DNA of 64,000 nucleotides, from positions 7,510,086-7,574,085 of the forward strand of contig NZ_CP072827.1 in the NCBI RefSeq assembly GCF_017916255.1. The letters are read 5' to 3'. Origin of the DNA: Streptomyces mobaraensis NBRC 13819 = DSM 40847 (GTDB lineage: Bacteria > Actinomycetota > Actinomycetes > Streptomycetales > Streptomycetaceae). Both the position numbers and the translations under genes were made by a program. Position 1 is the stretch's first letter; the number at the start of each line of letters is the position of its first letter. Below the pieces are notes generated by a model. It was not told the origin of the DNA, made no database searches, and worked only from the letters and a program-made list of their open reading frames with translations. Shown here piece after piece: positions 1 to 64,000 of the stretch.

Positions 1-381
1 CAGCCGACCACGGACACCACGCACACCACGCACTCCACGGACGCCGCGGCGCCCGCGGGCGGGCAGGTGCCCGGCTACGCGTGGGCCGCCGTACAGGACG
101 CCCCGGCCCGCACCCTCTTCCCCGGCATCCGGCTGCGCTCGCTGTGGAGCGGGGAGAACGGCGCGACGGCGCACGTGGTGGAGATGGACCCCGGCGCGTG
201 CTGGGAGGGCATCGACGTCCACGAACCGGGCCCGGAGGAGGTGTTCGTGGTCTCCGGCGTCTTCAACGACGGCGAGCGCGACTACCCCGCGGGCACCTTC
301 CTCCACGCCCCCGCCGGCTCCTCCCACATCCCGCAGACGACGACGGGCTGCACCATCTTCGTCTTCTACCCGGAGGGCTAG
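1..381 (+). CDS. Cupin-domain protein (5' end outside window)
   Basis: The frame is open from base 1 and ends at 381. Its first residues are rich in Thr, His and Ala and look like a linker; the conserved part begins near the GTG at 67. The last 100 residues show the small beta-barrel pattern of cupins of the ChrR type, with the segment HEPGPEEVFVVSG followed by a Gly/Asp turn and HAPAGSSH, which supplies likely metal-binding His and Glu residues. Such domains sense or bind metals or small ligands. The true start is probably upstream of the window, so a fusion to another domain cannot be excluded. Confidence 0.7.
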   Translation, partial: QPTTDTTHTTHSTDAAAPAGGQVPGYAWAAVQDAPARTLFPGIRLRSLWSGENGATAHVVEMDPGACWEGIDVHEPGPEEVFVVSGVFNDGERDYPAGTFLHAPAGSSHIPQTTTGCTIFVFYPEG

Positions 382-437
382 GCGCCCCGCCCGGGAGCCG
401 GCCGTGCGGCGGGGCGCCCGTCCGGCGCGGAGCCCGT

Positions 438-1007
438 TCAGGAGGCCCCGTCCGCCGCCTCCCCGTGGACCGCCCCCCGCAACTCCCGCGAGAGGTCGAT
501 GAGTTCGCCCGCGAACAGGTCCACGGCGCGGTTCCGGAACTCCTCCGGCGTCAGCCGCACCGGCACGTCCTCGCCGACCCGGCCGACGATGACCCCGGCC
601 GGCGACTCCGCCTTCGCCTCGTCCTCCGCGTCGGTGCCGTCGAGAGCGCGCGCGAGGGCGCCGGCGACCGAGGACCGGGCCGACTTGGCCACGCTCAGGT
701 CGTCCAGGGCGAAGCCGATGTAGGCGGCGACCAGGGTGCCGGACTCGTCGACGACGCGAATGCCCTTCGGGATCGCGTTGCCGCCGCGCGCCGTGAGCGT
801 GGCGACGCCCGAGGCGGCCCCGGTCAGCGACAGTTCGGCCCGGACCGTCCGCGGGTTGGCGAACCGGTCGTCGGGCTCCTTCCCCCCGAGGCGCTCCGCC
901 TCCAGCCGCCCCTCGGCCGACCCCTCGGCCCGGCGCCGTTCCTCCTCCGCGTCACGGCCTCCGACAGCCCGTTCGTCGCCTCCGGCCGACCGCTCGTCCA
1001 CCGCCAT
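438..1007 (-). CDS. Hypothetical acidic protein, 189 aa
   Basis: I chose the ATG at 1007 because a GGGAGGGAT ribosome site lies just upstream; the open frame goes on to 1124 without one. The first 60 residues are charged and rich in Glu, Arg and Gly. The rest reads as a folded domain of alternating strands and helices (for example GIRVVDESGTLVAAYIGFAL and a C-terminal segment with ELIDLSREL). There is no signal peptide or membrane segment. I do not recognise the family. It is divergent from the DUF2252 gene at 1199, with about 190 bases between them to hold both promoters. Confidence 0.55.
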   Translation of the reverse strand: MAVDERSAGGDERAVGGRDAEEERRRAEGSAEGRLEAERLGGKEPDDRFANPRTVRAELSLTGAASGVATLTARGGNAIPKGIRVVDESGTLVAAYIGFALDDLSVAKSARSSVAGALARALDGTDAEDEAKAESPAGVIVGRVGEDVPVRLTPEEFRNRAVDLFAGELIDLSRELRGAVHGEAADGAS

Positions 1008-1198
1008 GGCGATCCCTCCCCGCCCCCTCGCCGGTGTGTCTCCCACCGTGTTCCCCGCCTCCGGCCGGCGATGCGCACCGGCCGAAGGCGGACGGCGCGG
1101 CCCGCCGTCACCGACAGCGATCATGTGGCGGTAGCCTCACGCGAGGAACGGCGGGCGCACGGGCGCCCGTACGAAGAGCCACCCCAGGAGGACCAGCG

Positions 1199-2524
1199 AT
1201 GGCGCTCGAGCACGACCGGGCCGCCCAGCGCGGCGAGGAGATCCTCGCCGTTTTCGACACCGCGTTCGCGCAGCTGCTGGCGGCCGACCCGGCCGCCTTC
1301 CGGGTCAAGTTCCGGAAGATGGCCGCCTCCGCCTTCGCCTTCTACCGGGGCACGGCCTGCCTCTTCTACCACGACCTGGCCCACGAGCGGGACGCCGGCC
1401 CCTACCTGGACGACCGCACGTCCCGGGTGTGGATCCACGGCGACCTGCACGCCGAGAACTTCGGCACCTACATGGACGCCGGCGGACGGCTGGTCTTCAA
1501 CGTCAACGACTTCGACGAGGCGTACGTCGGCCCGTTCCTCTGGGACCTCAAGCGCTTCGCCGCCTCCGTGGCGCTGCTCGGCCACGCCAAGGCGCTCAGC
1601 GACGCCACCATCACCGAGCTGGTGCGGATCTACGCCGCCGCCTACCGGGAGCGCGTCCACGCCCTCGCCACGGGCGCCAAGGACGACGAGATCCCGCCCT
1701 TCACCCTCGACACCGCGCAGGGCCCGCTCCTCGACGCCCTGCGCGAGGCGCGCGCCCGCACGCGCTTCGGCCTCCTCTCGACCATGACCGAGATCCGCGA
1801 GCACGACCGGCGCTTCCTCGACGGCGGCGGCTCGATACCGCTGGACGCCGCGACGCGTGCCAAGGTCCTGGAAGCCTTCGACGGCTACCTGGAGACGCTG
1901 CCCGACAGCAGCCGGGTCCGCCCCGACTCCCACCGCGTCAAGGACGTCGTCGGCCGCCGCGGCATCGGCATCGGCAGCGCCGGCCTGCCCTCGTACAACA
2001 TCCTCTTGGAAGGCAACAGCGACGCCCTGGAGAACGACGTCGTCATCTACATGAAGCAGGCGCAGACCCCCGCGGTCTCCCGGCACGTCACCGACCCGGC
2101 CGTCCGCGCCTACTTCACGCACGAGGGCCACCGCACGGTGATCTCCCAGCGCGCCCTCCAGGCGCACGCCGACCCGTGGCTGGGCTGGACCGAGCTCGAC
2201 GGCGCCGGGCAGCTGGTCGCGGAGGTCTCCCCGTACGCCGTCGACCTCGACTGGTCCGACATCGACGACCCGGAGCAGATCGCCGCCGTCGTCGCCGACC
2301 TCGGCCGCGCGACCGCCACCATGCACGCCGCCGCCGACGACACCAGCGGCCACTCCCTGGTGCCGTTCTCCACCGAGCACGCCATCGACGCCGCGATCGC
2401 CGCCGACGAGACCGGCTTCGCCGAACTGCTCACCGACTTCGCCCACAGCTACGGCGCCCGGGCCCGCGAGGACCACCGGATCTTCGTCGACCTCTTCCGC
2501 AACGGCCGCATCCCGGGCCTGTAA
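1199..2524 (+). CDS. DUF2252 family protein (kinase-like fold), 441 aa
   Basis: The start is set by a strong AGGAGG at 1186-1191, seven bases before the ATG. Residues 80-89 (HGDLHAENFG) and 102-107 (VNDFDE) match the phosphotransferase-type catalytic and metal-binding motifs typical of DUF2252, which resembles aminoglycoside and homoserine kinases. The length is usual for the family. The substrate is unknown. A 9-bp GC hairpin follows the stop codon, so the gene is probably transcribed alone. Confidence 0.85.
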   Translation: MALEHDRAAQRGEEILAVFDTAFAQLLAADPAAFRVKFRKMAASAFAFYRGTACLFYHDLAHERDAGPYLDDRTSRVWIHGDLHAENFGTYMDAGGRLVFNVNDFDEAYVGPFLWDLKRFAASVALLGHAKALSDATITELVRIYAAAYRERVHALATGAKDDEIPPFTLDTAQGPLLDALREARARTRFGLLSTMTEIREHDRRFLDGGGSIPLDAATRAKVLEAFDGYLETLPDSSRVRPDSHRVKDVVGRRGIGIGSAGLPSYNILLEGNSDALENDVVIYMKQAQTPAVSRHVTDPAVRAYFTHEGHRTVISQRALQAHADPWLGWTELDGAGQLVAEVSPYAVDLDWSDIDDPEQIAAVVADLGRATATMHAAADDTSGHSLVPFSTEHAIDAAIAADETGFAELLTDFAHSYGARAREDHRIFVDLFRNGRIPGL

Positions 2525-2539
2525 CCGAGGCACGACCCG

Positions 2540-2563
2540 CCCCGGGGCACCGCCGCCCCGGGG
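2540..2563 (+). terminator. GC hairpin after DUF2252 gene
   Basis: CCCCGGGGC and GCCCCGGGG form a perfect 9-bp stem with a 6-base loop, 16 bases after the stop codon. No T-run follows, as is common in Streptomyces. It lies in a gap between convergent genes and may act in both directions. Confidence 0.6.
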
Positions 2564-2647
2564 TCCGGCCACCCGCCGGAGCGTCACCGGACGCGAGCGG
2601 TAGCGGTCCGGAAAACGCCGCTGAGCCGAGGGAGAGGGGGCGGCCCC

Positions 2648-3390
2648 TCAGGTGATCTGGATGTTGGCCATCATGGCCATGTCCTCGTGTTCGAGGTTGT
2701 GGCAGTGGATCATGTAGCGGCCCCGGTAGCCGGTGAAGCGGACGAGGGTTTCGACGGTTTCGTACGGGCGTACGTCCACGGTGTCCTTCCAGCCGGCGTC
2801 CTTGGGCTCGGCGGGGCGGCCGCCGCGGGCGGTGACCTGGAACCGGGCGAGGTGGACGTGGACGGGGTGGTGGAAGTCGCTGCTGAAGCGCCAGCGTTCC
2901 ACGCTGCCCAGGCGGGGCCGGGCGAGGACGGTGTCGGGGTGGAACGGCTTGCCGTTGATGGTCCACATCCGGCGGTCCTCGCCGGCGGGGGTGCGGCGGA
3001 AGCCGAAGGTGCGGACCGGTACGCCCGTGGCGGGTGCGAGGTCCTCATAGCGGGTTGAGAGCCGGTCCGGCACTCGGCTGGTGTCCTTGGCCTTGCGTGC
3101 GACGTGGAAGCGCATGACGTCGCGCATCCGGCCTCCGGCGGCGGTGTTGCGCAGGGTGACGCGGCTGCCAACGGGGTGGTCGCCGAAGTCGACGACGACG
3201 TCGAACCGCTCGCCGGGCGCGATGTCGAGCGCGTCGTGGCGCTGGGGTGCGGGAAGCAGCCCGCCGTCGCTGCCGATCTGTACGAACCGTCCGTGCCCAC
3301 CGCCTTCGACGTCGAGCCGGAGCCGGTAGCGGCGGGCGTTGGAGCCGTTGAGCAGGCGGAAGCGGTAGCGGCAGCCGGCGACCTCGAGTT
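2648..3390 (-). pseudogene. 5'-truncated multicopper oxidase (C-terminal part)
   Basis: About 245 residues match the second and third cupredoxin domains of CotA/bilirubin-oxidase-type multicopper oxidases. RYRFRLLNGSNARRYRL is seen at the start, HPVHVH in the middle, and HCHNLEHEDM at the end, which supplies type 1 and type 3 copper ligands. A complete enzyme has about 450-500 residues. The first copper domain, with its HxH motifs, is absent. Upstream of about 3390 the frame is open but is proline- and arginine-rich and unlike the family. I infer an N-terminal deletion that leaves a non-functional remnant. The C-terminal end is intact. Confidence 0.75.
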
Positions 3391-3540
3391 GCGATGCGCA
3401 TCTCGCGCCGCCTGTTGATGGAGGAGGCCCGGGCCGTGGCGGCCGTCCGCGCGGCCGTGCGGGAGGTGGGCCTGGCTGTGCCGGGTCTGTGTACCGGCCT
3501 CCCCGCCCGTCGGTGTGCCTTCCGTTCGCAGGCTGACCTC

Positions 3541-3569
3541 TTGGCAAATAGTCTCCGCGCAGATAATCT
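3541..3569 (+). promoter_or_regulatory. Vegetative promoter with overlapping dyad
   Basis: TTGGCA (3541-3546) and TAATCT (3564-3569) are spaced by exactly 17 bases, close to the sigma-70/HrdB consensus. The dyad CAGATAATCTG (3560-3570) covers the -10, and CGCAGAT recurs just downstream. The downstream operon encodes a MarR-type protein, so this may be its autoregulatory operator (inference). Confidence 0.65.
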
Positions 3570-3602
3570 GTTCGCAGATGAGTCGAGCGAGGGGAACGCG
3601 TC

Positions 3603-4018
3603 ATGTGGAGCCACACCTACACGGGTGAGACGACGGCGGCACCGGAGGCGGTCTGGGCCGTGCTGCGGGATGTCGGCAACTGGGCGCTGTGGGACACCTC
3701 CATGGAGGCCGTGTCGCTGCTGGGGCCGTTCGAGGTCGGCAGCCGGGTCTCCATGACGCCGACCGGCCAGGAACCGATCGTGTCGGTGATCACCGAGATC
3801 GAGGAGAACGTGCGCTACGCGGACGAGACCGAGTTCGGCGGGATGGTGCTGCGGTTCAGCCACACGCTGAGCCCGCTGGCGGACGGCGGAACGTCGGTGG
3901 CGCACCGGCTGGAGATCTCCGGGCCGGACGCGGACACGGCCGGGCCCGAACTCGGCCCCGCGATCAGCGAGGACTTCCCGGAGGCGATGGCCGCCCTGTT
4001 CGCGCGGGCGACGGCCGG

Positions 4019-4022
<4 letters not shown>
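3603..4022 (+). CDS. SRPBCC (START/Bet v1-like) family protein, 139 aa
   Basis: The size and pattern fit a one-domain helix-grip protein: an N-terminal strand ending in PEAVWAVLRDVGNWALWD, central strands, and a long C-terminal helix. Such proteins bind hydrophobic ligands, and many act as polyketide cyclases, chaperone-like co-factors or ligand sensors. GAGGGG lies about eight bases before the ATG. The stop overlaps the start of the MarR gene (ATGA), so the two are translationally coupled under the promoter at 3541-3569. The ligand is unknown. Confidence 0.8.
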
Positions 4023-5102
<1,080 letters not shown>

Positions 5103-6401
5103 ATGAGACGGACGAACACCGGCAAGGCGAGACGGCCGCTGGCGCGCGGGGGCCTGGTCCTCGCGGCGGCGGCCCTGATGGCGGGGGCGGCGCTGCCGGC
5201 CCACGCGGAACCGCGGGCCGACGACGTCGTCCAAGTGGACCTCGGACTCGACGGCGCGCAGCCCGACAACTGGTCCGAGGCCCGCGGGATGAGCGCCGAC
5301 GGCCGGTACGCCGTCTTCACCTCCCTGGCGTCCAACCTCGTCCAGGGCGACACCAACCGCCTGTACGACGTCTTCGTCCGCGACCTGCGCACCGGGCGGA
5401 CGGAACGGGTCAGCCTCGCCGACGACGGCGCGCAGCTCGACGGGTCCACGAGTCAGGCGGCCATCAGCGGCGACGGCCGGTACGTGGCGTTCGCGTCCGA
5501 CGCGGCCGACGTCCTGCCGGGGCTGCCCGCCAACGGCGGCTACCGGGTCTTCGTCCGGGACCGCCGGACCGGGCACACCGAACTCGTCAGCGCCGACGGG
5601 AGCGCCGCGAGCCCCACCATCAGCGCGGACGGCCGGTACGTCGCGTACACCCTCGACGGGCGGGACATCCATGTCACCGACCGCTGGAAGGGGACCACCC
5701 GGCTGGTCACGGCGGGCGCGGACGGCTCCCGGGCCGACAACTCCTCCGCCGACCCGGTGATCAGCGCGGACGGCACCACGATCGGCTTCCGCTCCCGGGC
5801 CACCAACCTGCTGCCGCGCGACCAGGCCCCCACCGCCGCCCCCGCCGCCCCCACCGGCTCCAAGCCGCCGCGCCCGCGCCCCACGTTCCCGTTCTACGTG
5901 TACGACGCGCGCACCGGCCGCATCCAGGGCGCCTCCGTCGACCCGGCCGGCATGCTGCGCGACGCGCACCCGTACGTCAATCTGAGCCCCGACGGGCGGT
6001 ACGCCACGTTCCGCGTCTTCGAGCCCAACGGGACGGACGAGGAGGGCTCGCACGTCGAGCTCTACCTCCGCGACCTGCGGCACGGCACCACCACGAAGGC
6101 GGCCCTCCCGCTGCCGGGCACCCGGACCGTGCACGACGCCTACCGCGGCAGCGTGACGGCCGACGGACGATGGCTGCTGTTCGCCTCGGGCGCCGACAAC
6201 CTGGTGCCCGGCGACACCAACCAGGCCGTGGACCTCTTCCGGCGCGACCTGCGGACCGGCCGGATCGAGCGGATCGGCCCGGCCGGCGGCGCCACGGACA
6301 TCTCCTGGACCCCCAACTCCCTCTCCGTGGACGGCCCCGGCACCACCGCCCTCTTCGACGGCGGCGGCAAGGTGTACGCCCGCCGGCTCCCGCCCGCCTG
6401 A
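5103..6401 (+). CDS. Secreted TolB/WD40-like beta-propeller protein, 432 aa
   Basis: GGGGAGGA precedes the ATG at 5103; the frame also extends upstream without a ribosome site. The protein begins with a classic Sec signal peptide (RR-rich start, hydrophobic core, cleavage after AHA near residue 35). The mature part contains repeated propeller blades with the signature SADGRYVAF/SADGRYAVF, followed by FVRDLRTGRTERVS-like strands, at least six times. These are PD40/TolB-type repeats, which in Streptomyces usually belong to exported proteins of unknown role. No catalytic motif is visible. Confidence 0.85.
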   Translation: MRRTNTGKARRPLARGGLVLAAAALMAGAALPAHAEPRADDVVQVDLGLDGAQPDNWSEARGMSADGRYAVFTSLASNLVQGDTNRLYDVFVRDLRTGRTERVSLADDGAQLDGSTSQAAISGDGRYVAFASDAADVLPGLPANGGYRVFVRDRRTGHTELVSADGSAASPTISADGRYVAYTLDGRDIHVTDRWKGTTRLVTAGADGSRADNSSADPVISADGTTIGFRSRATNLLPRDQAPTAAPAAPTGSKPPRPRPTFPFYVYDARTGRIQGASVDPAGMLRDAHPYVNLSPDGRYATFRVFEPNGTDEEGSHVELYLRDLRHGTTTKAALPLPGTRTVHDAYRGSVTADGRWLLFASGADNLVPGDTNQAVDLFRRDLRTGRIERIGPAGGATDISWTPNSLSVDGPGTTALFDGGGKVYARRLPPA

Positions 6402-6809
6402 CCGGGCGAACGCCCAAGGCCACGGCCGGGGCGGGGCGGAGCGCGATGCCGGTACGGCCGCGCTCCACCCCGCCCCGGCCTGTTCGTTCACGCCCATTCG
6501 ACCGGCTTCCCGGTCGCCACGCCGCCGCACCCGCGCGAATCTCCGCCGGGGTCTGCTTTCGGCCTCCCGGGCGCCCGACGGCACCGATCGCCCGCGCCCG
6601 GCGCTTCCTCCTGATCAACCGCAGGTAACGCCCGGCCCCCGCCCCCGCCTGACGTATCGTTCCCCCCTGCCGTGCCGCCTCCCAAGACGGCTCAAAACAT
6701 CAGTTTGTAGGGCAATGGGCACGGGGAGTTATGCGTTCGCTTCCAAGATCTTTCACGGGGGAGCCGCCCCTGAAACGGCGCTTTCCCGCCCACACCGAAG
6801 AGGAGCCGC
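6402..6809. other. Intergenic region, no supported gene
   Basis: About 400 bases. The first half is very GC-rich with no coding pattern; around 6690-6750 it becomes less GC-rich, which fits a promoter for the gene at 6810. I see no convincing -35/-10 pair, hairpin or RNA gene. Confidence 0.5.
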
Positions 6810-7295
6810 ATGCTGCCCGCCATGCCGCACGACGCCCGCGAACGATTCCTTGCCGCCCCGCACATCGGCGTCCTGGGCGTCACCGATCCCCGGGGCGGCG
6901 ACCGGGCACCCCTGGTGGTGCCCGTCTGGTACGCGTACGAGCCGGGCGGCGAAGTGGTCGTCGAGACGGGCCGGGAGACGGTCAAGGCCCGACTGCTGCG
7001 CGCCGCCGGGCGGTTCAGCCTCTGCGTGCAGGACGAACGGCGGCCGTACCGCTACGTCAGCGTCGAGGGGCCGGTCACCGCGGTCGAGGACCCCGTCGAC
7101 CCGGCCGTGCGCGAGGCCCTGGCCCACCGCTACCTCGACCCCGACGAGGCCCGCGACTACCTGGCGGCCACGGCGGCCCAGCTGAAGGACGACGTCGTCT
7201 TCCGCATGCGCCCGGAGCGCTGGCGCACCGCCGACTTCGCCGCCTTCGCGGCCGACTTCGCCGGCACCTCGGCGGAGACCCCGGCCGCCGGCTGA
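6810..7295 (+). CDS. Pyridoxamine 5'-phosphate oxidase-family (split-barrel flavin-binding) protein, 161 aa
   Basis: AAGAGGAG stands five bases before the ATG; a second in-frame ATG four codons later is also possible. The sequence has the split-barrel pattern of PPOX/F420- or FMN-binding proteins: an N-terminal helix and IGVLGVTDPRG strand, then PLVVPVWYAYEPGGEVVVETG, VKARLLRAAGRFSLCVQDE and YRYVSVEGPV. This family includes oxidases, reductases and heme- or flavin-binding proteins. The gene is 171 bases upstream of the adenylation-reductase gene on the same strand and may belong to the same biosynthetic operon, but no product is implied. Confidence 0.8.
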   Translation: MLPAMPHDARERFLAAPHIGVLGVTDPRGGDRAPLVVPVWYAYEPGGEVVVETGRETVKARLLRAAGRFSLCVQDERRPYRYVSVEGPVTAVEDPVDPAVREALAHRYLDPDEARDYLAATAAQLKDDVVFRMRPERWRTADFAAFAADFAGTSAETPAAG

Positions 7296-7466
7296 CCGCC
7301 GCCGCACACCCGAAAAGCCGCACAACCGAAAAGGCGCACCGCACGCCGCGCCCCGGAAGCGCGAGCACCGGACCGCGCGCGACAGCGCCGAGCCCGCGTA
7401 CCCCGCAGAGCCGACGCACCGCGCCACCGCACCCCAGCACAACCCGGAAGGACACCGCACCCGCAC

Positions 7467-10400
7467 ATGACCCACACCGACGTCTCCTTACGCCCCCACC
7501 CGCGCACCCGGCCCACGGCGGACACCGCGCCCCCGCCCGGCTACCCGCGGGACCGGCTCGTAGCCGAGCTGTTCACGGCGCAGGCGGCCGCCCGCCCGGA
7601 CGCCCTCGCCGCCCGGCACGGGGAGCGCACCCTCACCTACGGCCGGCTCGACGCCCGTTCCGACGCCCTGGCGGCGCGCCTGCGCTCGCACGGCGTCGAG
7701 CCGGGCGACCTGGTGGGCGTCTGCGGTGGTCGTTCCCTCGAAGCGCTGGTCGCGCTGCTGGGCATCCTCAAGGCCGGCTGCGCGTACGTCCCGCTGGACC
7801 AGGACCTGCCGCCGGCCCGGCTGCGGGCCATGGCGGAGGACGCGGGGCTGCGCGCCGCCGTCACCCTGCCCGGCGGCGAACGCCCGGTGCGCGGACTGCG
7901 CGTGACCATCGGCCTCGACGAGGACGACGCGACCACCGCCGCCCCCGTCGGCCCCCGCGCCCCCTCCCGCACCGCGGCCCCGACCGACCCCGCCTACGTG
8001 GCCTTCACCTCCGGCACCACCGGCCGCCCCAAACCGGTCGCCATACCGCACCGCGGCGTCGTCCGCCTCGTGCTCTCCGACCCCGAACTGCCGCCGCCCG
8101 GACCGGACGACCGCGTCCTGCACGCCTACGGGCTGTCCTCCGACGCCTCGACGATAGAGATCTGGGGCGCGCTGCTCACCGGGGCGTGCCTGGTCATCGC
8201 CGACCGCGCCGAACTCCTCTCGCCCACCGCCCTGGAGGAGTTGCTGCGCACCCGGCGGGTCACGGTCGCGTACCTGACGACCAGCGTCTTCCACCTCCTC
8301 GCCCGGACCCGGCCCGAGGCCCTGGCGGGGCTGCGGTTCGTGTCGGCCGGCGGCGAGGCGATGGACCCGCGCCTGGCCAACGCCGTGCTGGCGGCCTGCC
8401 CCGGCACCACCGTCGTCAACTTCTACGGCCCGACCGAGAACGCGGTGGTCTCCACCGCCCATGTGCTGCGCCCGCTGCCCGACGACGCCGGGCACGTGCC
8501 CCTCGGCCGCCCCTTCGGCGCCTCCACCTGCCACGTCGTGCGCCCGGACGGCACCCCGGCGGCGCCCGGCGAGGAGGGCGAGCTGTACGTCGGCGGGGAC
8601 GGGCTGGCCCTCGGCTACCTCGGCGACGCGGCGCTGACCGCCGAGCGGTTCGTCACCCTGCCCGCCGTGGAACCGGGCGGGCGGCTGTACCGGACCGGCG
8701 ACCGGGCGGTCCTGACCGCCGACGGCCTGCTGGAGTACCACGGCCGGCTGGACCGGCAGGTGAAGCTGCGCGGCGTCCGCGTCGAACTCGACGAGGTCGA
8801 GGCCCGGCTGCGGGCCAACCCGGCGGTCGGCGAGGCCGTCGTCGAGGCCGAGGACGGCGCGCTCACGGCGTACGTCACCCCCGCCGAGGCCGGGCACCCG
8901 GTGCCCGTGCCGGACCTGCGCGCCTACTGCGCGCAGTGGCTGCCCGCGCAGGCCGTCCCGGCGCTCGTGCCGCTGGAACGGTTCCCGGTGACCAGCGGCG
9001 GCAAGGTGGACCGCGCCCGGCTGAAGGCCGCGGCCCCCGCCCCCGAACCGGCGGGGGAGGAACCCGCGGCGGAGGACGGCCTGCTCGGCGTCCTCGCGGA
9101 GGTGTGGCAGCAGGTCCTGCGCGTCCGGCCCGCCCCCCACGACCGGTTCTTCGACCTCGGCGGCGACTCCCTGCTCGCCTCCGAGACCGTCACCCGCACC
9201 CTCGCCGTCCTGGGCCTGGACGCCGCCCACGGCTCGGGCCTCGTCAGGGCGCTGCTGGCCGCCCCCACCCTGGAAGGCTTCGCCGCGGCCGTCCGCGAGG
9301 CACGCCACGGCACCGCCGGAACGGCCGCGCCGCCCGCCGACTTCGTCAAGGAGGCCGAGCTCGGCTTCGACCTCCCGCCCGCCACCGGCCCGGCCCCGCG
9401 CCCCCACGACCCGCGGCACGTGCTGCTCACCGGCGCCTCCGGGTTCGTCGGCGCCTTCCTCCTCGACCGGCTGCTGCGCACCACGCGGGCACGCGTCCAC
9501 TGCCCGGTACGGGCGACGGGCCCGGCCCACGCCGAACGGCGGGTGCGCACCGCGCTCGCCCGCTACGGGCTGCACCCGGACGAGGCCGCGTGGCAGCGGG
9601 TGGAGTGCTTCCCCGGCGACCTGACCCAGCCCGCCCTCGGCCTGTCCGACGCGCGCACGGCCGACCTCTCCCGCACCCTGGACCTCGTCGTCCACAACGG
9701 CGCCCACGTCAACTTCCTCTACCCCTATGAGGAGTTGCGCGCGGCCAACGTCGACGGCACCCGGGAGGTCGTCCGCATCGCCGCGCCCCGCCGCGTCCCC
9801 GTGCACTTCGTCTCCACCGTCGCCGTCGTCGCCGGCTTCGGCGCGGCCGGGGTGCGCGAGGTGGACGAGGACCTGCCGTTGGACCACGCCGACGCCCTGA
9901 CCATGGGCTACGCGGAGAGCAAGTGGGTCGCCGAGGGCGTGCTGCGGCAGGCCGCCGACCAGGGACTCCCGGTCGCCGTCCACCGGCCGTACGAGGTCAC
10001 GGGCGACACGGCGCGCGGCGTGTGCAACACCGAGACGGCCATCTGCTCGCTGCTGAAGATGATCGCCGACACGGGCCTGGCCCCGGACATCGCGCTGCCC
10101 ATGGACTTCGTCCCGGTGGACCACCTCGCCGCGGCCCTCGTCCACATCGCCACCCACCAGCAGGCCGACGGCCGCGTCTACCACCTCACCAACCCGCGCC
10201 CGGCGATGCTCTCGGACGTCCTGGACCGGATGCGCGCCGCCGGCCACACCCTGCGCACGCTGCCCTACGACGAGTGGGTCGCCGCCCTCGTCCGCCACGT
10301 CGCCGCGCACCCCACGGCCGCCACGGCCCCGTTCGTGTCGCTGTGCGTCGACCGCGGCCGCACGACGGACCGGTCCGTCAAGGAGATGTACCTCCAGGAC

Positions 10401-10565
10401 ACCTTCCCCGTGCTGGGGCGGCGCAACACCGAGGCGGCGCTGGCCGGCAGCGGGCTCGACTGCCCGCCGGTCGACGCCGCCCTGCTCGACCGCTACCTGG
10501 AGTACTTCCACACCTCCGGCTACCTCACCCGCCCCGCGACCAGTCCCTCGGAGGGGACCGCATGA
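7467..10565 (+). CDS. One-module NRPS-like enzyme: adenylation, carrier, thioester reductase, 1032 aa
   Basis: Domains run A (about 30-540), T (about 545-615) and R (about 650-1010). The A domain shows AFTSGTTGRPKPV, NFYGPTE, YRTGDRA, GRLDRQVKLRG and a final Lys in SGGKVDR. Asp is kept at the amino-group position (SSDAS), so an alpha-amino acid substrate is likely. By hand alignment to PheA the pocket reads D-A-I-S-V-A-F-V-V-K, mostly hydrophobic. The carrier Ser is residue 568 (FDLGGDSLL). The R domain has TGASGFVG and Tyr/Lys in YAESKW near 815-819. It should load an amino acid and release it as an aldehyde or alcohol. There is no condensation domain. Codon 8 is TTA, implying bldA control. 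The stop overlaps the next ATG. Confidence 0.88.
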   Translation: MTHTDVSLRPHPRTRPTADTAPPPGYPRDRLVAELFTAQAAARPDALAARHGERTLTYGRLDARSDALAARLRSHGVEPGDLVGVCGGRSLEALVALLGILKAGCAYVPLDQDLPPARLRAMAEDAGLRAAVTLPGGERPVRGLRVTIGLDEDDATTAAPVGPRAPSRTAAPTDPAYVAFTSGTTGRPKPVAIPHRGVVRLVLSDPELPPPGPDDRVLHAYGLSSDASTIEIWGALLTGACLVIADRAELLSPTALEELLRTRRVTVAYLTTSVFHLLARTRPEALAGLRFVSAGGEAMDPRLANAVLAACPGTTVVNFYGPTENAVVSTAHVLRPLPDDAGHVPLGRPFGASTCHVVRPDGTPAAPGEEGELYVGGDGLALGYLGDAALTAERFVTLPAVEPGGRLYRTGDRAVLTADGLLEYHGRLDRQVKLRGVRVELDEVEARLRANPAVGEAVVEAEDGALTAYVTPAEAGHPVPVPDLRAYCAQWLPAQAVPALVPLERFPVTSGGKVDRARLKAAAPAPEPAGEEPAAEDGLLGVLAEVWQQVLRVRPAPHDRFFDLGGDSLLASETVTRTLAVLGLDAAHGSGLVRALLAAPTLEGFAAAVREARHGTAGTAAPPADFVKEAELGFDLPPATGPAPRPHDPRHVLLTGASGFVGAFLLDRLLRTTRARVHCPVRATGPAHAERRVRTALARYGLHPDEAAWQRVECFPGDLTQPALGLSDARTADLSRTLDLVVHNGAHVNFLYPYEELRAANVDGTREVVRIAAPRRVPVHFVSTVAVVAGFGAAGVREVDEDLPLDHADALTMGYAESKWVAEGVLRQAADQGLPVAVHRPYEVTGDTARGVCNTETAICSLLKMIADTGLAPDIALPMDFVPVDHLAAALVHIATHQQADGRVYHLTNPRPAMLSDVLDRMRAAGHTLRTLPYDEWVAALVRHVAAHPTAATAPFVSLCVDRGRTTDRSVKEMYLQDTFPVLGRRNTEAALAGSGLDCPPVDAALLDRYLEYFHTSGYLTRPATSPSEGTA

Positions 10566-11791
10566 GCGACACCGAAGCCGTGGACCCCACCGGCACCGTC
10601 ATCGACGTCCCCGCCCCCGAGCCCGGCAGCGCCGGATCGCCGTGCGGCTACGCCCGGCTGCGCGCCGAACAGCCCGTCGTCAAGGCGAAGCTGCCCAACG
10701 GCGAGACGGGCTGGCTCCTCAGCCGCTACGAGGACGTGCGCGCCGCCTTCGCCGACCCCCGGCTCGTCCGGCCGCTGCTGTCGGCCTGGCCGCCCCGCGA
10801 GGGCGCCGACGCCCCGCCGCCGTGCCTGCCCACCTTCCTGGAGATGACCGGCGAGCACCACGAGCGCGTCCGCCGTACCGTCCTCCCGCTGTTCGGCCGC
10901 CGCAGGCTGGAGTTCATGGTCCCGCGCGTCCGGGCCATCGCCGAGGAGCTCCTCGACGCCATGGTCGCCGGGGCGCCGGACGGCACGGCCGACCTCGTCC
11001 CCGCCTACGTCGAACCGCTCCCGCTGCGGGTGCTGTGCGAGACCGTCGGACTGCCGTACGAGGAGCGCGACGTCTACCTGCCGCACACCCTCGCCCTGCT
11101 CGGCGCCTCCGGGCTGACGATGGAGGAGGTGCTGGCCGCGCTGTACGCCCTCCAGGACTACGCCTCCGAGCTCATCGCCCGCAGGGAGCGGGCGGGGGAG
11201 GGCGAGGACTACCTCGGTCTGCTGCTGGCGGAGAGCCGCCGGGCGGGTGCCACCCTGACGCGCGACGACGTCGTCAGCTTCGTCGTCACCATGCTCATGG
11301 CCGGCTACAAGACCAACATCCAGCACACCGGCAACGCCATGCTCGTCCTCCTCGACCACCCCGACGAGCTGCGGAGGCTCCGCGAGGAGCCCGCGCGCAT
11401 CGGCGCCGCCGTGGAGGAACTGCTGCGCTACGTACCGCTGATGAACGCGATCAACATCCTCGTCGCCCGGGAGGACTTCACCCTGCACGGGCAGCGCATC
11501 CGGGCCGGCGACGCGGTCGTGCCCGTCCCGGCGTCGGCCAACCGCGACCCCGCGGCGTTCACCGACCCCGACCGGCTCGACCTGACCCGCTCGCCCAACG
11601 CCCACGTGGCCTTCGGGCACGGCCCGCACGCCTGCACCGGCGGCCACCTGACCCGGCTCCAGCTCACCACCGCCATCGAGGTGCTGCTCGAGCGGCTGCC
11701 CGGCGTCGAACTGGCCGAACCGGCCGCCTCGCTCCCCTGGGACGAGACGACCCCGCTGCGCGCCCCGGCCCGGCTGCCGGTGCGCTGGTGA
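10562..11791 (+). CDS. Cytochrome P450, 409 aa
   Basis: This is a soluble bacterial class I P450 starting in an ATGA overlap with the reductase gene. The heme loop FGHGPHACTGGHL places the thiolate Cys at residue 358. The K-helix ExxR is EELLR. The I-helix reads LMAGYKTNIQ: the acidic residue that normally precedes the conserved Thr in the AGxET motif is replaced by Lys, which is unusual and may change oxygen activation. It probably oxidises the amino-aldehyde-derived product of the upstream enzyme, with redox partners supplied from elsewhere. The substrate is unknown. Confidence 0.92.
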   Translation: MSDTEAVDPTGTVIDVPAPEPGSAGSPCGYARLRAEQPVVKAKLPNGETGWLLSRYEDVRAAFADPRLVRPLLSAWPPREGADAPPPCLPTFLEMTGEHHERVRRTVLPLFGRRRLEFMVPRVRAIAEELLDAMVAGAPDGTADLVPAYVEPLPLRVLCETVGLPYEERDVYLPHTLALLGASGLTMEEVLAALYALQDYASELIARRERAGEGEDYLGLLLAESRRAGATLTRDDVVSFVVTMLMAGYKTNIQHTGNAMLVLLDHPDELRRLREEPARIGAAVEELLRYVPLMNAINILVAREDFTLHGQRIRAGDAVVPVPASANRDPAAFTDPDRLDLTRSPNAHVAFGHGPHACTGGHLTRLQLTTAIEVLLERLPGVELAEPAASLPWDETTPLRAPARLPVRW

Positions 11792-11829
11792 CGCCCGTAC
11801 CGCCCGCCGACGAGAGAGGCCCATACCCC

Positions 11830-13056
11830 GTGACCACACCGCACACCCCCACGGCCGCCGGCGGCCCGTCCGAGGAGCCGCTGCCGCGCTACCCGTTCAG
11901 CACCAAAGGCGACCGGCTCGCCCCCGAACTCGCCGAACTGCGCGGTCGCTGCCCGGTGGCCCGCGTCGGCACCAACTCCGGTGGCGAGGCGTGGCTCGTC
12001 ACCGGCTACGACCTCACCCGGCACGTGCTGCGCGACCGGGCCTTCGCCCGCTCCGTACTGGGCGAGGCCGACAGCCCGGCGCAGGACGCCCCCATCCTGG
12101 CGCCCGAACTGCTGGACGCCATGAACCACCTCAAGAAGGCCGGCCTGCGCGACGAGGTGCTCAAGGCCCTCGGCCGCGACCAGCCCGAGCTGCCCGACGC
12201 CTGGGTCGCCGAAGCGACCCGCGAGGGCCTGGACGCCATGGTCCGCGAGGGCGCGCCGGGCGACCTCCAGAAGCACTTCGCCGAACACGTCGCCGCCCGC
12301 TGCATGCTGCGCCTGCTCGGGCTGCCCTTCGAGGACCGCGCGTACCTGGCCCCCCGCGCCGACGCCGACCTGACGATGGTCACGTACTCGGACGAGGAAC
12401 TCGCCCGCAACTGGGAGGAGATCCGCCGGCACATGGACGCGCACATGGCCGCCCGCCGCCCGGGCGAGCCGCGCGGCCTGGCCGACCGCCTCGCCGACCT
12501 CAACGCCCGCCACCAGGGACTGACGGGCCGGCAGCTGTCCAACATCGTCGCCGTCCTCTTCGTCAGCGGCTACGAGGACTTCGCGAGCTTCCTGGGCGTG
12601 GCGGCGTTCAACCTCCTCCAGCGGCCCGAAGCGCTCAAGACCCTGCGGGAGCGGCCCGAGACGACACCCCAGTGCGTGGAGGAACTGCTGCGCTACAGCG
12701 TCGTCCTGGGCAACGCGATCCCGCGCTACGTCACCCGGGACACCGAACTCGGCCCGGCGTCCCTCAAACAGGGCGACCTCGTCCTGCTCTCCCTGGACGC
12801 CGTCAACTTCGACCCGGCCGCCTTCACCGCCCCCGAGACCTTCGACCCGTCCCGCTCGCCCAACCCCCACCTCCGCTTCGGCTACGGCCGCCACCACTGC
12901 CCGGGCGCCCACCTGGTCCGCCGCCACTCCGACACGGCGTTCCGCGTCCTCGTCGACCACCTCCCGGACCTCCGCCCCGCGGTTCCGGCGACCGAGGTCC
13001 CCTGGCACCCCCACCGGATGGCGATCATGCCGGCGGAGATCCTCGTCACCTGGTGA
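11830..13056 (+). CDS. Cytochrome P450, 408 aa
   Basis: I chose the GTG at 11830, preceded by GAGAGAGG. A GTG at 11788 that overlaps the previous stop is an alternative and would add 14 residues. Heme loop FGYGRHHCPGAHL gives Cys 357; EELLR is the K-helix motif. The I-helix reads VSGYEDFAS: the acid is present but the usual Thr after it is replaced by Asp. The two P450s in this operon therefore depart from the consensus in complementary ways. It is the last gene of the three-gene operon; a strong hairpin follows at 13077. Confidence 0.92.
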   Translation: MTTPHTPTAAGGPSEEPLPRYPFSTKGDRLAPELAELRGRCPVARVGTNSGGEAWLVTGYDLTRHVLRDRAFARSVLGEADSPAQDAPILAPELLDAMNHLKKAGLRDEVLKALGRDQPELPDAWVAEATREGLDAMVREGAPGDLQKHFAEHVAARCMLRLLGLPFEDRAYLAPRADADLTMVTYSDEELARNWEEIRRHMDAHMAARRPGEPRGLADRLADLNARHQGLTGRQLSNIVAVLFVSGYEDFASFLGVAAFNLLQRPEALKTLRERPETTPQCVEELLRYSVVLGNAIPRYVTRDTELGPASLKQGDLVLLSLDAVNFDPAAFTAPETFDPSRSPNPHLRFGYGRHHCPGAHLVRRHSDTAFRVLVDHLPDLRPAVPATEVPWHPHRMAIMPAEILVTW

Positions 13057-13076
13057 GAACGGGACACCGGTGCGCC

Positions 13077-13114
13077 GGGGCTGACCCCCTGCCCCCGGGC
13101 AGGGGGTCAGCCCC
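13077..13114. terminator. 18-bp perfect hairpin terminator, probably bidirectional
   Basis: GGGGCTGACCCCCTGCCC pairs with its exact complement across a 2-base centre. It ends the P450 operon. The stop codon of the minus-strand remnant at 13107 lies inside the right arm, so it can serve both strands. Confidence 0.8.
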
Positions 13115-13202
13115 GGTCGAACACGTTGGGCCGGCCGAACTCGTACCGGGCCTGGGCCTGCCGGTGGAACGGTTCGAGTTCCGGAGGGCGCGACGAGGAC
13201 CG
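13107..13202 (-). pseudogene. C-terminal remnant of a minus-strand gene cut by IS110 copy 1
   Basis: Thirty-one codons with strong GC at third positions end in YEFGRPNVFDRG and a stop at 13107. The frame runs without a stop straight to the edge of the insertion element at 13203. I do not recognise the protein. The opposite flank of the second IS copy (minus strand from 24687 to 24629) can be joined to it in frame if one ambiguous junction base is counted, giving a short continuous ORF. Confidence 0.45.
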
Positions 13203-13476
13203 GCCCCGTTACCTTTTCCGTGGCCCCGCAACGGGGCGCCTGGCCCCCGGGCTCGGTATGGCTGTGTGCCCCCTGTCGAAGTACATGACCTGGGGGGTGT
13301 TGCCGCCGGGCTTCGGGGCACCGCTTGACCGCTGATGAGGGGCCTGACGACCACTCTGGTTCGGCGCAATGCCGGACCGCTTCACGGGTGGCATGTCTGC
13401 GTAACGTGGTTGCCGGCGTGTGGTGCCGCAGGGACGGCCGGGAGTTGGGGAGACGAGTGGCGAGGGGCACGCGCAC
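13203..13476 (+). ncRNA. Candidate bridge (seek) RNA region of IS110 copy 1
   Basis: IS110 elements are known to encode a guide RNA in a non-coding end that binds donor and target DNA. This 274-base leader has no convincing ORF. It contains a GCCCCG-CAA-CGGGGC hairpin near 13223-13237 and further GC palindromes. The assignment rests on family knowledge and position only; I could not match guide loops to the flanks. Confidence 0.35.
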
Positions 13477-14691
13477 ATGGTCGACACGACCGCGACAGAT
13501 CTCTTCCTCGGCCTGGACCTGGGCAAGGAGTTCCACCACGCCCACGGCCGGACCGGGGACGGCAGGACCGTGCACGACAAGCGGCTGCCCAACACCGAGC
13601 CGAAACTGCTGGAGCTGTTCACCAAGCTGGTGGCGAAGTTCGGTACCGTCCTGGTGATCGTGGACCAGGTCGCCAACATCGGCGCGCTGCCGCTGACGGT
13701 GGCCCGCGCGAGCGGGTGCCGGGTGGCCTACCTGCCGGGACTGTCGATGCGGCGGGCCGCCGACCTGCATCCCGGTGAGGCCAAGACAGACGCCCGCGAC
13801 GCGTTCGTGATCGCCGAGACCGCCCGGACCATGCCGCACACCTTGCGCGCGGTGGACCGTGACGACGAGGTACTGGCCGAGCTGACCATGCTCACCGGCT
13901 ACGACAACGACCTGGCCGGCGAGGTGAACCGCACCACCAACCGGCTGCGCGGCCTGCTCTCCCAGATCCACCCCTCCCTGGAACGCGTGCTCGGCCCGCG
14001 CCTGGCCTACCCCTACGTCCAAGCCCTCCTGGCCCGGCACGGCTCCCCGGCGAAGCTGAAGAGACTCGGCCGGGCCCGCTGCGAGGCCCTGCTCAAAGCG
14101 CACGGCTCGCGCAAGGCGAAGCAGCTGGCCGGGGAGATCTCCGACGCGCTGGCCGAGCAGACTCTCGTCGTTCCCGGCACCGAGGCGTCCGCGCTGATCG
14201 TTCCGGGCCTGGCCGCTCAGCTCGCCGCCGCCCACACCCAGCGACAGGCCACCGAGCAGGAGATCGCCGCCCTGCTGGAGGCCCTCCCTCTTTTCCACCT
14301 CCTGACGTCCCTGCCCGGCATGGGCGTCAGGACCACCGCCGCGGTGATCGTCGCGATCGGTGACGGCACCGGCTTCCCCACCGCCGGACACCTCGCCTCC
14401 TACGCCGGACTCGCCCCCGCAACGAAGTCCTCGGGCACCTCCATCCGCGGCGAGCACGCTCCCCACCGCGGCAACCGGCTCCTCAAACGCGCCCTGTTCC
14501 AGGCCGCGTTCGCCGCGACCGGCTGCAAGAGCGACCCGTCCTCGCGGATCTACTACGACCGCCAGCGAACCCGCGGCAAGACTCACACCCAGGCGATCCT
14601 CCGCCTGGCCCGGCAACGCGTGAACGTCATCCACGCGATGATCCGCAACGGCACCCTCTACGAACCCCGCGCCCTCGACCTCGCTGCCTGA
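13477..14691 (+). CDS. IS110-family DEDD transposase, 404 aa
   Basis: The ATG at 13477 follows GAGGGG by nine bases; the frame opens earlier at 13420. The N-terminal RuvC-like DEDD domain begins FLGLDLGKEFHHAHG and contains KTDARDAFVIA with the paired Asp residues. The C-terminal Transposase_20 domain has LPGMGVRTTAAVIVAIGD, the Ser-containing KSSGTS, and RGNRLLKRALFQAAF. The protein is full length for the family and has an identical twin at 23212, so both elements are either young or kept alike by gene conversion. Confidence 0.95.
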   Translation: MVDTTATDLFLGLDLGKEFHHAHGRTGDGRTVHDKRLPNTEPKLLELFTKLVAKFGTVLVIVDQVANIGALPLTVARASGCRVAYLPGLSMRRAADLHPGEAKTDARDAFVIAETARTMPHTLRAVDRDDEVLAELTMLTGYDNDLAGEVNRTTNRLRGLLSQIHPSLERVLGPRLAYPYVQALLARHGSPAKLKRLGRARCEALLKAHGSRKAKQLAGEISDALAEQTLVVPGTEASALIVPGLAAQLAAAHTQRQATEQEIAALLEALPLFHLLTSLPGMGVRTTAAVIVAIGDGTGFPTAGHLASYAGLAPATKSSGTSIRGEHAPHRGNRLLKRALFQAAFAATGCKSDPSSRIYYDRQRTRGKTHTQAILRLARQRVNVIHAMIRNGTLYEPRALDLAA

Positions 14692-14795
14692 CACCCACCC
14701 CACCCCCTGCCTCTTCCAGCCCGCTCCATCCCGTCACCGGCACGGCCACCCCCGCCACGCCGGCCACCGCCCTGCCCGCACCGCACCCGAGCCGC

Positions 14796-14826
14796 CGGGA
14801 ACATCCCGCTTCGCGGGACGTTCCCG
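14796..14826 (+). terminator. Long hairpin in the right end of IS110 copy 1
   Basis: CGGGAAC-A-TCCCGC and GCGGGA-C-GTTCCCG pair around a TTC loop with a single A/C mismatch. It lies about 105 bases after the transposase stop and is repeated at 24531-24561 in copy 2. It may end transcription or mark a structured end of the element. Confidence 0.5.
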
Positions 14827-14965
14827 AAAACCAGCACGAACCCCTACGAACCAGCCCCGCCAGGGTTGACGAAACAGATAGGGGCACCCCCCCGCCCGCG
14901 CCATGTCCGGATATGACAGAAGCACGTCATTGCGGCCACGCCGCCGCGGCCCGGACGATAGGGGC

Positions 14966-15955
14966 ATGCCCCAGACGCACCACCGCGTTGTGATCGCGGT
15001 CTTCCCCGACGTCGACCTCCTCGACGTCACCGGCCCGGCCGAGGTGTTCGCCCTGGCCAACCGGGAGAGCGGCGGCCGTGCCGGGTACGAGGTACGGCTG
15101 GCCGGCCCCGGCCCGGCGGGGGAGGCCGTCGCGACCTCGGCGGGGGTGCGCGTGGTGACCGACCTGGGCATGGCCGACGTGGGGGCCGCGGTGGACACCC
15201 TGCTCGTCCCCGGCGCGGTCGACCCCGGGCCCGAGGGCCCGCGGGCCCGGATCGACGACGGCCTGGTGGAATGGATCAAGGCCACCGCGCCCCACGCGCG
15301 GCGCGTCGCCTCGGTGTGCGTGGGCGCGCACCTGCTCGCCGCGGCCGGGGTGCTGGACGGCCGGAGGGCGACCACGCACTGGTCGACCGCCGCGCAACTC
15401 GCCGCGGACCACCCGCGGGTGGACGTCGACGCGGACCCGATCTTCGTCCGCTCGGGGCGGGTGTGGACCGGCGCGGGCATCAGCGCCTGCCTCGACCTGG
15501 CCCTCGCCCTGGTCGCCGAGGACCACGGCGAGGACCTGGCGCTGGCCGTCGCCCGCCAGCTGGTCGTCTACCTCAAACGCCCCGGCGGCCAGAGCCAGTT
15601 CAGCGTGCCGATCAGCCGCCCGGCGTCGTCCCGCAGGGACCTCGACGAGCTGCGCCGGTACATCGGCGAACACCTCGACGAGGACCTGTCGGCGGCCGCC
15701 CTGGCGGCGCGGATGTGCCTGAGCGAACGGCACTTCTCCCGCGTGTTCGCCCAGGAGACCGGCGCCACTCCGGCCGGCTATGTGGAGGCGGCCCGGGTGG
15801 AGGCGGCCCGTCGGCTGCTGGAGACCACCGACCGGCCCCTGGAACACGTCGCCCGGGCCTGCGGCCTGCGGTCGGTGGAGACCCTGCACCGGGCGTTCCG
15901 CCGGCAGATCAACACCACCCCGGCCGCGTACCGCCGCCGCTTCCGCACCACCTGA
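14966..15955 (+). CDS. GlxA-type AraC-family transcriptional regulator, 329 aa
   Basis: The start is set at the ATG at 14966 after ATAGGGG. Residues 1 to about 190 form a DJ-1/PfpI-like domain (VVIAVFPDVDLLDVTGPAEVF, then the nucleophile-elbow SVCVGAHLLAAAG with its Cys). The C-terminal 100 residues are two AraC helix-turn-helix units (LSAAALAARMCLSERHFSRVFAQETG and LEHVARACGLRS). GlxA proteins sense amide- or nitrogen-containing metabolites through the DJ-1-like domain. The next gene is an isochorismatase-type amidohydrolase 84 bases downstream, the usual partner and likely target. Confidence 0.9.
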   Translation: MPQTHHRVVIAVFPDVDLLDVTGPAEVFALANRESGGRAGYEVRLAGPGPAGEAVATSAGVRVVTDLGMADVGAAVDTLLVPGAVDPGPEGPRARIDDGLVEWIKATAPHARRVASVCVGAHLLAAAGVLDGRRATTHWSTAAQLAADHPRVDVDADPIFVRSGRVWTGAGISACLDLALALVAEDHGEDLALAVARQLVVYLKRPGGQSQFSVPISRPASSRRDLDELRRYIGEHLDEDLSAAALAARMCLSERHFSRVFAQETGATPAGYVEAARVEAARRLLETTDRPLEHVARACGLRSVETLHRAFRRQINTTPAAYRRRFRTT

Positions 15956-16039
15956 GCCCTTCTGCCCCTCCGGGGCCACCCCCCGGCTTCCGCATACCCA
16001 GCCGCATCCCTTTTGCGGCGATCCGAAAGGAAACATCCC

Positions 16040-16642
16040 ATGCCCGCTTCGACGACCCTGCGCGACGTCCTCGGCCTGGACGGCCGGCTCCCGCGGCTGG
16101 AGGACAGCACGCTGATCATGATCGACTTCCAGAACACCTACCGCACCGGCGTCATGGCCCTCGACGGCGCCGAGGCCGCCCTGGCCGCCGGTGCCCGGCT
16201 GCTGGGCGCCGCCCGTTCCGCCGGCGCCCCGGTGGTGCACGTGGTCAACGACGGCGGCGCCGGCACCCTGTACGACATCCGGGCCGACATCGGCGCGATC
16301 AGTGCCGAGGTCGCTCCCCTGGAAGGAGAACCGGTGGTGGTCAAGCAGTTCCCCGACGCCTTCCACGCCACCGGCCTGGAGACGACCCTGCGCACCCTGG
16401 ACGCCGGACCCGACCTGGTACTGGCCGGCTTTATGACCCACATGTGCGTCAGCTACACCGCCCAGGGCGCCTTCACCCTCGGCTACCGCCCCACCGTCGT
16501 CGCCGAGGCCACCGCCACCCGCTCCCTGACGGCACCCGACGGCACCACCGTCCCCGCCGCCACTCTCCACACCGCGGCCCTCACGACCATCAGGGACCTC
16601 TTCGGACCCGTCGCCCCCCGGGTGCGGGACCTTATGCCCTGA
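16040..16642 (+). CDS. Isochorismatase-family cysteine hydrolase, 200 aa
   Basis: GAAAGGA lies nine bases before the ATG at 16040. The catalytic triad of the family is visible: Asp in LIMIDFQNTY, Lys in VVVKQFPDAF and Cys in GFMTHMCVSYTA. Length is normal. Such enzymes hydrolyse amides, N-carbamoyl groups or enol ethers; nicotinamidase and N-carbamoylsarcosine amidase are relatives. Its position behind a GlxA regulator suggests inducible breakdown of an amide or nitrile-type compound (inference). Confidence 0.88.
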   Translation: MPASTTLRDVLGLDGRLPRLEDSTLIMIDFQNTYRTGVMALDGAEAALAAGARLLGAARSAGAPVVHVVNDGGAGTLYDIRADIGAISAEVAPLEGEPVVVKQFPDAFHATGLETTLRTLDAGPDLVLAGFMTHMCVSYTAQGAFTLGYRPTVVAEATATRSLTAPDGTTVPAATLHTAALTTIRDLFGPVAPRVRDLMP

Positions 16643-16790
16643 GCCACGGGCGAGTCGCCGCCCGCCTCGACCGCCACGCGACCACCACACCCCGTACGGC
16701 GGCCGGACGAAGGCCGCTCCGCCGCACGGGGGAGGAGCCCCGTCCCATGGCATGACGAGCCGCCGGGCCCGGCGCGCCAGAGTCGTGTCC

Positions 16791-17909
16791 ATGCCTGACC
16801 ACTCCGAACGCCGGGCCCGCCGGCGCCGCATCCTCGCCCGGCTGGCCGTCGTCGCCTGTCTGCCGTACCTGGTACTGAAACTGCTCTGGGTCGCCGGAGC
16901 CGACGTCGGGGTGCGGGACCTCGGCAGCCTGTCGCGGGCACAGTGGATCGCGGCCAACGCGGTGACATTCGGGATGGACGCGATCGCGGCGCTGATCGCC
17001 CACGTCCTGACCCGGCCCGGAGGACGGCACGTGCGCGCGTGGCCGATCCTCTTCCCGATGTGGGTGGCGACGGGCATGCTCGTCGCGCTGATGATCGCCC
17101 TGCCGGTCGGCCAAGGCGTCATCGCGGCGACCGGCGCGGAGAATCCGGCCCTGTCCGACGACATGCTCAGGCCCTGGGTGTTCGGCGTCGTCTACGGCGG
17201 GCTCTGCGCCGAAGGGCTGGTCCTCCTCGCGGCGTTCGCCCTGTACGCCGACGAGCGCTGGGGAAGACTGCTGCGTACCCGCGTCCGGGACCTGACCGAT
17301 CCGGCCGGCACCCAGGGCATGCAGCGGGTGCTCACCGGGCTCGCCCTGGGATTCCTCGTCTGCTCGGGAGCCCTTCGCCTGCTGTGGGGACTGGGCTCCG
17401 ACCTCGGCATGAACGCGGAGTGGACCGCCCACCGCAACGCCATCGGCCGCACCGGCGACCTGGTCCACGGCCTGGGCGCGCTGGCCGGGGCGGCCGGCCT
17501 GTACGCGCTGGTGTTCCGCCGATGGGGACGGGTCCGGGTGGGCGTGCCGCTGGCCATGGCCTGGACGGGAGTGGGCGTCGCCTTCGGGTCCGGCGGCTGG
17601 ATGGACGTGGGCCGCTCGCCGGACACATCGGCCCTGCTGGGCGTCGGCAACACCGCCGACCTGATCGCCGGCCTGCTCGCCCTGTGCGTCGGCTGCTTCG
17701 CACTGACGGAACTGACGGCGAGCGAGAGCGCGTTGCCCCCCTCGTCTCCCCAACCCGACGTTCATCGCGGCACCGCCGCCGGGGCCGGCCCGGCTCCGAG
17801 CCCGCACGGGGGAGCGCCGCGTAACACAAGCCGAGCCCCCGGTCCTTCTTGCCCGACGCTCACCGCATCGCCGTCAGTGGGGCGGCCCGGCTTTCCGTCC
17901 GCACAGTGA
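16791..17909 (+). CDS. Multi-spanning membrane protein of unknown function, 372 aa
   Basis: The start at 16791 is the likelier of two ATGs (the other is at 16752). After a basic N-terminus there are about eight hydrophobic segments, among them LAVVACLPYLVLKLLWVAG, ILFPMWVATGMLVALMIALP, VLTGLALGFLVCSGALRLLW and DLIAGLLALCVGCFALTEL. The last 60 residues are a Pro/Ser/Ala-rich tail that may be disordered in the cytoplasm or outside. I see no transporter signature. Confidence 0.7.
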   Translation: MPDHSERRARRRRILARLAVVACLPYLVLKLLWVAGADVGVRDLGSLSRAQWIAANAVTFGMDAIAALIAHVLTRPGGRHVRAWPILFPMWVATGMLVALMIALPVGQGVIAATGAENPALSDDMLRPWVFGVVYGGLCAEGLVLLAAFALYADERWGRLLRTRVRDLTDPAGTQGMQRVLTGLALGFLVCSGALRLLWGLGSDLGMNAEWTAHRNAIGRTGDLVHGLGALAGAAGLYALVFRRWGRVRVGVPLAMAWTGVGVAFGSGGWMDVGRSPDTSALLGVGNTADLIAGLLALCVGCFALTELTASESALPPSSPQPDVHRGTAAGAGPAPSPHGGAPRNTSRAPGPSCPTLTASPSVGRPGFPSAQ

Positions 17910-18106
17910 GCGGGCCGACGCCGCCGGCCTCTCGGCGCTCCCTCCGTGCCCCGGCTTCGGCCGACAAGAGCCCCGGTCGGACCGGGCGGCGCAGGCGGTG
18001 CGGGCTCGGACCGGCGACCGGCGCTCAGCCGACCCTCGCGCGGCCGGACAGCGTCGTCATCCACACCCAACGCGCCGCGAGCACAGGCCGAGCCCCCGGC
18101 CCCACC

Positions 18107-18760
18107 TCAGCGGCCCAGCGCCTCCAGATGGCGCAGGACGGCCACCACCCGACGGTCCACCTCGTCGTCGGGCGGCAGACCGAGCTTCGCGAAGATCTTC
18201 CTGATGTGTTTCTGCACGGCGTTGTCACTGACGCCGAGGCGACGGGCGAGGGCCGCGTTGCCCAGCCCCTGCGCCATCAGGGCCAGGACCTCGCGTTCGC
18301 GCGCGGTCAGGCCGGCGACGGCGTCCACGGCCCGCCGCCGCGCGAGCAGCCGGGAGACCACCTCGGGGTCGATGGCGGTGCCGCCGCCCGCCACGCGGCG
18401 CAGCGCGTCGACGAACTCCTCGACCCGGCCCACCCGTTCCTTCAGCAGGTAGCCGATCCCCGCCGCACCGTCCGCCAGCAGCTCGGTGGCGAACGACTGC
18501 TCGGCGTGCGCGGACAGGATGAGCACCGCGGGCGGGTGCGGGAACCGCCGGACGCGGACGGCGGCCCGGATGCCCTCGTCGGTGTGCGTGGGCGGCATCC
18601 GGACGTCCACGACGGCGACGTCGGGCCGGTGGGCGGCCACCGCGTCCGACAGGTCGTCCGGGTGCGCCACCGCCGCCGCGACGTCGCAGCCCTCGGCCGT
18701 CAGCAGCGCGGCCAGCCCCTCCCGGATCAGAGTGTCGTCGTCGGCGATCACCACGCGCAC
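18107..18760 (-). CDS. NarL/LuxR-type response regulator, 217 aa
   Basis: The receiver domain has the acidic pair in VVIADDDTLI, the phosphorylated Asp in VAVVDVRMPP and Lys in LLKE. The C-terminal LuxR helix-turn-helix is LTAREREVLALMAQGLGN through VQKHIRKIFAKLGL. The GTG start at 18760 overlaps the end of the sensor kinase gene by 13 bases, so the pair is co-transcribed and coupled, with the kinase first. Confidence 0.92.
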   Translation of the reverse strand: MRVVIADDDTLIREGLAALLTAEGCDVAAAVAHPDDLSDAVAAHRPDVAVVDVRMPPTHTDEGIRAAVRVRRFPHPPAVLILSAHAEQSFATELLADGAAGIGYLLKERVGRVEEFVDALRRVAGGGTAIDPEVVSRLLARRRAVDAVAGLTAREREVLALMAQGLGNAALARRLGVSDNAVQKHIRKIFAKLGLPPDDEVDRRVVAVLRHLEALGR

Positions 18761-20055
18761 GGCAGCTCCACCTCCACCACGGTCGGCCCGCCGACCGGGC
18801 TGGTGAACGCCAGGCTCCCGTCCAGGGCCTCCACACGGTGCCGCATCCCGGCCAGCCCGGTACCGCCCGCGCGTCCCGCCCCCTCGGGTGCCCGCTCCCG
18901 GGCACCGCCGCGGCCGTCGTCGTGGACCCGGACGCGCAGGACGTCCCCCGCGCGCCGGATCGTCACCTCCGCCCGGGCGGCCCCGCTGTGCCGGACGACG
19001 TTGGCCAGCGCCTCGGCCACGACGTGGTACGCCGTCGCCGCGGCGGAGGCGGACGGCTGCCCGAGCGGCCCGACGTCGACCCGGCAGGGCACCGCGCACT
19101 CGGCCGCCAGCCCCGCCACGGCTCCGTCCAGCCCCCGCTCCTCCAGAACGGAGGGGAACACGCCGCGCCCCACCGCGCGCAGCTCGGCCAGCGCTTCCTC
19201 GACGGCCGTCTGGGCGCGCTCCAGCTGCCCGTCCGCCCGGCCGGCGTCCCGGACGCCGGCCCGCCGGGCGGTCCCGATCAACAGGGCCGCGCCCACCAGC
19301 CGGTTCTGCACCGTGTCATGCAACGCCCGCTCGATCCGGCGGAGTTCGGCGGCGTGCGCGCGCAGGGCGGCGGCCCTGCTCGCCGTGACCTCGGCGATCC
19401 GCCGCGTCAGATCGACGCTCGGATGCGGGCCGAGCAGCCGGGCCGCCGCCCGCTCCTGCGACCGGGCGAGACGCGGCAGGAGCAGGGCCGTCACGACGCA
19501 CCAGCCCAGCCCCTCCACGCCCACGGCCACCGCCACCGGCCAGCCCTCGGCCCGGAACCCGAGCCCGGAGGTCGCCATGGAGCGGGGGAGCAGCCACCAG
19601 TAGAGCGGGTAGGCGGTCTCCCGCACCACCAGGACCGGCAGCAACAGGCCGAGGAGACCGGCCGGCAGCCCCGAGACGCCATGCCGCAGCGCCCACCGGG
19701 CGTCCCGGCCCGTCGCGGGATCCGCCAGCACGGCCCGGAACCGGGCCACCGGACCGAGCCCGGGCGCGGGCGTCGCATAGGGGGCGACGATCATCCGGCC
19801 CCGGCGGGCCTGCCGTCGGCGCTCGCGCCCGGCGGCGGCACGCAGCGCGCGCGGCACGGTCGGCAGCAGCACCACCCCCACGCCCACGGGGCAGAGGAGG
19901 ACGACCAGCACCGCCCAGGACAGGGCGGCGAGCGCGCCCAGCGCGGTCCCCAGACCACCGGCGAGCCGGCCGAGCGCGGCGACCACGGTCGCGGTCCCGT
20001 TGCGTATCCCGTCGAACGGCAAAGGCCGCCCCAACAAAGCCGTTTGACTGATCAC
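18748..20055 (-). CDS. Membrane sensor histidine kinase (HisKA_3 type), 435 aa
   Basis: I start the gene at the GTG at 20055; the open frame continues upstream without coding character. TACAGT lies six bases before this GTG on the coding strand, so the mRNA may be leaderless. The N-terminal half has about four membrane segments. The dimerisation/phosphoacceptor helix is ELRRIERALHDTVQNRLVGAA with the conserved His, and an HATPase_c domain follows (EALANVVRHSG, DDGRGG, GTGLAGMRHRVEALDG). It is the NarX/DesK-like partner of the downstream response regulator. The stimulus is unknown. Confidence 0.9.
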   Translation of the reverse strand: MISQTALLGRPLPFDGIRNGTATVVAALGRLAGGLGTALGALAALSWAVLVVLLCPVGVGVVLLPTVPRALRAAAGRERRRQARRGRMIVAPYATPAPGLGPVARFRAVLADPATGRDARWALRHGVSGLPAGLLGLLLPVLVVRETAYPLYWWLLPRSMATSGLGFRAEGWPVAVAVGVEGLGWCVVTALLLPRLARSQERAAARLLGPHPSVDLTRRIAEVTASRAAALRAHAAELRRIERALHDTVQNRLVGAALLIGTARRAGVRDAGRADGQLERAQTAVEEALAELRAVGRGVFPSVLEERGLDGAVAGLAAECAVPCRVDVGPLGQPSASAAATAYHVVAEALANVVRHSGAARAEVTIRRAGDVLRVRVHDDGRGGARERAPEGAGRAGGTGLAGMRHRVEALDGSLAFTSPVGGPTVVEVELPCAW

Positions 20056-20283
20056 CCGTGCACTGTAGGCCGGGACGGGCCGCCGTCGACAGGGCGGGGA
20101 AGAGGCGGGGACGGCCGGCCGGCGGGCGGCCGTGCACGGGGTACCGCTGACGGTACCGGGGATCCGGGTGGCCGCCCGAGCGCGCCGCGGCCCTCCCGCG
20201 GCACAGACTGCCGGGACGGACGTCCCCCCGGCGCGCGGACAAGGCGATATGGCAGCCGCGCGCCCCCGACGAAAGGACCCCAC

Positions 20284-21804
20284 ATGTCTTCCGAAACCGC
20301 ACCGGAACCCCGGCGGGGGCCCGCCCCACGCGCCCGGCGGGCACTGCGGACCGCCGCCGCCCTGGGCGCGGTGGCCCTCGCCCTGGCAGGGGGACCCGCG
20401 GGCGCCGTTCCCGACGGGAGCGCCGGCGCCGGCACCCCCGCACCGGCCTGGCGGGACTGCGGGACCAAGGACGGGATGCCGGCCCAGTGCGCCGAACTCC
20501 CCGTCCCCGTCGACCACGCCCGGCCGGACGGCCCGCGCATCCGGCTGAGACTGGAGCGGATCCCCGCCGCCCGCCCGTCGGCCCGGCGGGAACCCCCGAT
20601 CCTCCTCATCCCCGGCGGCCCCGGCCTGGGCATCGCGTACCTGCGGGAGATCGGTCCCCTGATGAAGCTTCAGCGGTGGCGGGAGAACCGCGACGTGGTG
20701 CTGTTCGACCCGCGCGGGGTCGGCGGCAGCGCCGCGATGCGCTGCGACCGGCCCGCACCCGACCGGCCCTCGGCGATCACCTCACAGGCGGCGCTCGACG
20801 CGACGGCCGCCGCGAACCGCGCGTTCGCCGAGAGCTGCCTGCGCCGGACCGGCGAACCGGCGAGGCACCTCTCCGCCGACGACACCGCCCAGGACATCGA
20901 GGTCCTCCGCAAGGCCATCGGGCAGCGCGACGGCCTCGTGGCCTACGCCGGTTCCTACGGCACCGTCTTCGCCGCCGCCTACCTCGACCGCTACCGGCGG
21001 CACCCACCGCGGGCACTGGTCCTCGACGGCCTGGTCGACCACTCGGTGGACCTCCCCGAGTTCGCCGCCCGCAACGCGGCCGGCGTGGAGAACGCCTTCA
21101 CCCGGTTCACCCGCTGGTGCGCGGAGAACAGCGCCTGCGCCCTGCACGGCCGGGACGCCGGAGCCGTCTTCGACCGGCTGGCCGCCGCCCCCTCCCTGCC
21201 CGCCCCCGGCGCCGGCCGGCGGATCACCGGCGACGACGTGCGGAAGGCGGCGGCCCGCCACATGAGCGGCGGGCGACTGGAGGACTACGGCTGGCCCCGC
21301 CTCGCCCGCTCGCTGCGCGCCGCCGCCGACGGCGACGCCTCGGGCTTCGCGCACCCGCTCGGCGGCGACAAGGACGCGGGAACGGAGGGCCTCACCCGGG
21401 CGGTGCTGTGCTCGGACTTCCCCATGCCGTCCCGGTACCGCGCCCTGTCCGAACACACCGACCGCCTCCGCCGCACGGCACCCCGCTTCGGCGCCACGGT
21501 CTTCTGGGACGTCGCCGGAGACTGCGCCGGACACCCGTCACCGGTCACCGATCCGCCGCGCGTGCCCCGGGTCTCCCCGCGCTCCGGAATCCTCCTCGCC
21601 AACAACCTCCACGACCCGGCCACCCCCCTGACCAACGCCCTCGCCGTCCTGCGCCGGCTCCCGCCCACCACCCGGGTCCTGCTGGCCGACGCCGACGGAC
21701 ACGGCGCCGCCTACACCTCACCGTGCGCGAACGAAAAGCTCCTGCGTTACCTGAACGACCCGGCCGGGCAGCCGCCGTACACCGTCTGCTCCGCGGAGAG
21801 CTGA
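20284..21804 (+). CDS. Secreted alpha/beta hydrolase, tripeptidyl-aminopeptidase-like, 506 aa
   Basis: GAAAGGA precedes the ATG. An Arg-rich N-terminus and hydrophobic stretch end near residue 42 (AGAVP), giving an export signal that could be Tat or Sec. The body matches the Streptomyces TAP/SlpD-E family: LLIPGGPGLG oxyanion loop, FDPRGVGGS, nucleophile Ser in YAGSYGT, Asp in NNLHDPATPL and His in DADGHGA. Cys residues near the C-terminus fit an extracellular enzyme. Likely role: removal of N-terminal peptides or ester hydrolysis outside the cell. Confidence 0.88.
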   Translation: MSSETAPEPRRGPAPRARRALRTAAALGAVALALAGGPAGAVPDGSAGAGTPAPAWRDCGTKDGMPAQCAELPVPVDHARPDGPRIRLRLERIPAARPSARREPPILLIPGGPGLGIAYLREIGPLMKLQRWRENRDVVLFDPRGVGGSAAMRCDRPAPDRPSAITSQAALDATAAANRAFAESCLRRTGEPARHLSADDTAQDIEVLRKAIGQRDGLVAYAGSYGTVFAAAYLDRYRRHPPRALVLDGLVDHSVDLPEFAARNAAGVENAFTRFTRWCAENSACALHGRDAGAVFDRLAAAPSLPAPGAGRRITGDDVRKAAARHMSGGRLEDYGWPRLARSLRAAADGDASGFAHPLGGDKDAGTEGLTRAVLCSDFPMPSRYRALSEHTDRLRRTAPRFGATVFWDVAGDCAGHPSPVTDPPRVPRVSPRSGILLANNLHDPATPLTNALAVLRRLPPTTRVLLADADGHGAAYTSPCANEKLLRYLNDPAGQPPYTVCSAES

Positions 21805-21812
21805 CGGGGACC

Positions 21813-21846
21813 GGAGGGGTGGCCGCCGGCCGTCGGCCACCCCTCC
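21813..21846. terminator. 12-bp hairpin between convergent genes
   Basis: GGAGGGGTGGCC and GGCCACCCCTCC form a perfect stem around a 10-base loop. It sits between the ends of the hydrolase gene (+) and the trefoil-like gene (-) and can end both transcripts. Confidence 0.8.
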
Positions 21847-21862
21847 GCGTCCCCCTACCGGG

Positions 21863-22309
21863 TCACTCCTCGCCGAGCGGCCGAATGAACTCCAGGGTCC
21901 AGGTCTCCTGGAACTCCGGCTGCGGCGCCGTGAGTTGGATCTGCGCGCCGCGGTGGCCGGCGCGCAGGGCGAGGCCCTTGTCGGAGAGGATCTTCACCCC
22001 GCCGATGACGCGCTCGAACGTGAACTGCGCCCACTCCGGACGGGGAGCGGCGTTCACCCACAACTTGTCCTCCTGGACCACGAGGCCGGCCTCCCCGTGA
22101 TACGCCAGGTGGATCACATAGGGCGCGCCCGGCACGGGCTCGGCGGGCTCGACGGCCCACTCCTGCTCGATCGGGAGCGGGTTCAGCCGGTCGGTGATGA
22201 CGGGAGCGCCGTGCTTGAGGGCGTGCTCGGTGGCGGTCAGCAGGGACGTCGGGCCGATGATGTGGGCGTGGACCTTGTAGATTCCGGGTTTCACCGGGAT
22301 GGGAGCCAT
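21863..22309 (-). CDS. Small protein, possible beta-trefoil (I66-type) inhibitor, 148 aa
   Basis: The ATG at 22309 follows AGAGAGGAAC on the coding strand. The protein is all-beta in pattern, with no signal peptide or Cys: strands such as GIYKVHAHIIG, YVIHLAYHGEAGLVVQEDKLWVN and GLALRAGHRGAQIQLT, ending with WTLEFIRPL. The GLVV/WVN and W-x-L spacing recalls the beta-trefoil serine protease inhibitors of MEROPS family I66, which also occur in Streptomyces. I cannot confirm this by eye. It faces a secreted peptidase-like gene across a shared terminator. Confidence 0.5.
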   Translation of the reverse strand: MAPIPVKPGIYKVHAHIIGPTSLLTATEHALKHGAPVITDRLNPLPIEQEWAVEPAEPVPGAPYVIHLAYHGEAGLVVQEDKLWVNAAPRPEWAQFTFERVIGGVKILSDKGLALRAGHRGAQIQLTAPQPEFQETWTLEFIRPLGEE

Positions 22310-22502
22310 GGCGGGGTTCCTCTCTCGCGGTCCGTGCGCCGACGGCCGGTCGCCGCCGGGCGCGTCCCCCCATCTCACGGTGTCCGGGCGCCCGACACAG
22401 CGCCGGATGCGGCCAAGCCGAGAACGCACGAAACCGATCGGTCACCTTTGCGAACATCGTCCCCGTGAGCGCGAACGGCGGACGGACGGGTGGCCTTTTC
22501 CG

Positions 22503-22937
22503 TCACCCGGTGGCCGACACGCCCTCGACGGTCGACAGCACCGACGGCGAGGGGGCCACCCGGGACGGACGCGGACCGGCCGCTCCGAAGAGGACCCGGA
22601 AATCCCGCTCCGTGCGCTCCCTGCCGGCGTCTTGCCCACGTGCGGCTCGTTCCGCGCGGGACGACGGCGTCGACGACGAGGACCCGGCCGCCCGGCCGCA
22701 TCCCGGCACCGCGACGGGCACGCTCTCCGTCCCGGACATCGCGGCCGTCCCGCCGTGGAACACGGCGGCCGTCTCGCCGGCACGCGCGAAATGATCGAAG
22801 AACGGCACGCCGATGGCATGGCCGAAAACGATCCGCCGTCCTCCGGACAGCGGGTCACCTCCCCCGCTGGCCGCCACACCGTCGGATCGGTGAGCACCGG
22901 CACCGCCGACCGTACGGACACGGGCATCACGCACCAC
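22503..22937 (-). pseudogene. O-methyltransferase remnant, cut by IS110 copy 2
   Basis: Pieces of a plant-type SAM-dependent O-methyltransferase occur in different frames: VPFFDHFARAGETAAVFHGG (helix before the SAM domain), MRPGGRVLVVDAVVPRG in a second frame, and RERTERDFRVLFGAAG...VLSTVEGV at the C-terminus back in the first. The SAM-binding core between them is missing. The N-terminal side stops at the IS border (22938). So it has lost its start, its core and its frame. It is the end of the cargo carried between the two IS copies. Confidence 0.65.
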
Positions 22938-23211
22938 GCCCCGTTACCTTTTCCGTGGCCCCGCAACGGGGCGCCTGGCCCCCGGGCTCGGTATGGCTGT
23001 GTGCCCCCTGTCGAAGTACATGACCTGGGGGGTGTTGCCGCCGGGCTTCGGGGCACCGCTTGACCGCTGATGAGGGGCCTGACGACCACTCTGGTTCGGC
23101 GCAATGCCGGACCGCTTCACGGGTGGCATGTCTGCGTAACGTGGTTGCCGGCGTGTGGTGCCGCAGGGACGGCCGGGAGTTGGGGAGACGAGTGGCGAGG
23201 GGCACGCGCAC
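22938..23211 (+). ncRNA. Candidate bridge RNA region of IS110 copy 2
   Basis: Identical 274-base leader to that at 13203-13476. The assignment has the same basis: position in an IS110 element, hairpins and no ORF. Two identical leaders beside different flanks offer a natural test of any guide-target match. Confidence 0.35.
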
Positions 23212-24426
23212 ATGGTCGACACGACCGCGACAGATCTCTTCCTCGGCCTGGACCTGGGCAAGGAGTTCCACCACGCCCACGGCCGGACCGGGGACGGCAG
23301 GACCGTGCACGACAAGCGGCTGCCCAACACCGAGCCGAAACTGCTGGAGCTGTTCACCAAGCTGGTGGCGAAGTTCGGTACCGTCCTGGTGATCGTGGAC
23401 CAGGTCGCCAACATCGGCGCGCTGCCGCTGACGGTGGCCCGCGCGAGCGGGTGCCGGGTGGCCTACCTGCCGGGACTGTCGATGCGGCGGGCCGCCGACC
23501 TGCATCCCGGTGAGGCCAAGACAGACGCCCGCGACGCGTTCGTGATCGCCGAGACCGCCCGGACCATGCCGCACACCTTGCGCGCGGTGGACCGTGACGA
23601 CGAGGTACTGGCCGAGCTGACCATGCTCACCGGCTACGACAACGACCTGGCCGGCGAGGTGAACCGCACCACCAACCGGCTGCGCGGCCTGCTCTCCCAG
23701 ATCCACCCCTCCCTGGAACGCGTGCTCGGCCCGCGCCTGGCCTACCCCTACGTCCAAGCCCTCCTGGCCCGGCACGGCTCCCCGGCGAAGCTGAAGAGAC
23801 TCGGCCGGGCCCGCTGCGAGGCCCTGCTCAAAGCGCACGGCTCGCGCAAGGCGAAGCAGCTGGCCGGGGAGATCTCCGACGCGCTGGCCGAGCAGACTCT
23901 CGTCGTTCCCGGCACCGAGGCGTCCGCGCTGATCGTTCCGGGCCTGGCCGCTCAGCTCGCCGCCGCCCACACCCAGCGACAGGCCACCGAGCAGGAGATC
24001 GCCGCCCTGCTGGAGGCCCTCCCTCTTTTCCACCTCCTGACGTCCCTGCCCGGCATGGGCGTCAGGACCACCGCCGCGGTGATCGTCGCGATCGGTGACG
24101 GCACCGGCTTCCCCACCGCCGGACACCTCGCCTCCTACGCCGGACTCGCCCCCGCAACGAAGTCCTCGGGCACCTCCATCCGCGGCGAGCACGCTCCCCA
24201 CCGCGGCAACCGGCTCCTCAAACGCGCCCTGTTCCAGGCCGCGTTCGCCGCGACCGGCTGCAAGAGCGACCCGTCCTCGCGGATCTACTACGACCGCCAG
24301 CGAACCCGCGGCAAGACTCACACCCAGGCGATCCTCCGCCTGGCCCGGCAACGCGTGAACGTCATCCACGCGATGATCCGCAACGGCACCCTCTACGAAC
24401 CCCGCGCCCTCGACCTCGCTGCCTGA
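23212..24426 (+). CDS. IS110-family DEDD transposase, 404 aa (identical to copy 1)
   Basis: The translation equals that of 13477-14691 residue for residue, with the same start context and catalytic motifs. The frame is intact, so this copy should also be active. Confidence 0.95.
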   Translation: MVDTTATDLFLGLDLGKEFHHAHGRTGDGRTVHDKRLPNTEPKLLELFTKLVAKFGTVLVIVDQVANIGALPLTVARASGCRVAYLPGLSMRRAADLHPGEAKTDARDAFVIAETARTMPHTLRAVDRDDEVLAELTMLTGYDNDLAGEVNRTTNRLRGLLSQIHPSLERVLGPRLAYPYVQALLARHGSPAKLKRLGRARCEALLKAHGSRKAKQLAGEISDALAEQTLVVPGTEASALIVPGLAAQLAAAHTQRQATEQEIAALLEALPLFHLLTSLPGMGVRTTAAVIVAIGDGTGFPTAGHLASYAGLAPATKSSGTSIRGEHAPHRGNRLLKRALFQAAFAATGCKSDPSSRIYYDRQRTRGKTHTQAILRLARQRVNVIHAMIRNGTLYEPRALDLAA

Positions 24427-24713
24427 CACCCACCCCACCCCCTGCCTCTTCCAGCCCGCTCCATCCCGTCACCGGCACGGCCACCCCCGCCACGCCGGCC
24501 ACCGCCCTGCCCGCACCGCACCCGAGCCGCCGGGAACATCCCGCTTCGCGGGACGTTCCCGAAAACCAGCACGAACCCCTACGAACCAGCCCCGCCAGGG
24601 TTGACGAAACAGATAGGGGCACCCCCCCACGGCCAGGGCGCCCCCCCCGCCGAAGGACCGGATCACGACGAAGGCCCGGATCACCACGCCTCCGGATCCC
24701 GTACGTTCGCCCC

Positions 24714-25196
24714 ATGCCGCGCCACCCGAACCGACCCCGCCGCCTGGTCGCCGACGGCCGGTCGTACCTGTGGACGCTCCGCCACAGCCATCGCGCGCCG
24801 GGCGGCGGCGGCTCGCCGGGCTGCCGTCAGACCCTCACGCTGTACCCGCAGCCGGCCGGTACCGGCGGTGCGCTGCGGGTCGTCTTCGCCGAGGGCCCCG
24901 GCCGGTACGTCCCCGGCGGGGCGCCGCTGGGCTCCGGGGACGTGGGGCATGTCCGGGGCGCCTCCCTCAACCTGCACGAACCGGGTGCCGTCCGCGCCCT
25001 GTTGGACGCGGCGACGGTCCGCGGGTGGCGGCCGGGGGAGCGGCGGGCGGTGACGGTCGACGGCTGGTCGCTGCTGGACGCGGCGGCCGCCGCGTCCAGC
25101 AGCGACCAGCCGGGGGGACGGCGATGCAGGACTGTCAGTGCCGACGGGTACGGTGGGTGGTGCCATCGAGATCACCACACCAGGGGGGAGCCATGA
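24714..25196 (+). CDS. Hypothetical protein, 160 aa
   Basis: Residues 1-110 have a protein-like pattern (LVADGRSYLWTLRH, a beta-rich middle with LRVVFAEGPGRYVPGG, and AVRALLDAATVRGWRPGERR). The last 30 residues are Ser/Gly-rich and less convincing. There is no ribosome site. TACGTT stands six bases before the ATG, which fits a -10 and a leaderless mRNA. It overlaps the next gene by ATGA. I do not recognise the family. Confidence 0.6.
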   Translation: MPRHPNRPRRLVADGRSYLWTLRHSHRAPGGGGSPGCRQTLTLYPQPAGTGGALRVVFAEGPGRYVPGGAPLGSGDVGHVRGASLNLHEPGAVRALLDAATVRGWRPGERRAVTVDGWSLLDAAAAASSSDQPGGRRCRTVSADGYGGWCHRDHHTRGEP

Positions 25197-25852
25197 CCGC
25201 GGAACCGAAGGTGCCGTCCCGGGCAACCGCGGGCGGTGAAGCGCCCGTTCCCACGCCGGCCGAGGACCCGGCCGCGATCCTCGCGGAGCAGCAGGCCCTG
25301 CAGGCCGAGGCCGACGAAGCGGTCGGCGACCTGGGGCTGGCCGGACTGCTGGCGAAGTGCGGCGAGCCCGTGCGCGTGGGCAGTTCGGCGCTGGGGCTGA
25401 TGGTGCGCCGGGACATCGACATCACCGTGGTCTGCCCGGACCTGGGCGCGGGCGCCCCCAAGGCCGTCGCGGACATCGGCGCCGCGCTGGCGGTGCACGA
25501 CAGGGTCCGGCAGGTCCGCTTCCGCGACGACACCGGCCACTGGAACACCGACCCGATGTACCCGGACGGCCTCTACCTGGGCGTGGAGTACCGCTCGGCG
25601 GCCGGCCGGGAGTGGACGCTCGACATCTGGTTCGTCGACGAGCCCGACCGCCAGCCCGACCTCGCGCACGTCCGCGCCCTGCCGCCACGGCTGACCGACG
25701 CGCACCGCGTCCGTATCCTCCGGATCAAGCGGGCGCTCGCCGCGCGGCCCGGGGACGGCACCCCCGGTTACGACGTCTACCGCGCGGTCCTCGACCACGA
25801 GGTCACGACGCCCGAGGAGTTCGACGCCTGGCGCACCGGCACGGCCGGGTGA
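25193..25852 (+). CDS. Nucleotidyltransferase-fold protein, 219 aa
   Basis: AGGGGGGAG precedes the ATG, which overlaps the previous stop. After an acidic, Ala-rich N-terminus, residues 63-82 (VGSSALGLMVRRDIDITVVC) carry the Gly-Ser and Asp-x-Asp signature of the Pol-beta-like nucleotidyltransferase fold, and the third acidic residue may lie in LDIWFVDEPD. The C-terminal helices end in DVYRAVLDHEVTTPEEFDAW. Proteins of this type include antibiotic nucleotidyltransferases and toxin-antitoxin NTases. The gene ends 67 bases from the pum cluster with a terminator between, so it is probably not part of it. Confidence 0.72.
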   Translation: MTAEPKVPSRATAGGEAPVPTPAEDPAAILAEQQALQAEADEAVGDLGLAGLLAKCGEPVRVGSSALGLMVRRDIDITVVCPDLGAGAPKAVADIGAALAVHDRVRQVRFRDDTGHWNTDPMYPDGLYLGVEYRSAAGREWTLDIWFVDEPDRQPDLAHVRALPPRLTDAHRVRILRIKRALAARPGDGTPGYDVYRAVLDHEVTTPEEFDAWRTGTAG

Positions 25853-25853
25853 C

Positions 25854-25892
25854 CGTGGGAGGAGGCACAACGGGCGTACGCCCCCTCCCACG
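25854..25892. terminator. Hairpin between convergent NTase and pumN genes
   Basis: CGTGGGAGG-A-GGC pairs with GCC-C-CCTCCCACG (one mismatch) around a 13-base loop. It closes the plus-strand NTase operon and the long minus-strand pum operon. Confidence 0.7.
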
Positions 25893-25919
25893 TGCTCACG
25901 CCCGCCGCACCGCGCCGGG

Positions 25920-27071
25920 TCAGACGGCCGGGGCGACGGGGGTGTACTCCAGCCGCGGGAAGTAGTCCTCCATCGTGCCCTCCCGGCGCACGTCCCACGT
26001 CGCGCAGTGCAGCGACCCGCCGTACTCGAAGACGTCCCGGAACGGCACCGGAAGCACCTCGAAACCCAGCTTGTCCAGCAGGTCGTGCAGCGGCTTCTCC
26101 CGCTCCTCGCAGACGACCGTGCTCGGGGAGACGCTGAGCACGTTCATCGACAGCCACTTGGAGGACTGGCAGTAGCGCGGCATCTCGTCGTTCGCGGACG
26201 TCGGCTGCGGCGCCTCGACCAGCTCCCAGCCGTTGTCGTGGAACATCCGCTCCTCGCCCTCCCGCAGCGGCCGCTCCGGATTGGTGAGCACCAGCCCCGG
26301 ACGCAGCGGTACGAAGGTGCAGTCGATGTGGGAGGGGAAGAAGTCGAGCGGGAAGTGCACCGGGTGCACCCGGAAGCCCCGCGGCTCCAGATGGCGCCTG
26401 AGCCAGTGGATGCCGGCCCGGTTGGTGGTCATCGACTCCTGCACCAGGACGTCACGGCCGAAGCGGCTCATGTCGGCGGCGTCGAAGACCACTTCGTCCT
26501 GGGTGACGCAGAACTCCGAGTTGTGCATCTCGGCGTGGCGCTTCTCCAGCGGCCACTCCCAGAAGTCCTCCCGGTACATGGCGTCGGCCATGGACGGCTT
26601 GGGCGCGACCGTCCACGCGACGCGGGGATCGGCGTTCCAGTACGAGTAGACCAGCTTCCGGTACGCCTGGTACTCGAAGTAGCGGGCCCGCCGCGACATG
26701 GTGGCCTCGACGATCTCGTTGCCCAACGTGATCATCACGTCGCGCGGGCACACCACGCAGTACTGGTTGGCCACTTCGAACGTCGGCGTCTTCAGCGGGC
26801 GCGTGAGGTCGAGGGCGTCCGGGCGGCGCACCGTGACGCCCTGCCCCTGGAGCACCCGCACCAGGCCGTCCAGCTGCTCGTTGGCCCGGTCGACCATCTC
26901 GGCCGGCTTCGGGCCGGTGGGGAAGGGCTCGTCCGAGTCGCGCAGCGCCGGACGGTAGCCGGGTTCGGCCGGCTCGAAGCAGGCGCGGTCGGCGACGCCG
27001 ACGATGATCTCCCGCAACGGGTCCCATTCGTTCCAGGAGTTGACCAGGGGAAGGGGAGTGGAGTGATTCAT
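25920..27071 (-). CDS. pumN: Amidinotransferase, PumN-like (makes guanidinoacetate), 383 aa
   Basis: A member of the glycine/inosamine amidinotransferase family. It starts PLVNSWNEWDPLREIIVGVAD and contains the active-site segment GSLHCATWDVRR with catalytic Cys, His in FPSHIDCTF, and acidic partners before it (VVFDAADMSRF). The expected reaction moves an amidino group from Arg to Gly, giving guanidinoacetate, the formamidinylated Gly of pseudouridimycin. I chose the ATG at 27071, which overlaps the stop of the upstream ligase gene (ATGA), with GAAAGG before it. It is the last gene of the minus-strand operon. The symbol comes from function and from cluster order matching pumN-pumE. Confidence 0.85.
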   Translation of the reverse strand: MNHSTPLPLVNSWNEWDPLREIIVGVADRACFEPAEPGYRPALRDSDEPFPTGPKPAEMVDRANEQLDGLVRVLQGQGVTVRRPDALDLTRPLKTPTFEVANQYCVVCPRDVMITLGNEIVEATMSRRARYFEYQAYRKLVYSYWNADPRVAWTVAPKPSMADAMYREDFWEWPLEKRHAEMHNSEFCVTQDEVVFDAADMSRFGRDVLVQESMTTNRAGIHWLRRHLEPRGFRVHPVHFPLDFFPSHIDCTFVPLRPGLVLTNPERPLREGEERMFHDNGWELVEAPQPTSANDEMPRYCQSSKWLSMNVLSVSPSTVVCEEREKPLHDLLDKLGFEVLPVPFRDVFEYGGSLHCATWDVRREGTMEDYFPRLEYTPVAPAV

Positions 27072-28549
27072 GCCGTACACCTTTCGTCGTCCGGTTCACA
27101 CGGCGGGAGAGGGGGAGCGGAAGGAAGACCGAGGGGGAAGGCGCGCAGGCCCGGCTCGCCCAGGCCGGCCGCCGCACGCGCGCACGCCGGCCCGGCCCGG
27201 TGGTCCGGCGGGCCGCCGGGCACGGCCTCGACGCGCACCGCGCCCACCGCCAGGGACGCCGACGGCGTGGCCGCCACCAACTCCCGCACCAGCCGCTCCA
27301 GATCGGCGTGGGTGATGGTGTCGAGACCCGGCAGGCGCTCCTGCACCGCGCGGTGGTGGAGGTAGAGCGGGAAGTCGGGCAGGGCGGCCCGCAGCCCGAG
27401 ACCGGAGGCGTGCCGGGGGTTGAGCTCCGTGGCGGTGAAGCCGTCCGGGGTGAGCAGCCCGTCCACGCTGAACAGCCCGCGGTAGCCGGTCGCCCGGACC
27501 AGCTCCGTGCCCGCGCGGCGCGCCGCCCCCCGGATGTCGTCCTCGGCCGCCGCCCCCGGCCGCCAGAACGTGGACGAGCCGCAGAACAGCAACCGCCCGG
27601 TGGCCGGGTCGCCGAGCGTGACGATCTCGATGGGCGAGAACACCGCCACTCCGTCGGCCAGGGCCATGCCCAGCACACTGCACGGCACGCCGTCCACGAA
27701 GCGGGCGACGCGCACCCGCTCCGCCCGGCCGGCGAAGTCCCCGACGACGCCCGGGAGCCGCCCGGGGTCGGGCACCCAGCGCAGCCCCAGCGCGTCCCCG
27801 ACATGGCCGCGCGTCGAATCGGCCGCCACCACGACCCCGGCCGCCCCGGCCGCCCCGGCCGCCCCGGCCACCTCGGCCACCCGGTCCGCCCAGGCCCCAC
27901 CGGCCGTCCCGGCCACCCGATCCGCCCCGGGCCCACTGGCCACCCCGGCCGCATCCGTCGCCCCGGCCATCCGATCCGTCCCGAGCCCGCCGGCCACCCC
28001 AGCCGACCCACCCGCCCCCACCATCCCGGCCACCCGCCCCACGCCCGACGCCACCCGCGACAACTCGTCCACGGCCGCCACGAAATGCGGCGGCGAGGCC
28101 ACCCCGGCCGCCTCCCACATCCGGTCGATCGTCGTCTTGTCCTCGACGGCGGCCCACTCCGGCCGCCGCCACCCGTGCACCGGACGCCCGCAGAACTCCG
28201 CCACGCCGGTGCGGGGCGTCCCCAGCGCCACCCAAGCGCGCGCCGGATCCAGGCCGTCCAGCCAGTCCCGCACGCCCGCCGACGGGTCCCGCAGCCACGC
28301 CTCGAACTCCGGACGCGTCAACTCCCCTTCCGAGTCCGAGCAGTACCAGCCCGGACCGACCCGCGGCGCCCCGGGCCCCGGCCCGGTACGCGCGACGACG
28401 GCACCCACCTCGGCGCCGCACACCCGCAGTTCGTCGACCAGCGAACGGGCCCGGTGATCGAAGTCGTCGAGCAGCAGCACCGCCCGGCGCCCGGCCCAGA
28501 ACCGCCGCAGCGCCCGGGTGACCGTCTCGGTGAGTTCCGTGGGGTTCAT
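27068..28549 (-). CDS. pumM: ATP-grasp amide ligase, PumM-like, 493 aa
   Basis: The N-terminal Rossmann-like part (AVLLLDDFDHRARSLVDEL) and an ATP-grasp body are visible: the dimetal/ATP end reads GLFSVDGLLTPDGFTATELNPRHASGLG, with the metal-binding Glu and Asn. Residues about 164-241 are an unusual Gly/Ala/Val low-complexity insert with repeated DRVAG/AGAAG units, in the place of the flexible ATP lid. In the published pathway this ligase joins guanidinoacetate to the glutaminyl-aminopseudouridine. Start and stop overlap both neighbours by ATGA, so translation is tightly coupled. Confidence 0.78.
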   Translation of the reverse strand: MNPTELTETVTRALRRFWAGRRAVLLLDDFDHRARSLVDELRVCGAEVGAVVARTGPGPGAPRVGPGWYCSDSEGELTRPEFEAWLRDPSAGVRDWLDGLDPARAWVALGTPRTGVAEFCGRPVHGWRRPEWAAVEDKTTIDRMWEAAGVASPPHFVAAVDELSRVASGVGRVAGMVGAGGSAGVAGGLGTDRMAGATDAAGVASGPGADRVAGTAGGAWADRVAEVAGAAGAAGAAGVVVAADSTRGHVGDALGLRWVPDPGRLPGVVGDFAGRAERVRVARFVDGVPCSVLGMALADGVAVFSPIEIVTLGDPATGRLLFCGSSTFWRPGAAAEDDIRGAARRAGTELVRATGYRGLFSVDGLLTPDGFTATELNPRHASGLGLRAALPDFPLYLHHRAVQERLPGLDTITHADLERLVRELVAATPSASLAVGAVRVEAVPGGPPDHRAGPACARAAAGLGEPGLRAFPLGLPSAPPLPPCEPDDERCTA

Positions 28550-29793
28550 GCCTCTCCCTTCCGGCCGGCGGCGGCGGGGCGCGCCGCGCGCACCGCCGTC
28601 CTGTCCAGCCCGCGGTACACGACGGCGGCCACCAGCAGCGCACAGGCCATCACCAGCCACGGCGTGCCGCCGGACACCGAGAACAACAGCGTGTGCACGG
28701 CCGGGCCGAGCGCCCCCGACACCCCCCAGACCAACTGGTAGAAGGCGCTGTAGCGGCCGGCGTCCGAGGACGACGCGAAGGACAGCACGATGGTCATGGC
28801 CACCGCCCCGAACAGCGCCTCCCCGAGGCTGAACAGCAGGACCAGCCCCGCCACCAGCGCCGCGGCCCCCGCCGTGCCGAACCGCCCGGCCGCCACCAGC
28901 CCGCCCAGACCCGCCGCGATCAACACAGCGGCCACCGCCATCAACCGCATCGGCGACCGCTCCCGCCCCAGCCGCAGCGCCAGCGGCTGGAACGCCGGAA
29001 TGGCCACGCACGAGAGCACGTACGCCGCCGGCGGCGTCCACACCGGCATCTCCAGCCACCGCAGATACACCGGCAGGATCGAGTCGAAGGCGACGCTGGA
29101 GAGCGTGATGGCGAGCGTCGCCCCCGTGAACGCGAGGAAGCGGCGGTTCGCGAGCACCGTACGGTACGAGGCCGCGGGCACGTCGCCCCCGCTCGCGGCC
29201 GGCACGGGCGGCACCCGGCGCCCGGTCACCCGGAACAGCACCCCCGCGACGGCGAAACTCGCCGCGTTGACCAGCGGGATGCTGTGCCACAGCGCCGTCC
29301 CGCCACGATCCTCGAAGGACGCCCCCAGCGCCACACCCAGCGCACCCACACCAAGACCCACATTGCGCAGGCTGTTCAGCAGCGCGAACATGCCGCGCCG
29401 CGCCTGCTCGGCCGAGGTGACCACGGCCACCAGCCCGCCGTGCGCCGCCCAGTACAGGCGGTCGCCGAAGCTCACCGCGAAGGCGACGGCGGCCACGGCG
29501 GCCGGCCGGTCGGCGGCCAGATAGCAGGGGAACGCGGCGGCGCGGAGCGCGCAACTGAGCGTCGCCGCGCGGAACGGACCCATCCGGTCGGCGAGCGCGC
29601 CCACCGCCAGCCCGCCGGCCAGCAGCGCGGCCAGCGACCCGGTACTGAGCGCGGCCCCCGCCGAGGTGAGCGCCATCCCCTGCCCGTACGTGAAGTACAG
29701 CAGGGAGAAGGTGATCCACACACCGCTGCCCAGCGCGTCCACGACCATGGCCGTCATGAACCCGCGGCCGGGCGCCACCCCGGTCACCCCCAT
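28546..29793 (-). CDS. pumL: MFS transporter, PumL-like (export), 415 aa
   Basis: Twelve hydrophobic segments are readable, with the MFS loop motif GALADRMGPFRAATLS between helices 2 and 3. There is no large soluble domain. The start overlaps the upstream ligase gene by 10 bases and the stop overlaps the downstream one. As the only transporter in the cluster it is the likely exporter of the nucleoside product and may add to self-resistance; the second point is inference. Confidence 0.82.
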   Translation of the reverse strand: MGVTGVAPGRGFMTAMVVDALGSGVWITFSLLYFTYGQGMALTSAGAALSTGSLAALLAGGLAVGALADRMGPFRAATLSCALRAAAFPCYLAADRPAAVAAVAFAVSFGDRLYWAAHGGLVAVVTSAEQARRGMFALLNSLRNVGLGVGALGVALGASFEDRGGTALWHSIPLVNAASFAVAGVLFRVTGRRVPPVPAASGGDVPAASYRTVLANRRFLAFTGATLAITLSSVAFDSILPVYLRWLEMPVWTPPAAYVLSCVAIPAFQPLALRLGRERSPMRLMAVAAVLIAAGLGGLVAAGRFGTAGAAALVAGLVLLFSLGEALFGAVAMTIVLSFASSSDAGRYSAFYQLVWGVSGALGPAVHTLLFSVSGGTPWLVMACALLVAAVVYRGLDRTAVRAARPAAAGRKGEA

Positions 29794-30965
29794 CGGACGG
29801 CCCCGGCCCACCAGTCGTCGACCTCCCGCAGCACATCCTCCAGAGGACGCCCGTCGTCGACGCGGAAGACCAGCTCGGCGACGCGGTCCGTGCTGGACGC
29901 GGGCCCCCCGTAGCGCGCCCCCACCCGGCCGTGGGCGGTATAGCGGACGGTGCTGGGGAGCGGGCAGCGGGCGGGAAGGCGCCGCAGCACACCGGCCCGC
30001 GGCGGGAACCAGGCCCAGCCGTGCCGCGCCCGCCCGCCGGCCACCTCGACGTCGCGGATCCGCCCGGCCTGCCCGCGCAACTGGGCCGCGTACGGATTGA
30101 CCCCGGTGGTGAGCTCGAACGCCTCGGGGATGCCGCAGCCCCCCGGCCGGCAGGCGATCTCGCACAGCACGATCCCGTCGTCCGGCGTGTGGAAGAACTC
30201 GGCGTGGAAGGCCGTCACCTCCGCCACCGGCGGCAGCGCGGCGACGGTGTCGGCGGCGGCCGCGCACAGCCGCTTCGCCACCGGCTCGTCCGCCGGCAGC
30301 ATGCCGCTGACACTCGGGACACCGCGCACGGCGGTGTCCAGATTGGAGTGCAGATAACGCGAGGCGACGGAGTGCAGCACACGCCCGCCGGCCATCAGCC
30401 CGTCCACATGGCACACCACCCCGTCGACGAACCGCTCCACGAGCAGCCCCTCTCCGGTCGGCGGGCAAGCCGCCGCCGAGGCGTCGCGCAGCACCCGCAC
30501 CCCCACCGAGCCGCCCCCGTCGGCCGGCTTCACCACCACCGGGAACCCGTGCCGCGCGGCGAAGGAGCGGACACCGTCCGCGTCGTCCACCCGCGCCATC
30601 GGCGCCACGGGCACACCGCCCCGCGCGGCCAGGCGCTTCATCCGGTACTTGTCCCGGTAGGCCAGGGCGCTCCCGACCGACTGGCCCGGCAGCCCGTGCC
30701 GCTCCCGGGCCCGCGCCGCGCGCACGACGTCGATCTCCGCCGTGGTCAGCACCCGTTCGATCCGGTGAGCACGGCAGAGCGCGTCGACGACACGGTCCAC
30801 TGCGGCGTCGTCCTCGTAGTCCGGCACGGTCTCCACGTGCCGGAAATCCCGGAGCGGCACCCCCGCAGCCGCCGAGGCCGCCGTGACGACGACCAGCGAG
30901 GCGGCGGGCAGCCAGCCCGGCACGTCCGACAGGATGGTCCTGCGGTTGAGCAGCAGCAACGCCAT
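29784..30965 (-). CDS. pumK: ATP-grasp amide ligase, PumK-like, 393 aa
   Basis: A typical carboxylate-amine ligase of carbamoyl-phosphate-synthase type. RDKYRMKRLAARGGVPVAP leads into the ATP-grasp domain, FPVVVKPADGGGSVGV is the Gly-rich ATP loop with its Lys, and the metal-binding end is AFHAEFFHTPDDGIVLCEIACRPGG. In the published pathway this enzyme adds Gln to 5'-aminopseudouridine. The two ligases in the cluster (this one and PumM) share the fold but differ clearly in sequence, as expected for different acyl donors. Confidence 0.8.
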   Translation of the reverse strand: MALLLLNRRTILSDVPGWLPAASLVVVTAASAAAGVPLRDFRHVETVPDYEDDAAVDRVVDALCRAHRIERVLTTAEIDVVRAARARERHGLPGQSVGSALAYRDKYRMKRLAARGGVPVAPMARVDDADGVRSFAARHGFPVVVKPADGGGSVGVRVLRDASAAACPPTGEGLLVERFVDGVVCHVDGLMAGGRVLHSVASRYLHSNLDTAVRGVPSVSGMLPADEPVAKRLCAAAADTVAALPPVAEVTAFHAEFFHTPDDGIVLCEIACRPGGCGIPEAFELTTGVNPYAAQLRGQAGRIRDVEVAGGRARHGWAWFPPRAGVLRRLPARCPLPSTVRYTAHGRVGARYGGPASSTDRVAELVFRVDDGRPLEDVLREVDDWWAGAVRWG

Positions 30966-30977
30966 GGACGGCCCTCG

Positions 30978-31970
30978 TCATCGCTGGGTCATGAGCTGGC
31001 GCAGCGCCGTCGTGGCGTAACTGCCGGAGGGGAGCTGGAAACCCAGCTCGACCGCCCGGCGGCCCGGGAAGGCGTCGTCCGGGCCGTGCGCGCCGACCGT
31101 CACCAGGGTCTGGACCACCGTCGGCCGCACGACCCGGTGCTCCTCGGGACCGTCCGCCCACGTGTAGCGGGTGTACGCCAGCTCGGGGCAGCGCGCCTGC
31201 AGGGCCGCCGCCTCCCGCGCGCCGGCCGGGAAGCGGTAGGGCAGACCGTCCACCGTCACGTCCCGGGCGTGCTCGGCACCGATCAGCCCGCGGACCTCGG
31301 CGTTCCACCGGTACGACGAGTGCGCCGCCAGATAGAAGGCGACCGTGCGCGGGTCGAGCGAGCGGAAGAAGTCCTCGTCGGGGCCCGTCCAGTCGCGCGC
31401 GGAGGCGCTTTCGGGCGCGCCGAGCCCGGCGAGCTCGTGCCGGGCCCGCGCCCACTCCTCGTCCAGGAGCGCGGCGCCGACGAGATGGGTGCGCTTGGGG
31501 CCGCCGGGCACGCCGAAGCGCTGGGTGTCGTAGTAGTTGACGAACAGCAGGTTGATCCGGCGCCGCCCGGCGAGCCGTCCGGCGGCACCGTCGTCCAGGT
31601 CGCGCAGGACCACGCGGAAGGCATTGCCCTCCAGCCCGCCGACGGCCAGCGGCTCGTGCCCGTACCCGTAGTGCGCCAGCCGTAACCGCCGCTCCCCGTC
31701 CGGGAATTCGGGGAGCCCGTCGGCGAGCGCCCGCGCGGGGACGGACAGCAGCTGCTCGGTCACCCCGTCCTCGTCCTTGAGCCCGGCGTACCGCACCTCC
31801 CGGCCGGCGACGCCGATGCGGTCGGCGAGCAGGCGGACGGCTTCCATGGTGGTGTAGCCGCGCTTGTGCAGCAGGAGGTAGCGGTGTGCGGCCGAGGCGT
31901 CGTCGGTGAGCGGGACGACGAGGTTCTCGCGGACGCGGAAGTCCTCGGGACGGTGCTTGAGTACGAACAA
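30978..31970 (-). CDS. pumJ: TruD-type pseudouridine synthase, PumJ-like, 330 aa
   Basis: The catalytic Asp motif of TruD is present near residue 70 (RYAGLKDEDGVTEQ), as are the conserved start FVLKHRPEDFRVREN and INLLFVNYYDTQRFG. PumJ enzymes form a branch of TruD that makes free pseudouridine for antibiotic synthesis. No ATG fits the family start; the open frame reaches back to 32105 and would overlap the GMC gene. A TTG at 31970 lies six bases after GAGGAG and exactly at the conserved N-terminus, so I use TTG. It lies 73 bases after the GMC oxidoreductase gene in the same operon. Confidence 0.87.
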   Translation of the reverse strand: MFVLKHRPEDFRVRENLVVPLTDDASAAHRYLLLHKRGYTTMEAVRLLADRIGVAGREVRYAGLKDEDGVTEQLLSVPARALADGLPEFPDGERRLRLAHYGYGHEPLAVGGLEGNAFRVVLRDLDDGAAGRLAGRRRINLLFVNYYDTQRFGVPGGPKRTHLVGAALLDEEWARARHELAGLGAPESASARDWTGPDEDFFRSLDPRTVAFYLAAHSSYRWNAEVRGLIGAEHARDVTVDGLPYRFPAGAREAAALQARCPELAYTRYTWADGPEEHRVVRPTVVQTLVTVGAHGPDDAFPGRRAVELGFQLPSGSYATTALRQLMTQR

Positions 31971-32043
31971 CGTGGTCTCCTCGCGGGAAGTCGTGGCCGC
32001 CACACGCCGGGACGGCCGGGCCGAGGGGTACGTGAACGGCGGT

Positions 32044-33609
32044 TCAGCCACCGAGGGCCGCGACGCGTTCCCCCACCGCGACGGCCGCCAGGTTCGTGTT
32101 GACACGCAGCGGCACAGGGATCACCGACGCGTCCGCCACCCGCAGCCCCTCCACCCCGTGCACTCGGCAGGACGCGTCCACGACGGCCCCGGGATCGTCA
32201 GCGGACCCCATGCGCGCGGTCCCCATCGGGTGGTGCGCCGTGCGCGCCGCGTTCCGCACGAAGCCGTCCAGTGCCGTCCGCGACCGGATGGTCTCCTCGT
32301 CCATGTCGATGATCTCCTTGGTGAGCGCCGCGAACGCGGGCTGCCGCAGCAGCTCCCAGCACAGCCGGACCCCCTCGCGCTGGCGCCGCAGGTCCTCCGG
32401 GTCCCGCGCGTGGTCGAGGGCGATCCGCGGCGGGACGGCGGGATCGCGCGACACCGCCGTGACCGTCCCCCGGCCGCGCGGGGCCATCAGGTTCGAGGTC
32501 AGCATGAACGCCCGCCCGTCCGGCACCCGGCCGGCCACCTGCGGGGCGTACACGTCGAGTTCGACGTGGTTGAGGGCGTACAGCTGCATGTCGTCGGGGG
32601 TGTCCGAGCCCGGCGCGGTGTAGCGCAGCACCACCTGGGCGCAGGGGTCGCGCGGGTCGCAGAGCCCGCCCGGCCGGGGGATGACCCCGATGGCGACCTG
32701 CGAGTGGTCGACGAGGCCGGCGCCGACGCCCGGCAGGTCCACGACGACCCCGACGCCGAGCTCCCGCAGGACGGCGGCCGGGCCGACGCCCGAGCGGTGC
32801 AGGACGGCGGGCGTCCCGTACGCGCCCGCGCAGAGGGTGACCCGCGCCCCGCGCACCTCGACCGACCCGCCGTCCGCCCGCGCCAGCGCGACGCCCGTCG
32901 CCCGCGTCCCCTCGAACAGGACCCGGTCCACCGGACTCCCCGCCAGGACCGTGAGATGGGGGCGCCGGCGCGCGGGTCCGAGATAGGCGCCGGCCGTGGA
33001 GACGCGCACCCCGCCGTCGGCGAGGTTCAGCGGCAGCGGCCCGACCCCGGTGGCCCCGGGCGCGTTGTGGTCCTCGGCGTACGGATGCCCGGCCGCCGCC
33101 GCGGTGTCCACCAGCGCCGCCGACAGGGGCGTCCACGTGGCGCGCGGGGCGCGGCGGACCGGCAGCGGGCCGTCCGACCCGTGGTGCGGGCCGCCGAAAT
33201 CGGCGTCGGCCTCCAGCCGGTTGAGGTACGGCAGGATCTCCGGCCACGACCAGCCGCCCCCGCCCGCCGCCCGCGCCCACCGGGCGAAGTCGTCGGGGAC
33301 GGGCCGCAGGGCCAGGCAGGTGTTGACCGCGGAGCAGCCGCCGACCACCTTGCCGCGCGGTACGGGCAGGGGCGTGCCGTCGTCCCGGACGGCCGTCAAC
33401 GCCCAGTCGTGGGCGACCATCGACGGCGTACACCCGTTGCGCAGGTCCTCCGGCAGCGGGGAGCCCGCCGGGTAGTCGGGACCGGCCTCGATCAGCAGGA
33501 CCCGCCGGCCGGGATCCTCGGACAGCCGGGCGGCGAGCACCGCGCCGGCCGACCCCGCGCCGACCACGATCTCGTCGAACTCCCTTGATTCCACCGGTAC
33601 GTCACGCAC
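32044..33609 (-). CDS. pumI: GMC-family FAD oxidoreductase, PumI-like, 521 aa
   Basis: The N-terminal dinucleotide-binding motif is FDEIVVGAGSAGAVLAARLSE, followed by the second GMC signature PRGKVVGGCSAVN. The C-terminal active-site region reads ARTAHHPMGTARMG with the conserved His, and then RVADASVIPVPLRVNTNLAAVAVGER. Expected role: oxidation of the 5'-hydroxyl of pseudouridine to the aldehyde for transamination. The GTG at 33609 was chosen because GAGAGGAG lies eight bases upstream; it overlaps the stop of the kinase-like gene. Confidence 0.86.
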   Translation of the reverse strand: MRDVPVESREFDEIVVGAGSAGAVLAARLSEDPGRRVLLIEAGPDYPAGSPLPEDLRNGCTPSMVAHDWALTAVRDDGTPLPVPRGKVVGGCSAVNTCLALRPVPDDFARWARAAGGGGWSWPEILPYLNRLEADADFGGPHHGSDGPLPVRRAPRATWTPLSAALVDTAAAAGHPYAEDHNAPGATGVGPLPLNLADGGVRVSTAGAYLGPARRRPHLTVLAGSPVDRVLFEGTRATGVALARADGGSVEVRGARVTLCAGAYGTPAVLHRSGVGPAAVLRELGVGVVVDLPGVGAGLVDHSQVAIGVIPRPGGLCDPRDPCAQVVLRYTAPGSDTPDDMQLYALNHVELDVYAPQVAGRVPDGRAFMLTSNLMAPRGRGTVTAVSRDPAVPPRIALDHARDPEDLRRQREGVRLCWELLRQPAFAALTKEIIDMDEETIRSRTALDGFVRNAARTAHHPMGTARMGSADDPGAVVDASCRVHGVEGLRVADASVIPVPLRVNTNLAAVAVGERVAALGG

Positions 33610-34192
33610 GCGCGACACTCCTCTCACGGCCCTGCCGGATCAGCCAGCGCGCCAGCTCCGCGGGGCGGGTGAACCGCAGCACACGCGGCAGGTCCCCGCG
33701 GCCGGCCGCGGCCAGCGCCCGCAACTCGTCGCGCGTGCCGTGCCGGGTGGCCCAGCCGTAGCGCAGGATGTTCTCGGGATCGGTGAACACGGTGCGCAGC
33801 GGCGCCTCCTGGTTGCCGCTCCACAGCACCTCGCGGTGCAGGGAGCGCTGCAGCGTCCGCAGCAGCAGGCTCGTCATGGTGAGACCCGTGGGGTAGTCGA
33901 GCCAGACGAGCAGCTCGGCGCGGTCCGCCAGCACCCCGTTGACCTCGGGGTAGTGCCATTCGGTGACCCAGCGGGGCTGCCGCGTCGCCCGCTCGACGTC
34001 GTCGGCGAACCCGGGCCGCACGGTCCAGCCGGGCCCGTAGTAGAGCGCGTCCAGCTCGATGCGCGGCAGATCGAAGAGCGCGGCGAGCTTGCCGGCCACG
34101 GTGGTCTTGCCCGCCCCGCTGCCTCCCGCGACGAGGACGCGGTCCGGCGGGCGGGGCAGCGGGCGCGCCGGGTCGATGACGTGCAGGGGCAC
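33602..34192 (-). CDS. pumH: P-loop adenylate-kinase-like protein, PumH-like, 196 aa
   Basis: Walker A is VAGGSGAGKTTVAGKLAALF; then LPRIELDALYYGPGW and LVWLDYPTGLT follow the pattern of small kinases of the adenylate kinase/topology-modulation type. GAGAGGA lies seven bases before the GTG at 34192; the longer open frame to 34270 lacks a site. It heads the minus-strand operon. Its step in the pathway is not clear to me; nucleoside or nucleotide phosphoryl transfer is the natural guess. A dyad at 34238-34259 lies in its promoter region. Confidence 0.75.
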   Translation of the reverse strand: MPLHVIDPARPLPRPPDRVLVAGGSGAGKTTVAGKLAALFDLPRIELDALYYGPGWTVRPGFADDVERATRQPRWVTEWHYPEVNGVLADRAELLVWLDYPTGLTMTSLLLRTLQRSLHREVLWSGNQEAPLRTVFTDPENILRYGWATRHGTRDELRALAAAGRGDLPRVLRFTRPAELARWLIRQGRERSVARA

Positions 34193-34237
34193 CGTCGATT
34201 CCTCTCCACCGGTTCGGGACCTGCGGACCGCAGCCAT

Positions 34238-34259
34238 GATCACCGCAACTCCGGTGATC
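34238..34259. promoter_or_regulatory. Dyad in the divergent pumH-pumG promoter region
   Basis: GATCACCG and CGGTGATC are perfect 8-bp arms around CAACTC, midway between the divergent starts at 34192 and 34318. It is a candidate operator for the pumF regulator or another cluster regulator (inference). Confidence 0.4.
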
Positions 34260-34317
34260 GGGACCCTCACAGATGTACGGGTGTGCCGGGACGGTGGTTG
34301 GCTGCATGATCCTCGGC

Positions 34318-35661
34318 ATGTCGACCGTCAACGCACCGACCGTCAACGCACCGACCGTGGACGTGGACGCACTCGTGGATGTGGACGAGGCGACGGCGCG
34401 CGAGCGCGACCACCGCTTCGTGTGGCACCCGTGGTCACCCGTGAGAAAGGACCCCGGCGACGGCCCGATCGTCCTGTCGGGCACCGGCTACCGCGTACGC
34501 GACGCCTCCGGACGGTCCTACCTGGACGCGATGGCGTCGGCCATGAACTCCAGCTGCGGCTACGCCCACCCGGACCTGATCGCCGCCGCCGAACGGCAGC
34601 TCGCCCGGCTGCCGCACTTCGACCTCAGCGTCGGCACCCACCTCCCGGTCGGCGCGGTGGCCGAACGGCTCGCCGCGCTGCTGCCGGGGGAGCTGGGCCG
34701 GACGCTGTTCGTCAACAGCGGCTCCGAGGCGACCGAGGCGGCGGTACGCGTCGCCCACGGCTACTGGCGCAACCTCGGCCGGCCCCGGAACCGGATCGTC
34801 ACCCTCGCGGCCGGATACCACGGCACCACCCTGGTCGCCCAGCACCTCTCCGGCCTCCCCACCAACGCCACCCACGCCCAGGCCCCCTTCCCGGTGACCC
34901 GGGTCGAGTTCCCGGCCGAGCCCCGCCGACTGCGCGCCCCCGAATCGCTGGCGCCACTGGCGGCCGCCTTCGAACAGGCCGTGCTCGACGGGGAACCGCC
35001 CGCGGCCGTCTTCGTCGAGGCGCTCGTCAACGTCGGCGGCGGCGTGGTCCTGCCCGCCGGCTTCCTGCGGGCGCTGCGCGACCTCTGCGACCGCAGCGGC
35101 GCCCTGCTCGTCCTCGACGAGGTGTTCTGCGGCTTCGGCCGCACGGGCCGGATGTTCGGCTTCGACCACGACGGCATCACGCCCGACCTGGTCACCATGA
35201 GCAAGGGCCTGAGCGGCGGCTACATCCCGTTCGCGGCCCTGAGCACCACGGAAGCCGTCTACCGCACCTTCGCCGACGACCCGCTCATCGGCGGCCTGCG
35301 CTACGGCCACACCACCGGCGGACACGCGGTGGCCTGCGCGGTCGCGCTGGCCGTCCTCGACGTCATCGAGCGCCGGGATCTCGTCACGGCGTCCGCCGCG
35401 CGCGGGCGACAGCTGCTCGACGGTCTGCTCCCGCTCGACGAGCACCCCGAGGTCGCCGACGTCCGCGGACTGGGGCTGGTCGCCACGGTCGAGTGCCACC
35501 GCGAGGAGTTCGCCGCCGTCACGGTCGCCCGGGCCCGCGAACGCGGCGTGCTGCTGCGCCGGCAGGGGCGCGCCGTGATGGCGATCCCGCCGCTGGTCAT
35601 CGACGAGGCAGGGGTGAACGAACTGGTCGACGCGGTGGGGCAGGCCGTTGCGGGCAACTGA
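34318..35661 (+). CDS. pumG: Class III PLP aminotransferase, PumG-like, 447 aa
   Basis: A complete class III (omega) aminotransferase: SGSEATEAAVRVAHGYWR and AAGYHGTT in the cofactor-binding part, LLVLDEVFCGFGRTGRMFGFDHDGITPDLVTMSKGLSGGYIP with the PLP Lys, and the C-terminal GLGLVATVE. Expected role: conversion of the 5'-oxo pseudouridine to 5'-aminopseudouridine. The start is uncertain among ATG codons at 34273, 34306 and 34318; none has a good ribosome site, and I use 34318. Codons NAPT are duplicated near the N-terminus. The 3' end overlaps pumF by 65 bases, tail to tail. Confidence 0.86.
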   Translation: MSTVNAPTVNAPTVDVDALVDVDEATARERDHRFVWHPWSPVRKDPGDGPIVLSGTGYRVRDASGRSYLDAMASAMNSSCGYAHPDLIAAAERQLARLPHFDLSVGTHLPVGAVAERLAALLPGELGRTLFVNSGSEATEAAVRVAHGYWRNLGRPRNRIVTLAAGYHGTTLVAQHLSGLPTNATHAQAPFPVTRVEFPAEPRRLRAPESLAPLAAAFEQAVLDGEPPAAVFVEALVNVGGGVVLPAGFLRALRDLCDRSGALLVLDEVFCGFGRTGRMFGFDHDGITPDLVTMSKGLSGGYIPFAALSTTEAVYRTFADDPLIGGLRYGHTTGGHAVACAVALAVLDVIERRDLVTASAARGRQLLDGLLPLDEHPEVADVRGLGLVATVECHREEFAAVTVARARERGVLLRRQGRAVMAIPPLVIDEAGVNELVDAVGQAVAGN

Positions 35662-36415
35662 GCCGCTGCGGCAGCAGGCCCAGATGGCGCTCGTCCACCA
35701 GGCCGGAGCGCAGTGCCATCGCCACCACCGCCTCGCGCTTCCAGTAGGAGCGCTTGCCGTCGGCGGCCCCCGCCCACTCGGTGACCTGGAGCTTCTCCGT
35801 GGCCAGGTAGTTGATGTGGTGGTTGACGGCGGCGCGGCTCATCGGGGGAGTACGGGGGCCGCCGCGCAGCCGGTCGATGACCTCGGCGGTGGTGGGCACC
35901 GCCCCGGGCGGATAGCCGCGGAGCTGGGGTTCGCACAGGGCCACCAGAACGCGGAAGTAGGCCGACCGCTCGTCGAGCCGGGGCCAGTTGGACGCCGTGT
36001 CCGACGCGGCGGCCGCGGCCAGATAGCTCGGCTCCGGCCCGTACACGTTCACCACGCCGATCCGGCGGGCCACCGGCAGGACGAGCCGGGCCAGCTCGAA
36101 GGGAATGGGGAAGTCTTTCCGCCGCGGAGGGACTTTCACGAACTCGCCGCCGCGTTCCATGTTCTCGACGAAGTAGGTGTCCTCGGCGTGCAGATTGGTG
36201 ACGGACCAGTGCCCCGGATGGCCCGCCACCACGGCGGCGGAACCCGGCTGCCCACGCCGCCGGTCGGCGGGGAGGACGGATAACGCGTCGGTTCTCCGGT
36301 CGTATCGGATCAGCGCGCGGTCGCCTTCCCCGATTTCACGTCTTTCATGCGTCGCGGGGCGGTCCGGTTCGTCTTCGGCGTACCAGCCCGCGAACTGAAG
36401 AATCAGATTCCCCAC
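35597..36415 (-). CDS. pumF: FHA / winged-helix regulator, PumF-like, 272 aa
   Basis: Residues 55-110 fit an FHA-like fold (GHWSVTNLHAEDTYFVENMERGGEFVKVPP) with the Asn and Arg/Ser-rich loops that could read phosphothreonine. The region near 185-230 (PPMSRAAVNHHINYLATEKLQV) looks like a winged helix. This combination is found in Streptomyces cluster regulators. The C-terminal 30 residues are Pro/Arg-rich and lie antisense to the end of pumG. GTG at 36415 is used with AAGGGA rather far upstream, so the start is tentative. The symbol rests on cluster order only. Confidence 0.65.
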   Translation of the reverse strand: MGNLILQFAGWYAEDEPDRPATHERREIGEGDRALIRYDRRTDALSVLPADRRRGQPGSAAVVAGHPGHWSVTNLHAEDTYFVENMERGGEFVKVPPRRKDFPIPFELARLVLPVARRIGVVNVYGPEPSYLAAAAASDTASNWPRLDERSAYFRVLVALCEPQLRGYPPGAVPTTAEVIDRLRGGPRTPPMSRAAVNHHINYLATEKLQVTEWAGAADGKRSYWKREAVVAMALRSGLVDERHLGLLPQRLSCPQRPAPPRRPVRSPLPRR

Positions 36416-36557
36416 AGCGGTGCAATCCCTTGGATCGAACGACTTTGCCGGGTCTTGACACTGAAGTCACGATAACCAGGGGCGTCGTCCGGGAGCAAGG
36501 GAGTGGATATCCGCGACGACTCCCAGATGAGAGCGAAGGCGGCTGAAACAGACTGAG

Positions 36558-36581
36558 TTGACCAGCCAATGGCTATACCAA
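36558..36581. promoter_or_regulatory. Interrupted dyad in the pumF-pumE promoter region
   Basis: AGCC-AAT-GGCT forms the centre, and TTG/CCAA steps continue the symmetry outward. It lies in a 218-base gap of lower GC between the divergent genes, 50-75 bases before pumE. It may bind the FHA/winged-helix protein (inference). Confidence 0.4.
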
Positions 36582-36633
36582 CGACTTCATCGACGGCATC
36601 CCGATACCCGCGCCGACTTGCTGAGGACCAGCC

Positions 36634-37869
36634 ATGCCGATTTCCCTGTCGCTGAACTCCGAGTTGCGGCCGGCCACCACCAGTGGCGAGCAGGCGGTCG
36701 CGGCGGTGGCGAAACTCCACGACTTCCTCGCCGAACAGGCGCGGGTCACCGACCAGGAGGGACGGTTCGCACGCGACAGCGTCGAGGCGCTCGCCGAGGC
36801 CGGCGTCTTCGCGGCCACCGTCCCGGTGGAACTGGGCGGCCTCGGCGTCGAGCGGCTGCACGACCTGACGACGATCACCGCCCGGATCGCCCGGGCCGAC
36901 GCCTCGGTGGCCGTCGCCTACTACATGCACATCGCGCTCGCCTGGTACTTCGCCCGCGTGGTGCGCTTCGGCGCCGACACCGAACCCGGCTACCTCCCGC
37001 GCCGCGAATGGCTGGAAGCCATCGGCGAACGCCGGATGCTGCTGTGCTCCGCCGTCGCCGAACGCGGCGCCGACTACTGGAACCTCGCCACCACCGCCAC
37101 CGCCTCCTACAACGGCTGGGCCGTCAACGGCCGCAAGATCCTCGCCTCGCTCTCCCCGGCGGCCACCCACTTCTACTGCCGCCTCAAGGCCGAACGCGGC
37201 GACGGCGCCCACCTCGCCAGCGTCATGATCCCCGCCGACACCCCCGGCGTCCACGTCGAGGACGACTGGGACGGCCTGGGCCTGCGCGGCTCCGGCAGCG
37301 GCAGCGTGGTCTTCAGCGAGTGCGTCGTCCCCGAGGAAGCGCTCCTGGTCCGCGGCCCCTGGGGAAAGCGCGACGCCGGCATGCTGGAAGGCCGCGCGGT
37401 CAGCGGCATGGGCCTCAACGGCGTCTACCTCGGCCTGGCCGAGGCCGCCCGCGACCTGGCCCTGGAAACCCTGTCCAGCCCCACGTCGAGCCGCCCCCGC
37501 ACCACCACCGCCGCCGGCGTCCGCACCGCCATCGCGGAGATGGAGATCGCCCTCACCGCCGCCCGCGGCACCCTGGCCACCGCCCTGCAGGACTTCGACT
37601 CGTACCTGCTGCTCAACAAGCCCCAGGTGCTCACCGACGACATGAGCCGCGCCATGATGAAGGAGAGCCAGAGCGTCAGCCTGATCGTCGAACGCGCCGC
37701 CGTCGCCGTCATCGACCACGCCATGCGCCTCATTGGCGGCGCCGGCTACCACGCCCGCCACCCCCTGGCCCGCGCCTACCGCGACGTCCGGGCCGCCGCC
37801 TACATGCCCCCGTACTCCCCGCCGGAGGAAGCGGCCGACTTCATAGCCGAGACCGCTCTGTCCGACTGA
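36634..37869 (+). CDS. pumE: Acyl-CoA-dehydrogenase-fold flavoprotein, PumE-like N-hydroxylase, 411 aa
   Basis: TGAGGA is seven bases before the ATG. The acyl-CoA dehydrogenase fold is clear: FAATVPVELGGLG, VNGRKILASLSPAATHFY, DDWDGLGLRGSGSGSVVF and the C-terminal helices with LIGGAGYHARHPLARAYRDVRAAAYMPP. The ACAD catalytic Glu is not apparent; the end of the protein resembles flavin N- or C-monooxygenases of this fold. In pseudouridimycin the peptide nitrogen is hydroxylated, and this enzyme is the candidate. The symbol follows cluster order. Confidence 0.78.
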   Translation: MPISLSLNSELRPATTSGEQAVAAVAKLHDFLAEQARVTDQEGRFARDSVEALAEAGVFAATVPVELGGLGVERLHDLTTITARIARADASVAVAYYMHIALAWYFARVVRFGADTEPGYLPRREWLEAIGERRMLLCSAVAERGADYWNLATTATASYNGWAVNGRKILASLSPAATHFYCRLKAERGDGAHLASVMIPADTPGVHVEDDWDGLGLRGSGSGSVVFSECVVPEEALLVRGPWGKRDAGMLEGRAVSGMGLNGVYLGLAEAARDLALETLSSPTSSRPRTTTAAGVRTAIAEMEIALTAARGTLATALQDFDSYLLLNKPQVLTDDMSRAMMKESQSVSLIVERAAVAVIDHAMRLIGGAGYHARHPLARAYRDVRAAAYMPPYSPPEEAADFIAETALSD

Positions 37870-37996
37870 ACCCCCAGAACTTCCGCGGCCTGCCACCGCG
37901 GACACCTCTAGGCGACCGCCGACCCGAGATATCACCGAGAATCCGGTCCGACCAAGGGGTGCCAACGGCGACGCGGCAACGCGCCACCGGGCAGTA

Positions 37997-38031
37997 GCGG
38001 CCCGGCCCGCCTCCAGGGGCGGCCGGGCCGC
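37997..38031 (+). terminator. 11-bp hairpin after pumE
   Basis: GCGGCCCGGCC and GGCCGGGCCGC pair perfectly around a 13-base loop, 128 bases after the stop. It probably marks the right border of the pum transcription units. Confidence 0.7.
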
Positions 38032-38093
38032 TTGTACGGGGGCGGGGGCGGCGAACGGGTATCGCTCAGCCCACAGCATGCGAGAATCGCGGG

Positions 38094-38474
38094 GTGCGCA
38101 GCCCTGCCTCAGCACTCCACCGACGCTTCCTGCTCGACTCGCTGACGATACTGGCGGCCGACGCACCGGCCCAGACCGCCTGGCTGGACCGGCACGGGGT
38201 GCCGCCCGACGAGATCGCCCTCACCTTCGACGACGCCTTCCGCATGACGGCAACCCTGATCGCGGACGGGCAACTCGGCCCTGACGCCCTGCCTGCCCTA
38301 CGGGAGATCGACTCCGCTCTCGCCGGGATGAGCGGCGCCGAGAATGCCGACAACTGGACCAAGGAGGCGCTGTCCACCACCGGCTGGCACCGGGCCCGCC
38401 GAGCGGCCCGCCGCATCCTCGTCGCGGAACTGGGCACATGGCAGCGCCCGCTACCGCACCTTCCCGAACGGTGA
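38094..38474 (+). CDS. Hypothetical protein, 126 aa
   Basis: The frame begins at a GTG and has good third-position GC. The protein is mostly helical (FLLDSLTILAADAPAQTAWLDRHG, DEIALTFDDAFRMTATLI, a Trp-containing middle, and an Arg-rich helix RARRAARRILVAEL). It has no signal, membrane segment or known motif. It stands alone after the pum terminator. A proposed function would be guesswork. Confidence 0.65.
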   Translation: MRSPASALHRRFLLDSLTILAADAPAQTAWLDRHGVPPDEIALTFDDAFRMTATLIADGQLGPDALPALREIDSALAGMSGAENADNWTKEALSTTGWHRARRAARRILVAELGTWQRPLPHLPER

Positions 38475-38576
38475 CCAGAAACCTGCCGATACGCGCTGGA
38501 GACCGACCCGCGGTCACACGACAGCCGGCCCGCGGCTCGCGGAGAGCGTGAGCGAGGATTGAGGAAGAACCGTCCC

Positions 38577-39284
38577 CTACCAGGCCAGGGCTTCGCCGTG
38601 CCGGAAGAAGCCGCCGGTGGGTCCGGAATCGGGCAGAGTGGCCGCCCAGACGACACTGGCGGCGCCCTTTTCGACGGGTTCGCCGCCGGGGCCGCCCATG
38701 TCGGTGGCGATCCACCCCGGACAGACGGCGTTGACCAGGATCCGCTCGGCACGCAGTTCATCGGCGAGCTTGCGGGTGAGGGCGTTGAGGGCCGCCTTCG
38801 AGATCCCGTAGGCGGGGGTCCCTCCGGTCATGTGCTCCAGGGATCCTGACTCACTGGAGACGTTCACCAGGCGGGGGTGGGCCGAGCGGCGCAGCAGCGG
38901 CAGAAAGGCCTGCGCGGTTCGCCAGGCGCCGAAGAGGTTGGTCTCCAGGGTGTGCCGGACCTGGTCGAGGTCGACGGAAACAGCGCGCTGGGCGGTGTCG
39001 TAGTCGATGGCGGCGTTGTTGACGAGGACGTCGAGGTGCCCGAACTCCTCCTCCACGCCGCGGGCGAGGGCACGGACGCCGTCGGCGTCGGTCACGTCCA
39101 GCCGGCGGGGCAGCAGCGTGCCGGGCACTGCGGGGGCCAGATCGGCGACGGCCCGCTCGGCGTCCTGCGGACGGCGGGCGCACAGCAACACGGTGTGGCC
39201 GAGCGCGGCGAGCTGACGCGCGGTCTCCCGGCCGATACCCCGATTGGCGCCCGTGACCAGTGATACCGGTGTGGCGGTGCTCAT
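38577..39284 (-). CDS. Short-chain dehydrogenase/reductase, 235 aa
   Basis: The classical SDR motifs are all present: TGANRGIGRE for the cofactor, NNAAID, the Ser in VNVSSESG, YGISK with the catalytic Tyr and Lys, and the PGWIATDMGG step. An Arg pair in CARRPQDAE after the second strand suggests NADPH. GGGAGAGAG lies before the ATG at 39284. The C-terminus (GPTGGFFRHGEALAW) matches the carbonyl-reductase-like subgroup. It is probably a general carbonyl reductase and is not linked by context to a pathway. Confidence 0.9.
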   Translation of the reverse strand: MSTATPVSLVTGANRGIGRETARQLAALGHTVLLCARRPQDAERAVADLAPAVPGTLLPRRLDVTDADGVRALARGVEEEFGHLDVLVNNAAIDYDTAQRAVSVDLDQVRHTLETNLFGAWRTAQAFLPLLRRSAHPRLVNVSSESGSLEHMTGGTPAYGISKAALNALTRKLADELRAERILVNAVCPGWIATDMGGPGGEPVEKGAASVVWAATLPDSGPTGGFFRHGEALAW

Positions 39285-39586
39285 GTTCTCTCTCCCTACG
39301 CGGACGGTCCAAGACTCAAGGAGCACGCTATGCCGTCGCCCCGCGTACCCGGATCAAGGCGGGGCCCTGGGGTGGATTTGCGTGGGGTCGGGGGCGGTGT
39401 GCGACAGTGGGATTTCCGGTTGGGCGGGCGTTGTGTCCGTTGCGGGGCGGTCACCGTAATCGCCCTGTCTCCCTTCCGCGGGTGACCGGTTACGGCTCTG
39501 CTCTCCGCAGATCCGAACCGCCCGCCCGTCCGCCGGTGCGCCGTTTTTTTGTCCTCCTCCGCACGGGATTCCTTCTTCCAAGAGCA
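39285..39586. other. Intergenic region between divergent genes
   Basis: About 300 bases hold the promoters of the SDR and GNAT genes. GGTCACC and GGTGACC arms occur near 39446 and 39480, and a run of seven T lies at 39544-39550. No coding pattern or RNA gene is seen. Confidence 0.5.
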
Positions 39587-40348
39587 ATGCAGGCGACGAT
39601 TCTTTCTCTTCCGACCGCAGATCTGTTCGCTCAGGGGCTGGAGTCGCAATCCGGAGCAGCCCTGCTGCGCTTCGGCGCGGCCCGGCCGCGCCCGGCCGAC
39701 CGGGCCGGCTGGTCGGACGGTGGTGCGGTGGCCTGGCTGGACGAGCCGCGCGGTCATGTGTGGAGTGTCGGCGAGCCGACCGCTGCGGCCGGTCTCACGC
39801 TCCGCGCGTTTCATCAATTCCCGGGTGGGGTACGGGAGTTCATCGCGCCGCGGGGTGTTGACGCGCTGCTTGGGCGGCATCTCGCGGTGGCTGACCCGGT
39901 CGCTTGGGTCTTTCGGTGGACGCTTGAGGAACCGCCGCCGCATCCAGCGGAGGGGCGGGTGACGGAGCTGGGCGAGGCGTACCACGGCGAGCTGCTGGCC
40001 TTCCTCGCCGAGCACAGTCCGGCCCACTCGACCGGGCCGGGTTCGTCGAATGTCAGCTTGTGGGCCGGCATTCGGGACGATTCCGGGCGGTTGGTGGCGT
40101 GCGGTGCCCTGAGCGCTCTGCCGGACAGCGGCGCGCCGCTGATGGTGTCCGTCGCCACGGACGCGGCTCTGCGCGGCCAGGGACTGGGTGCGGCCCTGAC
40201 GTCATGGCTGACGCGCTACGCCGTCCGCCGCCACGGTCTTTGTACCCTGTGGCAACTCGCGGACAACGCCGCCGCGGGCCGCCTCTACACCCGCCTGGGC
40301 TACCGCGACGAGGACCCGTGCGTGGCCGCACGAATCAGCCCCCACTGA
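39587..40348 (+). CDS. GNAT-family acetyltransferase, 253 aa
   Basis: The C-terminal half is a GNAT domain: LMVSVATDAALRGQGLGAALTSWL is the acetyl-CoA loop, then LWQLADNAAAGRLYTRLGYRDE. The N-terminal half (to about residue 125) is a distinct, more divergent domain, so this may be a tandem-GNAT protein. The ATG at 39587 was chosen from the conserved start and the AAGAG before it. The substrate is unknown. Being two genes from the pum cluster it could modify an amine, but nothing in the sequence ties it to that pathway. Confidence 0.82.
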   Translation: MQATILSLPTADLFAQGLESQSGAALLRFGAARPRPADRAGWSDGGAVAWLDEPRGHVWSVGEPTAAAGLTLRAFHQFPGGVREFIAPRGVDALLGRHLAVADPVAWVFRWTLEEPPPHPAEGRVTELGEAYHGELLAFLAEHSPAHSTGPGSSNVSLWAGIRDDSGRLVACGALSALPDSGAPLMVSVATDAALRGQGLGAALTSWLTRYAVRRHGLCTLWQLADNAAAGRLYTRLGYRDEDPCVAARISPH

Positions 40349-40673
40349 CCGCCGACCGCCAACGCGTCACATCCGCCGGCTGCCATGACACCGCGCGCGC
40401 GAGCGTCGACCAATGAGGCGGTGGAACTCGGGCACGGGGGCGGGCAGTTGACGCCGACTCACCGATTTCCTCCGCTTGCCCCGCCTGGGCGAGCGCCTGT
40501 ACCTCGCCGTCACCGGGCTGTGTCTGATGGCGGCGTTTGTGTGCGGAGAGGCCAGGGTCGCATGCTGCTCGTCGGCGCAGTCCTGGCGGTTTGCCTTCGG
40601 ACGGTTGGCTTTCGTCGGGTTGAGTGGGCCGGCCGTCGCCGGGTGGTTGGCTGTTGGTGGTTTGTCGTCGGGT
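40349..40673. other. Intergenic region, strongly G+T-skewed
   Basis: No supported gene. From about 40580 the plus strand becomes rich in G and T, and this composition continues through the next genes whatever their direction. Confidence 0.5.
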
Positions 40674-41348
40674 TCAGTGGGTTGATTGTCGTGTGGTGTG
40701 GAGTCCGCTGAGGAGCAGGTGGAGTCCGTATTCGAAGTGTGTGGTGTAGTCCGTGCTGGTGAGTGTGGGCAGGGTGGCGGCGAGGTGCGGGTAGGTCCCG
40801 GCCGTCACCGCCTCGCGCAGGAGTCCGGCTTCGGGGGGTTGTCCGGTTCCTGGGTGGAGGGTGGCTTGTTCTTCGAGGGTGTGGCCGGTGGTGAAGTGGG
40901 TGATCGCGTACAGCGCCCGTGCGGCTTGCTCGTCGTCGAAGCCGGCCTGGCGTAGTGCGCCGGTGAGGTTGTCGGCGAAGCGCAGGGTGTTCGGGCCGGT
41001 GGCGTGGGTGCCGGCGAAGAGGCGCGCGCCGTCGCGGTGGGCGAGCAGGGCTGTGCGCAGTGCGCGGGCGAGGTGCGCCACGTGCCGGCTCCAGTCGTCG
41101 GCTTGTGTGGTGTCGGCGGCGTCGGCGGCTTGGCCGAGCATGTGTTCGGCCATGGCGGTGAGCAGGTCCTGTTTGGTGGCGAAGTGGCGGTAGAGCGCGC
41201 CGGCTTGAACGCCCAGGGCGTCGGCGAGCCGGCGCATGGTCAGGGCGTCGAGGCCGGATTCGTCGAGCAGGGCGAGGGCGGTGTGGACGGTGCGGGCCCG
41301 GTCGAGTCGGGCGGGCCGGCCTCGGGTGGGGCTTGACGGGGGAGTCAT
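40674..41348 (-). CDS. TetR-family transcriptional regulator, 224 aa
   Basis: The N-terminal helix-turn-helix is typical: TALALLDESGLDALTMRRLADALGVQAGALYRHFATKQDLLTAM in pattern, with the YRHF recognition end. The C-terminal part fits the TetR_C ligand domain of tetracycline-repressor-like proteins (RDGARLFAGTH, FTTGHTLEEQ). It is transcribed away from a flavin monooxygenase across a 63-base gap holding a 30-bp palindrome, which gives a textbook autoregulated resistance or catabolic pair. The inducer is probably a substrate of the oxygenase (inference). Confidence 0.92.
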   Translation of the reverse strand: MTPPSSPTRGRPARLDRARTVHTALALLDESGLDALTMRRLADALGVQAGALYRHFATKQDLLTAMAEHMLGQAADAADTTQADDWSRHVAHLARALRTALLAHRDGARLFAGTHATGPNTLRFADNLTGALRQAGFDDEQAARALYAITHFTTGHTLEEQATLHPGTGQPPEAGLLREAVTAGTYPHLAATLPTLTSTDYTTHFEYGLHLLLSGLHTTRQSTH

Positions 41349-41361
41349 GGATCTCACTATA

Positions 41362-41391
41362 GTGAACAACGTTCACGTGAACGTCGTTCAC
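41362..41391. promoter_or_regulatory. TetR operator: 30-bp near-perfect palindrome
   Basis: The core ACGTTCAC-GTGAACGT is a perfect 16-bp palindrome, and GTGAAC/GTTCAC arms extend it to 30 bp with one mismatched pair. TATAGT at 41359-41364 overlaps its left edge and could be a -10. Binding here would block both divergent promoters. Confidence 0.8.
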
Positions 41392-41411
41392 TAAATGAGG
41401 GTGGAGTTTCC

Positions 41412-42938
41412 ATGGATACCGATGTGGTGGTGGTGGGGGCGGGTCCGGTTGGGTTGATGGTTGCGTGTGAGTTGGCGTTGGTGGGTGTGCGGGCCCGGGT
41501 TCTGGAGCGTCGTGCCGCGCCGCGGCCTCATGCGCGGGCGTTGAGTGTGCATCCGCGCAGTGTGGAGCTGTTGGACCAGCGGGGGCTGTTGGAGCGGTTC
41601 CTGCCGCTGGGCCGGGCGGTGCCGGGCTGGCATTTCGCGGGGCTGCGTACTCCGTTGGATTTCGCCGCTTTGGACTCGCGGCATGGTTACGCCTTGGTGT
41701 TGGCCCAGACGTGTACCGAGGCGTTGCTGGAGCAGCGGGCGCGTGAGTTGGGGGTGGAGGTCTGTCGGGGGGTTGAGGTGGTGGGTGTGCGTCAGGACGG
41801 TGAGGGCGTGGAGGTGTTGTCGCGCGCCTCCGGCGGCACGGAGACGGTGCGTGGCCGTTTCGTGGTCGGGTGTGATGGTGGGCGCAGTTTCGTGCGGCGG
41901 GCGGCGGGGATCGGTTTCCCTGGTACCGAGGAGACGCTGTCCGGGGTGCTTGGGGATGTTGCGGTCGTCGATCCGCCGCCTGGCGCCCTGGATGCGGCGC
42001 GGGAGCGTGGCGTGATCGTCGTGCCGCTGGAGGGAGGGTTGACCCGGTTCGTCTATGTGGATCCGGAGCGGATGCGGGTGCCGTCCTGCGAGCCGGTGAC
42101 GTGGGAGGAGTTCCGTGGGTCGCTTGTGCGGATCACCGGTTCGGACTGCGGGGTCGCCGGGCCCCGCTGGCTGTCGCGTTTCGGTAACGCCACGCGGCTT
42201 GCGGAGCGTTACCGTGCGGGGCGCGTTTTGCTGGCGGGCGACGCGGCCCACATTCATTTCCCCGCGGCGGGTCAGGGGCTCAACACCGGGCTCCAGGACG
42301 CGGTGAACCTGGGGTGGAAGCTGGCCGCCGAGGTCAAGGGCTGGGCTCCGCCCGGGCTGTTGGACAGTTACGACGCGGAGCGCCGGCCGGTGGGCCGGTC
42401 GGTGACGCAGAACACCGAGGTCCAGACTCTGCTGGCGGAGCTGACGCTGGTCGAGCGGTACCAGCGCCCGGCCGCGGCCCTGCGCGAACTCCTGGAGCGT
42501 CTGCTGGGCATGGCGGAGGTCAACCGCTGGCTCGCCGGTCAGGTCTCCGCGCTCGGCACGTGCTATCCGCCGGCGGCTGCGGGCGCCGATCCGCTGGTGG
42601 GCCGGCGCATGCCCGACGTCGGGCTGACGATTCCCGGTTCATCGGCGAGGCGGGTCTGCGAATTGCTCGTCCGGGGCCGCTTCGTGCTGCTTGCCTTGGC
42701 CGGGGACCCGGCTTGTGGGGAGGTGGCCTTGGAGGAGGCGGTCGGTGCGGGCTGGGGCTCGCGGGTCACGGCCGTGACCGCCCGCACCCGCGACGCGCAC
42801 GCGGACCTCGACGGTGTGGTCGAGGTCCTCATACGCCCTGACGGTCACGTGGCGTGGGCCACCCGTACCCCTGACGCCGGCGCGCGCGCCGCCGAGCGCA
42901 TCCGGGCGCTGACCGCCTGGGCGGGCACGCCGTCTTGA
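41412..42938 (+). CDS. FAD-dependent aromatic monooxygenase (PHBH/Rox/TetX group), 508 aa
   Basis: FAD-binding motifs are clear: VVVVGAGPVGLMVACELAL, the DG motif in VVGCDGGRSFVRRAAGI, and GDAAHIHFPAAGQGLNTGLQDAVNLGWKLA. The C-terminal 130 residues form the thioredoxin-like extension found in large group A flavoprotein hydroxylases. Relatives hydroxylate phenols, polyketides, rifamycins or tetracyclines. With the TetR gene it forms an inducible unit, possibly detoxifying an aromatic antibiotic. Codon use is less GC-rich at third positions than in most of the window. Confidence 0.88.
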   Translation: MDTDVVVVGAGPVGLMVACELALVGVRARVLERRAAPRPHARALSVHPRSVELLDQRGLLERFLPLGRAVPGWHFAGLRTPLDFAALDSRHGYALVLAQTCTEALLEQRARELGVEVCRGVEVVGVRQDGEGVEVLSRASGGTETVRGRFVVGCDGGRSFVRRAAGIGFPGTEETLSGVLGDVAVVDPPPGALDAARERGVIVVPLEGGLTRFVYVDPERMRVPSCEPVTWEEFRGSLVRITGSDCGVAGPRWLSRFGNATRLAERYRAGRVLLAGDAAHIHFPAAGQGLNTGLQDAVNLGWKLAAEVKGWAPPGLLDSYDAERRPVGRSVTQNTEVQTLLAELTLVERYQRPAAALRELLERLLGMAEVNRWLAGQVSALGTCYPPAAAGADPLVGRRMPDVGLTIPGSSARRVCELLVRGRFVLLALAGDPACGEVALEEAVGAGWGSRVTAVTARTRDAHADLDGVVEVLIRPDGHVAWATRTPDAGARAAERIRALTAWAGTPS

Positions 42939-43625
42939 ACGGGGGCCGGTGCGCTGGCTGCTCGGGCGGAGACGTTATTCCTGCATGGAGCCGGTCAAAC
43001 GCGTGGACCGCATCGGTCCACCGCCCGTGCGCTCGGCTCGTCCGGCGGCCGGATCGTTCCGGTGGGTCGTCCCCGTCGGGGAACCCGGCTGGTGCGTCTG
43101 TGTCGCACTGGTGGTTTTGGCAGGCTCTATGGGTTTCGAAGGGACTGCCGCGCCCTGGCGTCTGCGTTTCTAAGGTGAACTGGCGATCTTTCCTTGGTTT
43201 GCTGCAGGGGTGTGGGTGTTGGTGCCTGTTTGTCGGGTGTCCTCGCTGTCCGTCTGTAGGCGGGTGACACCCCCAGGGAAGGATCCTGTCGGTGAATTCC
43301 GCTGCTGCATCAGAAGTCCGCTGTTCATGACCTCCGACTTCCGACCTCTGGTGTTGGGTGGGGGTGGGTTGTTCGTGGCTTTGCGTAGTGGCGGTTGTCT
43401 TGGTGGTGGTTGTCTCGGTTGCGGCACGCGTTGGTGGTGGTCTGGGTTTATGTGTGTGGTGGTGGCCGTTTGTGTCGAATGACCCCTGGATCGGTTTCTC
43501 TGTCGGGCGGCGTGTGGATCGGTTGTCTTCCTGGTTGTGGTGGTGAAAGCTTTGGGGTGTTTGGAAGTGCTGACGCGCAGGTTTTGATGCGGGATGTGCA
43601 TTATTTTTCGGTTAGGGTGCGGGGC
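42939..43625. other. Intergenic region, G+T-rich, no supported gene
   Basis: About 690 bases. The plus strand from 43340 to 43560 is extremely rich in G and T. A long minus-strand frame across it is Pro/Thr/His-rich and is a shadow. The right end contains an AT-rich stretch and the promoter of the next operon. Confidence 0.5.
43613..43618 (+). promoter_or_regulatory. -10 element of the Tap/Tpg-like operon (leaderless)
   Basis: TAGGGT fits the Streptomyces -10 consensus TAGRRT. It lies just after a rare AT-rich stretch and seven bases before the ATG at 43626, so transcription would begin at the start codon. No good -35 is seen, and there is no ribosome site. Confidence 0.5.
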
Positions 43626-43934
43626 ATGGGCATGGGTGTGGGTGTGGGTGTGGGTGTGGGGTTGGAGGAGTTGTTGCGGTTGACGGTGGCTGCGTTGATG
43701 CAGGCGACGGGGGAGTCGCAGCGGGTGGTGGCTGGGGTGTTGGGGTTGACGCAGACGCAGGTCTCGCGTCGGCAGTCCGGTGTTACGTCGTGGACTTTGC
43801 GTGATGTTGATGTGTTGGCCGAGTATTACGAGATGGCTGCGTTGGATGTGTTGGCGGGTCCGACCCGGGCTTGTGAGATGTTGCCTGCTGCTCGGCGGCG
43901 TGCTGTCAGGGTTGGGAAGGGGGTGGCTCGGTGA
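43626..43934 (+). CDS. Small helix-turn-helix DNA-binding protein, 102 aa
   Basis: After an odd Met-Gly/Val-Gly-rich start, the protein reads LEELLRLTVAALMQATGESQRVVAGVLGLTQTQVSRRQSG, a clear Xre/Cro-type helix-turn-helix, then a second small helical part (WTLRDVDVLAEYYEMAALDVLAG). It is the first gene of a three-gene operon and overlaps the next gene by GTGA. It could be the repressor of the operon or a DNA-binding partner of the telomere proteins. The start at 43626 is supported by the -10 seven bases before it. Confidence 0.7.
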   Translation: MGMGVGVGVGVGLEELLRLTVAALMQATGESQRVVAGVLGLTQTQVSRRQSGVTSWTLRDVDVLAEYYEMAALDVLAGPTRACEMLPAARRRAVRVGKGVAR

Positions 43935-46219
43935 GTGGTTTCGAGGCGATCGACTCGTTGTTGGCGGCTGTGGGTCCGCAGGCCGATCTGCCTGTTTCTG
44001 GGGTTCGTCGGGAGTTGCGGGAGTTGGCGGGTTTGTCCAAGGCGCAGGTGGCGAGGGCGTTGGGGGTGAGTCCGTCCACGGTTGCTGCGTGGGAGGGTGG
44101 CCGGGACCCGGTGGGTGAGTTGCGGGCCAAGTACGCCTATCTGCTGGACGGTTTGGCCGTGAAGTTCGCAACCGCACCTGCCCCGGCTGTGCCGGTGGCC
44201 GTGGGGCCGACTGTGACACCGGATCCCGCCGCGACCGCCGCAACCGCCGCGACCACCGCAACCGCTGCGTCCGGCGTTTCTGTGTCTTTTCCGGTGTCTG
44301 GCGAGTCTGGTGACGCGGATGAGGTGGAGGATCTCGTCACACCGGAGCCGTGTGTGTTGTGCGGGCATCCGGCCGGGACCCGGGTGGCGGGTTTCGCCCA
44401 GCATCTTCCTCCGGCCGACTGCCAGGCCGCCGCGCCCCCCTCGGTCCGGCCGGACACCGCTCAGTGCGAAAACCCCGCGACACCGCCCATCCCCACGACG
44501 CCGCCCACCTCGGCGGCACTGCCCGTCCTCACGACCCCGTCGGTCCCCATGCCCCCGTCGGCCCCTGCGGGACCGTCGGTCCCCACGGCACTGTCCACCC
44601 CAGCGGCATCGTCGGCCTCTGCAACCCCGTCCGTCTCTACGGGTTCGTCTGCCCCCATGACGCTGTCGGTCCCCGCTGCCTCGTCCGTGGCACCGTCCGT
44701 CCCCGCGGCATCGTCGTCTGCGGCACCGTCCGTCCCCGCGGCGCCATCCGCCTCTGGGGCGCCGTCGGTGCCGGCGGCTGCGCCGGCCCCTGCGATGCTG
44801 TCCGTCTCCGAGGCGTCGTCTGTCTCTGCGGTAGTGCCGCATGCCCAGCACGATGCCGGGTGTTCCAAGTCGGGCGGCTGCGATCCCGGGCTCGCCGCCC
44901 CTGCCGTGCCCGCCCCCCACACTGCCGCCCCTGCCGCCCCTGCCGCCCCTGCCGCCCCTGCCGCCCCTGCCGCCCCTGCCACATCCGCAGCATCCGCAGT
45001 GCCTGCAGCATCCGCAGTGCCTGCAGCACCCGCAGTGCCTGCAGCACCCGCAGTGCCTGCAGCATCCGCAGTGCCTGCAGCGTCTGTAGCGTCGGCCGTG
45101 CCGCCTCTGCGTTCCGGGGCGGTCGAGCCCGTGGCGTATCTCGCGCGGTCGGCGCGTCCTTCGCGTGCGACTCCTTCCCCTGACCGTTCCCCGGGGCGGA
45201 AGGCGTCTAGGCGTGCGTTCTCCCCGCCGTCCGGCCCGGCCGATCTGATCGGTCAGACGGTGCGGGCCGTGCTCGCCGAGCACCGCGGGGATGTGGAGGC
45301 GGCGACGGCCGCGTTGGTGAAGCGGGCGATCCCGGACGCGATGCGTCTGCTGGACGAGTCCCGCAAGGGCGCCCGCTATGACATCATCGCCCACCCCTGG
45401 ATCCCCGACATCCTCAGGAAGCAGACCTCCCGCGGCGCGGACCGGATCTGGGAGGCCCGCCCGAAATGGACCCGCCGCCATCTCCCGCCAGGGAAACACG
45501 AGGTGACCGCGCTCGATATCAACGGCGCCTACCTCTCCGCCCTTAAAACCCACCTCCCCCTCGGCCAGCTCGAGCACTCCGCCGGCCTGCCCCACGACCG
45601 CCGCCGGGCCGGCGTGTACCTGATCACCCCGCCCGTCTGGGAGCACGAGGAGGTGCTGCCGAACCCGATCGGCAACCGGGACGAACCGGGACCCCTGTGG
45701 GTGAGCGAACCGACCCTGCGCCTCCTGCTGCGTCTGTCCGGCCCGAAACACGCACTGTGTGACCCGCCGGTGATCCACGAGTCCTACACCTCCGGCGCCA
45801 CGGAGAATCTGCTGGAGAAGTTCCGCATCGCTTTGAAGGACGCACGCGACGCGGCGATCGCCGAGGGCGACGAGGTGGCGCTGGAGTACGTGAAGGCGAT
45901 GTACTCCAAATTCGTCTCGACGATGGGGGAGTCGAACTACAACCGGGAGCTGTACCGCCCGGACTGGATGCACATCATCCGTTCCCAGGCGTTCTCCAAT
46001 GTGTGGCTCAAGGCGCTCAAGGCTCACGACGAGGGCCTGACGGTCGTCCGCGCGATGGGTACCGACGAGCTCCACGTCATCGGTGACTGGCGGCGTGTCT
46101 TCCCCGAAGGCCGCGGCGTGAGCGAGGTCAAGGTCAAGGACACCTACACCGCCGGGACCTACACCGCCGGGACCGACGCCACCGGTCCCGCGCAGACGCC
46201 AGGAGGGGGAGAGGAGTAA
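43931..46219 (+). CDS. Telomere-associated protein (Tap)-like, HTH plus polymerase-like domain, 762 aa
   Basis: The layout follows Streptomyces Tap. An N-terminal helix-turn-helix (ELRELAGLSKAQVARALGVS, then VAAWEGGRDP) spans about residues 25-80. A zinc-knuckle-like CVLCGHPAG with later His and Cys lies near 138-160. A long Ala/Pro/Ser/Val linker (about 160-410) has tandem repeats. The C-terminal domain has EVTALDINGAYLSAL, a match to the Asp-rich polymerase A motif, then YVKAMYSKFVSTMG and WMHIIRSQAFSNVW, and AMGTDELHVIGD in place of the third acidic motif. Tap recruits terminal protein to telomeres. The sequence is far from the archetypal Tap as I remember it, so this is a divergent member or a functional analogue. 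Confidence 0.6.
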   Translation: MSGFEAIDSLLAAVGPQADLPVSGVRRELRELAGLSKAQVARALGVSPSTVAAWEGGRDPVGELRAKYAYLLDGLAVKFATAPAPAVPVAVGPTVTPDPAATAATAATTATAASGVSVSFPVSGESGDADEVEDLVTPEPCVLCGHPAGTRVAGFAQHLPPADCQAAAPPSVRPDTAQCENPATPPIPTTPPTSAALPVLTTPSVPMPPSAPAGPSVPTALSTPAASSASATPSVSTGSSAPMTLSVPAASSVAPSVPAASSSAAPSVPAAPSASGAPSVPAAAPAPAMLSVSEASSVSAVVPHAQHDAGCSKSGGCDPGLAAPAVPAPHTAAPAAPAAPAAPAAPAAPATSAASAVPAASAVPAAPAVPAAPAVPAASAVPAASVASAVPPLRSGAVEPVAYLARSARPSRATPSPDRSPGRKASRRAFSPPSGPADLIGQTVRAVLAEHRGDVEAATAALVKRAIPDAMRLLDESRKGARYDIIAHPWIPDILRKQTSRGADRIWEARPKWTRRHLPPGKHEVTALDINGAYLSALKTHLPLGQLEHSAGLPHDRRRAGVYLITPPVWEHEEVLPNPIGNRDEPGPLWVSEPTLRLLLRLSGPKHALCDPPVIHESYTSGATENLLEKFRIALKDARDAAIAEGDEVALEYVKAMYSKFVSTMGESNYNRELYRPDWMHIIRSQAFSNVWLKALKAHDEGLTVVRAMGTDELHVIGDWRRVFPEGRGVSEVKVKDTYTAGTYTAGTDATGPAQTPGGGEE
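44925..45083 (+). repeat. Tandem repeats in the linker of the Tap-like gene
   Basis: Two adjoining arrays: six or seven copies of GCCCCTGCC (9 bp) up to about 44983, then about five copies of an 18-bp unit containing GCAGTGCCTGCAGCA. Both keep the frame and code for Ala/Pro/Val/Ser steps. Their number could vary between strains without breaking the protein. Confidence 0.85.
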
Positions 46220-46791
46220 TGCCGCAGAAGACCATCGACTTCGGCAAGTACGGTGCCCGAGGGGTCAAGGGCAGCGATGCCGTGGCCCGCAAGCTCGACG
46301 AACTCGCGGGCGGCATCACCACCCCGGTGACCGTCAAGCGCGGCTGGACGGCACGCCTGCACTACCTGACGAGGACGGCCAGGTCCCGTCAGGCCGCACG
46401 GGAAGCCGGCCTGACGGTCACCGACCGGACGCTGACGGCGTGGCTGCAGGGCAGGCGATCGCCGTCGAAAGCGAACCTGGCCAGGATCGATGCCGCCTAC
46501 CGCACGGTGCGCCGGCACAACGTCGCCCGCCACCTCCTCAGACGCCTCAACCGCCAGGGACGGGGAACGCGGGTGGAGATCCACCCTCTGAACCAGTCCC
46601 AGGTCCCGCGCCCGCTGCAGCGCGTGGTGGAGTACCGCACTTTGAACGTGCGCCGTTGGGACGGGATCGTCGCCGCCTGGGCGACCGGCGACCGTCAGGG
46701 TCTCGAGGCCGCCTGGGATGACACGATCGTCGACCTGGGCTCGCAGTGGGGGCAGTACGAGTACGTCACCAACATCGGCTTCGCCGCGTAG
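46219..46791 (+). CDS. Tpg-like terminal protein candidate, 190 aa
   Basis: It starts at the ATG that overlaps the Tap-like stop by one base (TAATG), with AGGAGG-like purines before it. Residues 55-95 form a helix-turn-helix of Tpg type (RQAAREAGLTVTDRTLTAWLQGRRSPSKANLARID), followed by a basic helix (RTVRRHNVARHLLRRLNRQGRG). The last 75 residues are rich in Trp, Asp and Tyr. Size, HTH position and place after a Tap-like gene fit the telomere terminal protein, which primes end replication from a Thr or Ser. The sequence is not the archetypal Tpg. The alternative is an Xre-type regulator of an integrated element. Confidence 0.55.
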   Translation: MPQKTIDFGKYGARGVKGSDAVARKLDELAGGITTPVTVKRGWTARLHYLTRTARSRQAAREAGLTVTDRTLTAWLQGRRSPSKANLARIDAAYRTVRRHNVARHLLRRLNRQGRGTRVEIHPLNQSQVPRPLQRVVEYRTLNVRRWDGIVAAWATGDRQGLEAAWDDTIVDLGSQWGQYEYVTNIGFAA

Positions 46792-47079
46792 GAGGGCCGC
46801 CTCTCCTGCCCTTGCCCTTGCCGCCGACGCACCGCGTCCCGACGGTACGACGGCTACGGCTGCGAACCGTCGCCGCGGGGTGCGGGTCGGTGGCCGCGTG
46901 CCAGCGGAGCCCGGCACGCGCGCGGCTCTTCGCCGGCCACGCCGCAGGGCACGCCGCGGGCCACGCCGCAGGGCACGGTACCCGCCCGGGCCGGGGCGCC
47001 GGCCTCGGCCTCGCGGAAAGCTTCTCGCTGACCTTGTCCAGGATCGGCAACACCCTCCGCGCCCCCTCCTGCGTCGCCG
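46792..47079. other. Intergenic region with short GC repeats
   Basis: No supported gene. A 24-base unit (GCCACGCCGCAGGGCACGCC-like) is repeated near 46937-46978. An AT-richer HindIII-like stretch near 47020 precedes the ABC-F remnant. Confidence 0.4.
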
Positions 47080-47949
47080 CGTCGAGGCGCGCACCGCCTG
47101 GCGTACGGAGGTCGACCGGCTGCGGGAGAGCGTCGCCACGACGGCCCGCCGGGTGGCGCCCGGCCGGGAGCGCAAGGACGGCAACAAGATGGCCTGCGAC
47201 CGGGCCGCCGGCCCAGTCCAGTACTCCCTCGCCGGCCGGGTGCGCAGCGCCCGAGAACGGCTGGACCGGCTGCTCGCCGCGCCCGCGCCCGTGTCCGTGC
47301 CGCCGGAGCCGCTGCGCTTCACGCCCGCGCTGCACGCGGCGGGCGGCCGGGGCGTGCTGGTCGAAGCCGAAGGGGTCGCGGTCGCCGGGCGGCTCGCCCC
47401 CCATCGGCCTCAGCCTCGCGGCCGGTGACAGGCTGCTGGTCACGGGCGCCAACGGGGCCGGCAAGAGCACGCTGCTGGACGTCCTGGCCGGCCGGACCGC
47501 TCCCGACGGCGGGCGGATCGTACGGCGTGGCCGCACCGGGCCGCTCGCCCAGCGGGACGAGTCCGGCCCGCCCACGCGCACCGTGCTCGCGGCGTACGCG
47601 CACGGGTGCCCCGGGCACCGCCGAGGAACACGCCGAACAGCTGCTCGGCCTGGGCCTGTTCGCCCGCGAGCGGCTCGAGGTACCGGTCGGCTCCCTGTCG
47701 GCCGGACAGCGGCAACGGCTCGCCCTGGCCCGGCTGGTCGGCGAACCCGTCGACATCCTGCTGCTCGACGAGATCCTGCTGCTCGACGAGCCGGCGAACC
47801 CCCTGTCCTCGGTTCTGGCGGAGGAGTTGGAGGCGGCCCTGGCAGGCTTCCCCGGCGCGGTGGTCGTGGTCAGCCACGACCGGCAGCTCCGCCACCGCTG
47901 GCAGGGCCGCCACCTCACCTTGCACGCCCCCGCCCCCGTCCGCCCCTGA
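47080..47949 (+). pseudogene. ABC-F ATPase remnant (antibiotic resistance type), N-terminus lost
   Basis: The linker and second ATPase domain of an ABC-F protein are readable in three frames. Frame one carries TEVDRLRESVATTARRVAPG and the basic KDGNKM region. A one-base gain in a run of C near 47400 then moves the frame to GDRLLVTGANGAGKSTLLDVL (Walker A). A second shift near 47607 leads to VGSLSAGQRQRLALARL and LLLDEPANPLSS. In the last part LLLDE is duplicated (18-bp repeat) and the usual TNHLS is ANPLS. The first ATPase domain is absent. ABC-F proteins protect ribosomes from streptogramins, lincosamides or macrolides. Confidence 0.75.
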
Positions 47950-48031
47950 CCCCCCACGCCGCCTGCCCCCGCCCGCCGCCTGGCCCAGCCACGCCCCGGC
48001 ACCTCCCGCCCTTGCCCTGACCAGGAGCCGC

Positions 48032-48949
48032 ATGCCTGCCCGTCCCACCCATGCCCCCGTCCTCGCCCGCCTGAGGGTCTTCCCCGTCACCGAGCCCGCC
48101 TCCGGCCCGTACGGCATCACGCCCGGCCCTGACGGCGCCCTGTGGTGCACGCTCGTGCACACCGGGCGGATCGCCCGCCTCACCCCCGCCGGGGACCTGA
48201 CCGAGTTCCCCCTCGACTCCCTGCGACTGCGGCCCCTCCGTGATCACGCCGGGTCCCGACGGCGCCCTGTGGTGCACGCGCATGCGTGACCATCGCATCG
48301 GCCGCATCACCCCCGACGGCCGGACGGCCTCGTTCGCCCTGCCCACCCCCGACGCCGGCCCATACGGCGTCAGGGCCGGCCCGGACGGCGCGCTCGGTTC
48401 ACCCAGCTGCACACCGACCGGATCGGACGGATCACCTGCGACGGCGAGGTCACCGAAGTCCCGCTGCCCGTCAAGGGCGGCTTTCCCTCCATGATCACGG
48501 CCGGTCCGGACGGCGCACTGTGGTGCACGCTCGACCAGGCCGGTGCCGTCGCCCGGATCACGCCCGGCGGCGAGGTGGGCGTCCACCGGTTGCCGACGGC
48601 CGGTGCCGCGCCCGTCGGGGTTGGCGGTCGGGCCGGACGGGGCGCTGTGGTGCGCCGAGATCGGCGCGGGCGGTATCGCCCGGGTCGCGTCGGGCGGTGA
48701 GGTCACCGAGTTCGCGCTGCCCGACCCCGCCTGCCGCCCGCACGCGGTCACCGTCGGGCCGGATGGGGCCTGCTGGTTCACGGCGTGGGCCACCGGCCGC
48801 ATCGGGCGGATCACAGAGGAGGGACAGGTGACGGAGTACGCCCTCCCCCCGGCGCCGGGGCCGAGCCCCACGGCCTGGCGTTCGGCCCCGACGGTGCCCT
48901 GTATACGGCCCTGGAACACGGCGGGATCGCCCGGCTCACGTTCGCGTGA
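48032..48949 (+). pseudogene. Virginiamycin B lyase (Vgb)-like gene with four frameshifts
   Basis: AGGAG precedes a good ATG at 48032, and the total length (about 305 codons) equals a whole Vgb propeller. The blades with GPDGALWCT, RIGRITPDG and VTEFALP occur in order but jump frame near 48225, 48392, 48615 and 48860, each time by one base and mostly at G or C runs. The end ALEHGGIARLTFA and stop at 48947-48949 are intact. Vgb linearises streptogramin B antibiotics. Following an ABC-F remnant, it suggests a former streptogramin resistance pair. Sequencing error is an alternative to decay. Confidence 0.75.
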
Positions 48950-49152
48950 GGCCAGCCGCGACGGGCCGTGACGCGACCGGCCGGCCGGGGCCCGACGCTG
49001 GTACACAAGGGCCGGACGCTTACGACGTTGTCACCGGCGCGGGCTCCGAAGAAGAGCTGACGGCCTGACTGCGCACAGGGAGCCGGCCCAGGACCCGTCG
49101 CCCGGCCGGCGCGTGGCGGGCAAGCGGGAGCGGGGTCCGCGGACGACGGCGG

Positions 49153-51090
49153 TCAAACCTTGTCGGCGCATGCCTGCGCCTTCGCCAGGTACCGTGCCAC
49201 CGGTCCCAGGGTGAGCATCCCGCTCGCCCCGCCCGCGTCCTCGCTGCGGGCAGGGCGCAGAGCCGTTGCCGCGCGGGCGGCGACCGGGCGCTCGTCGAGG
49301 CGGGCGGCGGCGTGAGCGATCAGGCACCAGAGTGCTTCCTGCATGTGGTCGGGGGGTGGTTCGGGTGCCATGGTCAGGGCGGTACGGGCCTCTTCGTCAC
49401 GGTTGTGGGCGAGCAGCACCAAAGGGCGCGTCCAAGGGCGGTACGGGCCCCAGTCGAGGGCGGGATCGGTGGGCGCGGGACGCTCGTGCAGGAGACGCAG
49501 ACCCAAGAGGGCCAGGGCGAACAGGCCGCGGTGCAGCCCGGGCATGCCCGCCGTCCCGGCCAGAGCGTCCTCGGCGGCGCGGTACCGCGCCGCGGCCGTG
49601 GCGGCACTCGGCCCGCCCGGTTCGGCGCTGCGGGCGGCGGTGACCCGGGCCCGGAACCAGCCGGTGAGCACGGGCACGAGAGATGCCTCGGTGCTGACGG
49701 CCAGCTGCTCGGCGGCCTCGGCGTGTGCGGCCGCGGTGTCGAGGTCACCGAGAGCGGAGGCCGATTGCAGACGGATCAGGTGGCCGAGCACGGCGAAGTC
49801 CGCCAGCCCATGGCGAGCGGCCAGGCCGAGGATCTCGGCGCCGACCATGTCCCGCGCCGCCGCGAGCCCGGGCCGGGCGAAGGACTGGAGGAACACGCCG
49901 TTGAGGGCGAAGACCAGCAGGGCCGGATCGCCCAGCCCCCGGGCCAGCGCCTCGGCCTCGCGCGCCGCCTGCCCGGCGCGCCGGCGCTCGATGGCGGGCC
50001 GATCGGCGCTGCGGCTTTCGACCGCGACGGTGGCCAGCAGGCGGGCGCGCAGTTCGGCAGGACCGCCGGCGCCGAGCGCGGTGAGCGTACGCTCGGCCGC
50101 CGCGACGACGGCACGGGACTGCTCGGGATCATCGGCCCGGCTCCACAGGGCGGGCACATCGTAGGCGCCGATGACACGGGCGGTCAGGGCGATGTCTCCG
50201 GTGCGCTCCGCCGCCTGGACGGCGGCCAGGCGGTCGCGCCGCGAGTGCACGAGGGCGTCACCACCCGCCAAGGCCAAAGTGCGGGCCAGCTCGACGGTGG
50301 TGCGCGGCCCGAGCCGCACGCCGGTGCCCCACAGGGAAGGCGCGGGCTGGAGCGTTATGGCTCCGCGGAGAATGTCCGTCTCCAGACGCCGGATCTCGGC
50401 GCCGGGGTCGAGCCCGAACTGCTCCACCAGCATGGTGCGGGCGCGCCGGAGGACGGCCAGCGCATCCGCCTGACGGCCTGCCCGGTACAGCGCGCGGGCC
50501 AGCAGCCCCCAGGCCGGTTCACGCCAGGGATGTTCGCTGACATGAGCGCCCAGCTCGGCCACCAGCTCGGCTCCGGAACCGGAATCGAGCAGCAGGCGGG
50601 CGCGCAGTTCCACCCCCTCCAATCTCAGCTCCTCCAGCCGTGCCCGCTCGCGCTGGGCCCACACGGAACCGCTCACGTCGGCATAGGCCGGACCACGCCA
50701 CGCCGCGAGGGCCGCGTCGAGGCCGGCCAGCGCATCCGGGGCACGCCGGGCGCGGGCCAGAGCGTCCTCGAACCGGTGAACGTCCACGGCGTCGCGCGGC
50801 AGACACAGAGCGTAGCCGGGCCCTTCCGTGACCAGTACGCGCGGCGGAGTGCGGGGCGGCCGCCCGGGTTCGAGAGCGCGGCGCAGCGCGGCGACGAACG
50901 TACGCAACGCACCCACGGCCCGCACCGGAGGCTCGGCCCACAGGTCCTCCACAAGGGTGTCGGTGGGGACCATCCGCCCCCCGGCGGCGACAAGCCGGGC
51001 GAGTACCTCGCGGTGGCGGGGACCGCCCAGGTCAACCGGGGTGCCGTCGTCGTGGAAAGCCCGTACGGCACCGAGGACGTCGATTCGCAT
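49153..51090 (-). CDS. SARP/BTAD-type transcriptional regulator, 645 aa
   Basis: The start is the ATG at 51090 after GGAGG. Residues 1-90 are an OmpR-like winged helix (DVLGAVRAFHDDGTPVDLGGPRHREVLARLVAAGG, then VLVTEGPGYAL). Residues about 95-240 are the bacterial transcriptional activation domain (WRGPAYADV, RLEELRLEGVELRARL, PWREPAWGLLARALYRAGRQADALAVLRRAR). The rest is TPR-like helices without an NB-ARC ATPase. It is divergent from the hydrolase at 51228, which may be its target. Members of this family often switch on secondary metabolism. Confidence 0.88.
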   Translation of the reverse strand: MRIDVLGAVRAFHDDGTPVDLGGPRHREVLARLVAAGGRMVPTDTLVEDLWAEPPVRAVGALRTFVAALRRALEPGRPPRTPPRVLVTEGPGYALCLPRDAVDVHRFEDALARARRAPDALAGLDAALAAWRGPAYADVSGSVWAQRERARLEELRLEGVELRARLLLDSGSGAELVAELGAHVSEHPWREPAWGLLARALYRAGRQADALAVLRRARTMLVEQFGLDPGAEIRRLETDILRGAITLQPAPSLWGTGVRLGPRTTVELARTLALAGGDALVHSRRDRLAAVQAAERTGDIALTARVIGAYDVPALWSRADDPEQSRAVVAAAERTLTALGAGGPAELRARLLATVAVESRSADRPAIERRRAGQAAREAEALARGLGDPALLVFALNGVFLQSFARPGLAAARDMVGAEILGLAARHGLADFAVLGHLIRLQSASALGDLDTAAAHAEAAEQLAVSTEASLVPVLTGWFRARVTAARSAEPGGPSAATAAARYRAAEDALAGTAGMPGLHRGLFALALLGLRLLHERPAPTDPALDWGPYRPWTRPLVLLAHNRDEEARTALTMAPEPPPDHMQEALWCLIAHAAARLDERPVAARAATALRPARSEDAGGASGMLTLGPVARYLAKAQACADKV

Positions 51091-51227
51091 GCCCTCCATC
51101 CTCCGTGCCGCAAGACCGCGGCGCCGAAGCGTACTGATCGGCTGCTGATCGCTGTCGCCCACGCTGGCCCCGCAACCTTCCGGACCCAGGCTTTCGCCGG
51201 CCCCCCAACCCCAAGAACGGAACCCCC

Positions 51228-52106
51228 ATGACACTCGCCATCCCCGGCTTCGACCACCTACGCCTGCCCGGCGCCGACAAAGTGGAGCTGGCCGCAGCCG
51301 TCGGCGGCCAGGGCAGCCCACTCGTGCTGCTGCACGGCTTCCCCCAGACCCACCTGATGTGGCGGCACGTCGCCGAACGGCTCGCCGACGAGCACACGGT
51401 GATCTGCCCCGACCTGCGCGGCTACGGCGCCAGTGACAAGCCGGCGGCCACCGGCCCCGAGGTGTACTCCAAACGCACCATGGCCGCCGACATCGTCGCC
51501 CTGGCGGCGGCCCTCGGCCATGAGCGCTTCGCCCTCGTCGGCCACGACCGGGGCGCCCTGGTCGCCTTCCGGGCAGGACTGGACCACCCCGAGACCCTCA
51601 CACACCTGGGCATCCTCGACGTCGTACCGACCCTGGACATGTGGAACGTCCTGCACGGCATCCCGGCAGCGGTCGGCTACCACCTGTTCCTCATGGCGCA
51701 GCCGCCCGGCCTGCCGGAGACAATGATCACCAACAGCGCCGACACCTTCTTCGGCTCCTTCCTCGACGCCTGGTCCAGCAACCCGTCCGCCATACCGGAA
51801 CCGGTCCGCTCCGCCTACCTGCAGGCCAGCACCGCGGCCGTGCCGTCGATCGTCGCGGACTACCGGGCCTCGGCGAGCATCGACGTCACACACGACCAAG
51901 CGGACCAAGACGCCGGCTCCCAGCTGGCCATGCCCGTGACGGTCGTCCAGCAGGACTGGGGCGCACGACTGGGCTACGACGCCGCATCCATCTGGCGCGC
52001 ATGGGCACCGGACCTGGACCATCGCCTGACCGGCGCGGGGCACTACATGGCCGAGGAGGCGCCCGACGAGATCACCGAGGCGATCCGCGACCTGCTGCTC
52101 CGCTGA
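51228..52106 (+). CDS. Alpha/beta hydrolase, haloacetate dehalogenase/epoxide hydrolase type, 292 aa
   Basis: The fold and motifs are clear: VLLHGFPQTHLMWRHVAERL (oxyanion HGFP), PDLRGYGASDKP, the nucleophile as Asp in LVGHDRGALVAFR rather than Ser, and His in GAGHYMAEEAPDEI. An Asp nucleophile is the mark of dehalogenases and epoxide hydrolases, so the enzyme would use an alkyl-enzyme intermediate. Length is normal. It is transcribed away from the BTAD regulator; 137 bases between them hold both promoters. Confidence 0.88.
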   Translation: MTLAIPGFDHLRLPGADKVELAAAVGGQGSPLVLLHGFPQTHLMWRHVAERLADEHTVICPDLRGYGASDKPAATGPEVYSKRTMAADIVALAAALGHERFALVGHDRGALVAFRAGLDHPETLTHLGILDVVPTLDMWNVLHGIPAAVGYHLFLMAQPPGLPETMITNSADTFFGSFLDAWSSNPSAIPEPVRSAYLQASTAAVPSIVADYRASASIDVTHDQADQDAGSQLAMPVTVVQQDWGARLGYDAASIWRAWAPDLDHRLTGAGHYMAEEAPDEITEAIRDLLLR

Positions 52107-52753
52107 GCCCCCCGAACCACGACAGGCCGCAGGCAAGCCCGCGTTCGCGGCCACCGGACCGGCCCCGCGATCCGGTGGCCGATGAACCGCCCGCCCGACG
52201 TACGGCCTTGGGCGCTGCCCGGCAAAACCCGGCACCGCCTCCCAAGGCACGGGCAGCGCCTACGGGCCTACCGGCCGTAGTCCTTCCACGGGCACGCTCT
52301 GCCCGGGTGCCGGGCGGGGGAGTGCGTTCCCCGGCAGAAGCGACGGACCCCGGGTTGTGAGGTTCGGGGAAGGTCTCTCTAGGGTGTTCGGGTTTCCCCG
52401 CCGTTGATGTGGGGTTGTTTGCGTGCTGGTCGACGGGCCTGTCAGGCAGTTGATCTTGGTGGTGGTCTTCCGGATTCGGTGGTGGTGTGATTCCGGATCG
52501 GTCGGTGGTGTGTTCGTCGAACCTCCTTTGAGGCGTGTTCTGTAGCGCATGAAGGTGTGAGGCGGAGAGGAACGGAGATTTGTCACCCGTCCAAGTGATC
52601 GAGTGGGGTCTGGTCGGGGTGTCGGCTTTAACGTTTCATGCGTCGCGCCTGTTACGGGCCGTCATCATGAACTGCTCTGTGTGGAGCAGGGGTTGACTCC
52701 CCGGAGGCTGACACTGTGATCACTGCTTGGTTACCGGTTTGCTCTGTGCGTGT
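52107..52753. other. Intergenic region, G+T-rich in the right half
   Basis: About 650 bases. From 52370 to 52750 the plus strand is rich in G and T, like the 40-44 kb block. A minus-strand frame there is a shadow. The left end of the transposition module should lie here. I see TGTC starts at 52581 and 52620 but no convincing partner on the right. Confidence 0.5.
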
Positions 52754-54347
52754 ATGTCGGCTCCGGTGACGGCGGGAGATGCCCCTGGGGCCGTGGAGGG
52801 CGGGTTGGGACGGCATCGGGATGAGTTGCGGCCTGCCGCGGTGGCTCAGCTGTTGCGGCTGCGGGCCGCGGGGGAGTTGCGGACGGCACATGTGCGGCTG
52901 GTCGCTGACGCGGTGGGTGTGCACATCAGGACGGTGTGGACCTGGCTGGCGCAAGCGGAGGGGACCGGCAGTCCGGAGAAGCCGGAACGCCGCCGGTTCC
53001 GGGTCACCGAGGAGGTCATCGAAGTCCTCGCCGACTATCAGGGCAATGTGAAGCGCGCTCACGAGCGCCTGGTCGAGATGGCCGTGGCGGCGGGGGAGCG
53101 GCCGCCGGGTTTGACCACGCTGCACGATGCGATCGCTCGTGATCTCGATCCGGGTTTCATGGCAGGGCTGCGGGAGGGCATTCCGGCTGCGCGGGGGTTC
53201 GATCCGGCTTTCCAGCGGCCGGCGGTGGCCCGGAACCAGGTGTGGGAGGGCGACCACAAGCAGGCCGAGACCGTCGTGATGATGCCCGATGGCAAGCCGG
53301 CGAAGGTGTGGGTGACGTGGTTCGAGGACCGCGGTACCGGCTATGTGATGGGCTGGGCGGTCACCGCCGGCTCCGCGCACCGCGGCTCCGTCCTCGCCGC
53401 TGTACGCGCCTCCGTCCTCCGCGAAGCTCCTTACGGCCCGCCGGGCGGGCTGCCGCACTTGGTGCGCGTCGACGGCGGCGCCGATTTCCTCTCCAAGACC
53501 GTCCGACGGGCCTTCGGCCTCCTTGGCGTCCCGGTCCACCAGGTGCGCAGCGCCCGCCACAAGGGCGGTGTCGAGCGGCTGAACCGCACCAGCATGACCC
53601 GCTTCTTCGCCGACCTGCCCCGCTACACGAAAGCGCCCCGCCTCGATCACCGTCGCCGCCTCGGAGACACGGACCCGCCGCTGATGTTCGAGGAGTTCGT
53701 GCGCCTGCTGGGCGAGTGGGTCCACCAGCACAACACCGAGCACGTCATCGAGCGCACCGGGATGACCCCGCTTGAGGCCTGGCAGGCGGATCCCACCGAG
53801 ATCAGGCCCGAGCCGAGCGCGTCCGAGCTGCGCGCCTTCATGCTGGAGAGCGACCACCGGCCCCGTAAGATCACCAGTCACGGGTGGAGTTCAACCGCCG
53901 CGCCTATATGCCCGAGAACGGGGTGGGCCGGATCGGGCTCGAGGTCCGTGTGCGCTGGATGCCGCACCACACCCACGAGGTCGACCTCTACACCTTCCGC
54001 GGCAACCGCTACCTGGCCGGGCCTTCCTCAGCAACGAGGCCAGCGAGGAACTGCGGGCCAAGGTGCTCCTCGAACGCGACGAGCACAGCCAGGCCCTGCG
54101 ACGCGCCCTGAAACGCTCCGGCGAGCGCCGACGGGAACGCCACCTGCCGTCCACCCGGCCCGAGGTGCCCGTGCGCGCTGTGCGTATGACCGAGCAGGAG
54201 GCCCGCGCCGAACTTGAGGGCACCGCGGCGTCACCCATGCCACGACGCCAGCGGGCTACCGAGCGCTATGTCCCGCGTCTTGGCCCCGCCCCGGGCTGGG
54301 CCGTTCCCCAAGCCGCCCCTGACGAAGATTCTCTCGATGAGGAGTGA
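52754..54347 (+). pseudogene. Mu/TniA-type DDE transposase with two frameshifts
   Basis: An N-terminal helix-turn-helix (VADAVGVHIRTVWTWLAQAEG) leads into an rve-type integrase core with Asp in VWEGDHKQAE, Asp in VRVDGGADFLS and Glu in HKGGVERLNR. The Mu-transposase C-terminal barrel follows (VEFNRRAYMPENGVGRIG), but the frame changes near 53880 (a G seems lost in CACGGG) and again near 54020, before EELRAKVLLERDEHSQALRRAL. The last frame ends at 54347, where GTGA starts the ATPase gene. Without the shifts it would have about 530 residues, a normal TniA/TnsB-type size. Confidence 0.78.
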
Positions 54348-55129
54348 CCGTGATCAGTGAAGTGCCGCCCCAGTCTTGGGAGCCGGGGGACATGGAGCCG
54401 GAGTTCTACCTCGATGTTCCCGGCGCGAGGCTGGTGACGACCGATGTGCTGCTCCAGGTCCAGGACACGATCGCCGAGACGGTCGAGGCGAGGGCGATGT
54501 CGCTGATCTACGGCGAGTCCGGTCTGGGCAAGACGTTCGCCACCCGCGCCGCGCTCAAGACCATCGCACCGGATCTGTTGCTGTCCCTGCAGTTCGCCCG
54601 CTCGCGCCCGGGCCCGAAAGACCTGCGCGAGGAACTTTTCCACCAGCTGCGCCTGCCCGGGAAGATGCCGGGCACCGCCACCCCCTTGTACCGGCAGCTG
54701 ATGGCCGCGCTGCCGCGGCGCCCGTACGTGATCGTGTGCGACGAGGCCCAGCAGTACAACCGCGCCTGTTTCGAGCTGATCCGCAACCTCTGGGACAACA
54801 GCCGAAAACAGCGGCCGGCCGTGCTGTTCATCGGCGGGCACGAGGCGTACGACACCCTGCAGAGCGACCCGTCCCTGGCCTCCCGGCTGTGCGCCCGGCG
54901 CGAGGTGAAGGCCATGTCTCCCGAAGAAATGCTGCAGGTCATCCCGCTGACCCATGCCATCTGGGCCACTGCCGGCCCCGAACTCCTCGAGCACATCGAC
55001 GTGCGTCACGCCGACGGCTCGATGCGCGAGTGGGCCAAGGTCACCCACTACGCCCTGAAAGGCCTGAAGCACTTCAAGACGGACACGGTCGATCAGCAGG
55101 TAGCTGACTGGGCCCTGGCCCAGTGCTGA
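54344..55129 (+). CDS. TniB/TnsC-like AAA ATPase of the transposition module, 261 aa
   Basis: Walker A is YGESGLGKTFATRAAL and Walker B is PYVIVCDEAQQYNRACFELIRNLWD, followed by LFIGGHEAY (sensor-like) and ASRLCARREVKAMSPEEM with the Arg finger region. This fits the MuB/TniB group that chooses targets for a DDE transposase. The GTG overlaps the end of the transposase frame, and its own end overlaps the second ATPase. It is the only intact gene of the module. Confidence 0.85.
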   Translation: MTVISEVPPQSWEPGDMEPEFYLDVPGARLVTTDVLLQVQDTIAETVEARAMSLIYGESGLGKTFATRAALKTIAPDLLLSLQFARSRPGPKDLREELFHQLRLPGKMPGTATPLYRQLMAALPRRPYVIVCDEAQQYNRACFELIRNLWDNSRKQRPAVLFIGGHEAYDTLQSDPSLASRLCARREVKAMSPEEMLQVIPLTHAIWATAGPELLEHIDVRHADGSMREWAKVTHYALKGLKHFKTDTVDQQVADWALAQC

Positions 55130-55934
55130 CGGCTGCCCGGCGCGGCGGCACCGGCCCGTTGCTCGCCCCGGTGCCGAACCCCGTTGATCCCTCAGCGCAC
55201 TTCCTGGACGGTGAAGGCCTTCAAGGGCTGTGCACCCCCGGCCTCCTGGACGTTAGCCGCGCCGTCGAGGTCTGCTTCGCCCGGCGCGCGATGCTCTGTG
55301 TGACCGGTGCCTCCGGTGTGGGCAAGACCTTCGCCGCCCACGCCGTTGCTCGCGGGCCACCCAGCCCACCGGTCCATGCGTGCTCAGCCTGCCCTCCCGC
55401 CCCACCCCGGCCGACCTGCGCACGGCTTTCCATGACGCCCTTCACCTTCCCGGCCCGCCGCCCGACGACCCCGGGGTGTGCGACGCCGCCGTCCTGGACG
55501 CGCTGGCCGCCGGGCCCGCAGACCGTGGTGGTCGACGAAGCACACCAGCTTTCCCTCGCCGCCCTCGAGTACCTGCGCTACCTCTACGACAGCCTGCCCG
55601 ACGGCCTGTGCACCGTGCTGATCGCCGGAGAGAAGAGCGAGAGCGTGCTGCGCGATACGCCGATTGCTGGGCACCCGGGCCGCCCTGTGGTGCGAGATCC
55701 GCCCGCTGGATGCTGACCTGGTGCCACTCGCCGCCCGCCGCCTGCACCCGCTGTGGCGGCAGGCCTCCGGTGCCCAACTGCGCCATCTGGACGGCCACTT
55801 CGCGCACGGCCGGCTGCGGCCGCTGGGCCTTGCTCACCCACCAGGCCCGCCGTATCCGATCCACCGCCCCCGCCGCCTGCCGCAGATGGATCGAGCAGCT
55901 CGCCGCCCGCGTGGACGACGGGAGCATCGGGTGA
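55123..55934 (+). pseudogene. Second AAA ATPase of the module, several frameshifts
   Basis: Pieces lie in order but in different frames: AMLCVTGASGVGKTFAAHAVA (Walker A), PSRPTPADLRTAFHDALHLP, QTVVVDEAHQLSLAALEYLRYLYDSLPDGLCTVLIAGE (Walker B and sensor), LWCEIRPLDADLVPLAARRLHPLW, and ARRIRSTAPAACRRWIEQLAARV at the end. At least four one-base shifts are needed. Two different ATPases in one transposase operon recall target-selection and tagging partners in Tn7-like systems. The assignment of the role is inference. Confidence 0.65.
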
Positions 55935-57230
55935 CGCCGACGGTGCTCCGCTCCGGCCCCCATCCCGCCGCTCGCCCTCATCACCGACACGGCGGACGAT
56001 GTGGCGCTGGCCCGCGCGGCCCGCCACTGGGCCAACCCCCGCCAAGGCCGGATCACGGTCGATCCCACCCCCGCCACCGTCACTTCCGCGTTCCTTGCCC
56101 GCGACATCCTGGCCGCGCTCGGCCGCACCGCCTACGCACCCACCCACAGCCCGGTCATCACCGCACAACCGGCCTGGCGGGCCGCCGCCTGCTGGATCAC
56201 CATCGATGACATCCGCCAGCTGACCGTCCTGCGGGCGCACATGCTCACCCCCGAACGCACCGAACAGCTCTCCGTGCTCCGCGAGGTGACCGGCATCCGC
56301 CTGATCCTGATAGCCAGCGGCGCCACCACCGGCGAGCGTGCCCGCCTCACCACGCACCTCGCCGAAGCCGGCCTCGCCGGTGAACTCGAGCACCTCGACA
56401 CCCCCGCCGCCCTGCGCCTGTTCACCCAGCACGCCGCACCTCGGCCGAGCCTTCCGAGCCCGCGCCCCGCCCGGCAGCAGCCATCGACAACAAGATCCTC
56501 TGCCGCAACCGTGGCACACGGCGCTCCACCCGCCAGACGGTCCGCGCCCCGCCTCTTCGGCCAGCATCGTGCAGGGCTGCTCGCCGCCCACAACTGGCTG
56601 GCCTGGCACCGCGCCACCTTGCCGGCACTGCCCGACCAGCGCGACGTGGAGCTCTTCCTGTCGCGCCTGACTGCGCTCAGCCCCACCCTCGAGTACACCA
56701 CCGCCCGCATCCACGGCGCCCGGGACGGCTTCGCGGCAGCCGGCCTGCGCCTGGCCCACCCCGCTGATCTCGCCGCCGCCGGCGGCCCGGGCATCTGCAC
56801 GGTCCCGTTCACCGCCCAGGTCGCGTACCGCATCAGCCGGGCTGTACCCGGACCGACCCAGGTCGCCGCGCTAGCCGCCTTGTTGTGTACCGGAGCCGCC
56901 ACCGACCGCCTCGTCCACGCCACCGTCGATGACGTGCACCACGACGGCTCCCGGCTCGCCCTGCCCGAGCCTTTCAGCGGCGAGTACGACCAAGACCATC
57001 CGCCACCCCGCGTCTGGTACGCGATCCCGCCCCACGCACGGCCCTACCTGCAAGCCGCACGCCTCTTCCGCCAGCTCGAAGGCGCACCCGGCCACTTCCA
57101 CCTGTTCAGCAAATCCTTCGGCCACCGCCTCAAAGCCCTCGTGAAGGATGCCAGCCACCCCATCCCCACCCTCGACCACCCGCACCCCGGCCCAGCCTGG
57201 CACCACCAGGCCCGCCTGCTCCGCACATGA
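55932..57230 (+). pseudogene. Unknown module protein of about 430 aa, one early frameshift
   Basis: A GTG at 55932 overlaps the previous end (GTGA). The frame shifts near 55960 and is then open to 57230 (409 codons from the GTG at 56001). The N-terminal third has a Rossmann-like pattern (ACWITIDDIRQLTVLRAHML, GIRLILIASGATTGE). After a Pro/Ala linker, the C-terminal half resembles a tyrosine recombinase: LAALLCTGAATDRLVHATVDDVHHDGSRLALPE, then HLFSKSFGHRLKALV, but the first catalytic Arg is replaced and no clear Tyr is seen. I do not know this family. Confidence 0.55.
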
Positions 57231-57388
57231 GGAGCCGCACACCTCCCTCCCACACGGCCACAGGACCGCACGGACAGATTCCACGCACGTGAAGGCCGCC
57301 TCACCTAGACCGACAAACCGAGATCAGCCGTGACAGACCCACCCCGCGCGCAGGGGCGCGACGATAAGGATGAGGACAAGGAGCTGCA

Positions 57389-57913
57389 ATGCCGGACACG
57401 AGCCTGCCGAGAAGGCCGTGGAACACACGGTGATCAGCGCTGACCACGTACACACTGCGGAGACGGCCCAGCAACGCCAACGGACGTTCGTTCCGCCTTC
57501 CGAGTCCTACCTGCCTGGCGTCCAGGAGCCGGCGGGCGACGCCCTGCTGGACCAGCTGTTTTATGCGACGGTGGACGAATGCCCTGATCCCACCTGCCGC
57601 CCGCTGCTCCTCGACCCGCGTCGCGGCCAGCGTAGGGGCGACGCGCAAGCTGGTGGACTGGGCATGCTGGATCACGTCCGAGGTGTACGGCGGGCTTCCC
57701 GAGGAGCTCGTGGACGAGGTCGCGTCGGCGGGCACCATTTTCCGCCCCTCGACCACCTTCCGCCGACACGCTGCGGAATACCACAACCAGGGGCCACCCT
57801 TCGGCGTTATGTACGACGCGTGCAGTGCCGCGCAGCGTCGGGAAGCGGCGGACAACGCGGTTGTCTTGGTCGATGGGCTACAGGTGTGGTGGACGGACTT
57901 CCTCTACCAGTGA
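57389..57913 (+). pseudogene. Hypothetical gene with two frameshifts
   Basis: AAGGAG lies six bases before the ATG at 57389. Coding-like segments follow in successive frames: EKAVEHTVISADHVHTAETAQQ to ALLDQLFYATVDECPDPTC, then from about 57615 TRKLVDWACWITSEVYGGLPEELVDEVASAGTIF and ADNAVVLVDGLQVWWTDFLYQ to the stop at 57911-57913. Shifts are near 57400 and 57615. No known domain is apparent. Confidence 0.5.
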
Positions 57914-57960
57914 CCGGCCCCTGCCTGGGCCCGCCGCCCGGAGCGTATGACGTGCTCGCC

Positions 57961-58362
57961 TCAGCCTTCCGGCCGGTGTGCCTCCCTCACCCAGGGCAGT
58001 CCGGGTCCGTGGAACACGGCATGCAACTCGGCCGGGTAGCTGTCGAACCCGGCCCGTACCGGGTACGCCGCTTGCGGAGCTGAATCTCGCGTCCGGTAAT
58101 GACGGGCCGGTAGGAGGCGGCGACGATGATCCTCCCCGCCTCATCGACGACAGGCCCGGCCTCCTCCAGGTGCTGCCGGGCGGCGAGGACGATTTCCATG
58201 GCCCGCTCACTGCGGCTGCGCCGCGCCTGGGGCCCCCGCCGCGCGGACGCGTGCGTCGCCGGCGGCGGGGCCCATCCGCAGATCCTTGAGCGCCGCTCGC
58301 TGCGCCTCGGCCAGGCCCTTCCACCGCACATGCTGCGTTTGCACCCATTTTCCGAGGCCACT
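57961..58362 (-). pseudogene. Helicase-associated (HA) domain remnant
   Basis: GLGKWVQTQHVRWKGLAEAQRAALKDLRM is the pattern of the HA repeat found at the C-terminus of Streptomyces terminal helicases. Two shifts later come EIVLAARQHLEEAGPVVDEAGRIIVAASY and PAELHAVFHGPGLPWVREAH, ending at the stop at 57961. It looks like the decayed 3' end of a second helicase gene, with the body lost. Confidence 0.5.
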
Positions 58363-58704
58363 GCCGCGGAACCACCGTGGTCCGGCAAGGAGTCCGGCCC
58401 GTCGGCCGCCCTCGGCCCGGAACAGGCGAAGTCGCACGAGCTGGCGGTGCCAGATCGCATTCCAGACCGCGTCGGGCGGCAGGCCGATCCGCGCATGTGC
58501 GAGGGCGTAGACGACCAGGACGTGGTCGCGGGCCTGCCCGATCAGCTCGCGCGCCTCGCCGAGTCCGCCGCCTGCCGCTTCGTGCGCGTCGTCACTGCCC
58601 GGCTCCTGGACGGCGTCTGCGGCGTTGAGCGCGGCGTGGGCCCGGTGCAGTGGGAGGTGGAGGCCCTGGAGCCGACCGAACTCCGGAGCCCTCGCCGCCG
58701 TCAC
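58207..58704 (-). pseudogene. Hypothetical helical protein fused to the HA remnant
   Basis: The minus frame from about 58704 carries FGRLQGLHLPLHRAHAALNAADAV, then GEARELIGQARDHVLVVYALAHARIGLPPDAVWNAIWHRQLVRLRLFRAEGG, a convincing run of helices. It has no own stop and reads into the HA-repeat remnant, so its end is lost. The GTG start at 58704 is tentative, as GAGGAGG lies too far upstream. The other strand also has long frames here, but with poorer composition. Confidence 0.45.
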
Positions 58705-58978
58705 CCCGTACGCCGACGTGACCTCCTCGCCCGGCAGATCGCCCGCGAGGAAGAGCAACGCTGCGCCCTGGCCGCCTTCCTGGACGGCTGAGACGCGGCA
58801 GGCGGGGGAGCACCCTTGTAGCGCTGTTCCGGCGCGGGGGCGCTCAGCGGGTGGCAGTGCCGGGCGCAGCGATGCCAGTGGAGAGTGCCGTCCTTCGCGC
58901 GCAGATCCCAGCCCACTTCTGGATCGGGCAGGGGCCGGGGCGGATGGCCGCAGCCCGAGGACTGCGGCCATCCGGGAT

Positions 58979-59200
58979 TTACCGGCGGATCTGAATCGTG
59001 ATGGCGGGAGCCGCAACTGCGAGCAGAGCCAGTCCGACTGGTGGGGAGACTGTCAGGGCGATGGCCGTGCCGCTCACGGTGCAGGCCGCTGTGAAGCCGA
59101 AGGTCACCCACCTCAGGGAACGGCTGTAGTTGGCACCGCCTTCTTCCTGGAGCTCGGCTCCCGGGCTGGGCTCGGTGTGCTCTTCTGCTGTACGTTCCAT
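58979..59200 (-). CDS. Small membrane protein, 73 aa
   Basis: From the ATG at 59200: a Glu-rich N-terminal 30 residues, then two hydrophobic stretches (WVTFGFTAACTVSGTAIALTV and VGLALLAVAAPAITIQI) and a short basic end. The frame extends upstream to 59305 without better signals. Small two-pass proteins of this kind are common near ends of linear replicons; the function is unknown. Confidence 0.55.
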   Translation of the reverse strand: MERTAEEHTEPSPGAELQEEGGANYSRSLRWVTFGFTAACTVSGTAIALTVSPPVGLALLAVAAPAITIQIRR

Positions 59201-59383
59201 TGACAGAGGTACCGCCTCTTTCGCGATTGGGAGGCCCGGAGCACCAAGTGCTTGCCGGCGTCGATGCTCCGGAGCCCCCGATTGGACGCGGCTGGAGAAG
59301 CCCACCAGGCCGCCTGTGGGGCCCTGTTCAGCGCCTCACACATCAAATGATGTAGCCCGTCTGAGGGGTCGTCCGGTACTCTC

Positions 59384-59477
59384 AACTACGGATTAACTCG
59401 CATGACATGCTGACCAGAGAAACCGGAAATGGGTGAGTAATTGATGGATCACAGAGCATGAGAATCAATCCGTAGTT
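59384..59477. promoter_or_regulatory. AT-rich region with 11-bp inverted repeats
   Basis: AACTACGGATT (59384-59394) and AATCCGTAGTT (59467-59477) are exact inverted repeats 72 bases apart, in one of the few AT-rich stretches of the window. The right arm ends 18 bases before the ATG of the next gene. Operator pair, iteron-like replication element or looped regulatory site are all possible. Confidence 0.55.
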
Positions 59478-59495
59478 TCCAAAAGGTGGATCGAG

Positions 59496-60569
59496 ATGCG
59501 TCCCAAGGACGGCAAGGTCGACACACGCCTTGCACACCTTCAGACCCTTCGCAGCCGCATGCTCGGGGGCGTCAACCAGGTCATGCGCCGGATCTGGGAG
59601 CAAGGGCAGAGGCCCGCCTCCGTCCGAGTCCGTCAGGCCTTCTACCGGCTTGACGAAATGAGGATCTTGGAAGACGAGCGGAAGCCGCTTCCGAAGGAGG
59701 AGCAGCCGTTCGCGGCCCGCATGGTCACCCCGAAAGGACTCCAACTCCGGCTCATGCTGACGATGCTGTACGCCGCGCAGTGCGCCGTGGGGCCGGGCAA
59801 GCAGTGGGGCACCCCCTATCCCGTGGAGTCGACGGCAAAGCACCCGGTGTCATGGATGAGCCTGTCGGCTTCTGTGAGCCAATACGCCGGTCCTGGCATC
59901 CAGCTGGCGTCCGAGGACGTCAACCGCCGACGCCAGATCACCCAAGCCTTGAAGACGCTGGAGGAGATGGCCCTCGTGCGGGCCAACACCGGACCTGGCC
60001 GCTTCAGCACCGGATTGCAGCTCCTGTGCGAGAACGGGACCAGCACCGTCAGCTCGGCCATCCCGTACACCGCCGCTGACGACACTGAGCCGTACATCGA
60101 GATCCCGGCCGAGTTCTTCACCTGCGGCTGGGTGCATGTGCTCACCAACAGCGAGATCGCCGCCTTGCTCATGTGGTTCGACCGTCTCAAGTACGCCGGC
60201 GCCGAAGTCGGCGCCGAGGAGGGCGACCCGCTCACCATTACCTACGTCACCGGCGATATAAGGCAGGGCCTTTACGGGTTGGGGCGGAAGGCATACGAGA
60301 CGCACCAGGCCCTCGACGCCTACCAGCTCCTCGACGTCATCAGGCCCGAGAAGCGCTACGACTCCGGCAAGTGGGAGGGATATTCGCAGGGTGAGTCGGA
60401 CCTGCTCTGCCACCGAGTCTCCCTCGCCCCCGCCGGCTTCGACCGCGATGCGGGAGAGATCGTGGAGGACGTACTAAAGCGCCGTGACACCGGCGGGTAC
60501 TGGGCACGACCCATGTTCAGCACGCCGAAGCGCTTCGACCGCTTCAGCATGGTCTCCGCTGCCGAGTAG
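59496..60569 (+). CDS. Unknown protein near the terminus, possible winged-helix replication protein, 357 aa
   Basis: AAAAGGTGG lies eight bases before the ATG. The protein is soluble and mixed alpha/beta. The stretch from PKGLQLRLMLTMLYAAQ to WMSLSASVSQYAG, then RRRQITQALKTLEEMALVRAN, looks like a winged helix as in plasmid initiators and MarR-like proteins, and a second such unit may start at VHVLTNSEIAALLMWFDRLKY. I do not recognise the family. Its place between an AT-rich inverted repeat and the terminal helicase, and its less extreme codon bias, suggest a gene of plasmid or telomere biology (inference). Confidence 0.65.
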   Translation: MRPKDGKVDTRLAHLQTLRSRMLGGVNQVMRRIWEQGQRPASVRVRQAFYRLDEMRILEDERKPLPKEEQPFAARMVTPKGLQLRLMLTMLYAAQCAVGPGKQWGTPYPVESTAKHPVSWMSLSASVSQYAGPGIQLASEDVNRRRQITQALKTLEEMALVRANTGPGRFSTGLQLLCENGTSTVSSAIPYTAADDTEPYIEIPAEFFTCGWVHVLTNSEIAALLMWFDRLKYAGAEVGAEEGDPLTITYVTGDIRQGLYGLGRKAYETHQALDAYQLLDVIRPEKRYDSGKWEGYSQGESDLLCHRVSLAPAGFDRDAGEIVEDVLKRRDTGGYWARPMFSTPKRFDRFSMVSAAE

Positions 60570-60838
60570 AGCGGGTGTCGGACCGCCTTCGGCCCTCCAG
60601 CCCAGACCAGTGCTACCGCCGCGAACACGTGAACGGCGCTACACCCCTCCGCCCTGCCTTCCGGACAACAGTGTCCCGGTGCGGGGGCGAAGCTGACTCC
60701 TATGAAGTCACGGAAGCCCGGCCGGCCACGCGCCAGACGGCATCGCCCGGCCGGCCCACGATTCACCACGAGGACAACTGAAGCGTCAGACAGGTGGAGG
60801 GCCAGACCTCCGGGCGATGCCATGGCCAATCCTCACTG

Positions 60839-63490
60839 TCAGGTGAGGAGGCCGAGGCGTTGCGCTTCCTGACGCTGGGTGTCGGTGAGGCGGTCGCGGC
60901 GGCTGCGGGTGTTGCTGCGCCAGATGCCGAGGCGGACGTGTTCCTCGCGGAGCCCGTCGTCGCCGTGATCGATACGGATGGTCTCCCGGTGCGCACGCGG
61001 GACCCGCACATGCCCTTCGCGCGCCTTGTACTGGCGCAGAGCCGCTGTGCCGCGTTCCCATGGGGTCGCCGTGGCCGGCAGCACGACGGCACCGGCTGCT
61101 TCGAGGGCCGGGAGGGCGGCGGTTTCGAGTTCACCGGCCGGCACGCGGATGCCGAGCACGGCGAGCCGCTCGCGCTGACCGGCGCTCAGGCCCTGCCAGG
61201 AAAGGTGCTGCTCGGCGATCCAGGCACCGACATCTTCCCCGTCGACCATCAGGCCGGGCCGGAGGTCGGCCAGCTGCGCCCCACCGTCCAGACACCATTT
61301 CACCTTCGCCCAGCGCCGCTGCCAGGCCAGGGGCCACTGGGGATTCCAGTCGGGGTCGATCGCCTCCAGCAGCTCCCGCCGCCGCTGCGCCCGCTCGGGC
61401 TTCTTCCCCAGGCCGTGGGGCTTGCGCAGGTTGGACAACTCCTGACCCACGGGCTGCCCTTCGAAGACCGCTGCCAGAGGAGCGGCGAGAGTGCCGTGCT
61501 CGTCGTAGTAGCGCCGGTAGACCGCGATCTTCGCCGCGAACCGCGCGTCGGCCCCCTCCCACTCCATGCCGAGCTCGTCCAGCAGCTGGAACCTCCACGC
61601 CCGCAGCGTCCCGTCCCGGTGCGCCCGCCGCTGCTCGGCGCACCACTGCCCCAGCGCATAGTCCCTCTCCCAACCGTCACCGGGCTGCGCCTGACTGCTG
61701 CGCGGGACGCGTTCCTGCAGAGGGACGCGGGCGTGCCCGTGCCCGGCCACCCACCGGCACAAAAGGTGGTAGCCGGTCAGCCATACCTCGGACTGGGGCT
61801 GCAGAACCCGGGTACGCAGGAACCGCGCAACCGTGATCGCATCGCGCGGAGCGAAGAACCGCAGCAGCGCCGCATCCCCCGGCATCCCCTCGCACCCGGC
61901 CGCGCCCCCGTCCTTCTCGGCGCCCTGCTGTTCCTGGCCTGTGCCGGTGTCGCGGATGTACTGGGGGTCGTCGACGAGGACCTCGTCGGCGGTTCCGCGG
62001 CCGCTGTGCTCCTGGCGCAGGACGAGTTTCTCGATGATCTGCTCATCGTGGGCGCGCAGCGCCTGGAGGACAGCGACCAGGGGCCGGTAGCTGGGGGAGG
62101 ACACCATGTCCTGCGGGTCCTCATCCGGCCGGAGGAAGATAGGCACGAGGACCCGCGCGATCTTTCCTTCGCCGGGCGTCTGCCGTAGTGCGCGGCCGGT
62201 GTTCTGCACGACATCGACCACACTGCCGCGGGTGTCGGCGAACACCACGGCGTCGACACCGCGTCTCCCGGTGATGTCCGCGCCCTCCCCGAGGACCTTG
62301 CACGTCGCCAGGAACGACATCACCGTCTCGGCGCCGTCGTCGTCGAGCCCGTCGGCGAACCGGCCCACCACCTGCCGACGGTAGCCCAGAGGGTGCTCAC
62401 CGGAAAGCCATTCCGCCACCGTCCTGGCAGGGTCCGGGTAACGACCAGGGTCGCTCTCGTACAGGTCGGTGGCGACCGAGGGCAGGCTCCGGGCGAAGCC
62501 CATCGCGTCCCGGGTGCGGTGGTGGAAGGAGAGCACAGACCGCAGCCCGCTCTCCTTCCAGCGCGTCAGCAGCGCGGCCTGCAAAGCCGCCAGCCGCCGC
62601 TCCCGCGCCTGCTGCTCCGTCAGCTCGTCCTGGGCGGCAGGGTCGCGGATCTCCAGCACGTCGATCTCGAACCGGGCCAGGACACCGCGCTCGATCGCTT
62701 CCAGCAGCCCGAAGCCGATCTGCCGCCCGTAGATCTCCTCATCGTCCATAGAGGCGACCAGCTGCCCGCCCACCCCCTCCTCCCCACGAGCCGGCCCCGC
62801 CTTGCCGTCCACGGATTCCGGGATCTCCCACAACCGGGGCGTGGCCGTCATGTACAGCCGGCGGTCTGCCCGGATGCGCGTGTTGTCATGGATGATGGCC
62901 CACGGCTTCCCCCGCGCTCCGGAGGTGCGGTGCGCCTCGTCCACGACGGCGAGGTCGAACGGAGCCAGTTGCTGTCCGTACAGGCCTGCCATGGCCTCTT
63001 CCAGCGGTCCCGGCACTATCTCGCCGCCCCGGCGGCGGTACGCGAGCGAGGCGTAGGTCGCGAAGACCGTGACCGGTCCGCTACCGCCCCACAGCGCCAG
63101 CCGCGGCGCACTCGTGGTGCACCGTACCCCCAGCTCCTTCAGTTCCTCCGCGTTGCCTATCGGTGAGCAGACTGCGATGCCCGGCTCGGTGTGGCCGGCG
63201 GTCCTCCACCACGCCACTGTCTGGACCAGTAGGTCGAGCGTGTGGACCATCACCAGGACCCGCCGGCGCGGGGCCAGCCGTCGTGCCACTTCCCGGCTGA
63301 TCCATGTCTTTCCTGAGCCGGGCGCGGCAGCAAGGGTCACCCGTAGCCCTTTCTCTGGGATCCCGGCCCCGGGTTGGGGCTGGAGTTCTGCCACCACCTT
63401 GTTGAGGAGGTCGGGTTGATGGTCACGTGCGGGGATGACGGGCTCACCGAGAGAGCGGGCCTGTCGGTCGGACATGGGGGCCGTGGGCAT
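60839..63490 (-). CDS. Terminal DEAH-box helicase with helicase-associated repeats, 883 aa
   Basis: GGAAGGAATTC precedes the ATG at 63490. Superfamily 2 motifs are complete: LAAAPGSGKTWISREVARRL (I), VVDEAHRT (II), TATPRLW (III), VLSFHHRTRDA, CKVLGEGADI (V) and VQNTGRALRQ (VI). The C-terminal 350 residues hold helicase-associated units with Leu-Gly-x-Trp cores (YALGQWCAEQRRAHRDGTL, VGAWIAEQHLSWQGLS, LGIWRSNTRSRRDRLTDTQ). Helicases of this type lie next to the telomeres of Streptomyces chromosomes and plasmids and are linked to conjugal transfer or end maintenance. It is transcribed away from the terminus. Confidence 0.88.
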   Translation of the reverse strand: MPTAPMSDRQARSLGEPVIPARDHQPDLLNKVVAELQPQPGAGIPEKGLRVTLAAAPGSGKTWISREVARRLAPRRRVLVMVHTLDLLVQTVAWWRTAGHTEPGIAVCSPIGNAEELKELGVRCTTSAPRLALWGGSGPVTVFATYASLAYRRRGGEIVPGPLEEAMAGLYGQQLAPFDLAVVDEAHRTSGARGKPWAIIHDNTRIRADRRLYMTATPRLWEIPESVDGKAGPARGEEGVGGQLVASMDDEEIYGRQIGFGLLEAIERGVLARFEIDVLEIRDPAAQDELTEQQARERRLAALQAALLTRWKESGLRSVLSFHHRTRDAMGFARSLPSVATDLYESDPGRYPDPARTVAEWLSGEHPLGYRRQVVGRFADGLDDDGAETVMSFLATCKVLGEGADITGRRGVDAVVFADTRGSVVDVVQNTGRALRQTPGEGKIARVLVPIFLRPDEDPQDMVSSPSYRPLVAVLQALRAHDEQIIEKLVLRQEHSGRGTADEVLVDDPQYIRDTGTGQEQQGAEKDGGAAGCEGMPGDAALLRFFAPRDAITVARFLRTRVLQPQSEVWLTGYHLLCRWVAGHGHARVPLQERVPRSSQAQPGDGWERDYALGQWCAEQRRAHRDGTLRAWRFQLLDELGMEWEGADARFAAKIAVYRRYYDEHGTLAAPLAAVFEGQPVGQELSNLRKPHGLGKKPERAQRRRELLEAIDPDWNPQWPLAWQRRWAKVKWCLDGGAQLADLRPGLMVDGEDVGAWIAEQHLSWQGLSAGQRERLAVLGIRVPAGELETAALPALEAAGAVVLPATATPWERGTAALRQYKAREGHVRVPRAHRETIRIDHGDDGLREEHVRLGIWRSNTRSRRDRLTDTQRQEAQRLGLLT

Positions 63491-63834
63491 GATGAATTCC
63501 TTCCAGACCATCAGGAGGCGAAGGCCAACAGAGGAGGAGGTCGCCGGAGGGGGTGGGCGTATCCCCAAACCTTACGGATGATGCATCCGGTTGCCGGGGT
63601 AGCATGGAGAGGTGAGTCGCAAGTTCACGCTACCGGAACCCGGTGATCGTCGGGGTGGTCGGCCCTCCTCTTTCGGGTGAACCCTCAGGCCGTCGTTCTG
63701 GACATCGCCCTGGAACAACGGCAGAAGACCTGATGGGTGGTCAGCCATGGAACAAGAGGAGAAGTACCAGCAATCTCCCAGGTTGTAAAGCCAGTTACTC
63801 GCACACCGCCCCCATCCCGCAGCTGGCTGCTTTA
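63491..63834. other. Subterminal non-coding region
   Basis: About 340 bases between the helicase start and the first telomeric palindrome. It is less GC-rich and holds the helicase promoter (not resolved). No ORF with coding character was seen. Confidence 0.55.
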
Positions 63835-64000
63835 GGAATTCGCGGAGCGGATTCCGTCTGGCCGGATCGCGGAGCGATCCGAGCCGCAGACAACGGAGTT
63901 GTCTGCACCGGCCACGGAGTGGCCGGCCAAGCCGCGCGGAGCGCGGCGACCTTCCGCCGCGTAGCGGCGGCGCGTCGTGTCTGCGGAGCAGACCGCGCGC
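63835..64000. repeat. Telomere-like terminal palindrome array
   Basis: Seven palindromes follow one another: 63835-63855 (one mismatch), 63864-63880, 63886-63906, 63908-63926, 63931-63947, 63954-63970 and 63979-63993. Stems are 6-9 bp, and every loop on the plus (3'-ending) strand is GGA or GTA, that is, a GNA triloop. This is the architecture of Streptomyces telomeres, where the 3' overhang folds into hairpins during end patching. The sequence does not begin with the archetypal CCCGCGGAGCGGG. Either the replicon ends at 64000 or a few bases are missing. Confidence 0.82.

Follow-up and report, generated by a model that had tools for sequence, protein, structure and literature searches.

The window analysed here is a 64,000-base stretch of Streptomyces mobaraensis DNA, covering bases 7510086–7574085 of the sole contig of 7,574,085 bases (7.57 Mb), and its base 64000 is the contig's final base, 7574085. 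It contains two overlapping genes about 17 kb inward of the telomere, preceded by a small helix-turn-helix (HTH) open reading frame, then the right copy of a terminal inverted repeat, a terminal helicase gene and an array of hairpins that runs to the end (Table 1).

Table 1. Features of the window, in window positions
Feature	Position	Strand	Description
Small HTH open reading frame	43395–43934	+	just upstream of the large gene
Large protein	43931–46219	+	762 aa; HTH, alanine/proline-rich linker, conserved C-terminal polymerase-like domain (predicted); candidate Tap analogue
C-terminal domain of large protein	45245–46165	+	residues 439–745; predicted phi29 DNA polymerase-like fold
Small protein	46219–46791	+	190 aa; weak HTH; candidate terminal protein (TP)
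Terminal inverted repeat, right copy	52356–64000		11,645 bp, zero mismatches; same at left chromosome end
Terminal helicase	60839–63505	-	ResIII/DEAD and helicase-associated domains
Hairpin 1	63835–63855	+	9-bp stem with one G·T pair, loop GGA
Hairpin 2	63863–63881	+	perfect 8-bp stem, loop GGA
Hairpin 3	63886–63906	+	perfect 9-bp stem, loop GGA
Hairpin 4	63908–63926	+	perfect 8-bp stem, loop GGA
Hairpin 5	63931–63947	+	perfect 7-bp stem, loop GGA
Hairpin 6	63954–63970	+	perfect 7-bp stem, loop GTA; opens the most conserved terminal module
GCGTCGT box	63972–63978	+	between hairpins 6 and 7; found too in two other telomere subgroups examined
Hairpin 7	63979–63993	+	perfect 6-bp stem, loop GGA
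3' tail CGCGCGC	63994–64000	+	final base same in pSCAT, pSHJG1 left end and pSGZL

The seven GNA-triloop palindromes described in the original prediction are present at 63835–63993 on the + strand, the 3' strand at this end: six carry GGA loops and one GTA, six have perfect stems of 6–9 bp, and the last stops 7 bases short of base 64000. Perfect GNA-loop hairpins of at least 6 bp occur only eight times on the + strand of the whole 64-kb window, six of them within the last 166 bases; among 5,000 dinucleotide shuffles of those 166 bases, 4,939 contained no such hairpin, 60 contained one and a single shuffle contained two. The DNA fold of 63800–64000 was far more stable than its shuffles (z = -5.84; equally stable shuffles, 0/200). 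In an alignment of ten ends (the window, two plasmids and seven other genomes), pair-keeping changes on both sides were found in 25 of 54 pairs, against a shuffled mean of 11.3 (0/500) and 5–16 pairs when the partners were slid, a count that leans towards the window because the structure was taken from it.

The window end recurs, inverted and without a single difference, as the first 501 bases of the contig, and this 501-bp query matched both ends of the genome and nowhere else, which rules out the array as a dispersed repeat. The inverted copy anticipated at the opposite end proved to be an exact repeat, and the contig stops at base 64000, with no sequence continuing past it. The window end is thus a genuine Streptomyces-type linear chromosome telomere, in line with the linear-replicon telomere originally predicted.

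The helicase gene that had been noted beside the array lies there on the minus strand; it is probably accessory, with a putative role in end copying. Related helicases with helicase-associated domains adjoin the telomere or the TP operon in pSHJG1 (540–3116), pSGZL (2171–4891) and TP subgroup II plasmids, and relatives at E ≤ 1e-50 occur in 381 plasmid records. Inside the terminal inverted repeat, at 52727–55716, lie genes that we take to resemble those of a TniA/TniB-type transposon; a 357-aa open reading frame between these and the helicase (59496–60569) had no match in Pfam or NCBIfam.

Telomere class and relatives

When the last 200 bases were compared by blastn with 72,556 plasmid records, 58 records matched. 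The window end is 81.1% identical to pSCAT over 184 query bases, 97.9% to the left end of pSHJG1 over its last 48 bases and 76% to pSGZL over its last 55 bases. All four share a terminal module composed of a GTA-loop hairpin, GCGTCGT, a GGA-loop hairpin and CGCGCGC, and all stop at the same base. Both pSCAT and pSHJG1 have been published as belonging to the Sg2247 class, whose ends are listed for S. rimosus ATCC 10970, S. cattleya pSCAT and pSHJG1 (PMC8743542). As in that class, where the loops are GGA, GAA or GTA, similarity of the window end to members peaks at the 3' end, several hairpins with GGA or GTA loops fall within the last 150 bases, and the array occupies a replicon end, being at the final base of a single contig with an inverted copy opposite. 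We found no essential difference from Sg2247-type telomeres; the inner stems of the window differ in sequence, with compensating changes, and archetypal Tpg is likewise missing from its genome.

The stems had been thought unlike those of the archetypal Streptomyces telomere, and this holds: the right end of pSHJG1, an archetypal one with GCA loops and palindrome I, shares with the window end a 10-base chance match only, and archetypal palindrome I, allowing at most one mismatch, occurs three times in the window, at chance level and never at the end. The window end therefore has neither the terminal palindrome I nor the sequence of the archetypal telomere. The further suggestion of a separate class did not survive the comparison, since the pSCAT and pSHJG1 matches and the common final base place this telomere, by its sequence, as a fresh member of the known Sg2247 class.

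Telomeres of a second subgroup are richer in A/T and keep the GTA hairpin, GCGTCGT and the GGA/GTA loops. A search with a subgroup II telomere finds pSGZL, assigned to the other branch of the Sg2247 tree in PMC8743542, and one S. rimosus plasmid. The pSGZL record (NZ_CP003988.1) is labelled circular; telomere matches lie at both of its ends (20–136 and 237377–237493), and pSGZL is therefore probably linear. The record CP003276.1 (pSHJG1) carries its Sg2247-type end on the left and PMC8743542 lists the right-hand end, a mismatch of orientation between records or text. Inverted copies of the terminal module, 45–70 bp long, also lie 0.7–3.5 kb inside several replicons (for example NZ_CP108874.1, 925–971, and NZ_CP108236.1, 3480–3526), and in G282:C1 (1695–1983) two copies point towards one another, as in a fused telomere pair.

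A conserved gene pair and its predicted polymerase fold

Relatives of the two overlapping genes are annotated as helix-turn-helix protein or transcriptional regulator, and Pfam, NCBIfam and PHROGs gave only HTH names and a weak Tap match for the pair; the small protein was assigned to no family, with a weak HTH only (Pfam, NCBIfam). Archetypal Tap and Tpg were not found in the window's genome. The Tpg model NF047541, which matches 229 of 295 relatives, had no match at E ≤ 0.001, and the Tap model NF047542 scored about 58.7–61 bits on the large protein, in the N-terminal HTH region only, far under its cut-off of 600. Profile comparison nevertheless disclosed remote similarity of the small protein to Tpg in the HTH region (E = 1.9e-4, probability 47%) and of the large protein's C-terminal domain to Tap (E = 3.5e-5, probability 72%), scores reached by 0/60 column shuffles. 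Three threonines of the small protein, T51, T71 and T117, are invariant among 38 aligned relatives; its structure model matched no known fold at E ≤ 0.001. A search with the TP alignment gave 222 named loci; of the best 80, 62 encode the C-terminal domain of the large gene, which in 61 lies directly upstream of TP, and 18 lack the large gene. In one relative (L190) the large protein begins with a homologue of the upstream HTH open reading frame, a fusion that ties this frame to the system.

The pair thus resembles Tap/Tpg in its large–small gene order, in a small HTH protein of about 185–190 aa, in a large protein with an N-terminal HTH and in remote profile similarity, but falls far under the NCBIfam cut-offs and is proposed for another telomere class. 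Tac/Tpc of SCP1 is also a protein pair of a non-archetypal end, likened here by description (PMC4513846). We regard the two genes as strong candidates for the Sg2247 end-copying machinery.

They may already be known in another guise. GtpA/GtpB, a terminal protein and telomere-associated protein of S. griseus IFO13350, form a known terminal-protein pair, and homologues about 50% identical to the S. griseus proteins are reported in strains with GGA-loop telomeres (PMC7205883); the pair described here is possibly of the same family, likened by that reported identity level only. TP subgroups I and II are 46–47% identical, subgroup II occurs in S. griseus NCTC13033, and the large-gene family is also present on the RLB1-9 plasmid NZ_CP041652.2. 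Against this stands the excerpt of PMC8743542, in which Sg13350 and Sg2247 form distinct classes and telomeric proteins are recorded for neither. By name, GtpA was identified in none of the protein lists among the best 120 of 903, of 376 and of 230. We consider it evenly balanced whether the pair is this system, widespread, with only its extension to Sg2247 being new; if the two are kin, what is new is the connection with Sg2247 ends, together with the polymerase fold.

That fold comes from structure prediction. Only one model of five was confident (mean pLDDT 78.4; the others 63.0 and below), and the C-terminal domain (residues 439–745) is predicted to have a family-B, protein-primed polymerase-domain fold like that of phi29 DNA polymerase, with an rmsd of about 7 Å. 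D529 and D712 are conserved in 24/24 aligned sequences and stand in register with phi29-type motifs A and C by an insignificant profile alignment; the first Asp of DTD is Gly here (GTD). Proof of kinship by sequence failed: the domain alignment against seven phage polymerases gave E = 0.43, equalled or bettered by 22/40 column shuffles, and an archetypal Tap profile failed likewise. Neither Pfam nor PHROGs returned a polymerase family for the domain at E ≤ 10, and a PDB sequence search with it gave no match. We propose, from the predicted model, that the C-terminal domain may be an exonuclease-less phi29-like family-B polymerase domain. The likeness to phi29-type enzymes lies in the predicted fold of the polymerase part, the proposed terminal-protein partner and the order of motif-like segments, whereas the domain lacks an exonuclease domain, has GTD for DTD and shows no significant sequence similarity; phi29 copies a whole genome and the pair described here is proposed to patch ends.

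A polymerase-like fold could also be real yet catalytically dead, or a primase-like remnant that only tethers TP while host polymerases synthesise the DNA. The GTD motif and the insignificant profile are consistent with such loss, as is the reported need for DinB1 or DinB2 in S. lividans end patching (PMC4513846). The invariance of D529 and D712 argues the other way, and the same source reports that Tap and Tac were shown to attach nucleotides to their terminal proteins unaided by another polymerase. We judge an inactive domain unlikely.

Co-occurrence of telomere and terminal protein family

The same set of 295 Streptomyces genomes was searched five times, with cut-offs of E ≤ 1e-6 for the subgroup I telomere (that of the window end), E ≤ 1e-10 for the TP family and E ≤ 1e-6 for archetypal Tpg, giving 36, 116 and 229 positive genomes, respectively. 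TP was present in 35/36 telomere-positive versus 81/259 telomere-negative genomes, and Tpg in 14/36 versus 215/259. Both TP and Tpg were found in 65 genomes, TP only in 51 and Tpg only in 164. When telomere II, found in 8 genomes with a query taken from NZ_CP107859.1, and telomere III, found in 3 with one from NZ_CP108380.1, were included, TP was found in 45/46 positive versus 71/249 negative genomes, with telomere matches counted anywhere in the genome, some of them internal. The p values for co-occurrence (4e-15, 7e-8 and 3e-20) are optimistic, because the species are related rather than independent and matches were counted anywhere. The sole telomere-positive genome without TP (G263) has its match 3.2 kb inside a contig. 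Neither TP nor Tpg was detected in 15 of the 295 genomes, which makes additional telomere systems, or circular chromosomes, likely.

Telomere and TP are also found close together. At least eight genomes have both on one contig, with the TP gene no more than 20 kb from the telomere; the telomere and TP occupy 49–93 and 549–1121 in G015, and 1–62 and 3565–4134 in G184. Among the 58 plasmid records with a telomere I match, 43 have it less than 400 bases from the record end (counted by eye), and at least 37 of these 43 carry the TP or large-gene family among the matches listed, which leave six end-located records without either (CP108493, CP109080, CP108583, CP003276, CP003721 and CP108586). For CP003276 (pSHJG1), a search of the whole record found no TP family in cis despite the Sg2247-type end. 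Telomere II occurs in 35 plasmid records, at least 25 of which have TP among the 60 TP matches listed. TP relatives on plasmids form one group at 58–84% identity and another at about 40–54%. Subgroups correspond as well: pSGZL combines a telomere II match with the matching TP subgroup, and S. rimosus NRRL WC-3904, which lacks Tpg, has TP subgroup II and a contig that ends in telomere II. Counter-examples are pSHJG1, as above, and two cases in which Tpg is present as well, the subgroup II reference plasmid NZ_CP107859.1 and the genome of S. griseus NCTC13033. A third TP subgroup has, among the matches listed, close S. albidoflavus relatives whose locus tags end in 00005, marking a contig's first gene. 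For S. albus J1074, PMC3937824 mentions a gene with a Tap domain next to a pseudogene, and its authors assume an unidentified pair.

Such a distribution bears on whether the two genes are instead regulators of linear or conjugative mobile elements that travel with telomeres and do not act there. Their HTH domains, their annotations and the 71 genomes with TP and no telomere match would suit regulators; the near-complete presence of TP where the telomere is found, its negative relation to Tpg, the matching of telomere and TP subgroups, the predicted polymerase fold and the remote similarity to Tap and Tpg make this improbable. Least credible of all is an artefactual terminus: an assembler can duplicate identical repeats, but the window shares its final base with pSCAT, the pSHJG1 left end and pSGZL.

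Proposed patching of Sg2247 ends

At Streptomyces telomeres in general, bidirectional replication from an internal site leaves a lagging-strand 3' overhang that folds into hairpins. At the window end, the + strand overhang would fold into the hairpin array, as its fold and covariation suggest. The 762-aa protein may bind these hairpins through its HTH part, and its C-terminal domain would start DNA synthesis on the 190-aa protein, the putative terminal protein, which would become covalently attached to the 5' end. The predicted first nucleotide is dG, complementary to the final base, joined to a hydroxyl of the small protein by analogy with Tap/Tpg. At archetypal telomeres, Tap binds the folded 3' overhang as well as Tpg, and adds nucleotides to Thr114 of Tpg (PMC4513846, PMC3572947). 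For the window end, the analysis shows the telomere, its class, the conserved operon, the co-occurrence and the predicted fold, from which we infer DNA binding, a priming residue, catalysis and specificity of the pair. We consider it likely that the gene pair, a terminal protein with a phi29-like polymerase protein, is the end-patching machine of this Sg2247-class telomere.

The excerpt of PMC8743542 reports no similarity to Tap, Tpg, Tac or Tpc in Sg2247 genomes and calls undiscovered end-patching systems likely; a named gene pair can now be offered for testing as the Sg2247 system and, if it is that system, would also mark which linear replicons can swap ends. In open-licence literature we found no report of Tap as a B-family polymerase or of proteins of Sg2247 ends, nor this pair in print as the Sg2247 machine with a phi29-like domain. 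DNA synthesis by Tap and Tac is reported despite the lack of a visible polymerase motif in either, and Streptomyces is stated to encode no B-family polymerase (PMC4513846), an enzyme family described as typically missing from actinobacteria (PMC12926913, 2026). The activity of Tap and Tac would be explained if a Tap-like protein contained a phi29-like domain. Tentatively, and a little short of an even chance, Streptomyces Taps, archetypal ones included, may be shortened protein-priming family-B polymerases of viral or mobile origin that were turned into chromosome-end enzymes. If true, Streptomyces copies its chromosome ends by a phi29-like enzyme.
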